Source: a virus. Taken from it: a stretch of 40,091 nucleotides of DNA. The stretch covers positions 1-40,091 of the IMG/VR virus record IMGVR_UViG_3300028025_003477. One strand, given 5' to 3'. Position 1 is the first letter of the stretch. Every line of letters starts with the position of its first letter. The notes below the pieces were generated by a model, which saw only the letters and a list, made by a program, of their open reading frames with translations, had not been told where the DNA came from and made no database searches. Shown in pieces: positions 1 to 40,091 of the stretch. The position numbers were made by a program, and so were the translations under genes.

Positions 1-3000
1 CGTTACCCCATACGGTGTGATTATCTATTGCAGAAGTTGTAGCGTTGTCTCCTATAACAATATTATTATCTGTACCAGCATAAAAGTTAGCAGCAGAACT
101 ATTACCAATTGCAATATTATACTTACCGTTGCTATTAAATTGCATTGCAAACTGCCCAACGGCAATATTTGCTCTACCTACATCATTAGAATTTAAAGCT
201 CTATCTCCAACAGCTGTATTCCAAAGACCAGTAGTGTTGAGATTTAAAGCGCCTTTACCTACTGCAGTATTTCCTGCACCTGTTGTATTACAGCGTAATG
301 CACAGAATCCCATTGCTGTGTTGCCGTAACCAATAGTGTTACAGGAGAGCGCTAGGTTTCCAGTAGCGGTGTTTTGATATCCAGTAGTATTAGCTTTTAA
401 TGCGCAAAATCCTACTGCTGTATTATCGGATGCTGTATTTGCTTGTAGAGAATAAAACCCTACAGCAGTATTACCGCCTCCAGTAACGTTTTGTTGTAGT
501 GATGAATATCCAACAGCAGTGTTATTTATTCCTGTTGTATTAGTAAATAGAGCTGTTCTACCAAATGCAGAGTTTCCTGTGCCTGATGTGTTTGAATATA
601 ATGTTCTGTCACCTACTGCTGTTAAATACCTGCCTGTATTTACTTTTAAAGCGCTTCTACCTATTGCTACGTTATTACAGCCTGTTGTGTTACATCTAAG
701 AGCTTCAACACCTATAGATATATTATTAGTTGCAGTTGTATTTTTTTCTGAAGCAAGTCTACCAATAGCTATATTGAGAATTCCTGTAGTATTACTTGAT
801 AATGCTAAAGAACCAATAGCAGTATTGTCATTTCCTATTGTATTACTATTTAATGCACAAAATCCTACTGCTACGTTGTCTATACCAGTGGTATTAGTAC
901 AAAGTGCATTTACACCAACTGCTGTATTAAATCCACCTGTTGTATTAAATCTTAATGCGCTTTCACCAATAGCTGTATTACTATTTCCTATAGTATTAGT
1001 AAGTAATGCTGAAACACCAAGGGCAGTATTATTAGCTCCTATTGTATTAAACCTTAAAGAATATGCACCTATTGATGTATTAGAAGTTCCTGTTGTATTA
1101 CATCTCAAGGCATAAAATCCTAATGCTGAATTATTTGCTGCTGTTGTGTTAGCTCTTAATGCATTAGTACCTACAGCAGTATTATTACTAGCAGTATTTT
1201 GATTCAAAGATCTATATCCAATAGCTACGTTTGATCCTCCAGCAGTATTAGTTTCTAATGCTGTAAAACCTAGAGCAGTGTTGGAAATACCTGTGGTATT
1301 TGTTCTTAAACTATATGAACCAACTGCTATATTGTTTGTTCCTGTAGTATTACTTCTTAATGCACAGACCCCTATAGCTGTGTTGTTGGATGCTGTGTTA
1401 CAGGATAATGCATTTCTACCAACAGCAGTGTTATTAACACCTACAGTATTACAGTTTAAAGCAGTACTACCTATAGCAGTATTACTAATACCTGTCGTAT
1501 TATTTCTTAATGCACTATATCCAAGTGAGGTATTATATTCACCTATGGTATTACAGTATAAAGCTGTTCTACCAACTGAGGTGTTGAACCTACCTATTGT
1601 ATTTTCCCTTAATGAATTAAAACCTACTGCTGTGTTGTTTGATGCTGTGTTATAGCGTAAAGCATTAGAACCAATAGCAATATTTTGATCACCTGTTGTA
1701 TTATTTCTTAATGCACTATTACCAAAGGAGATGTTATTATTTCCTGTAGTGTTGCTTGCAGATGCACCATATCCAAAGGCATTATTATTTCCACCTGTTG
1801 TGTTACCAAGTAAAGCAACATAACCTACTGCTGTATTACCGCTTGCTAAGTTAGCGGCCAAAGCTCTACCGCCAATAGCTGTAGATTTAATACCTGTTGT
1901 ATTACATTCTAATGCACTTGCACCTACTGCTACATTACCAAATCCTGTTGTGTTTTTATATAAAGTATTTCTACCTACTGCTGTGTTTTGAAAACCTATT
2001 GTGTTAGCTTTTAATGCACCATAACCAACGGCAGTTTGACTATCTCCTGTTGTATTATTTTGTAGAGAAGTACCACCTAATGCTGTGTTATTTGCTCCTA
2101 TCGTATTACTTGTTAATGCATTTACACCAATAGCAACATTGTTTATACCACTTACGTTTAATCTCAAAGCTTGATGACCTATAGCTGTATTGCAGGTACC
2201 TACTGTATTACATTCTAATGCTCTAAATCCTAGAGCTGTATTAACATTACCGGTCGTAGTACTAAACAACGCACTATATCCTACAGCTGTATTAAAACAG
2301 GCTGTATTATTACGTAATGCACCAACTCCCACTGCTACGTTATAGTTACCAGATACACTTAAACATAAAGCGTATGCACCTACTGCTACGTTTCTGATAC
2401 CTGTTGTGTTTTTAAATAATGCTCTATATCCTAAAGAAGTGTTATTAGAACCTATAGTATTGTAAAATGCTGAGTAAAGACCTACTGCAGTGTTATTACT
2501 ACCGCCTGTATTAAAAATTAAAGCAGCATCACCTATAGCGGTATTTCTTTGGCCTGTAGTATTATCTCTTAAAGCTAATCTACCTACAGCAGTATTTTTA
2601 ATACCTGTTGTATTAGCTCTTAATGTTGCGTACCCTAGTGCTACGTTATCTGTACCAGTGGTATTGCTTCTTAATGAATGGAAACCCAGTGCTGTATTAT
2701 TTGATGCTGTATTACATTGTAGAGCATTTCTACCAATAGCAACGTTAGCGTTACCTGCTGTATTACAGTATAAGGCTTGATGACCTATAGCTGTATTGCA
2801 AGCACCGCTTTGGTTGCTTTGAAGAGCAGCCTTTCCTACAGCAACGTTGTATGAACCTATACTGTTATTTCCAAGAGCATCATATCCTATTCCTACGTTA
2901 CTAATACCAACGGTATTTGTTCTTAGTGGACCTCTACCTACTGCAGTATTTCCTGCACCTGTTGTATTACTAGCTAATGTGCACCATCCTAATCCAACGT

Positions 3001-4906
3001 TTCCTGAACCAGTAGTATTACTTCTTAATGAGCAGAAGCCAACTGCTGTGTTATCTGATGCTGTGTTTGATCGGAGAGCTAGATAACCTAATGCAGTGTT
3101 ATTGTTTCCAGCAGTGTTAAGTCTTAGAGCATCAGTACCAACTGCTGTATTGTTACTACCCCCAATATTATATGCTGAGGCAAAACAACCTACAGCTACG
3201 TTAAGTTTACCTGTTGAATTATTTCTAAGAGCACAAGTACCTATTGCAACACTTCCATATCCTACGGTGTTTGATAATAAAGCTTCGACACCAACAGCTA
3301 CGTTTCGGGCACCAGTGGTATTATATCTTAAACTCGCATATCCTACACTTGTATTTCTAGCACCAATTGTATTTGCTCTTAAAGCAAATGATCCAACTGC
3401 TGTATTAGCTGCTCCTGTGGTATTACCAAGTAAAGCTTGAGCACCTACTCCTGTGTTATTAGCAGCTGTGTTTGAAAATAATACTTGAGATCCAACAGCA
3501 GTATTGCTAGTACCTACAGTGTTACAGCCTAAAGTACAAAAACCTATTGCTGTATTATAGGCACCTGTGGTGTTTGCTACTAATGCAATGTATCCGAGTG
3601 CTGTATTATTGAATCCTGTGGTGTTAGCTCTTAACGAAGCGTAACCAACAGCTGTATTGTTGTTTGCGGCATTGCTACATAATGCATTATGTCCTATAGC
3701 TGTATTACTATTAATCGTAGCTCCTGTAGATAGAGCATCTCTACCCATTGCAACGTTATTACCGCCGGTTGTAATAGAACAACCAGCATGCATACCTACA
3801 GCTACGTTATTGGTTCCTCCTGTAGTAAGTCTTAATGCTCTAAGACCTACGGCTATATTGTATTGACCTGTTACATTTGATGAGAGAGCATAATTTCCTA
3901 CAGCTGTGTTGCTTACGCCAGTGGTATTTAATTCTAATGTACTTCTACCAAGTGCAACATTATTTGTTCCTGTTGTATTTGATTGAAGAGCACTTCTACC
4001 TACTGCTACGTTATTTGATACTATGTTTGAATATAAGGCTTGAAATCCAACAGCTACATTATTCGTACCAGTAGTATTTGCAGCTAAGGTACTATTGCCT
4101 ACAGCAGTATTACTTGTACCTGTTGTATTTAATCTAAGAGAGCCTGCACCTAAAGCTACATTATAATTTCCAATTGTATTTGCTCTTAAAGAATATCTAC
4201 CAAGTGCTGTGTTATAATTACCTGAAGTGTTACTTAATAATGAATTAAATCCAATACCTACGTTATACTTACCAATTGTATTAAAATACAATGATTGTAA
4301 TCCAACAGCTACATTACCAGCACCTGTTGTATTTCTATTTAATGATGAGTTTCCAACAGCTGTATTAAAGTTACCTATAGTGTTACAACATAAAGATTTA
4401 TAACCTAATGCTGTATTTTGTTGACCTGTTGTATTACTTTGTAAAGCACTTTTACCTACTGCTACGTTATTAGCGCCGGTGGTATTATTACATAATGCAT
4501 TAGTACCGATTCTAGTATTAGTTGAAACACTTCCCTCACCTCTACCTATATTTACAGAATTAACTGTAATATCACGATCAAATGTAGTAGGGCCGTTTAC
4601 ATTTAAACTACCAGTTATACTAACAGAACCTGTGAATTGATGTGTATTTGACAATGAACTACCAAATACGGTAGATCCTGTCATATAACTTATAGAAGAC
4701 GTTATAGTCTGTACTACAAGTGTTTGAGCAGTAATTGTACCTCCGACATTTAAACTTCCTGAGATATTGATAGATCCTGTAACTGAGTGTACATCGGTAA
4801 TGACACTACCAATTTTTACTCCAGTTTGTAAGACTTCAAATTCAGTTGTACTCCCCGTGATAACTGATAACGATCCTGTAATTACTGTACTTTGTAATTG
4901 AGCCAT
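1..4906 (-). CDS. Giant beta-roll repeat fibre protein, partial (3' end beyond window)
   Basis: The frame opens with ATG at 4904-4906, one base after the stop of the upstream fibre gene. The codon phase I checked at 4906, 3089, 1625 and 2-61 is the same, so at least 1635 codons run off the left edge. Residues 1-110 are TGS-rich cassettes also found in the 2625-aa fibre (TEFEVLQTGVKIG, then HQFTGSVSITGSL). From about residue 127 the protein is tandem 17-residue units of the type NTAVGxxALxxNTTGxN, like the neighbouring 2171-aa protein and reminiscent of YadA-type beta-rolls. The last visible residues (IVIGDNATTSAIDNHTVWGN) break the repeat and look like the exit from the roll, so a C-terminal chaperone domain may follow outside the window. 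The role is probably a tail or host-recognition fibre; this is inferred from architecture and position. Confidence 0.85.
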   Translation of the reverse strand, partial: MAQLQSTVITGSLSVITGSTTEFEVLQTGVKIGSVITDVHSVTGSINISGSLNVGGTITAQTLVVQTITSSISYMTGSTVFGSSLSNTHQFTGSVSITGSLNVNGPTTFDRDITVNSVNIGRGEGSVSTNTRIGTNALCNNTTGANNVAVGKSALQSNTTGQQNTALGYKSLCCNTIGNFNTAVGNSSLNRNTTGAGNVAVGLQSLYFNTIGKYNVGIGFNSLLSNTSGNYNTALGRYSLRANTIGNYNVALGAGSLRLNTTGTSNTAVGNSTLAANTTGTNNVAVGFQALYSNIVSNNVAVGRSALQSNTTGTNNVALGRSTLELNTTGVSNTAVGNYALSSNVTGQYNIAVGLRALRLTTGGTNNVAVGMHAGCSITTGGNNVAMGRDALSTGATINSNTAIGHNALCSNAANNNTAVGYASLRANTTGFNNTALGYIALVANTTGAYNTAIGFCTLGCNTVGTSNTAVGSQVLFSNTAANNTGVGAQALLGNTTGAANTAVGSFALRANTIGARNTSVGYASLRYNTTGARNVAVGVEALLSNTVGYGSVAIGTCALRNNSTGKLNVAVGCFASAYNIGGSNNTAVGTDALRLNTAGNNNTALGYLALRSNTASDNTAVGFCSLRSNTTGSGNVGLGWCTLASNTTGAGNTAVGRGPLRTNTVGISNVGIGYDALGNNSIGSYNVAVGKAALQSNQSGACNTAIGHQALYCNTAGNANVAIGRNALQCNTASNNTALGFHSLRSNTTGTDNVALGYATLRANTTGIKNTAVGRLALRDNTTGQRNTAIGDAALIFNTGGSNNTAVGLYSAFYNTIGSNNTSLGYRALFKNTTGIRNVAVGAYALCLSVSGNYNVAVGVGALRNNTACFNTAVGYSALFSTTTGNVNTALGFRALECNTVGTCNTAIGHQALRLNVSGINNVAIGVNALTSNTIGANNTALGGTSLQNNTTGDSQTAVGYGALKANTIGFQNTAVGRNTLYKNTTGFGNVAVGASALECNTTGIKSTAIGGRALAANLASGNTAVGYVALLGNTTGGNNNAFGYGASASNTTGNNNISFGNSALRNNTTGDQNIAIGSNALRYNTASNNTAVGFNSLRENTIGRFNTSVGRTALYCNTIGEYNTSLGYSALRNNTTGISNTAIGSTALNCNTVGVNNTAVGRNALSCNTASNNTAIGVCALRSNTTGTNNIAVGSYSLRTNTTGISNTALGFTALETNTAGGSNVAIGYRSLNQNTASNNTAVGTNALRANTTAANNSALGFYALRCNTTGTSNTSIGAYSLRFNTIGANNTALGVSALLTNTIGNSNTAIGESALRFNTTGGFNTAVGVNALCTNTTGIDNVAVGFCALNSNTIGNDNTAIGSLALSSNTTGILNIAIGRLASEKNTTATNNISIGVEALRCNTTGCNNVAIGRSALKVNTGRYLTAVGDRTLYSNTSGTGNSAFGRTALFTNTTGINNTAVGYSSLQQNVTGGGNTAVGFYSLQANTASDNTAVGFCALKANTTGYQNTATGNLALSCNTIGYGNTAMGFCALRCNTTGAGNTAVGKGALNLNTTGLWNTAVGDRALNSNDVGRANIAVGQFAMQFNSNGKYNIAIGNSSAANFYAGTDNNIVIGDNATTSAIDNHTVWGN
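62..4525 (-). repeat. Tandem 51-bp coding repeats (beta-roll array 2)
   Basis: About 85-90 head-to-tail 51-bp units encode 17-residue repeats, with some 48-bp units where TASN replaces the usual TTGxN turn. The protein pattern is strongly conserved but synonymous codons differ from unit to unit. The count is estimated from length divided by period. Confidence 0.85.
4597..4740 (-). repeat. Fibre cassette copy in the downstream fibre gene
   Basis: This segment encodes TITAQTLVVQTITSS, then HQFTGSVSITGSL. It is the same cassette that occurs six times in the 2625-aa fibre gene, here joined directly to the start of the 51-bp repeat array. Confidence 0.8.
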
Positions 4907-4907
4907 T

Positions 4908-7900
4908 TTACTGTGTTAGTTTTTTTACTTCTTCCTTTAAAACCTCTATCTGCGACTGTTGATACTTCAACACATTAATAAATATTGTCGAAAGCTTGCT
5001 ATAGTTTATACCCGCTATTTCTTCCGAGCTATCTTTTGATACGAATTCAGGAAATATATTATAAACATCTTCCGCTAAAAGACCAACATCTTTATTTCCA
5101 GTATCTTTCCAAGTAAAAGAAATTGGTTGTAATTTTAGGAAATCCTCAATGTTTGTTGTGTATGGTTCAATGTTTTCTTTTAATTTTCCTGTTGATGTTT
5201 CTATAATGGCAACGAATCTACCAGTGCCGTTTACATCGAAGGTATAGGCAGGAGTTAGGGTGTTTATACCTGTATTTCCTGTAGATCCAGTTACAAACAT
5301 CCTTATATTTCCAGCACCATCAGAAAGTATGATGTTGCAATTTGAGGTTGCGATGTCTGTACCTGAATTAGAACCTACTATTACGTTGCAGGCACCGGTT
5401 GTAATGGAGCAACCTGAATTGGTGCCTAGGGCTGTGTTGTTGGCGCCAGTGGTATTTGCTCTTAACGAACAGAGACCTACTGCTGTATTGCTTGATGCTG
5501 TATTACAGAATAAAGCGTCTCTACCAATAGCAACACTATCATTTCCTGTTTGGTTACTTACGAGTGAGTTAACACCGATTGCTATGTTATTACCACCAGA
5601 TGTGTTACCCTGTAGAGATCCAACACCCAGTCCAACGTTATTTGAACCTACAGTATTATTTACTAATGAATTAGTACCTAGTGCTGTATTAAGTGTTCCT
5701 ACAGTATTAGTTTGTAAAGCACTTTTACCTAAGGCTGTATTGTTACAGCCTGTAGTGTTGTATAAAAGTGAATTTACACCTACAGCTGTGTTATCTGTTC
5801 CTGTTGTATTAGCTCTTAGGGATAGAGATCCTATAGCTGTGTTGTTAGAGGCTGTATTAGCAAATAGAGCGTTTCTACCAAGAGCAGTGTTGTTAGAACC
5901 CACAACGCTAGTGTATAAGGCAAGTGTACCAACTGCTGTGTTATTAGTTCCAGTCGTATTATTTTCTAGTGCACTTGTTCCTATCGCAACGTTAGCACAG
6001 GCAGTGGTGTTTTTTCTTAATGCATAAGGACCTAAAGCTATGTTACTGTTTCCTGTTGTATTACTTCTTAATGCACAGAATCCAATTGCTGTATTGTTGG
6101 ATGCTGTATTTTGACGAAGAGCATACACACCAATTGCTGTATTATTAGCTCCTGTAGTATTTAGTCTTAAAGCTGCATATCCCATTGCTGTATTGCAGTT
6201 TCCTGTAGTATTGCAGTATAAAGCTAAATGTCCAAAAGCTTGGTTGTATTTACCGGTGGTATTAAATAGAAGAGCTTGTGCTCCTACTGCTGTGTTAAAT
6301 CCACCAGTAGTATTACTTCTTAAAGAACAGAAACCAACAGCTGTATTATTAGATGCTGTACTACAGTATAGAGCCTCTCTACCAATAGCTACGTTTGAGT
6401 TACCTGCTGTATTACTAAATAAAGAAGTAACGCCTAACGCTACGTTATTGATACCTGTTGTATTTTTACATAATGCTTGAGAACCAACTGCTGTATTATA
6501 ATTTGCAGTATTAACAGCTAAAGTAGCATTACCAATAGCTGTATTCTGTGTTCCTATTAAGTTGTTTGCTAAAGCAGATGTACCTACAGCTGTATTAAGG
6601 CCGCCTGTAGTATTGCATCTTAAAGTAGCATAACCAAGTGCTACGTTATTAGCACCTACCGTATTATCACGTAATGCACGATTACCAACAGCAGTATTAT
6701 AAGTACCAGTTGTATTACTTCTTAATGCACAGAATCCTACTGCTGTATTATTTGATGCTGTGTTACAATATAAACTGTATGCACCTAAAGCTACGTTACT
6801 AGTTCCAACTGTGTTTGCAAACATAGCATTAGTACCTATTGCTGTGTTTCTTGTTCCTGTTGTATTAGAGAATAAACTATTAGTACCTATTGCTATATTA
6901 CCACCGCCTGCTGTATTATTAATTAAAGCTTGAGATCCTAAAGCTGTGTTTTGTTCACCGGTTGTGTTGCCTTGTAAAGCATAAATACCGACAGCTGTAT
7001 TTCTAATACCTGTTGTATTAAGACATAAAGCATTTCTACCAATAGCTGTGTTACATGTACCTATTGTGTTACATCTTAGGGCACTAAAGCCTATAGCTGT
7101 GTTACTTGATACTGTGTTAGCAGATAAAGCACTTGCACCTACAGCTGTATTAAAACATCCTGTTGTGTTTGACTCTAATGCTCTAGTACCTAAAGCTGTG
7201 TTACAAGCGCCATTAGTATTAGCATATAATGTCCTATGACCAACAGATGTATTATTATTTGCTGTACTAAATACTTGAGAGTATTGTCCTATAGCAACGT
7301 TATTAGTTACTGTTGTTCCATCTCTTAATGTAGCATGTCCTAAAGCTACATTTGATGCTCCTGTAATATTAGCTCTTAAAGCACAGAAACCTACTGCTGT
7401 ATTTGCTGTTCCTGTAGTATTACTTCTTAAAGCACAAAATCCAACTGCTGTATGGCATGATACTAAGTTAGAATATAGCGAATAAGTACCAATAGCTGTA
7501 TTATTTATACCTGTAGAATTAAGTCTGAGTGCTTTAAATCCAATACCCACATTATTTGAAGCATTATTTACTCTTAATGCATCAAATCCAATTGCTACGT
7601 TATCACTACCTACTTGGTTAGCAAGTAAGGAACAAACTCCAATAGCAGTGTTTCTAACTCCTGTTGTGTTAGCACATAAGGAAAAAACACCTAAACCTGT
7701 ATTACAACTACCAGTAGTATTTTTATATAAAGACAAATATCCTAATGAGGAATTATAAGTACCTGTTGTATTATTACCTAGAGCACTGCTTCCGACTGAT
7801 GAATTACGAATACCTACTGTGTTACATGCTAAAGCACTTACACCCACTGCTACGTTATTTGTGCCTGTTGTATTGTTTCTTAATGCACTAGCGCCTACAG

Positions 7901-10900
7901 CTGTGTTACTTGATGCTGTGTTACACCTTAATGCTTGTGTTCCCACAGCGGTATTACTACCGCCTGTTACATTTGATAAAAGAGAATACCAGCCTAAAGC
8001 TGAGTTACTTCCACCTGTTGTGTTTTCTTGTAGAGCACTTCTACCTAAAGCAGCGTTGTATGTACCTGTTGTGTTACATCTTAGCGCACTGCTACCAACG
8101 GCGGTATTATTAGAGGCTGTATTAGCAAGTAAAGAATAAACTCCTATAGATGTATTGCTACATCCTGAAACATTATTAAGCATGGATCTATAACCTACAG
8201 CTACATTACAATTACCTGTAATGTTCGCTTGTAAAGCATTTACACCAAGAGCAGTATTAAAACCTCCTGTTGTATTACTAGTCATTGCGTAGTTACCTAC
8301 GGCTACGTTTACTAGACCTACAGTATTACTTTTCAGTGTATTTTTACCTACTGCTGTATTAAGTGTTCCTGTTGTATTGTTTCTTAATGCACAGAAACCA
8401 ATTGCTGTGTTATCTGATGCTGTATTACAGTAAAGAGCATTAGCTCCAATAGCTACGTTATTATTACCTGTACTATTATATAAAAGTGAATAGGTACCTA
8501 ATGCAGAGTTACTATTACCGGTTGTGTTATTACGGAGTGCCTTTATACCTAATGCAGAGTTATTTGTTCCTGTAGTATTAGTTCTTAATGTACAGAAACC
8601 GACTGCTACGTTATTTGATGCTGTGCTGCAACGTAAACTCTCATTACCCACTGCTACGTTATAGTTACCTGCAACGTTAGCTCCTAATGCACTATTACCA
8701 ATAGCTACGTTACATCTTCCTGTTGTATTACTGGCTAATGCACTTGCTCCAATTGCATTATTATATCCTCCTGTTGTATTGTTGGCTAATGCACTTCTAC
8801 CGAAAGCTGAGTTATAGTTACCAGTTGTGCTGCAGCATAAAGCAGCAAGACCTAAAGCTGAGTTGCCTGCGCCTGTAGTATTACTTCTTAATGCACAGAA
8901 TCCTACTGCTGTGTTGTTTGATGCTGTGTTATATCGTAATGCATTTAGACCAACGGCTGTATTTGATACACCTACTGTGTTTACTGCTAAAGCACTATTA
9001 CCTACTGCTACGTTAAATGTCCCTGTAGTATTTGCGTTAAGAGCATCGTGGCCTACTGCTGTATTGCTCGATGCTGTGTTCTGGAGAAGAGCATTATATC
9101 CAAGTGCTGTATTGTTATCTCCTGCTGTATTAGTATACAGTGCTCCTCTACCTAATGCTGTATTTTTATTTCCGGTTGTGTTACTCCTTAAAGTTAACGT
9201 TCCGACGGCTGTATTACAAATACCTACTGTATTGGCAAATAAAGCACAATTTCCTACTGCTACATTTCCTGTACCGCTTATATTAGAACATAAAGCAGAT
9301 AGACCTACAGCTACATTATTAATACCGACAGTATTACACCTTAATGTATTGTTACCAATAGCAGTGTTATATGCTCCTGTTGTGTTTGTATTAAGAGCAG
9401 CGTGACCTACTGCTACATTACATGATGCTGTACTTGTACGTAAAGCACTGTTACCTATGGCTATGTTATTTCCGGCTGTAGTGACACAGTATAAAGCACA
9501 GTTACCGAGGGATATGTTAAATACACCTGTGGTTGTTCTAAGTTGTGATAGAACGCCTACAGCTATATTATTATTTCCTGTTGTGTTAGCCGGTAACGCT
9601 CCTGAACCTACTGCTGTATTATACTGACCTACTGTGTTAGCCGTTAATGTTCCTGAACCTACTGCGGTATTAGAGCCACCAGTTGTATTGGCACATAAAG
9701 TGTTAATTCCTACAGCAGTATTTCCTGTACCTGTTGTATTAGCATATAATGCCAAAGTTCCTACCGCTGTATTATTTGATGCTGTATTAGCTCTTAATGC
9801 AGAAACTCCAATAGCTGTATTGCTGCTTCCTACTACATTTGTACAGAGAGATAAATTACCAACAGCTACGTTATTATTACCTGTGGTATTTTTATATAGA
9901 GCAAATCTACCAAAAGCATTATTACATATACCTACAGTATTTGAACCTAATGCAAAATATCCAACTGCTGAGTTTTGAGCTCCTGTTGTGTTAGCTGCAA
10001 GAGCGGATACTCCTAATGCTGTGTTAAGTGTTCCTGTTGTATTACACCTCATTGCATTAGTACCAACTGCTGTGTTATTTGATGCTGTATTACACACTAA
10101 AGCATTTATACCTACTGCTACATTACTAATACCTGTTGTGTTATTAAATAATGATTGAAAACCAACAGCTACGTTACAAACACCTGTTGTGTTAGATTGT
10201 AATGAATAAGTACCAACTGCTACGTTGTAGCTACCGTTATTTGTATATAATGCATTTAAACCTAAAGCAACGTTTCTATTTCCTGTTGTATTACACCTTA
10301 AGGCTTGTACACCATGAGCTGTATTTAAACTTCCTTCTGTGTTTGCTACTAAGGAGTTGAAACCAACTGCTGTATTAAAACATCCTGTTGTATTTACACG
10401 CAAAGCACCAGACCCCATAGCAGTATTTCTACCACCAGTAGTATTGTCTCTTAAAGCTGAATTACCGACAGAGGTGTTATAGATTCCGACTGTATTGCCT
10501 CTTAATGCGCAACGGCCTACTGCAGTGTTATTTACTCCTGTAGTATTTTGTTCAAGAGCAGACCTACCAAGAGCAGTATTGTTATCGGCTATAGTATTTT
10601 CAGCTAAAGCATTAAGACCTACTGCTGTATTGTACCTACCAACAGTATTGGCTCTTAACGAATTAACACCAACAGCAACGTTTTCTGTACCTGTAGTATT
10701 GCTTCTTAAAGCACAAAAACCTACTGCAGTATTATTAGAAGCTGTATTGCAAAATAAAGAACGATTACCTAAAGCTGTATTATTATTTCCTGTTACATTA
10801 GTAAATAGAGCGTAATATCCAACAGCTGTATTAGAAGAACCTGCTGTATTATAAAATGAAGCATTTCTGCCTATTGCAATGTTTTGTAGTCCTACTGTGT

Positions 10901-11423
10901 TAGAACTTAATGCACTTCTACCAACAGCTACGTTGTTGGTACCTGTTGTGTTGCTTCTTAAGGCAAAATAACCAATAGCTGTATTATTTGATGCTGTGTT
11001 TAAGTTTAATGCTTCTCTACCAACAGCTGTATTCTGGTTGCCAGTTGTATTACATATTAAAGCACCTTGACCAACAGCAGTATTTGAAATACCAGTTGTA
11101 TTTTTATAAAGAGATTGATGACCTACAGCTGTATTACCTGCTCCTAAAGTATTGGCTCTTAGGGCTTGGGAACCCATAGCTGTGTTAAAAGCACCTATAC
11201 TGTTATTTCTTAAAGCATATAATCCAACAGCTGTGTTTTGTGCTCCTGTAGAGTTGTATTGTAGAGTATTAACACCTACTCTAGTATTAGATACTACACT
11301 ACCTCCTCCTTCACCTACACAAACTCCATTAAATATAGAATCACAAGTAGTTGACAATGATCCTGTCACTTGTGAATTCTGTAGTGCTATTATTCCTAAC
11401 CGGGCTACGAATTCATTTGGCAT
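4908..11423 (-). CDS. Giant beta-roll fibre protein with C-terminal S74 intramolecular chaperone
   Basis: This 2171-aa protein is probably a trimeric fibre or adhesin on the virion tail. A short N-terminus is followed by a cap-like stretch (GEGGGSVVSNTRVG, near residue 45). Roughly 115-120 tandem 17-residue units (NTAVGxxALxxNTTGxN) then run to about residue 2030. The last 100 residues match the endosialidase-type chaperone (peptidase S74): STGKLKENI, then LQPISFTWK, VGLLAEDV and a terminal coiled coil (QSQIEVLKEEVKKL). In that family the domain drives trimerisation and then cleaves itself off, here plausibly just before the serine of STGKLKENI. About every sixth unit is a 16-residue TASN variant, often followed by FCALRSNTTGT. 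Cysteines are frequent in the repeats. The start ATG follows a short hairpin leader. Receptor specificity cannot be read from the sequence. Confidence 0.9.
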   Translation of the reverse strand: MPNEFVARLGIIALQNSQVTGSLSTTCDSIFNGVCVGEGGGSVVSNTRVGVNTLQYNSTGAQNTAVGLYALRNNSIGAFNTAMGSQALRANTLGAGNTAVGHQSLYKNTTGISNTAVGQGALICNTTGNQNTAVGREALNLNTASNNTAIGYFALRSNTTGTNNVAVGRSALSSNTVGLQNIAIGRNASFYNTAGSSNTAVGYYALFTNVTGNNNTALGNRSLFCNTASNNTAVGFCALRSNTTGTENVAVGVNSLRANTVGRYNTAVGLNALAENTIADNNTALGRSALEQNTTGVNNTAVGRCALRGNTVGIYNTSVGNSALRDNTTGGRNTAMGSGALRVNTTGCFNTAVGFNSLVANTEGSLNTAHGVQALRCNTTGNRNVALGLNALYTNNGSYNVAVGTYSLQSNTTGVCNVAVGFQSLFNNTTGISNVAVGINALVCNTASNNTAVGTNAMRCNTTGTLNTALGVSALAANTTGAQNSAVGYFALGSNTVGICNNAFGRFALYKNTTGNNNVAVGNLSLCTNVVGSSNTAIGVSALRANTASNNTAVGTLALYANTTGTGNTAVGINTLCANTTGGSNTAVGSGTLTANTVGQYNTAVGSGALPANTTGNNNIAVGVLSQLRTTTGVFNISLGNCALYCVTTAGNNIAIGNSALRTSTASCNVAVGHAALNTNTTGAYNTAIGNNTLRCNTVGINNVAVGLSALCSNISGTGNVAVGNCALFANTVGICNTAVGTLTLRSNTTGNKNTALGRGALYTNTAGDNNTALGYNALLQNTASSNTAVGHDALNANTTGTFNVAVGNSALAVNTVGVSNTAVGLNALRYNTASNNTAVGFCALRSNTTGAGNSALGLAALCCSTTGNYNSAFGRSALANNTTGGYNNAIGASALASNTTGRCNVAIGNSALGANVAGNYNVAVGNESLRCSTASNNVAVGFCTLRTNTTGTNNSALGIKALRNNTTGNSNSALGTYSLLYNSTGNNNVAIGANALYCNTASDNTAIGFCALRNNTTGTLNTAVGKNTLKSNTVGLVNVAVGNYAMTSNTTGGFNTALGVNALQANITGNCNVAVGYRSMLNNVSGCSNTSIGVYSLLANTASNNTAVGSSALRCNTTGTYNAALGRSALQENTTGGSNSALGWYSLLSNVTGGSNTAVGTQALRCNTASSNTAVGASALRNNTTGTNNVAVGVSALACNTVGIRNSSVGSSALGNNTTGTYNSSLGYLSLYKNTTGSCNTGLGVFSLCANTTGVRNTAIGVCSLLANQVGSDNVAIGFDALRVNNASNNVGIGFKALRLNSTGINNTAIGTYSLYSNLVSCHTAVGFCALRSNTTGTANTAVGFCALRANITGASNVALGHATLRDGTTVTNNVAIGQYSQVFSTANNNTSVGHRTLYANTNGACNTALGTRALESNTTGCFNTAVGASALSANTVSSNTAIGFSALRCNTIGTCNTAIGRNALCLNTTGIRNTAVGIYALQGNTTGEQNTALGSQALINNTAGGGNIAIGTNSLFSNTTGTRNTAIGTNAMFANTVGTSNVALGAYSLYCNTASNNTAVGFCALRSNTTGTYNTAVGNRALRDNTVGANNVALGYATLRCNTTGGLNTAVGTSALANNLIGTQNTAIGNATLAVNTANYNTAVGSQALCKNTTGINNVALGVTSLFSNTAGNSNVAIGREALYCSTASNNTAVGFCSLRSNTTGGFNTAVGAQALLFNTTGKYNQAFGHLALYCNTTGNCNTAMGYAALRLNTTGANNTAIGVYALRQNTASNNTAIGFCALRSNTTGNSNIALGPYALRKNTTACANVAIGTSALENNTTGTNNTAVGTLALYTSVVGSNNTALGRNALFANTASNNTAIGSLSLRANTTGTDNTAVGVNSLLYNTTGCNNTALGKSALQTNTVGTLNTALGTNSLVNNTVGSNNVGLGVGSLQGNTSGGNNIAIGVNSLVSNQTGNDSVAIGRDALFCNTASSNTAVGLCSLRANTTGANNTALGTNSGCSITTGACNVIVGSNSGTDIATSNCNIILSDGAGNIRMFVTGSTGNTGINTLTPAYTFDVNGTGRFVAIIETSTGKLKENIEPYTTNIEDFLKLQPISFTWKDTGNKDVGLLAEDVYNIFPEFVSKDSSEEIAGINYSKLSTIFINVLKYQQSQIEVLKEEVKKLTQ
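5320..11290 (-). repeat. Tandem 51-bp coding repeats (beta-roll array 1)
   Basis: About 115-120 units of 51 bp, with periodic 48-bp units, encode the 17/16-residue beta-roll repeat. A higher-order period of about six units (about 300 bp) is marked by TASN units. Repeat boundaries degrade near 5320-5440 (SGCSITTGACN, SNSGTDIATSN) before the chaperone domain. Confidence 0.88.
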
Positions 11424-11432
11424 ATATGTTTT

Positions 11433-11456
11433 GTTCTAGTTCACTTTCCCTAGAAC
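11433..11456 (-). promoter_or_regulatory. Leader hairpin upstream of the 2171-aa fibre gene
   Basis: The arms GTTCTAG and CTAGAAC form a perfect 7-bp inverted repeat with a 10-base loop. It lies 9 bases upstream of the ATG and between it and the ATATTTATA box. It could be a leader stem-loop affecting mRNA stability or translation. Confidence 0.5.
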
Positions 11457-11467
11457 GGGGGTTTACG

Positions 11468-11476
11468 TATAAATAT
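11468..11476 (-). promoter_or_regulatory. ATATTTATA box upstream of the 2171-aa fibre gene
   Basis: This exact nonamer (gene orientation) overlaps the last base of the 62-aa gene stop and lies 44 bases before the fibre ATG. It is one of about ten copies placed at transcription-unit boundaries in this window; a promoter role is proposed, not shown. Confidence 0.5.
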
Positions 11477-11664
11477 TATACTATAGCCGCTATTTGTGTT
11501 ACACGATACAACCTTCCTGTAGGATCTGCTGCCTGCAACTCATCAGCCTTAGCTTGTGCTTCAGACTCATTATCATATTCATAAATTGGATCTGATGGGG
11601 AAAGATGTGCTACCCAAATTGAATTATTGTCTGGAATGAATTGCATTTGTACTTGAAAAATCAT
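11476..11664 (-). CDS. Small 62-aa protein between two giant fibres
   Basis: A 62-residue protein of unknown function with no signal peptide or membrane segment. Its N-terminal half (IFQVQMQFIPDNNSIWVAHL) looks like beta strands. The C-terminal half contains an alanine-rich acidic helix (SEAQAKADELQAADP) and a final strand (RLYRVTQIA), so a small folded domain is likely. It starts 18 bases after the 2625-aa fibre gene with an A/T-rich leader and no Shine-Dalgarno sequence, so it probably shares that transcript. Its position suggests a fibre accessory, chaperone or joint protein, but nothing in the sequence proves this. Confidence 0.7.
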   Translation of the reverse strand: MIFQVQMQFIPDNNSIWVAHLSPSDPIYEYDNESEAQAKADELQAADPTGRLYRVTQIAAIV

Positions 11665-11682
11665 AAATTATTATTTTATTGT

Positions 11683-14600
11683 TTACATAAACGTAGCTAT
11701 AGATTTAATTGCCCAACCACTAGTATTGGTTTGCATATTGAATTGTACTTGACCAGTTACAATGACTACTGATGACGTTATTGCTGTTGTATTACCAATA
11801 TCTACAGTTGAATTATCATAAAATTGTGCTGTAGCACCATTCCACACAGCAACTACTTCACCTGATCTAGCGTTTGAGGCGCTAGCGCATGTATATTTGA
11901 AGAATGCTGATGTGTATGAACCTGTATTTTGAGAGAATAGGTTATTTGATCCTACTGATGATGCTCCTACTGAGGCATAGTCTGTTAATGTTTGATCTAA
12001 TACTAATGTACTTGCTATTATGAAGTTAGTTGCATAAGATGCTGTTGCAGCATAAGATGCTGATGTGGTATTATTTGCCCAACTTGAGGTACCAAAGAGA
12101 GAGCCAGTGATGCCTGCTCCTACAACGTTTAATGATCCTGTTATACTTACACTACCAGTAAACTGATGTGTGTTTGAAAGTTGAGTTCCAAACCTAGTAG
12201 ATCCAGTTACGAAATCAATACTGGAGGTAATTGTTTGTGCTACGATTGTTTGAGCGGTGAGGGTACCCCTAACTAGGAAGTTATCTGCGCTTGATGCAGT
12301 TAAAGCAAATGATGCTGTTGTAGCAGTTCCTAGTAAGGATCCTGTAAATGAAGTGGCAAACACATTACCGTTAACGTGTAAGGAGGCGGATGTTGGGGTT
12401 GTAATGTTTATACCAATACTACCACTTCTTCCTGAAATTATTCCACCACCACTTCCTAGTTTAATAGATGCTACTCCTTGATCTTGTTGTCCATAAACAC
12501 CAAGTGTGTTTGCAACGTTTATATCCCATAATTCAGCATCATCACCACCTCTAAAGTACATAGCACCGTTTGCGTTAGCATAAACAGCGCTTGTGGCTCT
12601 TATATCTCCAGTTACATCTAATTTATAGGCAGGAGAGATAGATCCTATACCAACATTAGTACCATTATCAAATAATGATCCAGTAGTTAATGTAGTTGAA
12701 CTAGCCCATCTAGCAACATAGTTTGTTGCACCACCAGTTAAACTAGAGCCGATAGCTGTAGTAATAATATTACCACCAGAATCAACAGATAAATTAGCAA
12801 CTGCTGATCCAGAGAATGCACCTGAACCTGTGTATGCAGGAAACTGAACTTGTTTAGAATGCATGTTAAAATTAGCTATTACAGCATCACTTCCTGCATT
12901 AGTACCTCTTAATAGTCTAGTTTGGTTTTGCCAGTTATCCCACATTGAAGCGGTTGTATAAGTACCGCCTTGTGCTTGTAATAATAATTGTCCGCCTTCA
13001 CCTGTACCTCCTGCGGGTGCTGGTCCTATAATTAAGGTATTTTCAGTAGCTCCAGCAGATGCCGCTCCTACTGTTAAACTACCTGTTATTAATACATTTT
13101 GGTTAAGTGTATTAACAAATGATGCTGTTGAAGCGAACGATGCGCTTACAGCGTTTAGTACATAAGATGATGTTGTTGCATTATTAGCCCAGCTTGAGGT
13201 GCCAAAGAGAGAACCAGTAAAGTTGGTTGCAATTACGCTACCACTAATATTAAGTGAGCCAGTTACTGTGTGAACATCAGTAATTGCATTACCTATTTTA
13301 ACACCCGTGTTTGTAACTTGAAATTCGATAGCGCTGCCTGTTACTACTGTAAGAGAACCAGACATTACTGATGAACCGGATACAGTTAAGGCGTTTCCCG
13401 TTGCGAGGGTTCCTATAGATAAATTTCCTGCAAGATAATTATTCGCAGTCCCTGCCCCATACAATCCCCAACCGCTATTGTTACTCCATTCAATTGACCG
13501 CCAATCAGCAGCAGCGGTTAATGTTGGTCTTACATATAAACCCCTTGTAATACCATTAGCACCGCCCGTTTGATTTATAGTAGAAGATAAATCTAAATCT
13601 GTATATGTTGCAGTTCCGCTTGTTGGTGCAAATGTTATTAATGATTGTATGTTTTGATTTGCCCCACTTGTGCCAGTTAATGAACTTGCATTATCAAATA
13701 TTTTAAATGCCCTACCAGCAGTTCCGCCATTACTTCTAAAGTAAAAAGCCTGATTCGCTGACATAATTGTATAATTAGCCTCTCCACTCATTGTTAATGA
13801 AGTGCCAACAAAATTGAACAATGCAGCTAAATCATTTCTTAATCTTAAAATGTTATTACCATCACTATTTTGTACGGTTAAAGCACTTGTCGCACTCGTT
13901 GCTCCACTACCAGTAATAACCATATTACCAGCAAATCTGCTAGAACCGGATACTTGGAGGCGTTCGCCTGTATCTGTAAAAGTACCTCCGTTTTGAATGA
14001 GAAGATTACTTGTTGCACCAAATAATCTCATTTTATCTATCCCATTAGTTCTAAACAATATGTTATTACTCGCAGCAGCTCCAATAACATTAATTATTGC
14101 ATCAGAATTATCATGAGACAAAGAAAGATAGTTTGCACAGCCAAAACATCCATCTATATGTATAATGTGAGCTCCTGTTCTAATGCTATTAGCAACACTT
14201 AGTTGATTTGGTGGTGTATTAGTTCCAATCCCTAATCTACCATTTGCATTATCCCAAAAGAAGTTAGAATTATTTTGTGAAACAGCGCCATTAGTTCCGG
14301 AAAATAATACACTACCTGTAGACAAGTAAGGTAGTGCTAAGCTACCTGTTATACTTACACTACCAGTAAATTGATGCGTATTAGCTAACGAGCTACCAAA
14401 CCTAGTAGAACCAGTTACAAAATCAGTACTGGATGTAATTGTTTGTGCTATGATTGTTTGTGCTGTAAGAGTGCCTCTTACTAGGAAGTTATCGGCGGAA
14501 GATGCTGTTGAAGCGAATGAGGCAGATACTGCATTTAAAGCATAAGATGCTGTAGTTGCATTAGTGGCAAATGAAGCGCTTACTGCTTGTAAGACATAAG

Positions 14601-17600
14601 AGGCTGTTACTGCGTTAGTAGCGAATGATGCACTTACTGCATTTAAAACGTATGAGGCAGTAGTTGCATTAGTGGCAAATGAAGCGCTTACTGCTTGTAA
14701 GACATAAGATGCTGTTGTTGCATTTGCTGCATTTGTAGCGAATGAGGCACTTACTGCTTGTAAAACGTAAGAGGCAGTAGTTGCATTTGCTGCGTTAGTA
14801 GCGAATGATGCACTTACTACGTTTTGGGCCCAGCTTGAAGTGCCAAATAAAGAGCCGGTAATACCTGCTCCAGCAACATTTAATGAACCTGTTATGGATA
14901 CACTACCCGTAAACTGATGTGTGTTTGATAATGAACTACCAAAACGGGTAGAGCCAGTAACAAAATCGGTTGATGATGTAATTGTTTGAGCTACAATCGT
15001 TTGAGCAGTTAATGTTCCTCTTACTAAGAAGTTATCTGCTGATGATGCTGTTAATGCTGTAGTAGCAAATGAAGCAGTTGTTGCTGTTGCAGCATTTCCA
15101 CTAATAGAGGCACTTATAAATGATTGATTTTCCCACTTTAAAATTACATCATCGTATACTAAAGCTTGACCATTTGTTGGGCCTGTTATTAATACATCTG
15201 ATAGATCTACTAATCTATTAGTTGTAGCACTTCCACCACCCCCGGAACCACCTATGTTTCTAAATAATCCAGCTTGTCTAATAGAATATGTTGCTGTATT
15301 TGTAAAATTAGCATTTCCTTGTAATACTAAAATAGCAGATAAAATAGCTCCAGCTGCTGTGTTGGGTGCTTCTGTAAAATTTTCTGTTGTTATATTAGCT
15401 ATAGCTTCTAACTGAGAGTCATATATTGCGTTGCCATAATAAACATAGATTCCTTTAGTAGCTCCTCCGGGGAAATAAAATACTCTTTGTAAAGACCATT
15501 TATTATTAGCTACCGATGCTAAGGTTCCATTATTATTATATTGTGCGGGGTCTATTGCTGTAAATCCAGCGCCTCCATTTGTTAAATAAACCCATCCAGA
15601 ACCACTTGAATAATATCTAAATATTTTAGAATTGGGCTGTCCTGTTTCGATTACATAGCTTGGATTATTAGGATCAGTTACATAATTTCTACCTTCACTA
15701 TATGCAGTTCCGCTTGTTATTACTAATCCTCCTGCAGTTGAACCGCTAGGAAGTGTATTTAATCCTGATAACTTTAATGCGCCGAAAGCTCTAATGAAAT
15801 CACTAGATCGTTGTTTATAAGCATATGCTACACTAGGATAAGTAGCTGTAGCATTTATAGTAGAGCGATTTTGATGAATAACATTACCTATTGGAATAAG
15901 TGTATTGAATTCCCCATTATCATATGGAGTACCTTGAGCATAAATGATGCCTGTACCTCCTGATTGCTGTATTGCAATAAAAGACTGATCGAAGGAAGCA
16001 CTCAAAGGAGCTATACTAGCTGATAGAGTAGGCCATTCAATAAATTGTGTTGTTGGATATGGATCTGTTGTTACAGAAGCATTCATTGCTACTATAACAC
16101 CACTACCACTCGATACTTGGTATACAGTAGACGATTGTGTTGTAATTAAACCGCCATGCAATAAACCAGTATATAAATTACCTTCTAACCAACGTAAACG
16201 AGTTACGTTATTATATCCTGCAGAGTTTTGAGAAAAATATAAGTCATTTGTAGATCCACTTACAAAAACATAAGAAGCAGATATTGAGGTATCTATATTA
16301 GTAGAGTAGGGTTCAAATTTAAGATACCCTGTCATTGTAGTATCACCATATATTTGTACAGATGATGATAAACTACCTACGGGATATGAAGAAGAAATTA
16401 TAATACTACCTGTTAATATAGTGTCGCCCAATAGTGTATTATTTCCTACTTGAGTAGTAGAACCTGATATTAAAAAGGAACCTGTTAGTGTTTGAGTACC
16501 TCTAAATGTTTGAGACCCACTTACATTAATACTACCTGATAGTATTGTATTTCCTATTAATGTGTTGTTGCCTATTTGAGTTGTAGAACCAGTAATATTA
16601 ACAGATCCTGTAATAGTATTTATACCAACAAATGTTTGAGACCCACTTACATTAATACTACCACTTAAAACAGTATTTCCTATTAATGTGTTTGAACCAC
16701 TGGTAAATAAACTACCAGTCACTATTTGATTGCCTATAAAGATATTTGAACCTGTTGTTGCAAATACAGATGAACCAGTACCATTTAATAAAACAGAATT
16801 AGCAGCTTGAGAAGCACTTATAGCAAATGATGCTGTAGTTGCATTAGTAGAAAACGAGGCACTAGTAGCATTTAAAGCATATGAGGATGATAAAGCAGCA
16901 ACTGCTTGAGATGAGCTTATAGCCCAACTAGAGGTTCCAAATAACGAACCTGTTATTCCTTGTAATACTGTTAAACTACCACTTACAGTCATTGACCCAG
17001 TAACTACTGAGATAGATGAGGTAATGGTTTGAACAATTATTGTTTGGGCGGTTAATGTTCCTCTAACAGTAAAATTGTCTGCTGATGATGCTGTTGCTGC
17101 TTGAGAGGCAGACACGGCATTTAATACGTAAGAGGCAGTAGTTGCATTTGTAGCGAACGAAGCACTTACGGCATTCAAAACATAAGATGCTGTTGTTGCA
17201 TTATTAGCAAACGATGCTGTTCCAAGTAAAGAACCTGTAAATGATCCGGTAAAGGATCCTGTTCTATATGAACTAGTAAAATTTAAAATACTAGCCGAGA
17301 AAGCATACAATGATGCTGTGGCACTTTCTAAAGATCCTAACCTAGTATTTGCACTAGAGGTAAAATTATATATTGAAGCAGTAGCACTTTCTAAAGCTCC
17401 TAAACGTGTATTTACGCTAGAAGTAAATGATAAAATTGAAGATGAAAATGCATACAATGATGATATCTTACTATCATTAGATGATGTATATGATAGCATA
17501 CTAGCACTGAAAGCATATAATGAAGATGTAGCTGCTTGAAGTGAACTAGTAGCATTATATATTGAAGCTATCTTACTATCAGTAGATGAAGTATAGTTTT

Positions 17601-19560
17601 GGAAAGAAGATGTTTGGGTAAATACAGTACTATTAAGTCCATCTAATAAATCAGCATTATTAGCATATGAAGATGTTCCTAATAGACTGCCTGTTATCCC
17701 ACCTAATACTGTTAAACTACCACTTACAGTCATTGCCCCCGTAACTATTGAGGTAGATGAGGTAATGGTTTGTACTACAAGAGTTTGAGCTGTTAATGTT
17801 CCTCTAACAGTAAAATTATCAGCACTGGATGCAGTACTAGCTTGAATAGCAAATGATGCACTTATAGCATTGTTTGCTACTGAAGACGAAGCGGCATAAG
17901 ATGAACTTACTGCTACTGAAGACGAAGCGGCATAAGATGAACTTAAAACATAAGATGCAGATAAAGCATAGGAAGCACTTACTGCTACTGAAGATGATAA
18001 AGCATAAGATGCACTTAAAGCATATGAAGCAGACAGAGCATATGATGCATTTAAGGCATAAGAAGCACTTGTAGCATTAAAAGCATAAGAAGCACTTGTA
18101 GCATTGTCAGCAAACGAGGCTGTTCCAAATAAAGAACCAGTAACATCACCTAATAAACTTCCGGTAAATGAAAATGCTTTTACACTACCACTTACATCCA
18201 GTGAACCAGTCATCTGATGTTGGTTGGTTGGATATAGAGCAAATTTATTACCAGTATCTACATCTCCACCCCCAACAAAGAAACCTAAATGTTTACCTGG
18301 GGTAATGTTACCAATATGAAATTCGCTACCAGTAGCGAATAAATAAGCGTCATTAGGACCACCAAGAAAACCACTAAAGTTTTCACTGTTAATACCCATA
18401 TTAATGTAGTTAGCAAATTCGTTACCGTTATTTGCTGTGGCTACAACGTCAGAAGAGGCATTAGTACCTTGATTGGTATTTTTTATATTAAGTTGTAAGT
18501 AATTATTTAAATTACCTTTACCTGTAATTACATTGAATGAAGAAGTACTTGTTTGAGAAACAAATAATGCTTCTGGATTTAAAGCATCAACTCCATTTTC
18601 ATTAAGTGCTATACTATAAACACCACTCCCATCATAAACTTGGAACATTGCACTATCAGCTAATATCTGAGATGCGCTAAAGAAGGGGATGTGGGTTGGG
18701 GTACCTTGTAAATTATTTAATGAACCACTAAAGGATCCTGTAAAATTTCCGTTAAATGATCCTGTAAATGAGCCAGTATTATATGACCCACTAAATGAGG
18801 TAAAACTAGCAGATAAAGATGCTATGCTAGCACTATTATTTGTAATACGAGTATCAAAAGAAGCAGAAGTTGCATTATAATCAACTCCGTTTATTCCTAA
18901 GCTACCTGTTATACTAACACTACCAGTAAATTGGTGTGTATCAGTAAGAAGAGTTCCAAATTTAGTAGAACCAGTTATAAACTCAGTAGATGAGGTAATA
19001 GTTTGGGCTACAATCGTTTGAGCAGTTAATGTTCCTCTTACTAAGAAGTTGTCTGCTGAAGAAGCGGTTGCTGCAAATTCAGCGTAAGATGCACTTAAAG
19101 CATAAGATGCACTTGTTGAAGTATTTGAATAAGATGCACTTAAAGCATAAGATGCACTTGTAGCATCATTAGAGTAAGATGCACTTGTTGCATTATTAGC
19201 ATAAGATGATGTTAGAGTATAAGATGCACTTGTTGTATTACTAGCATAAGATGCACTTAAAGCATAAGAGGCACTAGCAGCATTTGCTGATTGGTTTGCA
19301 AATGATGAACTTAAGGCAGTTGAAGCAAAGTTTGAATATGATGCAGATCCTGCATTAGCAGCATAGTTAGCATATGATGCTGATAAGATGGAACCACTAG
19401 TAGAAGTTAGTTCTACTATAGATTCGGTAGCACCTATTTGTTTTTTAAAATAAGCTTTACCATCATAGGTATTAAGAGCTAATTCACCCAGTTCTAATGA
19501 AGAAGTACTTGGGATTTTGCCAGGGACGGCACTACGTTTTAATTTAATGTCAACTGCCAT
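11683..19560 (-). CDS. Giant modular tail fibre / structural protein (2625 aa)
   Basis: The N-terminus (IKLKRSAVPGKIP, then LELGELALNTYDGKAYFKK) is a motif common at the start of phage fibre proteins and probably attaches the fibre to the tail. Low-complexity SASYA-type repeats occupy about residues 58-167, 479-567 and 1578-1684 and are likely shaft. Six copies of a cassette (SADNFLVRGTLTAQT to HQFTGSVSITGSL, or a shorter form) alternate with them. A non-repetitive domain lies at about 1078-1484, followed by a linker reading LVDLSDVLITGPTNGQALVY. Residues from about 1777 contain GIGTNTPPNQLSV-type fibre repeats. The C-terminal 110 residues are non-repetitive and may be the tip or trimerisation domain; no S74 chaperone is seen. 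A weak AAGGA lies 9 bases before the ATG. The product is inferred to be a host-recognition fibre, with attachment site unknown. Confidence 0.85.
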   Translation of the reverse strand: MAVDIKLKRSAVPGKIPSTSSLELGELALNTYDGKAYFKKQIGATESIVELTSTSGSILSASYANYAANAGSASYSNFASTALSSSFANQSANAASASYALSASYASNTTSASYTLTSSYANNATSASYSNDATSASYALSASYSNTSTSASYALSASYAEFAATASSADNFLVRGTLTAQTIVAQTITSSTEFITGSTKFGTLLTDTHQFTGSVSITGSLGINGVDYNATSASFDTRITNNSASIASLSASFTSFSGSYNTGSFTGSFNGNFTGSFSGSLNNLQGTPTHIPFFSASQILADSAMFQVYDGSGVYSIALNENGVDALNPEALFVSQTSTSSFNVITGKGNLNNYLQLNIKNTNQGTNASSDVVATANNGNEFANYINMGINSENFSGFLGGPNDAYLFATGSEFHIGNITPGKHLGFFVGGGDVDTGNKFALYPTNQHQMTGSLDVSGSVKAFSFTGSLLGDVTGSLFGTASFADNATSASYAFNATSASYALNASYALSASYALSASYALSSSVAVSASYALSASYVLSSSYAASSSVAVSSSYAASSSVANNAISASFAIQASTASSADNFTVRGTLTAQTLVVQTITSSTSIVTGAMTVSGSLTVLGGITGSLLGTSSYANNADLLDGLNSTVFTQTSSFQNYTSSTDSKIASIYNATSSLQAATSSLYAFSASMLSYTSSNDSKISSLYAFSSSILSFTSSVNTRLGALESATASIYNFTSSANTRLGSLESATASLYAFSASILNFTSSYRTGSFTGSFTGSLLGTASFANNATTASYVLNAVSASFATNATTASYVLNAVSASQAATASSADNFTVRGTLTAQTIIVQTITSSISVVTGSMTVSGSLTVLQGITGSLFGTSSWAISSSQAVAALSSSYALNATSASFSTNATTASFAISASQAANSVLLNGTGSSVFATTGSNIFIGNQIVTGSLFTSGSNTLIGNTVLSGSINVSGSQTFVGINTITGSVNITGSTTQIGNNTLIGNTILSGSINVSGSQTFRGTQTLTGSFLISGSTTQVGNNTLLGDTILTGSIIISSSYPVGSLSSSVQIYGDTTMTGYLKFEPYSTNIDTSISASYVFVSGSTNDLYFSQNSAGYNNVTRLRWLEGNLYTGLLHGGLITTQSSTVYQVSSGSGVIVAMNASVTTDPYPTTQFIEWPTLSASIAPLSASFDQSFIAIQQSGGTGIIYAQGTPYDNGEFNTLIPIGNVIHQNRSTINATATYPSVAYAYKQRSSDFIRAFGALKLSGLNTLPSGSTAGGLVITSGTAYSEGRNYVTDPNNPSYVIETGQPNSKIFRYYSSGSGWVYLTNGGAGFTAIDPAQYNNNGTLASVANNKWSLQRVFYFPGGATKGIYVYYGNAIYDSQLEAIANITTENFTEAPNTAAGAILSAILVLQGNANFTNTATYSIRQAGLFRNIGGSGGGGSATTNRLVDLSDVLITGPTNGQALVYDDVILKWENQSFISASISGNAATATTASFATTALTASSADNFLVRGTLTAQTIVAQTITSSTDFVTGSTRFGSSLSNTHQFTGSVSITGSLNVAGAGITGSLFGTSSWAQNVVSASFATNAANATTASYVLQAVSASFATNAANATTASYVLQAVSASFATNATTASYVLNAVSASFATNAVTASYVLQAVSASFATNATTASYALNAVSASFASTASSADNFLVRGTLTAQTIIAQTITSSTDFVTGSTRFGSSLANTHQFTGSVSITGSLALPYLSTGSVLFSGTNGAVSQNNSNFFWDNANGRLGIGTNTPPNQLSVANSIRTGAHIIHIDGCFGCANYLSLSHDNSDAIINVIGAAASNNILFRTNGIDKMRLFGATSNLLIQNGGTFTDTGERLQVSGSSRFAGNMVITGSGATSATSALTVQNSDGNNILRLRNDLAALFNFVGTSLTMSGEANYTIMSANQAFYFRSNGGTAGRAFKIFDNASSLTGTSGANQNIQSLITFAPTSGTATYTDLDLSSTINQTGGANGITRGLYVRPTLTAAADWRSIEWSNNSGWGLYGAGTANNYLAGNLSIGTLATGNALTVSGSSVMSGSLTVVTGSAIEFQVTNTGVKIGNAITDVHTVTGSLNISGSVIATNFTGSLFGTSSWANNATTSSYVLNAVSASFASTASFVNTLNQNVLITGSLTVGAASAGATENTLIIGPAPAGGTGEGGQLLLQAQGGTYTTASMWDNWQNQTRLLRGTNAGSDAVIANFNMHSKQVQFPAYTGSGAFSGSAVANLSVDSGGNIITTAIGSSLTGGATNYVARWASSTTLTTGSLFDNGTNVGIGSISPAYKLDVTGDIRATSAVYANANGAMYFRGGDDAELWDINVANTLGVYGQQDQGVASIKLGSGGGIISGRSGSIGINITTPTSASLHVNGNVFATSFTGSLLGTATTASFALTASSADNFLVRGTLTAQTIVAQTITSSIDFVTGSTRFGTQLSNTHQFTGSVSITGSLNVVGAGITGSLFGTSSWANNTTSASYAATASYATNFIIASTLVLDQTLTDYASVGASSVGSNNLFSQNTGSYTSAFFKYTCASASNARSGEVVAVWNGATAQFYDNSTVDIGNTTAITSSVVIVTGQVQFNMQTNTSGWAIKSIATFM
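12128..12295 (-). repeat. Fibre cassette copy 6
   Basis: Encodes SADNFLVRGTLTAQT through HQFTGSVSITGSLNV. It is the last copy before the C-terminal domain and is followed by GITGSLFGTSSWA, as in copy 4. Confidence 0.8.
14336..14505 (-). repeat. Fibre cassette copy 5
   Basis: Encodes the full-length cassette ending HQFTGSVSITGSLAL. It leads into the GIGTNTPPNQLSV section. Confidence 0.8.
14510..14830 (-). repeat. Tandem 54-bp repeats encoding ATTASYVLQAVSASFATN
   Basis: Several 18-residue units alternating ATTASYVLNAVSASF and ATTASYVLQAVSASF lie between cassette copies 4 and 5. They look like a shaft segment built by tandem duplication, since neighbouring units are nearly identical in protein. 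Confidence 0.8.
14877..15050 (-). repeat. Fibre cassette copy 4
   Basis: Full-length cassette that follows the non-repetitive central domain. It differs from copy 5 by only a few residues (TIVAQ/TIIAQ, SLSN/SLAN). Confidence 0.8.
16965..17092 (-). repeat. Fibre cassette copy 3 (short form)
   Basis: Encodes SADNFTVRGTLTAQT, then TGSMTVSGSLTVLQGITGSL. It lacks the HQFTGSV part and pairs with copy 2. Confidence 0.75.
17700..17832 (-). repeat. Fibre cassette copy 2 (short form)
   Basis: Encodes SADNFTVRGTLTAQT, then TGAMTVSGSLTVLGGITGSL, nearly identical to copy 3. Confidence 0.75.
17860..18125 (-). repeat. SASYAL / SSSYAA low-complexity repeats
   Basis: Short tandem units of about seven residues (SASYALS, SSSYAAS, SSSVAVS) encode an Ala/Ser/Tyr-rich shaft segment. 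Confidence 0.8.
18895..19065 (-). repeat. Fibre cassette copy 1
   Basis: The first full-length cassette after the N-terminal SASYA shaft, ending HQFTGSVSITGSLGI. Confidence 0.8.
19066..19390 (-). repeat. N-terminal SASYA low-complexity repeats
   Basis: Tandem units such as NATSASYALSASYSN encode about residues 58-165 of the 2625-aa fibre and probably form an extended shaft after the attachment domain. Confidence 0.8.
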
Positions 19561-19578
19561 ATTTATGGATCCTTTTAT

Positions 19579-19615
19579 GGGTATGTACCCGGATTTTGTG
19601 ACTTATGTAAGTCAC
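19579..19615. promoter_or_regulatory. Two dyads in the leader of the 2625-aa fibre gene
   Basis: On the plus strand, GTGACTTA-TG-TAAGTCAC spans 19598-19615 and GGGTA-TG-TACCC spans 19579-19590. Both are perfect inverted repeats around a central TG. They fill the leader between the ATATTTATA box and the ATG. They could be protein-binding operators or, less well because of the tiny loop, RNA stem-loops. Confidence 0.55.
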
Positions 19616-19616
19616 A

Positions 19617-19625
19617 TATAAATAT
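19617..19625 (-). promoter_or_regulatory. ATATTTATA box upstream of the 2625-aa fibre gene
   Basis: Exact nonamer 56 bases before the ATG and 3 bases after the stop of the 72-aa gene, directly abutting the 18-bp dyad. Confidence 0.5.
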
Positions 19626-19628
19626 GAC

Positions 19629-19847
19629 TTAAAACGATCCTCCGTCCAGTGGATTTCCCTCTAGTGAACCTGTTGTTGGAGGATTATCTATAATATATAA
19701 TGATCCTGAAGAGGCAATAGCAAATGAACTTGAAGAGCCCTGAATGAAAGTTGCAGAACCTGTTACTGCAAATGATCCAGACATATAAAGATTACTGCCT
19801 GAAGCGCGTAATGGTGATAATATTTGTTCTAGTCTAATTAAAGCCAT
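19629..19847 (-). CDS. Small 72-aa fibre-like peptide
   Basis: A 72-residue protein with a helical N-terminus (MALIRLEQILSPL). It continues with TGS/SGS-rich sequence (YMSGSFAVTGSATF) of the same style as the shaft cassettes in the giant fibres. The ATG lies two bases after the stop codon of the gp15-like gene, so translation is probably coupled. It ends with an ATATTTATA box just beyond its stop. It may be a short adaptor, or the remnant N-terminus of a fibre that lost its repeats. No family was recognised. Confidence 0.65.
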   Translation of the reverse strand: MALIRLEQILSPLRASGSNLYMSGSFAVTGSATFIQGSSSSFAIASSGSLYIIDNPPTTGSLEGNPLDGGSF

Positions 19848-19849
19848 TG

Positions 19850-21193
19850 TTATGCAAATTTACCTATTGCTGTAACTTCATCTGTTGAAACTAAAGTATA
19901 CCCTAAATTGCCAGTATTAACAGTTAATATAAGATTACCACCTCCGTCTGAACCAAATCCACTAATTGAACCGCTGGTTAAAGCAATACCATTAACAAAA
20001 AATGAAAAATTACTTACAGAAGTTGGTGGTAGCTGTGAACCAACTGATGGTTCAAGGAATGAAGCTCCAATAAAGGTTGCTGTACTTGTTGTAACAGTAT
20101 TTGCTACTTTTGTAATATTAGTTGATAAATAAGCTAAATCTTCTGGGGTTAGTCCTGAGTAGAATTCATTGTTGTTGGTTATATTTATTCCATCACCAAC
20201 AAAAGAAGTAGTTTCTAATGACTGTCCTGATATAAATGGAGATGGAGCAGCAAAAGTAGCTATATCACCATTACCACTAATGAATGATGTTGAACCTCCT
20301 TGTTGAGCATTAATAATTTGTGAAGAAGGAACATAAGCTTTATTAACACTTTCAACTACTTCTAGACCAAATATAATTTGAGCAGGAGAATAATGCATAT
20401 TAGTGTCTGATAGATGTTGATTAATACTATCAGCAATAAGATATCCATTTACTTTTAGACTAACAGTAGTAGAAGATACTCTATCTTCGCCTGTGTTGAT
20501 AGTGTTTGTAACACCAAAACTATCTAATGATGTTCTGAATTGCCATCTATTAGCATCACCCCAATATGAGTCAGAAACATATTCAATAGCCTCAATTAGT
20601 TTATTGTTTTGTTCTACATAATTTGTTAACAAAACACAATCATATGTTATAGTAACATAATCAGGTACTACAGAAACATAGTATTGTTTTGATGGAATTC
20701 TATTATTTAAAATAGAAAATCTATCATATTGGTTTCTTTGATTGTATCTTGTTTCAAACGTTTGAAATAAAGAAGCAAGATTACCATCTATTTTATTACC
20801 TAAATTTCTATTTTTTTCAATACCACTTCTCTTATACATTATAAGAGGAAAAACAGCTTTACCATTAGTATCCCTGTAATAACCATCTGCTTGAACTGAT
20901 TGCCAACGTTCAGGAGAGCCATACATTACTTGAACATCTATTCTATTTCCATCTTGTACTACAGTTGGTTTAATAATATTTTTAAAATAATACATTAAAG
21001 CAGAATCAATATCCTCTAAACCAATAGTAATATCCTTTATCTTATCAGTTTTACGAGTAGTGTTTAATGCTCTATTATCACGATGAGTGAACACATTTTG
21101 ACTAATCGGCTTTCCCTGATTAAGGTAAGGTGTAATAGTATCTTGTACTATTTCAGCTTGGTTTTTTGGTATTGGTTTTCTATCTCTTGGCAT
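19850..21193 (-). CDS. gp15-like tail sheath stabiliser / tail completion protein
   Basis: This 447-aa protein resembles T4 gp15 in three blocks, judged from memory of the gp15 sequence. The first is IDVQVMYGSPERWQSV, with FPLIMYKRSGI after it. The second is VSVVPDYVTITYDCVLLTNYV, with a following acidic helix. The third is SSTTVSLKVNGYLIAD near residue 250. T4 gp15 caps the tail tube and sheath and binds the neck. The homology covers about residues 30-290; T4 gp15 is shorter, and the C-terminal 150 residues here are an added Ser/Thr/Gly-rich extension ending in a small beta domain. Its position after neck-type genes supports the call. Its ATG overlaps the stop of the upstream 127-aa gene by one base. 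Confidence 0.65.
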   Translation of the reverse strand: MPRDRKPIPKNQAEIVQDTITPYLNQGKPISQNVFTHRDNRALNTTRKTDKIKDITIGLEDIDSALMYYFKNIIKPTVVQDGNRIDVQVMYGSPERWQSVQADGYYRDTNGKAVFPLIMYKRSGIEKNRNLGNKIDGNLASLFQTFETRYNQRNQYDRFSILNNRIPSKQYYVSVVPDYVTITYDCVLLTNYVEQNNKLIEAIEYVSDSYWGDANRWQFRTSLDSFGVTNTINTGEDRVSSTTVSLKVNGYLIADSINQHLSDTNMHYSPAQIIFGLEVVESVNKAYVPSSQIINAQQGGSTSFISGNGDIATFAAPSPFISGQSLETTSFVGDGINITNNNEFYSGLTPEDLAYLSTNITKVANTVTTSTATFIGASFLEPSVGSQLPPTSVSNFSFFVNGIALTSGSISGFGSDGGGNLILTVNTGNLGYTLVSTDEVTAIGKFA

Positions 21194-21576
21194 TATATTC
21201 TACCTCTTTTTTTTAAATCAATAGATTTATCAAGAGCATTTAATACTCTATATAATTGGTTAAAATTTTTATTTATTTCTTTTGCTATTGCCTGAATATC
21301 AGGGTCAGTAGAAAACATAAATACATCAAATTCTTTTTTATATTGAATGATGTCTTTTTTAACTTGATCCATTTTAGGTAAGTTAATTACTTGAGACGCA
21401 CTTGTTTCAGGGCGATTAGGATCAGCAGGCATCTTTACTAATAAAGATCCTTTTGCAAATAATTCATCCTTTTCTTCAGGAGTTAAATCAGCAATAGTAA
21501 CTTGTTTATTTGGGTTTCTATCAGCATATATTTGCTTTGGACGATCTAATTCCTGTAAAATGTCTAATAATTTCAT
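21193..21576 (-). CDS. Conserved-looking 127-aa virion-cluster protein, unknown function
   Basis: A 127-residue protein with no recognised family. The N-terminus MKLLDILQE is a short amphipathic helix ending LxE, like peptides that target proteins to a T4-type prohead and are cut there. A middle part (TIADLTPEEKDELFAKGSLLV) and two C-terminal helices (QVKKDIIQYKKEFDVFMF; NKNFNQLYRVLNALDKSI) suggest a helical protein. It lies in the neck/connector cluster, 10 bases after the 113-aa gene and overlapping the gp15-like start by one base. A structural or assembly role is inferred from context only. Confidence 0.7.
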   Translation of the reverse strand: MKLLDILQELDRPKQIYADRNPNKQVTIADLTPEEKDELFAKGSLLVKMPADPNRPETSASQVINLPKMDQVKKDIIQYKKEFDVFMFSTDPDIQAIAKEINKNFNQLYRVLNALDKSIDLKKRGRI

Positions 21577-21586
21577 CTTTATAATA

Positions 21587-21928
21587 TTAATATGATCCTA
21601 CTTTATTAATTGTATTGTACCGAGGTATAAACTGCAATAGGCCCGGAACACGGTTCTTGGTTACAGCATCTATACCAATATCTTTAATTGAAGACTTTGC
21701 ATCCCCTCTACCAATATATTTTATTTTAAGTAAAGAATATTCATAATCTTTAGTTGCCTTTTGATTTAAAAAGTCACTTTGTTCAATAGTAACAACAACA
21801 ACACCATTTAGAGCTCTAATTTCATTATAAATTTCTACTTTATTTTGATCTGCTCTTGTTTTAATAAGTACATCACACCTAAAAATTGTGATGCCTTCAT
21901 TTAATAATATTTTACCTAATAATCCCAT
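21587..21928 (-). CDS. 113-aa virion-cluster protein, unknown function
   Basis: Residues 20-80 alternate strands and helices (FRCDVLIKTRAD, then IYNEIRALNGVVVVTIEQS, then YSLLKIKYIGRG), as expected for a small ferredoxin-like alpha/beta fold. The N-terminus MGLLGKILLNE again ends in LxE. The ATG overlaps the stop of the gp14-like gene by one base (TAATG), so translation is coupled within the neck operon. The family is not recognised. A connector or adaptor role is plausible from location. Confidence 0.7.
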   Translation of the reverse strand: MGLLGKILLNEGITIFRCDVLIKTRADQNKVEIYNEIRALNGVVVVTIEQSDFLNQKATKDYEYSLLKIKYIGRGDAKSSIKDIGIDAVTKNRVPGLLQFIPRYNTINKVGSY

Positions 21929-22533
21929 TAGCTATATTTTATTAAGTTAAGTTGTGTTGTTCTTGTTAAGTAAGCACCTAATGAATATAAAACTATTTGT
22001 CCTGGGGTTCCAACTGTTGATTCTGCATCTCCTGCTCCTGGTATTGTTATAAATGATCTATCTACTGTATTTACCTGGTAGTATCTTTCTTGATCAGTTA
22101 TTATATCTCCTACTTCAGGAGTAAAATTTAATCCAGTTTCGTCTATATTTAGTTTTGGTATCTTAATTGTCATAGTCTGATTTATATCAGGACCATATTC
22201 AGTATCAGTATAAGCAAAATCTCCTCTTTCAATTAAACATTTTACTTCAAATGGAGGATAATACCATTTTTCAGTTGCTTCACCATACATATTAACTGTT
22301 GTTTTATATAAATCAATTTTAAAATAACCAACTTTCATATTTGAAAAGTTGATTTGTGCTTGTATAGCTTGATCTATATAATTGTTAATTATAGTAACGC
22401 CAGCAGGTGGGCCTGAAGGAGTTGAAGGAGCACCTGGTTTAGTAGCCGAAGCTGTAGGGGCTGTGTCTGGAAAATTTCCAGGGTCACAATCGCCTAAGTT
22501 AATATACCTTTGTACTCCTAAAAATTGCTTCAT
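21928..22533 (-). CDS. Putative neck protein (gp14-like)
   Basis: This 201-aa protein has a proline/alanine-rich N-terminal linker (about residues 22-48) followed by a compact domain. The block EVGDIITDQERYYQVNTVD resembles the conserved motif of T4-type neck protein gp14, in which a beta strand follows a surface-exposed GD turn. NMYGEATEKWYYPP also fits that family. gp14 forms the neck with gp13 and closes the filled head. The gene overlaps the stop of the gp13-like gene by one base, and pairing of the two supports the call. The match is weak and from memory; another head-tail connector is possible. Confidence 0.5.
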   Translation of the reverse strand: MKQFLGVQRYINLGDCDPGNFPDTAPTASATKPGAPSTPSGPPAGVTIINNYIDQAIQAQINFSNMKVGYFKIDLYKTTVNMYGEATEKWYYPPFEVKCLIERGDFAYTDTEYGPDINQTMTIKIPKLNIDETGLNFTPEVGDIITDQERYYQVNTVDRSFITIPGAGDAESTVGTPGQIVLYSLGAYLTRTTQLNLIKYS

Positions 22534-24155
22534 TAGAATATATAAATTGGTAAAGGTATTTGTTGTAATGTATCTCTCATAAATCCAGCTTCGAGTTGTT
22601 TACGCTCTAATTGACCTTTACGTGATGTTTCATTCAACATTTCCTTCAATTCTGTTATCAATTGATCTTTTTCTGTTCTAGCGTCAGCTACTAACTCAGA
22701 TCCTTGAAGTGAACCTACACCTTGTACATTAACATTAGCAAATTGAATACGAATATGAGCTTCAATTTCTCTACTTAATGCTAAAGTATATTTAAAAATC
22801 CAAGTTCTACCTACAGTATTAATTTTAGAATAGATTGGATTTCTAAAAGGAGCATTCATTACATCAGTAACAAGATTTGTTCTAGCATCCTTTACAGGAT
22901 TATACTTTTCACTTATTTTAACGTATTCAAAAAATAATCTTTTATCTCTATCAGGAATAGGGAATATTTTTAGTTGATTATTTACTAGATTAAATGAAAA
23001 AGCTGCTTTCCTAATTTGATCATTAAATTCAATTGCTTGAATTTTTTGAACATCAAAGTTAATTGGCATTAATAAGAAGTTAATACCAGGAGAAAATTGA
23101 CCAAATCCAAAAGTTTCCAATAATGATTGTATACCAGTACCTGTACCTGCGTATGGGTCAAAGTAACGAACGATTGCGGGTGGTTCTTCATAAAATACTC
23201 TTCTGATTTCAATTCTATCACCAGCATCTAATGATGCTGAATCGGCAGCCCAGGCATTTAAATCATAGTTTTGGACTCCACTTTTCATATCTACAGAACC
23301 TGTTATTACATTAAAGTTACCACCAATTCCAGCTTCTGAAGCATAATCATCAGCAATAGTAGTAGTTAAATTGGCAAGGTTATTAGTAATTAACTTATTA
23401 TTTAATTCAGGTTCTAAGCTATCTTGAATATAAACTGTTGGTATAGATCCAGTTCCAAATATTGCATTTCCTCCTGCTATTTGTGGGCTAGTAGTAAATA
23501 AGTAAACATGGCTTTCACCAGAGGTAATAACAGAGGCACTTGTTGGACCTCCGGTTCTATTTAATTGATTATAAACATATGTACTTAAATCAACAGTTAA
23601 ACCAGTATTTACTGTTACAAATTCTGTAGCTAATGTAATTGATTTTACATAATCAATATTAGGTAACACAAAATTATTTACAGAAGCAGATATTACATAT
23701 ACACCTCCATTAACAATTGATTGAGAAAAATGTGTATCGTAATTAATATCAGCATATGTAGCTAATCTAGCAGCAGACCAAGTTACTGGGGAGTTAATAT
23801 CAATACTATTAACAAAAGTAACAGTATTATTATTGAAAGGAGCAGCATCTGATCCTTCAATATTAATAAATTGATCTCTAATTTTGTATTGATAAACTAA
23901 ATTACCATATGTAGTAACTGCTTCTTCAAAAGCAGCATATACAGTTAAGTCACTAATATTAAGTTGTGTAAGACCCAATCCACTAGCGCCTAAGCGCTGT
24001 GATACAAAGCGTGTGCAACTTTTTGCGTCACGAACGAATTCAGGGTCGTTTGTATAATATTCAAATGGTGTATTACATTTGACAGGATTTAAATACGATG
24101 TATCACCGTAATATTCATCCCACAGTTTTTTTAGATTTATTGCTTTTGCGCCCAT
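22533..24155 (-). CDS. Putative neck protein (gp13-like), enlarged
   Basis: This 540-aa protein is longer than T4 gp13 (about 310 aa). The C-terminal third carries the gp13-type pattern: a helix with FKYTLALSREIEAHIRIQFA, then the loop GVGSLQGSELVADARTEKDQ and a terminal helix. The central part contains DRIEIRRVFYEEPPAIVRYF and AFSFNLVNNQLKIFPIPD, a beta-rich region. In T4, gp13 joins the portal after packaging. The N-terminal 150 residues (EYYTNDPEFVRDAKSCTRFV) have no match I know. It heads a run of overlapping genes and has an ATATTTATA box 22 bases before its ATG. Confidence 0.6.
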   Translation of the reverse strand: MGAKAINLKKLWDEYYGDTSYLNPVKCNTPFEYYTNDPEFVRDAKSCTRFVSQRLGASGLGLTQLNISDLTVYAAFEEAVTTYGNLVYQYKIRDQFINIEGSDAAPFNNNTVTFVNSIDINSPVTWSAARLATYADINYDTHFSQSIVNGGVYVISASVNNFVLPNIDYVKSITLATEFVTVNTGLTVDLSTYVYNQLNRTGGPTSASVITSGESHVYLFTTSPQIAGGNAIFGTGSIPTVYIQDSLEPELNNKLITNNLANLTTTIADDYASEAGIGGNFNVITGSVDMKSGVQNYDLNAWAADSASLDAGDRIEIRRVFYEEPPAIVRYFDPYAGTGTGIQSLLETFGFGQFSPGINFLLMPINFDVQKIQAIEFNDQIRKAAFSFNLVNNQLKIFPIPDRDKRLFFEYVKISEKYNPVKDARTNLVTDVMNAPFRNPIYSKINTVGRTWIFKYTLALSREIEAHIRIQFANVNVQGVGSLQGSELVADARTEKDQLITELKEMLNETSRKGQLERKQLEAGFMRDTLQQIPLPIYIF

Positions 24156-24177
24156 TATTTAAGTAGTATTTAACACG

Positions 24178-24186
24178 TATAAATAT
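24178..24186 (-). promoter_or_regulatory. ATATTTATA box upstream of the gp13-like gene
   Basis: Exact nonamer followed by CGTG, 22 bases before the ATG and 10 bases after the PhoH-like stop. It heads the run of overlapping neck genes. Confidence 0.5.
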
Positions 24187-24196
24187 TGGATAGCTA

Positions 24197-24865
24197 TTAC
24201 TTTCCATATTCGTGTTCAAGTATCTTACCTACTAAATCAGAGCGGTGGTTCTCTTTCAATTTAATCCACTTAATTTCCTCTATTTTTTTAGATAATTCGA
24301 TAGCATAGCTTAAACCGTTTATTTCACCCGTTAACGTTTTGATATCGGTCTGTTCATTGTCACCGTTAATAACAATTTTACCAGTTTTTCCTAAGCGTGT
24401 CAATATGGCTAGCATCTCACCTTTAGTTAGGTTTTGTGCCTCTTCAACGATTAATATATCGTCAATGGTTTTACCACGAATAAATTGTACTGGTAGTGCT
24501 TTAATTTTTTCATCTTGAAGTAATTTAGTTACTTCATTTTTATCAGTGCAACATTTATTGAGATTTTCAATAAGGGCTTCCATATATGGATCAAATTTTT
24601 CACTTAATGCTCCTGGAAGATATCCTAATGATTTACCTACCTCAATAGCGGCTCTTGTATTATAAATGCAGTCTATTTGTTTTTTCTTAAGAAAATCTAA
24701 TGCTGCTTGAGCACATACTAATGATTTACCACTACCTGCTCTACCTGTTACTATTACTATTTGATTTTCTACTATTAACCTTTTTGCTTCTTTTTGCTCT
24801 TCATTTAACTGTAAAACATTGATTGCCTTGATTTCGTTTTTACGTACACGATTCGGTTCTTTCAT
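24197..24865 (-). CDS. phoH: PhoH-like P-loop ATPase
   Basis: This 222-aa protein has a Walker A motif (GRAGSGKS, about residues 41-48), the PhoH-type NTRAAIEVGKSLGYLPG segment and a Walker B (DDILIVEEAQN). It also has the following INGDNEQTD sensor-like motif and a C-terminal ENHRSD motif typical of PhoH/RNA helicase-like ATPases. PhoH homologues are widespread in marine and freshwater T4-like phages, but their function is unsettled; RNA metabolism or phosphate stress has been proposed. It lies between an HNH endonuclease and neck genes. The leader contains AAATCGTTT right before the ATG, as in both capsid genes, and no Shine-Dalgarno sequence. Confidence 0.9.
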   Translation of the reverse strand: MKEPNRVRKNEIKAINVLQLNEEQKEAKRLIVENQIVIVTGRAGSGKSLVCAQAALDFLKKKQIDCIYNTRAAIEVGKSLGYLPGALSEKFDPYMEALIENLNKCCTDKNEVTKLLQDEKIKALPVQFIRGKTIDDILIVEEAQNLTKGEMLAILTRLGKTGKIVINGDNEQTDIKTLTGEINGLSYAIELSKKIEEIKWIKLKENHRSDLVGKILEHEYGK

Positions 24866-24884
24866 AAACGATTTATTTGTTTCA

Positions 24885-24893
24885 TATAAATAT
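24885..24893 (-). promoter_or_regulatory. ATATTTATA box upstream of phoH
   Basis: Exact nonamer preceded by a T-run and C, 19 bases before the PhoH start and 11 bases past the HNH stop. Confidence 0.5.
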
Positions 24894-24904
24894 GAAAAAA
24901 CAAA

Positions 24905-25453
24905 TCATAATAATGAATCGGATTTAACCCTATTTTCAGTTATAGTAAGTGGTTGTGTGTTAGTGTAATGAAATGATCCACCTTTAGCTAAAGGATATAT
25001 ATGATCTATTTCCCAATATGAACCATAATTTTCCCAATTCATTTCTGGTGTAAATAGTGGCTCAAGATATGCTTTATATTCTTGTATTGTACAGTCTAGG
25101 TAGTCGATGCTGCTTTGTGATTTACCTTCTTTAAGGTGGTGGTGTATAAGAGCGTTGATTGCGTGGCGGAGGCGGAAGAGTGGATCTGTATCATATTTAG
25201 TTTGATTCCATTGGCGGTAATAATCTTTGTTAGAATGGTAGTGAGATTTCATCAATTCATTATGGCGATCTCTATTTTCTTTATGCCATTTATTAGTACG
25301 TTTAAGATGTATTTCCTTGTTGTTTGTATACTCTATTTTATGTTTTTCACTCCTACATCCTTTACAATAGATATGATATCCGTCAGGAGTATCTTTTTTT
25401 CTACAATATTGATCTAGTGATTTATTAATACTACATTTTTTACATTTTTTCAT
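24905..25453 (-). CDS. Free-standing HNH homing endonuclease
   Basis: The N-terminus has a zinc-ribbon arrangement (CKKC near residue 4, then CKGC about 30 residues later). The C-terminus carries the HNH core: EIDHIYPLAKGG, an Asn in NTQPLTITENR, and a final Lys/Asp motif. Such genes encode site-specific nucleases that spread themselves into phage genomes lacking the insertion. I place the start at the ATG at 25451-25453 (MKKCKKC); an upstream TTG at 25471 is in frame but falls next to the terminator U-tract. The length is 182 aa. It sits directly downstream of the capsid genes, a frequent place for homing genes in T-even phages (segD lies next to gene 23). The target site is not identifiable. 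Confidence 0.88.
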   Translation of the reverse strand: MKKCKKCSINKSLDQYCRKKDTPDGYHIYCKGCRSEKHKIEYTNNKEIHLKRTNKWHKENRDRHNELMKSHYHSNKDYYRQWNQTKYDTDPLFRLRHAINALIHHHLKEGKSQSSIDYLDCTIQEYKAYLEPLFTPEMNWENYGSYWEIDHIYPLAKGGSFHYTNTQPLTITENRVKSDSLL

Positions 25454-25458
25454 ACATG

Positions 25459-25467
25459 TATAAATAT
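25459..25467 (-). promoter_or_regulatory. ATATTTATA box upstream of the HNH gene
   Basis: Exact nonamer 5 bases before the chosen ATG and just after the terminator U-tract. This spacing is too short for a normal promoter-plus-leader, which counts against the chosen start, the promoter reading, or both. Confidence 0.45.
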
Positions 25468-25475
25468 ACAAAAAG

Positions 25476-25502
25476 AAGACCCGAGTATCAAACTCGGGTC
25501 TT
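25476..25502 (-). terminator. Rho-independent terminator after capsid copy A
   Basis: In gene orientation, a perfect 11-bp stem (AAGACCCGAGT with ACTCGGGTCTT) around a 5-base TTGAT loop is followed by CTTTTTG. It lies 38 bases past the capsid stop. The plus strand also has a T-rich flank, so it could act in both directions. Confidence 0.88.
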
Positions 25503-25508
25503 TTATTT

Positions 25509-25524
25509 TAGCCTTACGGGGCTA
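25509..25524 (-). terminator. CCGTAA-loop hairpin after capsid copy A
   Basis: The stem TAGCC/GGCTA with hexaloop CCGTAA lies 16 bases past the capsid stop and just before the stronger terminator. It lacks a U-tract of its own, so it is more likely an RNA-protection or protein-binding hairpin than a terminator. Confidence 0.6.
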
Positions 25525-25540
25525 ATTATTACGATTTATA

Positions 25541-27238
25541 TTACAAGGTATTTAAACCAGCAACATAAATTTTACCATAGTAATCTGGGCGGATCATCTT
25601 CTTTGCGTAACGAGTCATCAAACCTTTCCTTGGTGTGAAAGTATTTGGATCGTAAAGAAGCGGAGTCATAATCAATGGAACATATGGAGCGAACACAGCA
25701 CCACATTCTAAGAATTGGGCGCCTTTATAACCCATAAGGATTACGTTTTCAGTCATATATGGGTTCTTGTAAACTTTATAACGACTGTTCAAGCTACCAA
25801 CTTTCTGAATGCCGAAGTTGAATTCCATTTTCTCACCATCACCGTCAGCTGCAAATCCAGGAATTGATTCCAAGATAGTTGCAACAGTAGGAGAAGTTAC
25901 GAGGAAATTAGCACCACCTCTTAAAGTTAACTGGTGGATGATATTGGATACTTTTTGGAGTTTAGTTCCAAGTGTTTGGAACCAACCACCTTGTGTGTTG
26001 TAATATCCAAGATCAGTAGAAGCACCGGTTGAACTTAAAGATGCGTTGTTAACTGCAGACCATCTATCAGTTGTGTATGCATTTTGAATCAACATATCTA
26101 AAATCTCAAGATCAATTTCCATAGAAATATATTGAGATAAAATTCCTGTCAATTCAGCTTCAGCATCAACTGAGTGGTAAGCGTTAAGATCTTGTGCAAA
26201 TTCAGGTGTCCATTGTGCCTTTAATTTCCTTGTTTTGGCTACAATTGCTTCAGATTTCAACTGAACGTTGATTTCAGGAATAGAGATTGTAGTGTTAGAC
26301 AAGTTACTTGGATAACCACCATTACCTCCAGCAACACCAGAACCACCACTAACAGAAGCATCTTCAAAGTCACCACGAGCAGTTGCAGATGGAGCTACGG
26401 AAAAATATAAAATAGTAGTTTGAGTAGCATTTGAACCACTTCCAGGAACAAGTACTGAACCTGATCCAAAGAACAAAGATGATGTTAAGAGGAAAGAAGC
26501 GGTACTGTTTGTTACAGTGATAAAAGCTTGTAATGCTGACTGTTGAGCTATACCATAAGTACCTAAGCTTGTTGAACCAGATAATATACTTCCACTAATA
26601 AAGAAGCTGCGAGCAGCAAACAAATCAGCGGGAGCAGGTAGAGGAACTAAAAGTTTCCTATATTGATTAGAAGCAGCAGAAGCTGAAAAATCTGAATCAA
26701 AGTTAAAATCAGCCCATGTAGCTAAAGCACCAGTTACAGCTGAAATAGAAGCTGAGAATTGGTTAATAGAATATCCAAATTGTCCAGCACCATAAAGTGA
26801 TTCAGAAGTAATATCAGTTACATTTGTAGATGCATTAGCACCATATAATGATCCTCCATTAGGGAAGTGAACATCATTAGTACCATATTTGAAATCAAGA
26901 TAGAATACGAGACCAGAAGGTAAGTTCATTGGTTGAACTGAAACGAATTCCTTCGCTGCAATTTCTCCAAATACCCTACGTACTAGTGGTAAAGCAACTC
27001 CACTCCAACTCTCACCATTGTAAGCGCCAGCGCCACCAGCTTGAGTACCTGTTTGGGAAGCTTCAGAGATCAATTGTTTTGCTTGATTTTCAAGCAACAT
27101 TGACATTGTGTTTTTATCATTAACGTTGTTAATTCCTTCCAAAAGGCCAGATTTAACCCACTTAGATGATAATTTTTTAGCGTCATCCATTACATTTTTG
27201 TATTGGTTTGAGCTTTCTAATAATTGTTGTACGTTCAT
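25541..27238 (-). CDS. Major capsid protein paralogue A (gp23-like, 565 aa)
   Basis: A HK97-fold T4-type capsid protein. Landmarks are the N-terminal helical region with NTMSMLLENQAKQLISE, GVALPLVRRVFGEIAAKEFVSVQPM, LKAQWTPEFAQDL, GGANFLVTSP and the C-terminal PYVPLIMTPLLYDPNTF. T4 gp23 is cut by the gp21 protease after an (L/I)xE site near residue 65; the matching site here is LISE59|A60. Residues 322-565 differ from copy B at only six positions. Residues 121-320 are highly divergent and 31 residues longer. It lies downstream of copy B, separated by a terminator, and has the same AAATCGTTTAAA leader. It may supply the pentamer vertices, as gp24 does in T4, or be an alternative hexamer shell protein. 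Confidence 0.93.
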   Translation of the reverse strand: MNVQQLLESSNQYKNVMDDAKKLSSKWVKSGLLEGINNVNDKNTMSMLLENQAKQLISEASQTGTQAGGAGAYNGESWSGVALPLVRRVFGEIAAKEFVSVQPMNLPSGLVFYLDFKYGTNDVHFPNGGSLYGANASTNVTDITSESLYGAGQFGYSINQFSASISAVTGALATWADFNFDSDFSASAASNQYRKLLVPLPAPADLFAARSFFISGSILSGSTSLGTYGIAQQSALQAFITVTNSTASFLLTSSLFFGSGSVLVPGSGSNATQTTILYFSVAPSATARGDFEDASVSGGSGVAGGNGGYPSNLSNTTISIPEINVQLKSEAIVAKTRKLKAQWTPEFAQDLNAYHSVDAEAELTGILSQYISMEIDLEILDMLIQNAYTTDRWSAVNNASLSSTGASTDLGYYNTQGGWFQTLGTKLQKVSNIIHQLTLRGGANFLVTSPTVATILESIPGFAADGDGEKMEFNFGIQKVGSLNSRYKVYKNPYMTENVILMGYKGAQFLECGAVFAPYVPLIMTPLLYDPNTFTPRKGLMTRYAKKMIRPDYYGKIYVAGLNTL

Positions 27239-27255
27239 TTTAAACGATTTAAAAA

Positions 27256-27283
27256 GAGAACTAGCCTTACGGGGCTAGCTCTC
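27256..27283 (-). terminator. Terminator hairpin between the two capsid genes
   Basis: The left arm GAGAGCTAGCC pairs with GGCTAGTTCTC (11 bp, one G-U pair) around the loop CCGTAA, followed by TTTTT. It lies 8 bases past the stop of copy B. The ATG of copy A is only about 12 bases beyond the U-tract, so copy A can be expressed from this transcript only by read-through. Confidence 0.85.
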
Positions 27284-27291
27284 AATTGTTA

Positions 27292-28896
27292 TTAAAGGGT
27301 ATTTAAACCAGCTACGTAGATCTTACCATAGTAATCTGGGCGGATCATCTTCTTAGCGTACCTAGTCATCAATCCTTTTCTAGGAGTGAAGGTGTTAGGA
27401 TCGTAAAGAAGCGGAGTCATGATCAACGGAACATATGGAGCAAATACAGCACCACACTCAAGGAATTGAGCACCTTTGTAACCCATCAAGATTACGTTCT
27501 CAGTCATGTAAGGGTTTTTGTAAACCTTGTAACGACTGTTAAGAGAACCAACCTTTTGGATACCGAAGTTGAATTCCATTTTCTCGCCATCGCCATCAGC
27601 AGCAAATCCAGGGATTGATTCGAGGATTGTAGCTACGGTTGGAGAAGTAACGAGGAAATTAGCACCACCGCGGAGGGTCAACTGATGGATGATGTTAGAA
27701 ACCTTCTGTAATTTAGTACCGAGGGTTTGGAACCAACCACCTTGTGTGTTATAATATCCCAAGCTTGTAGAAGCACCAGTTGCATCTAAAGCTGAGTTGT
27801 TAACAGCAGACCACCTTTCAGTTGTGTAAGCGTTTTGGATCAACATATCGAGGATTTCAAGATCAATCTCCATAGAGATGTATTGAGACAAGATACCAGT
27901 CAATTCAGCTTCAGCATCAACACTATGGTAAGCGTTAAGGTCTTGAGCAAATTCTGGGGTCCATTGTGCTTTCAACTTACGAGTTTTAGCAACGATTGCT
28001 TCAGATTTCAACTGAACGTTGATTTCAGGAATAGCAATTGTAGAAGGAGCGTTAGTTTTAGTTTGGCCATCTTCAAAATCACCACGGCTAGTAGCAGTTG
28101 GAGCTACATCATAGAATAATACTACACCACCACCTAAAGCACCAGCAGCACCTGCAGATACTACAGAAGAAGTAACAAGGAATGAAGCTGTAGTTTGAGC
28201 AGCATTGATTGTAGTAAATGCTTGCAAGTTTTGAGCAACACCTATAGAACCAGAAGTGATAATAAAAGCACGAACTCCCAATGGATCAGCATTGCTTGGT
28301 AAAGCAACATTGATTTTAGTGTACTGAGCAGCAGAGGCTGAGTAGTTAGAATCAAAGTTAAAATCAGCCCAGTTAGCAGCAGAAGCAGTAACAGCATTTG
28401 TACCAGATTGGGTGTATTGGTTGATAGAATAACCAAACTTACCAGCACCATACAAAGAAGCGGAGTTGATGTCAGTTACGTTGTTAGAAGCATTAGCTCC
28501 GTAAAGAGAACCATTGTTAACAAATGGGTTAGAAGTGGTACCATATTTGAAGTCAAGATAGAATACGAGACCAGAAGGTAAGTTCATTGGCTGTACACTA
28601 ACGAATTCTTTAGCAGCGATTTCACCAAATACACGGCGAACCAATGGCAAGGCAACACCAGACCAGCTTTCGCCGTTATAAGCGCCAGCACCACCAGCTT
28701 GAGTACCAGTTTGAGAAGTTTCAGTAATCAATTGTTTAGCTTGGTTTTCAAGCAACATTGACATTGTGTTCCTGTCGTTAGTGTTTTTGATACCTTCCAA
28801 AAGGCCGGATTTTTCCCACTTATTCGACAATTTTTTAGCGTCATCCATTACATTTTTGTATTGGTTGGATGATTCAAGTAATTGTTGTACGTTCAT
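27292..28896 (-). CDS. Major capsid protein paralogue B (gp23-like, 534 aa)
   Basis: It has the same family landmarks as copy A, including the identical N-terminal MNVQQLLESSNQYKNVMDD segment and the same last 150 residues. The predicted maturation site is LITE59|T60. The variable section (about 121-289) is shorter, with the inserted loops of copy A missing. It lies directly downstream of the scaffold gene, the position of gene 23 in T4, and first in the transcript, so it is the best candidate for the abundant hexamer protein. By eye its codons use more C-ending forms than those of copy A. The A-rich leader lacks a Shine-Dalgarno sequence. Confidence 0.94.
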   Translation of the reverse strand: MNVQQLLESSNQYKNVMDDAKKLSNKWEKSGLLEGIKNTNDRNTMSMLLENQAKQLITETSQTGTQAGGAGAYNGESWSGVALPLVRRVFGEIAAKEFVSVQPMNLPSGLVFYLDFKYGTTSNPFVNNGSLYGANASNNVTDINSASLYGAGKFGYSINQYTQSGTNAVTASAANWADFNFDSNYSASAAQYTKINVALPSNADPLGVRAFIITSGSIGVAQNLQAFTTINAAQTTASFLVTSSVVSAGAAGALGGGVVLFYDVAPTATSRGDFEDGQTKTNAPSTIAIPEINVQLKSEAIVAKTRKLKAQWTPEFAQDLNAYHSVDAEAELTGILSQYISMEIDLEILDMLIQNAYTTERWSAVNNSALDATGASTSLGYYNTQGGWFQTLGTKLQKVSNIIHQLTLRGGANFLVTSPTVATILESIPGFAADGDGEKMEFNFGIQKVGSLNSRYKVYKNPYMTENVILMGYKGAQFLECGAVFAPYVPLIMTPLLYDPNTFTPRKGLMTRYAKKMIRPDYYGKIYVAGLNTL

Positions 28897-28922
28897 TTTA
28901 AACGATTTTGTGTTTTTAAAAA

Positions 28923-30026
28923 TTAATATTTAGTAATACCTGCGAGCATTTGCCACCTAGACATTGTTTCGTTTACCTCAACAATTTGTTTTTTAGGTGC
29001 TACACCAGCAGCTTTAGAAGCAAACCCTAATGATTCTTTGATAGTGCTTTTCTTAGATTTTGCGATAGCATTATTCATTGATTCAAAAATAGCTTTGGCT
29101 TCTTTCGCAGTAGTTGCTTTGTCAAACTGGGCAATTACTTTGAGTTTTTGTGATTCGTTCAAATTCTTAGCTTTGAATACTTTGTTTACATAAAGCAACT
29201 TAGCGTTAAGAAGATTAACTTCGTTAAGTTCGTTACGAAGAGTTTCGATTGTATCGATTGCCTCTTTCATATCGTCTTTTTTGTCATCTTCTTTCTTCTT
29301 TTTAGCTTCATACATACCTTCGTTTTCGTCGTCACCTTCACCAAGTGCGTCGAGTTCAGCTAATAATTCTTCTAAATCGATTTCGTCGATTTCTTCTTCT
29401 TCACCTTCCATTTCGATACCAACTTCTTCACCACCTTCTTCACCACCGAGATCCATTGACATTTCTTCTTCACCACCCATATCTCCCATGTCAGCGTCCA
29501 TTTCGTCGCCACCCATTTCAGATGAGATGATGTCTTTAATAATGTCTTTGAGTTCATCCATAGTTAAGTCTGTGATGTTTTCCATTTCAGATTCATCTTC
29601 GGCTTCTTCGTCTTCCATTTCAGCTTCGTCTTCTTCAGCTTCCATTTCTTCGTCTTCAGCTTCTTCTTCTTCTTCGGCTTCGTTCATTTCAGGTTTTTCT
29701 TCATCATCGCTTAATTCAGCTAAGATAGAGGATAAGTCGAAATCTTCTTCAAGTTCTTCTTCGTTTTCTTCGAGTGCAGCATGTCTTTCTCTAGCGCCAA
29801 CATGTTGGAAATCGTCAGTACGATAAGTGTCTTGACCGAGTGATTTTTCTTCAAGTTTCTCTTCTTCAGCATCGTCCATATCCATCTCTTGTAACTTTGC
29901 AGCTAACATAGATTGAAGTTTTGGAGCGAGAGCTTCTTCAAGAGCAACTTTTGCGTTTGCTAACGCAGCTTCGCGAACGGCTTTAGCGTCGGCGATAGCC
30001 TCTTTGAATAAGTCTTTGTTACTCAT
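28923..30026 (-). CDS. Prohead core scaffolding protein (gp22-like)
   Basis: This 367-aa protein has a helical N-terminus (KDLFKEAIADAKAVREAALANAKVALEEAL) and a very acidic centre at about residues 55-240 rich in EEE, DEE and GGEE. A coiled-coil C-terminal half (TIETLRNELNEVNLLNAKLLYVNKVFKAKNL) ends TMSRWQMLAGITKY. Highly charged helical proteins placed between the prohead protease and the capsid gene are the scaffold gp22 in T4; they fill the prohead and are then degraded by gp21. Several LxE/IxE sites are visible. Its ATG has the clearest Shine-Dalgarno sequence in the window. The call rests on position and composition, not on a specific motif. Confidence 0.8.
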   Translation of the reverse strand: MSNKDLFKEAIADAKAVREAALANAKVALEEALAPKLQSMLAAKLQEMDMDDAEEEKLEEKSLGQDTYRTDDFQHVGARERHAALEENEEELEEDFDLSSILAELSDDEEKPEMNEAEEEEEAEDEEMEAEEDEAEMEDEEAEDESEMENITDLTMDELKDIIKDIISSEMGGDEMDADMGDMGGEEEMSMDLGGEEGGEEVGIEMEGEEEEIDEIDLEELLAELDALGEGDDENEGMYEAKKKKEDDKKDDMKEAIDTIETLRNELNEVNLLNAKLLYVNKVFKAKNLNESQKLKVIAQFDKATTAKEAKAIFESMNNAIAKSKKSTIKESLGFASKAAGVAPKKQIVEVNETMSRWQMLAGITKY

Positions 30027-30035
30027 TTTGTTTTT

Positions 30036-30041
30036 CTCCTT
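30036..30041 (-). promoter_or_regulatory. Shine-Dalgarno sequence of the scaffold gene
   Basis: AAGGAG lies 9 bases before the scaffold ATG. Most other genes here have A/T-rich leaders with no such match, so it stands out and suggests strong initiation. Confidence 0.75.
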
Positions 30042-30116
30042 AAATTTGATTACGGAAATAAGATTATTAGGAATCTTAATGTGGGGTTTTGTAATATACC
30101 CGAGGTTGCATAAAGA

Positions 30117-30143
30117 ATGGGCAACCTATTGTAGGATGCCCAT
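30117..30143 (-). promoter_or_regulatory. Leader hairpin of the scaffold-capsid operon
   Basis: Arms ATGGGCA and TGCCCAT (7 bp) enclose a T-T mismatch and an inner CCTA/TAGG stem with a 3-base loop. Its right-hand bases are also part of an alternative pairing: AGGTTGC at 30121-30127 (gene orientation) with GCAACCT at 30103-30109. The two structures are mutually exclusive. Confidence 0.65.
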
Positions 30144-30149
30144 AAATAT
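30141..30149 (-). promoter_or_regulatory. ATATTTATG variant box of the scaffold-capsid operon
   Basis: One mismatch from the nonamer. It overlaps the foot of the leader hairpin and lies 114 bases before the scaffold ATG. Confidence 0.45.
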
Positions 30150-30168
30150 ATGTAGATATTTAAAACCG

Positions 30169-30273
30169 CTAATATTTAGCTAATATCTTATTATTTTGGT
30201 CTATTCGTTTTCTATGTTTGAGACCGTTTTTTCTTGATATCATCGGTCTTGGTTTTGGTTTTGCTTTTGCCAT
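30169..30273 (-). CDS. 34-aa highly basic peptide
   Basis: The start ATG at 30271-30273 lies 11 bases after the prohead protease stop, and TAG at 30169-30171 ends it. The peptide begins MAKAKPKPRPMISRKNG and is rich in Lys and Arg, with no hydrophobic segment. It resembles in style the 43-aa basic peptide at 32163-32294. A small basic protein within the head operon could be a DNA- or scaffold-binding internal head component, by analogy with the small core and internal proteins of T4. That is inference. It may also be non-coding, but its spacing fits the operon. Confidence 0.6.
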   Translation of the reverse strand: MAKAKPKPRPMISRKNGLKHRKRIDQNNKILAKY

Positions 30274-30284
30274 TTTATTTTATT

Positions 30285-30902
30285 TTAGCACAACGGACAA
30301 ACACCAGTTGCGTTACAAATGATTTCAGTTATTAAACTGTTTACTTTACTATAATCTTTTGTAGATTTATGTTGCTTAGATTCAGCTAATGACATGTAAG
30401 CCATTGGAGTAGAGGGAACACTAACAAGGTCCCAGCAGAGCAACTCGAAGTCGTCTTGTACCTCTACTGTTTCACCTAATTGTCTAACACTACCCATACC
30501 ACGAGATGATATTCCAAGTGGAATACCAGCCATTACTAATGCTTTAGCAATGTTACCAGCTGGTGTAGGTAATAGTTGTAATTTACCCATTAAGTCGTTT
30601 CCTTTCCACCATACTTCAGTAATTACGTGTGAAGTGTTAGATAAATTTACAACAGATGCTTCAGGATGATCGAGTTCTCCTAGAGCAGTGCGAGTTTTTA
30701 CAGGACCATCTGCATATTTTTTGGCTTCTCTTTCAAGAATTTCGCGAGGATATACACGACCATTACCATTCTTTTGTTCGGCTTCTTGTAGTTTACCTAC
30801 AAGAGTAACAAGATTTTTACCTTCACCTAACTGTTTATTTTCTAGTATTGTTAGATTAGCTGATTGAAATGGTGTGTGGTCTATTAATAATGATTTGTTC
30901 AT
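30285..30902 (-). CDS. Prohead core protease (gp21-like, peptidase U9/S77 type)
   Basis: The T4-type prohead protease cuts scaffold, capsid and internal proteins during head maturation. The likely triad is visible: His79 in GELDHPE, Ser132/133 in GISSRGMGSV, and Asp158 in LLCWDLVSVPS. The segment AEQKNGNGRVYPREIL is also typical. I start at the ATG at 30900-30902 (MNKSLLIDHTPF, 205 aa), one base after the stop of the 417-aa gene. An in-frame ATG at 30935 would add 11 residues and overlap that gene by 32 bases. The C-terminus ends CNATGVCPLC, a possible two-cysteine metal or disulfide motif that is unusual for this family. Confidence 0.92.
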   Translation of the reverse strand: MNKSLLIDHTPFQSANLTILENKQLGEGKNLVTLVGKLQEAEQKNGNGRVYPREILEREAKKYADGPVKTRTALGELDHPEASVVNLSNTSHVITEVWWKGNDLMGKLQLLPTPAGNIAKALVMAGIPLGISSRGMGSVRQLGETVEVQDDFELLCWDLVSVPSTPMAYMSLAESKQHKSTKDYSKVNSLITEIICNATGVCPLC

Positions 30903-30903
30903 A

Positions 30904-32157
30904 TTATTTAATTTCGTCTTGAGCATATTGAGCATTCATATCGTCACGACCATCATACATTTCATCTAATACTTCACGTACCATTTTTTCTAGCATTGAT
31001 TTTAAATCATATTTACCTAAATCAACACCAGGTCTAAATGATGAGTTCTTTGGTAACATTCCTCTTACTTGTTTAAGAGCTTGTTCCAAAGATTTATCAT
31101 TGTACATTGGATGTGAAATAGTTGTTTCAAGAGTATCATCGGTAGCTTGAACATCTAAATCATAATTACCAATCATATTCTTTAATTCAGTTTGCTCATC
31201 TTTAGTAAGTGTACCTGTAATTGTCCATTCACCACCTTCGTTTAATTGACCTTCTCTTACAGCTTTCATTTTACCGCCAGTAGCAGCAAACTTTTGTAAA
31301 CCACGAACTGATTTAGCATTATGGGTTAATTCTTCAACACCTTTAACACCGCTATTAGTTTCTTTTTTAGCTTTATTTGATGATGCTTTAGCTTTTTCAA
31401 CACCTTTAACCGGCTTCATTGCATTAATTTTATCAACTAATTCAACGGCAGCTGTTACTTCTTTTTTAAAGGCTACTGGGGCTTTATATTTTGGAGTTGA
31501 AGGTGATTCAATTCCTGAAAGTTTAAGTGCTGTATAGTAGAATGGATTTTCAGCTAAATGATCTAAAGCAATTTTTTTAGCTTTATCTAAATCATCTGTA
31601 TGTTCCAATTCAACTTTAATACCCATCCTTAATTCTTGTGGGTGGATTTGATTTGGATGTATTTCGGCTTTAGGTTCTTTTTTCTTTTTAGCTTCACTAA
31701 GTCCACCTTCAAAATCATCAAATTTAGTGTATTTACCTGCTTCTTCTTCTTCTGCTTTAGCAATCATGTCAATAAATTCAGCATCTTCATCTTCACCATT
31801 TGCTGGTTGAATTGATTCAGGATCAACAGATATAAATCCTTCTCTATCTATTGAAGAAATAGTACCAATATATTCATTTTCTTCTTCATCGTATAATGAT
31901 ACTTTTCCTCCCGGGGCATCTGGTTCTCCGCTTTGATTATCAACATATAATTTTTTACCATTATAGTCATAAGAAAGAGCTTCATTAGCATATGCTTCAC
32001 TTAGTATACCCTTATTTTTAAGGATTCTAACTGAATCTTTAAATGAAGTTACATTAGTAACGTATTGAGGCATTGTCATACGTAAACTTCTCATGAAGTT
32101 ATGTTGGGACATTCTGCCTTCCATTAAATCAATGTACTGTTGTTTTATACTTTTCAT
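30904..32157 (-). CDS. 417-aa head-cluster protein with a DUF5661-like segment
   Basis: Residues 163-215 (HPQELRMGIKVELEHTDDLD, then KKIALDHLAENPFYYTALKL) match a motif I know from the phage domain of unknown function DUF5661. The N-terminus MKSIKQQYIDLME is a possible prohead-targeting helix ending LxE. The centre is acidic and lysine-rich with low complexity (GLSEAKKKKEP). The C-terminal 120 residues contain a small alpha/beta domain (WTITGTLTKDEQTELKNMIG) and end in a helix reading LEKMVREVLDEM. It lies just upstream of the prohead protease, where T4 has core genes 67 and 68, so a core or internal head protein is plausible. No enzymatic motif is seen. Confidence 0.75.
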   Translation of the reverse strand: MKSIKQQYIDLMEGRMSQHNFMRSLRMTMPQYVTNVTSFKDSVRILKNKGILSEAYANEALSYDYNGKKLYVDNQSGEPDAPGGKVSLYDEEENEYIGTISSIDREGFISVDPESIQPANGEDEDAEFIDMIAKAEEEEAGKYTKFDDFEGGLSEAKKKKEPKAEIHPNQIHPQELRMGIKVELEHTDDLDKAKKIALDHLAENPFYYTALKLSGIESPSTPKYKAPVAFKKEVTAAVELVDKINAMKPVKGVEKAKASSNKAKKETNSGVKGVEELTHNAKSVRGLQKFAATGGKMKAVREGQLNEGGEWTITGTLTKDEQTELKNMIGNYDLDVQATDDTLETTISHPMYNDKSLEQALKQVRGMLPKNSSFRPGVDLGKYDLKSMLEKMVREVLDEMYDGRDDMNAQYAQDEIK

Positions 32158-32162
32158 AGTTA

Positions 32163-32294
32163 TTATGCTTTTCCTTGTCCACGATAGTTTCTTTCAGAAT
32201 GATCGTGCTTGTTATATGATTTTTTTGCTTTACCTTTTTTACGCTTACCGAATGATATTTTGTGGATTTCACCACCGCCTTTACTCTTTGCCAT
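32163..32294 (-). CDS. 43-aa basic glycine/lysine-rich peptide
   Basis: The ATG at 32292-32294 overlaps the stop of the 176-aa gene by one base, and TAA at 32163-32165 ends it, 5 bases before the 417-aa gene. It begins MAKSKGGGEIHKISFG and continues with a KRKKGKAKK run and a histidine/arginine-rich tail ending YRGQGKA. The tight coupling on both sides supports translation. The composition suggests nucleic-acid binding; a DNA-associated head protein is inferred. Function is not recognised. Confidence 0.75.
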   Translation of the reverse strand: MAKSKGGGEIHKISFGKRKKGKAKKSYNKHDHSERNYRGQGKA

Positions 32295-32824
32295 TACTGC
32301 TGGAGATTTTTAATTTTATTGTTAAGATGGTTTACCATTTCTGATATTTTGGAAACGTTATTTTGGGTTGCTTTCCAATATTTTATACCTTCCTCACCTT
32401 CACTTAATTCTTGCTTCATACGAGATGTATATTCTACAATACGATCAATTTCTTGTAATTTACGTTTTACTTCACGAATTGCTTTGTGAAGTTGTTCGTT
32501 TTTAGTACGGAATTTTACATCGTTTTTAAATTTATTGTATGTTACTTCGTTAAGTAATTCTTGCTCGATAATTTGTAGTAATGTTTCGTTCATAGCGGAT
32601 TTTTTACCTTTCCATAATTCTTTATAATCAAGTACTTTGGAATTTTTAGGCATTCCACCTGCTAATTTCCATCCTGATCTTTGTGCTTGTTTAGTAGCTG
32701 CATTTAGACCTTGTCCTTTTTTGGCAAATGCTTGAGGAGTTAAATAACCACCAACATCACCAGAAACAGACATTTCGTCTAACATATCGTATACAAGTGA
32801 TTTAATATATTCTTTGATATCCAT
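32294..32824 (-). CDS. 176-aa head-cluster protein, coiled coil
   Basis: The N-terminal helix MDIKEYIKSLVYDMLDE is followed by GDVGGYLTPQAFAKKGQG, a motif (GDVxGYxTPxAF) that I recall from many uncharacterised phage virion-region proteins. Residues 85-176 are predicted coiled coil (HKAIREVKRKLQEIDRIVEY and following). Start and stop overlap neighbours by one base each (TAATG), so it is translationally coupled to the 291-aa and 43-aa genes. The location between portal and prohead protease suggests a core or head assembly role. Function unknown. Confidence 0.75.
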   Translation of the reverse strand: MDIKEYIKSLVYDMLDEMSVSGDVGGYLTPQAFAKKGQGLNAATKQAQRSGWKLAGGMPKNSKVLDYKELWKGKKSAMNETLLQIIEQELLNEVTYNKFKNDVKFRTKNEQLHKAIREVKRKLQEIDRIVEYTSRMKQELSEGEEGIKYWKATQNNVSKISEMVNHLNNKIKNLQQ

Positions 32825-33699
32825 TACCTAACTGCCTTTAATTCTTCAATCAATTGATAATATTGTAAAAGAGAAATAATGTTTTCATCTTTTACATTTT
32901 GTGTTTTATCTAATGGATGTAATAATGTAATTACCTCAGCTAATTTAATCTGAGTTGTTTTATCAGCTACTGTAGGTATAATTTTGGTAATTTGTTCATT
33001 AATTATTGTAAAATTTTTATTAACGAAATCTCTCAATTTAGTTGTGTTGGAGATATTATTAATAAATTCTTTTAATATTAATTTTTGACGATCTGATAAT
33101 GTAGCGTATTTGCTATTGAATTTCTCCAACAACATACGATAAGCCAATATGCGAGATCCTTTATCCATATTAGTAAATTCTTCCATTACACGGTCTTTTA
33201 CACTTTCCTTGTCAATTTCTTTACGTGTGATGTGCTCTAATAAGGTAATCTTATTATCAATAATGTGCTGTGGTTCAGTAAATTCTAATGAATTGTGTGC
33301 TTCAATTAAATTAAATGCAGCGGCATATTGTTTATAATGGTTAATTTTTGCCTTAAAGAATTCCTCAATATCATAATGATCACGAATTTCTTTAATTATA
33401 TTATATTTCTCTTTACGTAAAGCGGTTTTATTCAAACGCAAAGAAGCCTCTAACGTTGAATTGATAAACGTTTCGGCTTTAGCTTCGCTAAGAGATTTAG
33501 GTGTAATTAACGCTTGGTATAATTTATATTCTTTAGCTAATTCAGATTTGTTAAAATATTTTCTAACTATTCCAATAGCGGCTGAATCTTTATTAGATAC
33601 AGTGTCACTTGCAATCTGCCTAACCAGTAATTCAAATAATATACCTGAATTTTTAAACTTTGAATGCTTAATCTTATGCATATTTATTTGTATTTCCAT
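32824..33699 (-). CDS. 291-aa helical head-cluster protein, unknown function
   Basis: The N-terminal part (HKIKHSKFKNSGILFELLVR) resembles a conserved segment of uncharacterised proteins near the portal in T4-like marine phages, as I recall it. The rest is helix-rich and highly charged, without an enzymatic motif. Two starts are possible: ATG at 33699, which overlaps the GIY-YIG gene by 16 bases, and ATG at 33681, two bases after the GIY-YIG stop and directly before the conserved segment. The second looks more natural for a gene whose upstream neighbour was once the portal gene. It shares a TAATG overlap with the 176-aa gene downstream. An assembly role is inferred from position only. Confidence 0.75.
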   Translation of the reverse strand: MEIQINMHKIKHSKFKNSGILFELLVRQIASDTVSNKDSAAIGIVRKYFNKSELAKEYKLYQALITPKSLSEAKAETFINSTLEASLRLNKTALRKEKYNIIKEIRDHYDIEEFFKAKINHYKQYAAAFNLIEAHNSLEFTEPQHIIDNKITLLEHITRKEIDKESVKDRVMEEFTNMDKGSRILAYRMLLEKFNSKYATLSDRQKLILKEFINNISNTTKLRDFVNKNFTIINEQITKIIPTVADKTTQIKLAEVITLLHPLDKTQNVKDENIISLLQYYQLIEELKAVR

Positions 33700-34286
33700 A
33701 TAAATCCACCTGCCGTTTTGTTATTTCCTCTAGCAGCTTTATCTATAGTTTGAATGTTTGTTTTTATTTTTGCTTCTGTTACTGATTGGAATTCTTGAAT
33801 AAAATTACCTTGTAAATCATATTGACTAACATAGAAACTATTAGCTTTCTTTATTTTAAGTGCTCTTTCTATGTTTTGGCTTATTAAATTTCTTGTTTCA
33901 TCACTTACACTATTTTTACACTTCCATGTTTTTCCTTTAGTAAATGATTTTCCTTTTCTATCATTACTTAATAATAATTTTGTCGCATCCTTTACTATTC
34001 TACCATATTGTCCTTCACCCCCATCTGTCATATTAACTAATGTTCCTAATTTTAAATCACTTCTACCATACAATTTAATAAATTCAATTTCTTTCTCACA
34101 AGCTTGTTCCCAAGTTAAATCTTCTGCTATTATTTCAACTTCGTATGGTACATTATTAGTAATATTATTCCAATGTTTATTTCTACCCTTTTTATTATAT
34201 GCTCTTTTATAATCACTATCGGACCCAATCCCTACGTAAAAGGGTTCGTTTTTATCCAATCTAATATGTCGGTATAAGTATGCCAT
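33684..34286 (-). CDS. Free-standing GIY-YIG homing endonuclease (Seg-like)
   Basis: The N-terminal catalytic domain shows YLYRHI and FYVGIG as the GIY...YIG pair, a conserved Arg/Tyr region (KRAYNKKGRNKHW), the catalytic Glu in KEIEFIKLYGR and NMTDGGEG. A lysine-rich linker (KGKSFTKGKTWK) follows. The C-terminal part (YDLQGNFIQEFQSVTEAK, then AGGFIWKYK) resembles the NUMOD1 DNA-binding repeat of homing endonucleases. The start is taken at the ATG at 34284-34286 (200 aa), because the longer frame would begin with TTG at 34301. It sits between portal and head core genes without disrupting either, as for T4 seg genes. Confidence 0.9.
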   Translation of the reverse strand: MAYLYRHIRLDKNEPFYVGIGSDSDYKRAYNKKGRNKHWNNITNNVPYEVEIIAEDLTWEQACEKEIEFIKLYGRSDLKLGTLVNMTDGGEGQYGRIVKDATKLLLSNDRKGKSFTKGKTWKCKNSVSDETRNLISQNIERALKIKKANSFYVSQYDLQGNFIQEFQSVTEAKIKTNIQTIDKAARGNNKTAGGFIWKYK

Positions 34287-34299
34287 AGAAATTACTATC

Positions 34300-34308
34300 A
34301 ATAAATAT
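34300..34308 (-). promoter_or_regulatory. ATATTTATT variant box upstream of the GIY-YIG gene
   Basis: One mismatch from the nonamer, 13 bases before the ATG and 7 bases after the portal stop. Confidence 0.4.
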
Positions 34309-34315
34309 GTATTTA

Positions 34316-36202
34316 TTATATGTCCTTAATATTTTTCTCATCTAATAGTGATGGTTCCTGGTCAGGTCCAAACACTAATGTCTTACGAGCTATGTTCATA
34401 CCCTCAAACAATCCTTTGTGTTTATTTAATTCAGATAAACCAACGGGTGATCCACCTTTTGGTGTGCCATCTTCACTAGGTATATTAGCAGTATATAATG
34501 TATTATTATCTTTTCTACCTAATCTATCTTTACCCAATGGATCGTCTTGTGTATTGATCATTGATGCTTTCTCTATAGGACGGCCAATAGGACGTTTTTC
34601 ATCGTATCCAGGAGGTACAGGACCATCAACATTCATTCCTGCTCTACCTTTACCATACAATGATGCTAGGTCGTGTGGTGTACCAAATGATCTACCTGTT
34701 TTAGCCGGATCATTACCTTCGTTTTCAACCTGAGCCATTCTAAATACTCGTTTTTTATCTTCGATTACTAGATCACGGTATTCATCAAACTCATCTTCAC
34801 TGAATTGGAATATATTATCATAGATCCAATCTGAAGGTAATAGGTTAGTATCTTGAATTGATTTAGCTAGGTCAACTTTTTCTTTCCACAATGCAACTTT
34901 TTCTTGTTCATAGATGATTGACGGAACAGTTAACGATAATTCAAAGTTAGCCAATGATTCACCTTCATATCCTTGAACATATAAATGTACTAATGCCATT
35001 TTATATAGCTCAGATAAAGCAACACGTTGAATACGTTCAACTGTACGAGCAAATCTAATATCTTCAGCAGCTAATGTAGCTTTACCTTGTAGATCTTTTT
35101 CAAATCCAAAATATGCTTTTGGTATCTTAAGCGCAGCTAACATTTCATCACGTAGGAATACTACGTCTTCAATTCCACCATATTCTAATCCTTTAAGAGT
35201 ATCAATTTTAGTTGCTGTATCATTTCCACGAGTTGGAAGATAAAAATCTTCCATCATGTTTTGTAAATTATAACGCAGATTATAATCGCCAGTTTGATGA
35301 TCCATGTATGGAGTTTTCTTCATCTTTTGTATTATCTTCTGCATATATGCATCAACTTCATGTGGTGGTATATTACCAACATTTACAGTGAATACACGTT
35401 TTTCTGGGGCGCGAGTAATACGATGTAGCAACATCGCATCTTTCATTAGCACATATTGCTTATATGTTTTACGAGCAGGCTCAATGTATGAACGACCATA
35501 AGGTAGATAGTTAGCATCTGTTAATAGTCTAAAGTGAGCTATTTCGTAGTTTTCAAATTTAATTTTACCATCTCTATCTTTAACACGTGAACTAATACCA
35601 CCAGCAGCGATTACCATTGGATCGATTCTAAAACATACGTAAGATGGATTTTCAGGATTTTGTCCTTCTTCACGAACCATATCATATACTGATAATGGTG
35701 TTACATTGTAAATACCGAATTTTTCAGCAATTTCCATATGTAAATAAAAATCACCATATTTACACATGTTTCTAATCCACAACCATAAATTAAATTCAAT
35801 ATTTAAAACATCGTAAAATAAATTATATAAAATACGTTGAATATTTTCATCAGCACTTCTAATCTGTAATACTTCACCCATTTCATTTTTAAGAGTAGAT
35901 TCATCTGAGATGATATCTAAAGTAGAAGCGATGATAGAATCTGTATCCATTGCCTCATAATCAGTATACAACTGAATACGAAGTGTTTGGTAATTCATCG
36001 TTGGGTTATATGGCATATTAGCACCATAACGATGAAGTTTAGTAAATCTATCTATAAGTGCGTTGGTTTTTACATTACCAAAGGATTGAATTTTGTCTAC
36101 ATCTATTACCTTTAGTTGACTACCACCTACATTTCGTATGATTACATCAGTACTAAATAAGCGTGTTAATCTATTAAATAAACCTGGTTGGTTATCTGCC
36201 AT
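34316..36202 (-). CDS. Portal vertex protein (gp20-like)
   Basis: This 628-aa protein is longer than T4 gp20 (about 524 aa). T4-type portal features include RIQLYTDYEAMDTDSIIAST, LYGNLF-like RILYNLFYDVLNIE, WLWIRNMCKYGDFYLHM, LPYGRSYIEPARKTYKQY and GFEKDLQGKATLAAEDIRFA. The last is in the region that forms the stem and clip in gp20. Twelve copies form the ring at one capsid vertex through which DNA is packaged. The extra length is a C-terminal tail from about residue 515, proline/glycine-rich (MNVDGPVPPGYDEKRPIGRP) and probably disordered. It follows the terminase gene, the usual functional neighbour. Confidence 0.93.
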   Translation of the reverse strand: MADNQPGLFNRLTRLFSTDVIIRNVGGSQLKVIDVDKIQSFGNVKTNALIDRFTKLHRYGANMPYNPTMNYQTLRIQLYTDYEAMDTDSIIASTLDIISDESTLKNEMGEVLQIRSADENIQRILYNLFYDVLNIEFNLWLWIRNMCKYGDFYLHMEIAEKFGIYNVTPLSVYDMVREEGQNPENPSYVCFRIDPMVIAAGGISSRVKDRDGKIKFENYEIAHFRLLTDANYLPYGRSYIEPARKTYKQYVLMKDAMLLHRITRAPEKRVFTVNVGNIPPHEVDAYMQKIIQKMKKTPYMDHQTGDYNLRYNLQNMMEDFYLPTRGNDTATKIDTLKGLEYGGIEDVVFLRDEMLAALKIPKAYFGFEKDLQGKATLAAEDIRFARTVERIQRVALSELYKMALVHLYVQGYEGESLANFELSLTVPSIIYEQEKVALWKEKVDLAKSIQDTNLLPSDWIYDNIFQFSEDEFDEYRDLVIEDKKRVFRMAQVENEGNDPAKTGRSFGTPHDLASLYGKGRAGMNVDGPVPPGYDEKRPIGRPIEKASMINTQDDPLGKDRLGRKDNNTLYTANIPSEDGTPKGGSPVGLSELNKHKGLFEGMNIARKTLVFGPDQEPSLLDEKNIKDI

Positions 36203-36222
36203 TATGTTGTTTTATTTATATG

Positions 36223-36231
36223 TATAAATAT
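36223..36231 (-). promoter_or_regulatory. ATATTTATA box upstream of the portal gene
   Basis: Exact nonamer 20 bases before the portal ATG and 3 bases past the terminase stop. A T4-late-type TATAAATA in gene orientation also occurs at 36213-36220, only 10 bases before the ATG. Confidence 0.5.
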
Positions 36232-36234
36232 TTA

Positions 36235-37815
36235 TTATCCTAGTATCCATGATGCATCTTCAACTCCCCCACGGCCATCATTCATCGAAAATGGATTTGA
36301 TTGTCCACTAGGTAGTAATGGACCCATTTCATAGCTAGTTCTAGTAATATTAGATACCATCGCTCGATTCAGATCCATTCCTTGTTCGTAGAATTTCATT
36401 GCTGTGTCTCTTGTGAATAATCCTATTCCTAAAGACATTACTAAGTCGTCATTATATCCGTTTTGTGCTTGAGCCTTACCGTGTTGCCAAATAAACACAC
36501 GTAATTCTTCTAACAAACGTTTAGAACGAAAAGTAAAAGCCTTCTCACGAATATACGACTCCATTTTTGCTACAACAAGAGGTCTTGTTTTAGCAGATGT
36601 GGTAAAACCAGGAACTGTTTGTTCCTTTTCCATTTTATCCATCCATTTATCTATATGCATTTCACCATAAGCACGAGGTGAATAATATAGTTTTTGATAT
36701 CCTTTTTCTATAATTGTATTAATTACATCCCATCCGATATTCGCATTTTCCACCACAAGCAAAGCATTATTATACTCAGTAGCAACAGAAACGAGCATGT
36801 TTCCAAAAGTGCGCGTGTCGATCTGCGATTTATATTCTGCCACTTGCTCACAAGTTGTCGCATCAATGATATGGAAAGCAGAAAAGTCGCTACTATCTCC
36901 ACGAGCAACATCAGCACATACAATATACTGCTTACTATAATCAGGATACTGCCAAATCCAAAAGTCGCCACCCATAAAGCGGCGCTCGACCGGATCTTGT
37001 ACAAATGTTTCTTCATAAAATGATAATAAGTCGGGTTCAATTACTGAGTTACCAGATCCTAAAAAGTCACAGTCGTATTCTTGAGCAAACTCACGAGGTG
37101 ACATATTTGTTCTTTCTCTTTGCTCCCAGGATTCATCTCTATCTGGGTGTAAATTCCATCTTAGTTTAATTGCTTTGAAGTCATTTTTACCTATTTCAGC
37201 TTCAGCATACATTCTATGAAACCAATTACCAACCCCATTTGGAGAAGATAACGCAATTATACCTCCACCAGTTGCAATTGTAGGTTTAATACTTGTATAT
37301 ATTTTATCAATACCCTCAATAAACGCAGCCTCATCTATCAATAATAAAGATACTGCGTAAGATCGACCTGCATCTGATGCAGCTGATGTGGCAACTATTT
37401 GAGAGTTATTGGATAATTTTAGTGATAATTTATTATCTGATACAGGTTTTTGATTACCTTTTAACCAAGAAGGTAGATTATTGTACATAAACTGTACCTT
37501 TTCAACCATTCCTTTGGCAGTTTCTTGCTTAGTTGCTATACAAAGTACTGTTTTATCTTTATTAAATAGCATTGTCCACAATGAATATCCTGCAGATAGT
37601 GTTGATATACCTAATTGTCTTGATTTATTAATGATACTAAAACGATTATTTCTAAAATCATTTAATACATCTTCTTGAAATGGATATAGATGGAATAATA
37701 CTCTTCCCTTAATTGGGTGTGTAATATAACAGTATTTACGGAAAAAATGTACAGGATCAGTAGCGCACTTGATATACTCCTGCTTTATTATTTCTTTAAT
37801 ATTAGCTTGACTCAT
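36235..37815 (-). CDS. Terminase large subunit (gp17-like)
   Basis: The DNA-packaging motor of 526 aa, with an ATPase and a nuclease domain. Walker A is the atypical SRQLGIST (residues 65-72), in which the usual Lys-Thr is Ile-Ser. Walker B is LLLIDEAAF (157-165), with the catalytic Glu next to Asp161. The coupling motif ALSSPNG is at 188-194. The RNase H-like nuclease acidic residues are Asp302 (ADVARGDSSDF), Glu356 (VVENANIGW) and Asp456/457 (NDDLVMSL). T4 gp17 is about 610 aa, so this protein lacks some of its N- and C-terminal extensions. The ATG is only 3 bases after an ATATTTATA box. A small terminase subunit was not recognised in the window. Confidence 0.95.
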   Translation of the reverse strand: MSQANIKEIIKQEYIKCATDPVHFFRKYCYITHPIKGRVLFHLYPFQEDVLNDFRNNRFSIINKSRQLGISTLSAGYSLWTMLFNKDKTVLCIATKQETAKGMVEKVQFMYNNLPSWLKGNQKPVSDNKLSLKLSNNSQIVATSAASDAGRSYAVSLLLIDEAAFIEGIDKIYTSIKPTIATGGGIIALSSPNGVGNWFHRMYAEAEIGKNDFKAIKLRWNLHPDRDESWEQRERTNMSPREFAQEYDCDFLGSGNSVIEPDLLSFYEETFVQDPVERRFMGGDFWIWQYPDYSKQYIVCADVARGDSSDFSAFHIIDATTCEQVAEYKSQIDTRTFGNMLVSVATEYNNALLVVENANIGWDVINTIIEKGYQKLYYSPRAYGEMHIDKWMDKMEKEQTVPGFTTSAKTRPLVVAKMESYIREKAFTFRSKRLLEELRVFIWQHGKAQAQNGYNDDLVMSLGIGLFTRDTAMKFYEQGMDLNRAMVSNITRTSYEMGPLLPSGQSNPFSMNDGRGGVEDASWILG

Positions 37816-37818
37816 GTA

Positions 37819-37827
37819 TATAAATAT
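37819..37827 (-). promoter_or_regulatory. ATATTTATA box upstream of the terminase gene
   Basis: Exact nonamer in gene orientation with only three bases to the ATG. If it is a promoter, the terminase message would be almost leaderless. Confidence 0.45.
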
Positions 37828-37835
37828 ATAAAGAA

Positions 37836-37859
37836 AACCCGACCTTACGGGGCCGGGTT
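37836..37859 (-). terminator. Terminator hairpin upstream of the terminase gene
   Basis: In gene orientation the 9-bp stem AACCCGGCC/GGTCGGGTT (one G-U pair) closes the hexaloop CCGTAA and is followed by TTTCTTTAT. It probably ends the transcript of the 319- and 224-aa genes, 48 bases past the stop of the latter. Confidence 0.75.
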
Positions 37860-37864
37860 AGAGA

Positions 37865-37886
37865 GCTATAATACTGAGACTATAGC
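37865..37886 (-). promoter_or_regulatory. Small inverted repeat after the 224-aa gene
   Basis: Arms GCTATA and TATAGC with a 10-base loop precede the CCGTAA-loop terminator, so two hairpins stand in tandem, as after capsid copy A. Confidence 0.4.
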
Positions 37887-37906
37887 GGGGCTTGCATGGG
37901 TAGGGA

Positions 37907-38581
37907 TTATTTTACTAACATCAAATATACTAAACCACCAGCTATTAAACCAGCACCTATTTTAGTAAATTTGTTTTTAGTTTTTAATTTTGTATTTTCT
38001 AATTGTAAAATACTGTGTTGGAATTTCCAATCTTTAATTTGTGTTTGTTGGTTAAGCATAATACCTTTGTAGTTATCTTCTTTTTTAACATATAAAGCAA
38101 TAGTACTATCTTTAACTGCTACTCTATTTTCTGTAGAAGCAATAACACTATCTTTAACAATAATAATTTGTTTAGTACCATCTAATTCTACTAAATCTTT
38201 AGCAGCAGATACTAATACTGGTTGAGCTACTGGTAGAGGATTAGTTAATGTGTCTTTAGGGTAGCGTTTATAAAATGAACTAACTAATTCAACTTCAGAG
38301 AATTCATCTATTTTAACTGATTCTATTTCAATATACTCAATAATAGTTTTAACTTTAGCTTTTTGATGATCAATAACATATTGTAATGAATCATCAATTT
38401 GGCTTAAAACAGCAACAGCAGAATCATGTTTTTGGATTTCAACTTCCATTGAATCAACAGCTTTTGTTAGGCTATCCTGTGTTGTCCTGAATTGGTCGGA
38501 TAATCCGTAATATTCAACTTTATTACACACTAACCAACCGAACAATAATATAACAATAATAGGTAATATATATTTTTTCAT
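37907..38581 (-). CDS. 224-aa protein with a membrane segment at each end
   Basis: The N-terminus is a hydrophobic segment after two lysines (YILPIIVILLFGWLVC, residues 4-19). The C-terminus is another (IGAGLIAGGLVYLMLV, about 208-223). Between them lie coiled-coil stretches (TTQDSLTKAVDSMEVEIQKH; TQIKDWKFQHSILQLENTKL) and a proline-containing middle (PKDTLTNPLPVAQPV). A long periplasmic coiled coil anchored at both ends recalls spanins, which fuse inner and outer membranes at lysis. However, WLVC is not a proper lipobox because the residue before Cys is Val. No holin or endolysin was seen nearby, so the spanin reading is speculative. It begins 3 bases after the 319-aa gene. Confidence 0.75.
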   Translation of the reverse strand: MKKYILPIIVILLFGWLVCNKVEYYGLSDQFRTTQDSLTKAVDSMEVEIQKHDSAVAVLSQIDDSLQYVIDHQKAKVKTIIEYIEIESVKIDEFSEVELVSSFYKRYPKDTLTNPLPVAQPVLVSAAKDLVELDGTKQIIIVKDSVIASTENRVAVKDSTIALYVKKEDNYKGIMLNQQTQIKDWKFQHSILQLENTKLKTKNKFTKIGAGLIAGGLVYLMLVK

Positions 38582-38584
38582 AAT

Positions 38585-39544
38585 TTATTTTTTAATACCA
38601 GCGTAATATTGCATTCTTCCTTTTGTCCACTCATCAAGTGGTTCGGTTTCTGTTTCTTCAGGAGCTGCTTTTTTATTTAATTTAGCTTGACGAGATTGAA
38701 GATATTCATTTCCTGCTAATAAACCATCCATTTTAGTTTGTAATCTAGCTTTAAGATCACGGAGATTTTGTAATTCATTAGATGGTGTATCTGAAATATC
38801 ACCTATAGATGGTCTGGAGCGTTTTGTTTTTAAGATATCGCTTTTTACTTTGGATAGACGATTTTCCAAATCAGTATATTGCATAAACGCTTCGTAATCT
38901 TCATCAGACATTCTACCTGTTGCTACGTCAGCTGTTTCAATTTCACCTGCTTCTGGTTCTTCTTCTCCACTACCCATCATTTTAGCGAATGATGCTTCAA
39001 TTTCTTCATCACTCATATCACCTTCAATTCCACCTTCTGGTCCTTCATATCCAGCTGGTACATCTTCACCATCTTCTGGTTCAGCAACTGCTGGTTGTGG
39101 ACGATTAAGACGTGGTGCTGCTTGTCCACCTGATTGATTAATTGCCCCTGAAGCAACAAGAGCCATAAAATCAGCATTAATTGGATTTTGTTTATCATAT
39201 CCTAATTCACCTGCTACATCAATTTTAGACATTGGTTCGCCTGTAGCTTGCATTGCAGTAATAATACGATTTTTCTTACCACTAAAATCACTAGCATTAG
39301 TACCAGGAGCTAATTCATAACGTACTGCTACGTTTGCTAATTCATCAAGTTCATCTTCTTCTAAAGTTACAACTCCTTTCTTCTTTAACTCATCTTCGGC
39401 TGCTATTTTAGCATCAGGAGCTAAAGTACCAAATTTTTTATTTTTCTTTAAATCATCCAATGCTGCTATTCCAGCAAAAGTTTCTTCATTAATTGCTTCT
39501 TGAATAGCTTCACGAACAATTCTATGTAATTCTGCTTTTTTCAT
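38585..39544 (-). CDS. 319-aa protein with possible winged-helix segment and acidic linker
   Basis: The N-terminal helix MKKAELHRIVREAIQEAINE ends in INE and resembles prohead-targeting peptides of T4-like internal proteins. Residues about 90-140 (KKNRIITAMQATGEPMSKID, then ADFMALVASGAINQSGG) have the spacing of a winged helix-turn-helix. An acidic, proline/glycine-rich stretch follows (about 150-215). A coiled coil (LENRLSKVKSDILKTKRSRP; LQNLRDLKARLQTKMDGLL) and a C-terminus ending KGRMQYYAGIKK complete it. The last part is similar in style to the end of the scaffold protein. An internal head or packaging accessory protein is possible. No family recognised. Confidence 0.7.
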   Translation of the reverse strand: MKKAELHRIVREAIQEAINEETFAGIAALDDLKKNKKFGTLAPDAKIAAEDELKKKGVVTLEEDELDELANVAVRYELAPGTNASDFSGKKNRIITAMQATGEPMSKIDVAGELGYDKQNPINADFMALVASGAINQSGGQAAPRLNRPQPAVAEPEDGEDVPAGYEGPEGGIEGDMSDEEIEASFAKMMGSGEEEPEAGEIETADVATGRMSDEDYEAFMQYTDLENRLSKVKSDILKTKRSRPSIGDISDTPSNELQNLRDLKARLQTKMDGLLAGNEYLQSRQAKLNKKAAPEETETEPLDEWTKGRMQYYAGIKK

Positions 39545-39560
39545 TTCTATTTGTTATGTG

Positions 39561-39569
39561 TATAAATAT
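39561..39569 (-). promoter_or_regulatory. ATATTTATA box upstream of the 319-aa gene
   Basis: Exact nonamer overlapping the last base of the kinase gene stop, 16 bases before the ATG. Confidence 0.5.
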
Positions 39570-40087
39570 TATATGTTTTGTAAAATTGTCGCAATACGTT
39601 CCTCAGTTGTACCTTCAACACTAATTAAGCGTTTTGGTTTATATTCTTCTAATGCCATTTGAATAACAGTATCTATTTTAACACGATAACCTAAATCAGT
39701 AGTTCTAATACCATTATCTTCTACAGGAACACCACGTGGAGATACATAAATAACCAAATCATAATGATCTTTAAGATACATAGCAGCAGTAACAAATGAC
39801 TGTTTTGCCCAATCATCAATTGATTTAGCTGATAATGTAAATGAACATACATCCCATATTGTTCTATCAGTAATAATATTTTCCTGTAGTAATTCGCTAG
39901 CGCGTTCAGCTAAAAATATAAATTGCCCTGGTAGAGTAGAATCAGTATTTAATGGGATACCTAGATTGCTAAGATATTTACTACGTTCAGTTTGTATAGT
40001 ATAACCTTTAAATTGGTCTAACTCACCTAATGCTTTTGCTAATGTAGTTTTACCTACTGAAACAGTTCCAGTTAATCCTATTCGCAT
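39569..40087 (-). CDS. P-loop nucleoside/nucleotide kinase-like ATPase (NadR/AAA_28-like)
   Basis: This 172-aa protein has Walker A GTVSVGKTT (residues 7-15), a conserved TERSKYLSNLGIP segment and ITDRTIWDVCSFTLSA, the DR motif of NadR-type and deoxynucleoside kinases. LVIYVSPRGVPVEDNGIR follows, and TTEERIATI closes the fold. NadR-like kinases phosphorylate nicotinamide riboside, and related phage proteins may feed nucleotide or NAD pools. Which substrate this one uses cannot be told. The gene is complete with ATG at 40085-40087. It has an A/T-rich leader that is cut by the window edge. Confidence 0.8.
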   Translation of the reverse strand: MRIGLTGTVSVGKTTLAKALGELDQFKGYTIQTERSKYLSNLGIPLNTDSTLPGQFIFLAERASELLQENIITDRTIWDVCSFTLSAKSIDDWAKQSFVTAAMYLKDHYDLVIYVSPRGVPVEDNGIRTTDLGYRVKIDTVIQMALEEYKPKRLISVEGTTEERIATILQNI

Positions 40088-40091
40088 ATTT

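What the first reader, a model, noticed from the sequence alone, without database searches (positions are those of the whole stretch)
4908..11423. Very large beta-roll with a two-level repeat hierarchy
Around 115-120 units of 17 residues are punctuated about every sixth unit by a 16-residue TASN unit, often followed by FCALRSNTTGT. The super-period of about 100 residues suggests growth by duplication of multi-unit blocks, and the shorter turn may introduce regular kinks or register marks along the fibre.
Basis: seen in the sequence. Interest (0 to 1): 0.55.

Follow-up and report, generated by a model that had tools for sequence, protein, structure and literature searches.

The report
Phage fibre built from swappable blocks
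A virus that infects bacteria carries a very long tail fibre made of 118 stacked protein layers, and the odd shorter layer that turns up every few layers seems to mark the joints where whole blocks of layers are swapped between related viruses.

Summary
The pattern is real. ORF 4908-11423(-) is a 2171-residue phage fibre with 118 layers, 22 of them one residue short (mostly TASN-type). Short layers lie 2-10 units apart (mean 5.2), more evenly than chance; they alone explain the super-period peaks (lags 84, 101, 168). The neighbouring gene 2-4906(-) is a second such fibre (88 units, 12 short). The model fits the YadA-like beta-roll; the C-terminus is an S74 chaperone. The phage is T4-like.

Growth by internal block duplication is not supported. 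The shafts are mosaics: an orthologue keeps both ends (89% and 88% identical) yet shares only 33 of 117 layers, in rearranged blocks of 2-15. In the strict block sets most breakpoints fall at the short layer plus the next one (12 of 14; 15 of 22), more than size alone predicts; in the loosest set this excess vanishes. DNA there is unusually alike between fibres, including synonymous sites. I read the punctuation as recombination joints that keep frame and layer register. This is known fibre mosaicism in a new form: many joints inside the shaft. A structural role for the short turn is not excluded.

The parts
4908..11423 (-). fibre gene 1 (P1), 2171 aa: short N-terminus, 118-unit shaft, S74 C-terminus
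11289..11423 (-). P1 residues 1-45, conserved N-terminus (MPNEFVAR...)
   Evidence: residues 1-62 are 88.7% identical to the orthologue in L473, 78-80% to L416 and L475
5337..11288 (-). P1 shaft, residues 46-2029, 118 units of 17 or 16 residues
5040..5186 (-). P1 residues 2080-2128, Peptidase_S74 (PF13884) match; Ser and Lys of the recalled SDxxxK motif kept, Asp replaced by Thr
10986..11033 (-). short unit 6
10734..10781 (-). short unit 11
10227..10274 (-). short unit 21 (atypical N-NGSY tail)
10077..10124 (-). short unit 24
9774..9821 (-). short unit 30
9420..9467 (-). short unit 37
9066..9113 (-). short unit 44
8916..8963 (-). short unit 47
8613..8660 (-). short unit 53
8412..8459 (-). short unit 57
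8109..8156 (-). short unit 63
7908..7955 (-). short unit 67
7554..7601 (-). short unit 74
7455..7502 (-). short unit 76 (NLVSC tail)
7254..7301 (-). short unit 80
7104..7151 (-). short unit 83
6750..6797 (-). short unit 90
6498..6545 (-). short unit 95
6348..6395 (-). short unit 98
6096..6143 (-). short unit 103
5844..5891 (-). short unit 108
5490..5537 (-). short unit 115
8562..8915 (-). shared block: P1 units 48-54 = L473 fibre-1 units 37-43 (aa 0.92, DNA 0.91)
7806..8108 (-). shared block: P1 units 64-69 = L473 units 98-103 (aa 0.88, DNA 0.86)
6699..7451 (-). shared block: P1 units 77-91 = L473 units 69-83 (aa 0.90, DNA 0.90)
5943..6095 (-). shared block: P1 units 104-106 = L473 units 59-61 (aa 0.88, DNA 0.83)
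5388..5489 (-). shared block: P1 units 116-117 = L473 units 109-110 (aa 0.97, DNA 0.99)
2..4906 (-). fibre gene 2 (P2), 1635 aa, 3' end cut off by the contig end; 88 units, 12 short
4520..4906 (-). P2 residues 1-129, N-terminus before the units; residues 1-146 are 98.6% identical in L473 fibre 2
374..928 (-). shared block: P2 units 72-82 = L473 fibre-2 units 34-44 (aa 0.91, DNA 0.92)
68..472 (-). shared block: P2 units 81-88 = L473 fibre-2 units 56-63 (aa 0.81, DNA 0.86)
4013..4060 (-). P2 short unit 10
3659..3706 (-). P2 short unit 17
3458..3505 (-). P2 short unit 21
3053..3100 (-). P2 short unit 29
2699..2746 (-). P2 short unit 36
2294..2341 (-). P2 short unit 44
1838..1885 (-). P2 short unit 53
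1637..1684 (-). P2 short unit 57
1385..1432 (-). P2 short unit 62
1184..1231 (-). P2 short unit 66
626..673 (-). P2 short unit 77
425..472 (-). P2 short unit 81
11683..19560 (-). third large fibre-like gene upstream (2625 aa, low-complexity ASYA/TGS repeats), context only

Best explanation
The ORF is a long tail fibre of a T4-like phage of the Flavobacterium-phage type (host inferred). Its shaft is probably a homotrimeric left-handed beta-roll of the YadA-head kind, about 57 nm if each layer rises 4.8 A as in BpaC, capped by an S74 intramolecular chaperone. The shaft is a mosaic of blocks of a few layers. The short TASN-type unit and the unit after it (consensus NTASN-NTAVGFCALRSNTTGT) form a joint: the most conserved stretch between otherwise unrelated blocks. 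Phage recombination joins blocks from different fibres at these joints, so that frame and layer register are kept and new combinations of surface residues arise while N-terminal anchor and C-terminal chaperone stay constant. Shown here: repeat, spacing, signature, mosaic and non-colinear blocks, breakpoint enrichment in the strict block sets, extra DNA likeness at joints. Inferred: trimer, recombination as the cause, host-range benefit.
For: Even spacing and signature of short units. Fold: model pLDDT 83.7, pTM 0.80; CbpF Z 16.8, BpaC head Z 15.4 at 33% identity, YadA Z 13.9. S74 E 3.9e-08, above cut-off. Mosaic: P1 and its orthologue share 33 of 117 units in five non-colinear blocks at aa 0.88-0.97, while the N-terminal 62 aa are 88.7% and the C-terminal 137 aa 88.3% identical; P2 and its orthologue share 98.6% of the N-terminal 146 aa but 17 of 88 units. 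Further blocks with other contigs in other positions and order, same-codon 0.61-0.82 in the strongest against 0.49 background; weaker blocks range down to 0.42 (P2 61-67 with L414). Breakpoints: 109 of 182 block ends at or next to the post-short unit, circular-shift mean 63.2, s.d. 6.9. With short and post-short units masked, strict sets: 12 of 14 breaks span a joint in both fibres, 1 in one, 1 in none, against 7 of 55 interior steps; or 15, 3 and 4 of 22 against 10 of 72; binomial P 0.004 and 0.019 after allowing three times the exposure, 'one-fibre' breaks left out. Joints between fibres: DNA identity 0.685 against 0.566, exact runs of 20 nt or more in 6.7% against 0.04% of pairs; same-codon at consensus residues of non-homologous pairs 0.532 against 0.482, bootstrap difference 0.031-0.063. 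RecA-type hits in 4 of 4 large relatives, 3 over cut-off.
Against: In the loosest block set (2 units, 13/17 identical) the enrichment vanishes once exposure is allowed for (25 of 45, P 0.32). Four threshold settings were tried, and the blocks are few and partly overlapping. Even spacing is significant in P1, P2, L412-3052 and L414 (P up to 0.0084) but not in L412-14260, L413, L415, L417, L166, L169-2742 or L170. Synonymous excess is modest, and absent for short-short pairs inside P2 (0.453 against 0.462). The joint's protein sequence is conserved too, so a structural role could explain part. Many TASN contigs were fetched by a TASN or joint pattern. Foldseek's PDB E-value is weak (0.036), and four of five models had pLDDT of 60-67.
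Confidence: 0.6

Rival explanations
1. The short unit is purely structural: a tighter turn, with a matching next layer, that relieves twist or adds a bend every 3-8 layers; selection on the fold keeps it, and block ends coincide with it because recombinants are viable only there or because it is simply the conserved part.
For: Protein signature conserved across fibres: Arg10 enriched after short units in P1, P2, L412, L413, L414; one-residue shortenings far outnumber lengthenings (16 vs 18 residues: 401 vs 55); spacing avoids 1-2 units.
Against: Excess of identical synonymous codons at joints is not needed for a protein-only role; many homologous 17-residue-repeat fibres have few or no short units.
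Confidence: 0.28
2. One reading: the shaft grew by tandem duplication of ~100-residue multi-unit blocks.
For: Autocorrelation peaks at 84-101 and 168; weak diagonal correlation of unit similarity in P1 (0.024, 0.033 of shuffles reach it).
Against: No clear internal block match in P1 or P2; the peaks persist when unit order is shuffled within classes; longest exact internal repeats 35-36 nt.
Confidence: 0.05
3. The mosaics are assembly artefacts: short-read assemblers mis-joined repeats at shared k-mers.
For: Joints are the most alike DNA, where mis-joins would fall.
Against: Longest internal exact repeats are 35-36 nt, shorter than usual reads; the P1 and P2 blocks shared with L473 differ by 1-17% at DNA level, so they are not copies of one sequence; two contigs from different metagenomes carry the same 154-unit fibre unit for unit, and a 121-unit stretch of a second fibre is identical in two (DNA 1.00).
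Confidence: 0.07

Closest known systems
Left-handed parallel beta-roll heads of trimeric autotransporter adhesins (YadA, BpaC, CbpF)
   Same: Model aligns with Z 13.9-16.8 over 140-184 residues; invariant Gly and Asn/Thr-rich layers; BpaC paper gives 14-residue layers, 4.8 A rise, rare indels between layers and a speculation that layers are gained or lost (PMC9543794, passages).
   Different: 17-residue unit, no hit to a YadA head or anchor Pfam model at E<=1, phage S74 ending; BpaC shows an internal three-layer expansion, this fibre shows none.
Marine and cyanophage fibres with NTAxG repeats and S74 domain (P-SSM2, HTVC112P, CRP-1, Venkman; PHROG 23837, 6002, 4636)
   Same: Same unit, same S74 motif in several.
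   Different: 0-6 short units each in the isolate or complete-genome fibres parsed (L172-L174, L177, L178, L180), without the dense TASN punctuation of these contigs.
Mosaic tail fibres recombining at conserved motifs (T-even distal fibre genes, recalled; T5-like ltf genes, PMC4728585, passages)
   Same: Recombination in repeated or conserved stretches proposed to exchange host-recognition parts; PMC4728585 names direct repeats in ltf genes as likely recombination hot spots.
   Different: Here joints recur about every 5-6 layers through the shaft, and both ends, not only the N-terminus, are conserved.
Bdellovibrio MAT fibres (PMC10769870, passages)
   Same: Trimeric fibres with S74 or other tips, chimeric by domain.
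   Different: Chimerism is at tip domains, not among shaft layers.

Membership tests
Phage fibre with Peptidase_S74 chaperone (PF13884) | S74 domain at the C-terminus above curated cut-off | tested here: met
   33.9 bits against 22, residues 2080-2128
Phage fibre with Peptidase_S74 chaperone (PF13884) | SDxxxK active-site motif (recalled; also in PMC10769870) | tested here: inconclusive
   P1 has STGKLK: Ser and Lys kept, Asp changed to Thr, also in its orthologue; Ser and Lys invariant in 6 of 6 aligned sequences
Phage fibre with Peptidase_S74 chaperone (PF13884) | autocleavage and trimer | not testable with these tools
   needs expressed protein
Trimeric autotransporter adhesin | YadA-like beta-roll head fold | tested here: met
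   model of units 86-98, Z 13.9-16.8 with CbpF, BpaC, YadA; fold only
Trimeric autotransporter adhesin | YadA head or membrane-anchor Pfam domain | tested here: not met
   only PF13884 found in P1, nothing in P2, E<=1
Trimeric autotransporter adhesin | 14-residue layer | tested here: not met
   17 or 16 residues
T4-like phage | gp23 capsid, prohead protease, portal, terminase | tested here: met
   PF07068, PF03420, PHROG portal and terminase; nearest named terminase 53.5%, Flavobacterium phage immuto
Modular fibre exchanged by recombination at conserved motifs | homologous blocks in different order in different fibres | tested here: met
Modular fibre exchanged by recombination at conserved motifs | breakpoints at the conserved motif | tested here: inconclusive
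   enriched in three of four threshold sets after exposure correction, not in the loosest
Modular fibre exchanged by recombination at conserved motifs | exchange changes host range | not testable with these tools
   no isolate of this phage at hand

The most novel reading that the evidence does not exclude
T4-like phages of this aquatic group share a pool of beta-roll blocks, each ended by a standard joint, and build fibres of 100-230 layers by repeated block exchange. The shaft, not the tip, is the diversified and possibly receptor-reading surface, held between a conserved anchor and a conserved chaperone: a natural cassette grammar for fibres.
Probability: 0.35. Interest if true: 0.75.

Novelty: new variant of a known kind. 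Interest (0 to 1): 0.55.

Why it matters
Repeat fibres are usually read as spacers. If short layers are joints, sequence alone shows where nature cuts and rejoins a trimeric beta-roll without losing register. That gives a directly testable rule for fibre evolution and length change, and makes metagenomic repeat fibres, hard to compare by ordinary alignment, comparable as strings of blocks.

Tried and rejected
Solved-structure search by sequence gave nothing. Diversity-generating retroelement as source of the variable positions: considered, not pursued; K, E, Q and M at those positions do not fit Asn-codon mutagenesis (recalled rule); no reverse transcriptase search was run. Cysteine ladder: Cys sits almost only in variable columns 7, 10, 11, 16, 17, but same-column neighbours are not enriched (P1 3 against 6.4 expected; P2 4 against 2.8). 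A first colinearity test was distorted by falsely parsed units in L415 and was redone with cleaned units. Search for the joint in one genome for each of 84,980 cellular species: 0 matches to the exact degenerate pattern. Twenty records of the terminase-related phages gave no P1 match (0 of 20), but most are fragments; 9 of 20 hold the gene that in the window lies next to the 2625-aa fibre gene; six of these nine were read further, and there the place is taken by other fibre-like genes, three of which have the same M-x-NEF start (L159, L161, L164), one of them (L164) with ten NxAxG motifs. Second structure job and third fold search not used: the trimer question cannot be put to a monomer predictor. 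Papers: ten searches were run and one call more returned an error (93); none of the listed papers was seen to describe joints in repeat fibres, but only open-licence papers are held and only passages were read.
Full report
WHAT IS THERE. The window is one 40,091-base viral contig. Its recognisable genes include a T4-like head set (terminase, portal, prohead protease, gp23) and PhoH; the nearest named terminase is 53.5% identical, Flavobacterium phage immuto. At its left end lie three giant fibre-like genes: 11683-19560, 4908-11423 (P1, the finding) and 2-4906 (P2, cut off by the contig end).

THE REPEAT. A profile parse gives 118 units in P1 and 88 in P2; 22 and 12 are short in the last turn. 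Spacing in P1 is 5,10,3,6,7,7,3,6,4,6,4,7,2,4,3,7,5,3,5,5,7 units: irregular, yet far more even than random placement (0 of 20,000; P2 0.0013-0.0019). The peaks at 84, 101 and 168 residues are produced by these short units: shuffling the units within their class while leaving the short positions alone reproduces 0.348 of the 0.369 at lag 101. The unit that follows is special.

WHAT IT IS. Pfam finds an S74 chaperone in P1; PHROGs calls the best-matching repeat families virion structural protein or tail spike. A 218-residue model built with 50 aligned stretches has pLDDT 83.7 and pTM 0.80, though the other four models were at 60-67. Foldseek against PDB has CbpF first at E 0.036; the second aligner gives CbpF, BpaC and YadA heads Z 16.8, 15.4 and 13.9, with a curli subunit at 15.0 and GlmU, a left-handed helix enzyme, at 13.2 among them, so the fold class is well supported, the exact kinship less. 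In BFVD 88 models match at E<=0.001, many named S74 or chaperone proteins. BpaC has a rise of 4.8 A per layer (PMC9543794, passages), whence about 57 nm for 118 layers (inference).

ONE-OF-A-KIND OR WIDESPREAD. Of 200 unit-bearing arrays from fetched loci plus P1 and P2, the ones rich in short units came from a handful of contigs. Of the first six such records tested, three carry a terminase 55-59% identical to the window's; of eleven more, three, at 57%, which share fibres unit for unit where compared. Closer relatives had no P1 match (0 of 20), with the limits told under Tried and rejected. In cultured phages the best matches to a 50-residue joint stretch reach 67%.

MOSAIC. Contig G038 (L473) holds orthologues of both fibres. 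P1: N-terminal 62 residues 88.7%, C-terminal 137 residues 88.3% identical, but only 33 of 117 units are shared above threshold, in blocks 48-54, 64-69, 77-91, 104-106, 116-117, matching 37-43, 98-103, 69-83, 59-61, 109-110 there, so not in order (117 because one of the 118 parsed units fails the cleaning filter). Identity mostly falls within about one unit from near 0.8-1.0 to 0.5-0.6; the right end of block 64-69 is more gradual. P2: N-terminal 146 residues 98.6%, shaft 17 of 88 units. Other fibres share other blocks with P1 and P2, again out of order (P2 48-57 and 75-81 match L412 units 145-154 and 48-54). Inside P1 and P2 no convincing block repeat exists. Same-codon fractions in the stronger blocks (0.61-0.82) against a background of 0.49 argue for descent; weaker blocks lie at 0.51-0.59, and one (P2 61-67 with L414) has only 0.42.

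BREAKPOINTS. All five P1-L473 blocks start at the unit after a short unit of P1. Over 48 blocks among 24 arrays, 109 of 182 ends lie at or next to such a unit against 63.2 by circular shift. Because these units resemble each other anyway, I masked them and called blocks from the remaining units only. Four settings were tried: breaks spanning a joint in both fibres / one / none were 25/6/20, 18/1/3, 15/3/4 and 12/1/1, against interior steps 12:87, 7:57, 10:62 and 7:48. Allowing a joint step three times the exposure of a plain one, and leaving out the one-fibre breaks, P is 0.32, 0.0036, 0.019 and 0.0038. The loosest setting fails; I think it is diluted by chance two-unit matches, but that is my reading.

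WHY THERE. Between different fibres the joint is the likeliest place for DNA pairing: identity 0.685 against 0.566, exact runs of at least 20 nt in 6.7% against 0.04% of pairs. Part of this is protein conservation, but synonymous codons agree more than expected (0.566 against 0.473; plain 0.492 against 0.479), and at the same consensus residues in non-homologous pairs 0.532 against 0.482. RecA-type matches occur in 4 of 4 large related records, 3 over cut-off. Blocks between joints average 6.25 units, s.d. 2.8, n = 198.

CONCLUSION. The two-level hierarchy is real. It is best read as a beta-roll fibre assembled by evolution from exchangeable blocks, with the short layer and its successor as joints. 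The structural and the recombination reading can both be true. Names recalled and not from a call: T-even distal-fibre recombination at conserved motifs, the SDxxxK motif (also seen in PMC10769870 passages), retroelement mutagenesis rules.

Noticed in passing
25541-27238 and 27292-28896 (-): Two tandem gp23-type capsid genes with nearly identical ends and a different middle (by eye).
   Followed up: no
24905-25471 and 33684-34301 (-): ORFs that look like an HNH endonuclease (by eye, no Pfam hit) and a homing endonuclease (weak NUMOD1 match, below cut-off) lie between head genes.
   Followed up: partly
P1 and P2 shafts, 5337-11288 and 68-4519 (-): P1 and P2 have 61 and 32 cysteines; those in the units sit almost only in the variable columns, 0.50 and 0.36 per unit, and likewise in most related fibres but not in L169. 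Unexplained for an extracellular fibre.
   Followed up: partly
about 11461-11661 (-): Small ORF of about 60 codons between the 2625-aa gene and P1 (read by eye).
   Followed up: no
L413 (G027), L412 (G028): Related fibres are even larger: open frames of 4288 aa with about 214-229 units and 3724 aa with about 202 units.
   Followed up: partly
L484:13615-16776 (immuto): A 'tail spike' of the nearest cultured phage carries a few 17-residue NTAxG units followed by SHAEG-type repeats resembling the classical 14-residue YadA layer (resemblance by eye).
   Followed up: no

Follow-up and report, generated by a model that had tools for sequence, protein, structure and literature searches.

A terminator-like hairpin between tandem gp23-like capsid genes suggests read-through expression of the second copy

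The window analysed here, an IMG/VR virus fragment taken at its full length of 40,091 bases and carrying its main genes on the minus strand, encodes two successive major capsid proteins (MCPs). Judged from the sequence, and with moderate confidence, we propose that a hairpin in the gap between the two genes is an attenuated intrinsic terminator, and that the second gene (copy A) would be expressed by read-through and in smaller amounts than the first (copy B). Read from high to low coordinates, the minus strand encodes the large terminase subunit (36235-37815), the portal protein (34316-36202), a head-maturation protease (30285-30935), an acidic core-protein-like gene named by inference from its position (28923-30026), copy B (534 aa, 27292-28896), copy A (565 aa, 25541-27238) and an HNH/endonuclease VII-like gene (24905-25471). 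Profile matches across the capsid fold to PHROG 138 (E 5e-74 and 8e-72 for the two copies) and matches to gp23 in the PDB (E ~1e-30) place both copies in the major capsid protein family of T4 gp23. Among annotated phages, copy A was matched in 2501 records at 2509 places. The isolates nearest to the window are immuto-group phages of Flavobacterium, represented by four records with one MCP each.

The gap between copies B and A spans 53 nt (27239-27291) and reads TAACAATTGAGAGCTAGCCCCGTAAGGCTAGTTCTCTTTTTAAATCGTTTAAA on the minus strand, followed directly by the ATG of copy A. The original prediction had placed an 11-bp hairpin with a TTTTT tail in this gap and about 12 bases between the U-tract and the start codon, and both statements were borne out on the minus strand. 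The hairpin (27256-27283), found by folding and by a scan for terminator-like sites, has an 11-bp stem formed by the arms GAGAGCTAGCC and GGCTAGTTCTC, with six G-C pairs and one G-U pair, a CCGTAA hexaloop and a predicted energy of -17.8 kcal/mol; its centre is the sequence CCCCGTAAGG (27265-27274, minus strand). The five T residues follow the stem immediately (27251-27255) and give way to AAATCG, which makes the tract short and broken. Exactly 12 nt separate it from the ATG of copy A. These 12 nt, AAATCGTTTAAA (27239-27250, minus strand), also stand before copy B, which indicates that the leader was duplicated along with the gene. On the minus strand, the whole gap folds with a minimum free energy of -19.0 kcal/mol (z = -6.4; none of 200 shuffled sequences was as good), and only 9 of 4004 minus-strand windows of 53 nt in the record are equally stable, two of them being the gap itself. 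The gap hairpin also ranks first in the scan of the region, which returned 14 terminator-like sites where 8.9 +/- 3.2 were expected from shuffled sequences. It is thus a stable, GC-rich stem-loop directly before a U-tract, the arrangement that defines an intrinsic (Rho-independent) terminator.

A degenerate junction pattern consisting of the end of an MCP gene, a spacer and the start of an MCP gene was used to search contigs for further tandem pairs and identified five in addition to the window: L086 (= L003), L088, L087 (= L016, L091), L089 and L090. All six gaps contain one terminator-like hairpin and no promoter box, and the order is B-type followed by A-type wherever it can be read, L089 including no more than 67 residues of its second copy. 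The gaps of L003 and L088 are identical to that of the window, letter for letter. The hairpin shared by L016, L089 and L090 is unrelated in sequence (ACGACCAGG-TGTAANAG-CCTGGTCGT) and also has a U-rich tail; in L089, one A-U pair is replaced by G-C and one C-G pair by U-G, and all 10 pairs are kept. The single compensatory change is not significant on its own (three sequences; 164 of 500 shuffles). The junctions amount to four distinct sequences in about two hairpin lineages, and a hairpin has thus been retained between B and A while its sequence turned over between lineages. An assembly artefact was ruled out by the recurrence of the junction in contigs from different metagenomes. Repeating the junction scan with longer spacers yielded three more hits (L170-L172), which are chance matches. 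Four related contigs (L022, L023, L024 and L025) end or begin within an MCP gene, which would be expected where assemblies fail at tandem copies; tandem pairs are probably commoner than these counts show.

Terminator strength was estimated with a d'Aubenton-Carafa-type score that is calibrated on E. coli and not tuned for Bacteroidota or for a phage-modified polymerase. The four distinct gap hairpins scored 15.4 (window), 4.6, 19.2 and 6.0, compared to a median of 41.9 for 68 distinct terminal MCP terminators of relatives. The difference was significant in one-sided Mann-Whitney tests against all 68 terminators (P 0.001) and against the 20 closest ones (P 0.002), although these values overstate independence, as the four gap sequences derive from about two hairpin lineages. 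Stem energies of the gap hairpins equal those of the terminal MCP terminators, and the lower score comes from the U-tract, which scored 3.2-4.0 in the gaps (3.9 in the window) versus mostly 4.2-6.0 in the 68 terminal terminators; among the 20 close ones the range is 3.3-6.0 with a median of about 5, so that the gap values are lower but within range. The direction of this difference agrees with partial termination but falls short of proof. The original prediction that copy A relies on a leaky terminator remains the simplest reading, with B predicted to be expressed above A, because all six junctions have a hairpin without a promoter and their U-tracts are weaker. It is less well served by the window itself, where the terminal terminator after copy A scores 17.7, and the predicted difference to the gap hairpin is small in this phage.

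The ends of MCP genes in related viruses suggest where part of the gap hairpin came from. Relatives of copy B were gathered from viral contigs and the DNA past each MCP stop codon was read. In nearly all of them, the only MCP gene leads into a strong hairpin whose T tract is long (mostly T6-T9), and a TATATTTATA-type box comes shortly after it. This pair of strong terminator and box is present after copy A and never between B and A. In the closest relatives, the true terminator is preceded by a short hairpin with the invariant sequence CCC[C/T]GTAAGG and no T tract, which stands 16-20 nt past the stop codon in most of the close MCP genes; besides the window, it was seen in L004, L005, L009-L011, L013, L015-L018, L021, L024, L025 and L041. 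The stem of this short hairpin covaries, with G-C replaced by A-U in 7 of 16 sequences and U-A by C-G in three (10 double-change cells, reached in none of 500 shuffles). The window has this standard 3' end after copy A, where the short hairpin TTAGCC-CCGTAA-GGCTAA (25508-25525, minus strand), a conserved 3'-UTR element of the MCP genes of this clade without a T tail, is followed by the terminal terminator with an 11-bp stem and CTTTTT (25470-25502, minus strand) and by the box. The hairpin between B and A shares the CCCCGTAAGG core, has a longer stem of 11 bp and is followed by T5, which indicates that part of it was carried along with the gene. Rfam contained no match at gathering score, and weak matches to sRNAs (E 0.04-0.2), well under the gathering scores, merely reflect terminator hairpins. 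An element GCCCCGCTATAGTCTCAGTATTATAG stands before a CCCCGTAAGG terminator upstream of the terminase gene in the window (37816-37906) and after the MCP gene in L014 (near 6662) and L064 (near 6621).

The position, covariation and recurrence of the CCCCGTAAGG stem-loop, which lacks a T tract and precedes the real terminator also after copy A, could mean that the gap hairpin mainly serves the 3' end or the processing of the mRNA and was copied together with the gene, with a minor role in termination and with B and A largely on one transcript. We regard this as rather unlikely. The extension of the stem to 11 bp and the T5 in the window gap set this hairpin apart from the 3'-UTR copies, and the gap hairpin of L016, L089 and L090 has a different sequence, yet a U-rich tail.

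Copies A and B are 79% identical. Up to residue ~120 and in most of the C-terminal region, identity is 80-100%, whereas the region 120-318 is only 54% identical, contains indels and is the main site of difference. It corresponds to the insertion-domain stretch of gp23, which makes bumps on the T4 capsid surface (PMC9958956). The insertion domain of copy A (residues ~120-318, 26285-26881, minus strand) is of a distinct A type, and that of copy B (residues ~120-287, 28036-28539, minus strand) is nearest to the single-copy MCP of L004. In a protein tree of this domain, copy A of the window and the second copies of L003, L088, L016 and L090 cluster in a single clade (UFBoot 100) that excludes the single-copy MCPs, among which the first copies fall. 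A DNA tree of the C-terminal region also groups the second copies, more weakly (UFBoot 79). Within a genome, A and B have diverged at synonymous sites almost to saturation (C-terminal dS 1.1-1.6), and together with the A clade this marks the second gene as a paralogue that arose long ago and has been maintained, as opposed to a recent repeat. As L004, which is closest to copy B, has a single MCP, A must have been lost or moved at least once. Recent gene conversion as the origin of the near-identical cores was rejected on the basis of the dS values and the C-terminal grouping of the A copies, and we leave the likeness of the A and B flanks within a genome as a result of shared constraint or of old conversion. 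A 540-aa protein encoded at 22533-24155 on the minus strand contains a motif, LATYADINYDTHFSQS, that resembles LATWADFNFDSDFSAS of the copy A insertion domain (10/16 identical, pair E 0.005).

Codon usage gave mixed and weak evidence for a lower expression of copy A, on which we do not rely. In each of the five genomes, A has a lower GC3 than B (0.214 vs 0.311 in the window), and a comparison of codon bias at the same residues with close MCPs as reference was significant in four of five pairs. With distant MCPs as reference, lower adaptation of A relative to B was seen in L016 and L090 alone and not in the group of the window. A four-way comparison of synonymous rates was significant in one of three genome pairs. 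The two copies were modelled with AlphaFold at a mean pLDDT of 48-49 and a pTM of 0.27-0.29, and only the insertion domain (~160-265) was confident. A structure comparison with the low-confidence model of copy B was uninformative, returning unrelated beta domains with Z < 7 and no capsid protein in the list.

The original prediction went on to suggest that copy A may form the few pentamers of the capsid. In T4, gp24, which is ~20% identical to gp23, occupies 11 vertices (PMC9958956). Copy A might be an equivalent dedicated vertex protein, with the terminator fixing the ratio of B to A: it lies downstream of the main MCP gene as gene 24 does, it is an old, maintained paralogue with an insertion domain of its own, and its expression is likely to be lower. 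We consider this unlikely. Relatives with a single MCP, such as L005 (182,846 bases), L004 and others, must build all capsomers from one protein, so that a vertex paralogue is not required in this family. By its sequence profile, the A copy also classes with gp23 (72 bits) and not with gp24 (17 bits), and its capsid core and C-terminal region are nearly identical to those of B. Furthermore, the T4 vertex gene is arranged differently: gene 24 of T4 and JS98 has its own late promoter, TATAAATA, within ~40 nt upstream and past a hairpin terminator, and no TATAAATA stands before copy A. The pentamer assignment is thus not supported, and nothing favours a vertex role over a role in a mosaic shell or in surface display.

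The promoter search upstream of copy A covered the known box types. As the original prediction had stated, there is no promoter box in the gap, and this extends to ~450 nt upstream of copy A, comprising the gap and the 3' end of B, in which we found neither the TATTTATA/ATAT[TG]TAT box of this family nor the Bacteroidota -7 element TAnnTTTG nor the T4 late promoter TATAAATA. The same three elements were absent from the ~450 nt upstream of A in all six junctions. A point missed in the original prediction is that copy B likewise has no box directly upstream. The core-protein-like gene ends 26 nt before it, the intervening sequence (28897-28922, minus strand) contains neither hairpin nor box, and the nearest box-like sequence upstream of copy B, TATATTTAT (30141-30149, minus strand), is located before the core-protein-like gene. 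The contrast between B and A therefore consists in the hairpin and not in the absence of a box alone. TATTTATA boxes were found on the minus strand at 11468, 19617, 24178, 24885, 25459, 36223, 37819 and 39561, nearly all of them intergenic, shortly upstream of gene starts and often directly past terminators, as is the one past the terminal terminator of copy A (25459-25466). TATTTATA is likely a late promoter, and it resembles the Bacteroidota -7 element with the last G altered.

Given the precedent of T4 and JS98, with a terminator after gene 23 and TATAAATA before gene 24, an unrecognised kind of promoter at the end of B could serve copy A, and the hairpin would then be a full, insulating terminator. 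The search results from all six junctions and the weak U-tracts of the gaps make this quite improbable. It is very unlikely that the hairpin acts mainly on translation, by lowering initiation at copy A or by blocking ribosomes leaving B: it ends 17 nt before the ATG of copy A in the window, and in Flavobacterium johnsoniae translation initiation drops when there is structure close to the start (PMC6847099), but this distance is not conserved and amounts to ~30 nt in L016, L089 and L090.

In the proposed attenuation by the gap hairpin, RNA polymerase would initiate at a promoter ahead of the core-protein gene and transcribe B, and some of the passing polymerases would terminate at the gap hairpin because of its weak U-tract. 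The remaining polymerases would read through into A and continue up to the terminal hairpins past A. B mRNA would then exceed B-A mRNA, and the A-type capsid protein, which combines the shared capsid core with another surface insertion domain, would be a minor subunit. As such, it might occupy vertices, lie dispersed among hexamers or go into alternative particles. The gap hairpin would probably also protect the 3' end of the B transcript. A wider conclusion is more tentative, possible in our view rather than probable: that a Bacteroidota T4-like lineage keeps an ancient second MCP, with a near-identical core and a distinct insertion domain, and doses it through a weakened terminator as a minor component of a mosaic shell.

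If the read-through interpretation is right, the closest functional analogue of the gap hairpin would be the terminator Tphi of T7, which is located directly after capsid gene 10 and leaves genes 11 and 12 to be expressed only via read-through (PMC5592923). In both cases a terminator, here a proposed one, stands right after the main capsid gene, and what lies downstream is, or here would be, reached only by read-through and in smaller amounts. Unlike here, T7 relies on a single-subunit RNA polymerase of its own, and its capsid gene is followed by tail genes instead of a capsid paralogue. Genes 23 and 24 of T4 are likewise tandem capsid paralogues past the protease and scaffold genes, with an intrinsic terminator after the first. 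The differences are that T4 has a UUCG terminator with T6, a homing endonuclease gene in between and the late promoter TATAAATA before gene 24, and that gp23 and gp24 are ~20-28% identical (PMC9958956), compared to 79% for A and B. Another duplication of a T4-type capsid gene is found in JS98 (L181, 3739-5687), where tandem copies of gene 24 are annotated as 24a and 24b. In filamentous phages, a terminator between genes VIII and III, past the major coat gene, lowers the expression of the minor coat gene, although phage and proteins are unrelated to those described here. Gene 10 of T7 also yields its capsid protein in two forms, the major 10A and the minor 10B (PMC5592923), by a frameshift within one gene and not by two genes and a hairpin. 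Should the proposed mechanism be true, it would represent a simple transcriptional control of the ratio of two co-assembling capsid proteins with a shared core and different surface domains, distinct from the separate promoters of T4 and from the frameshift of T7.
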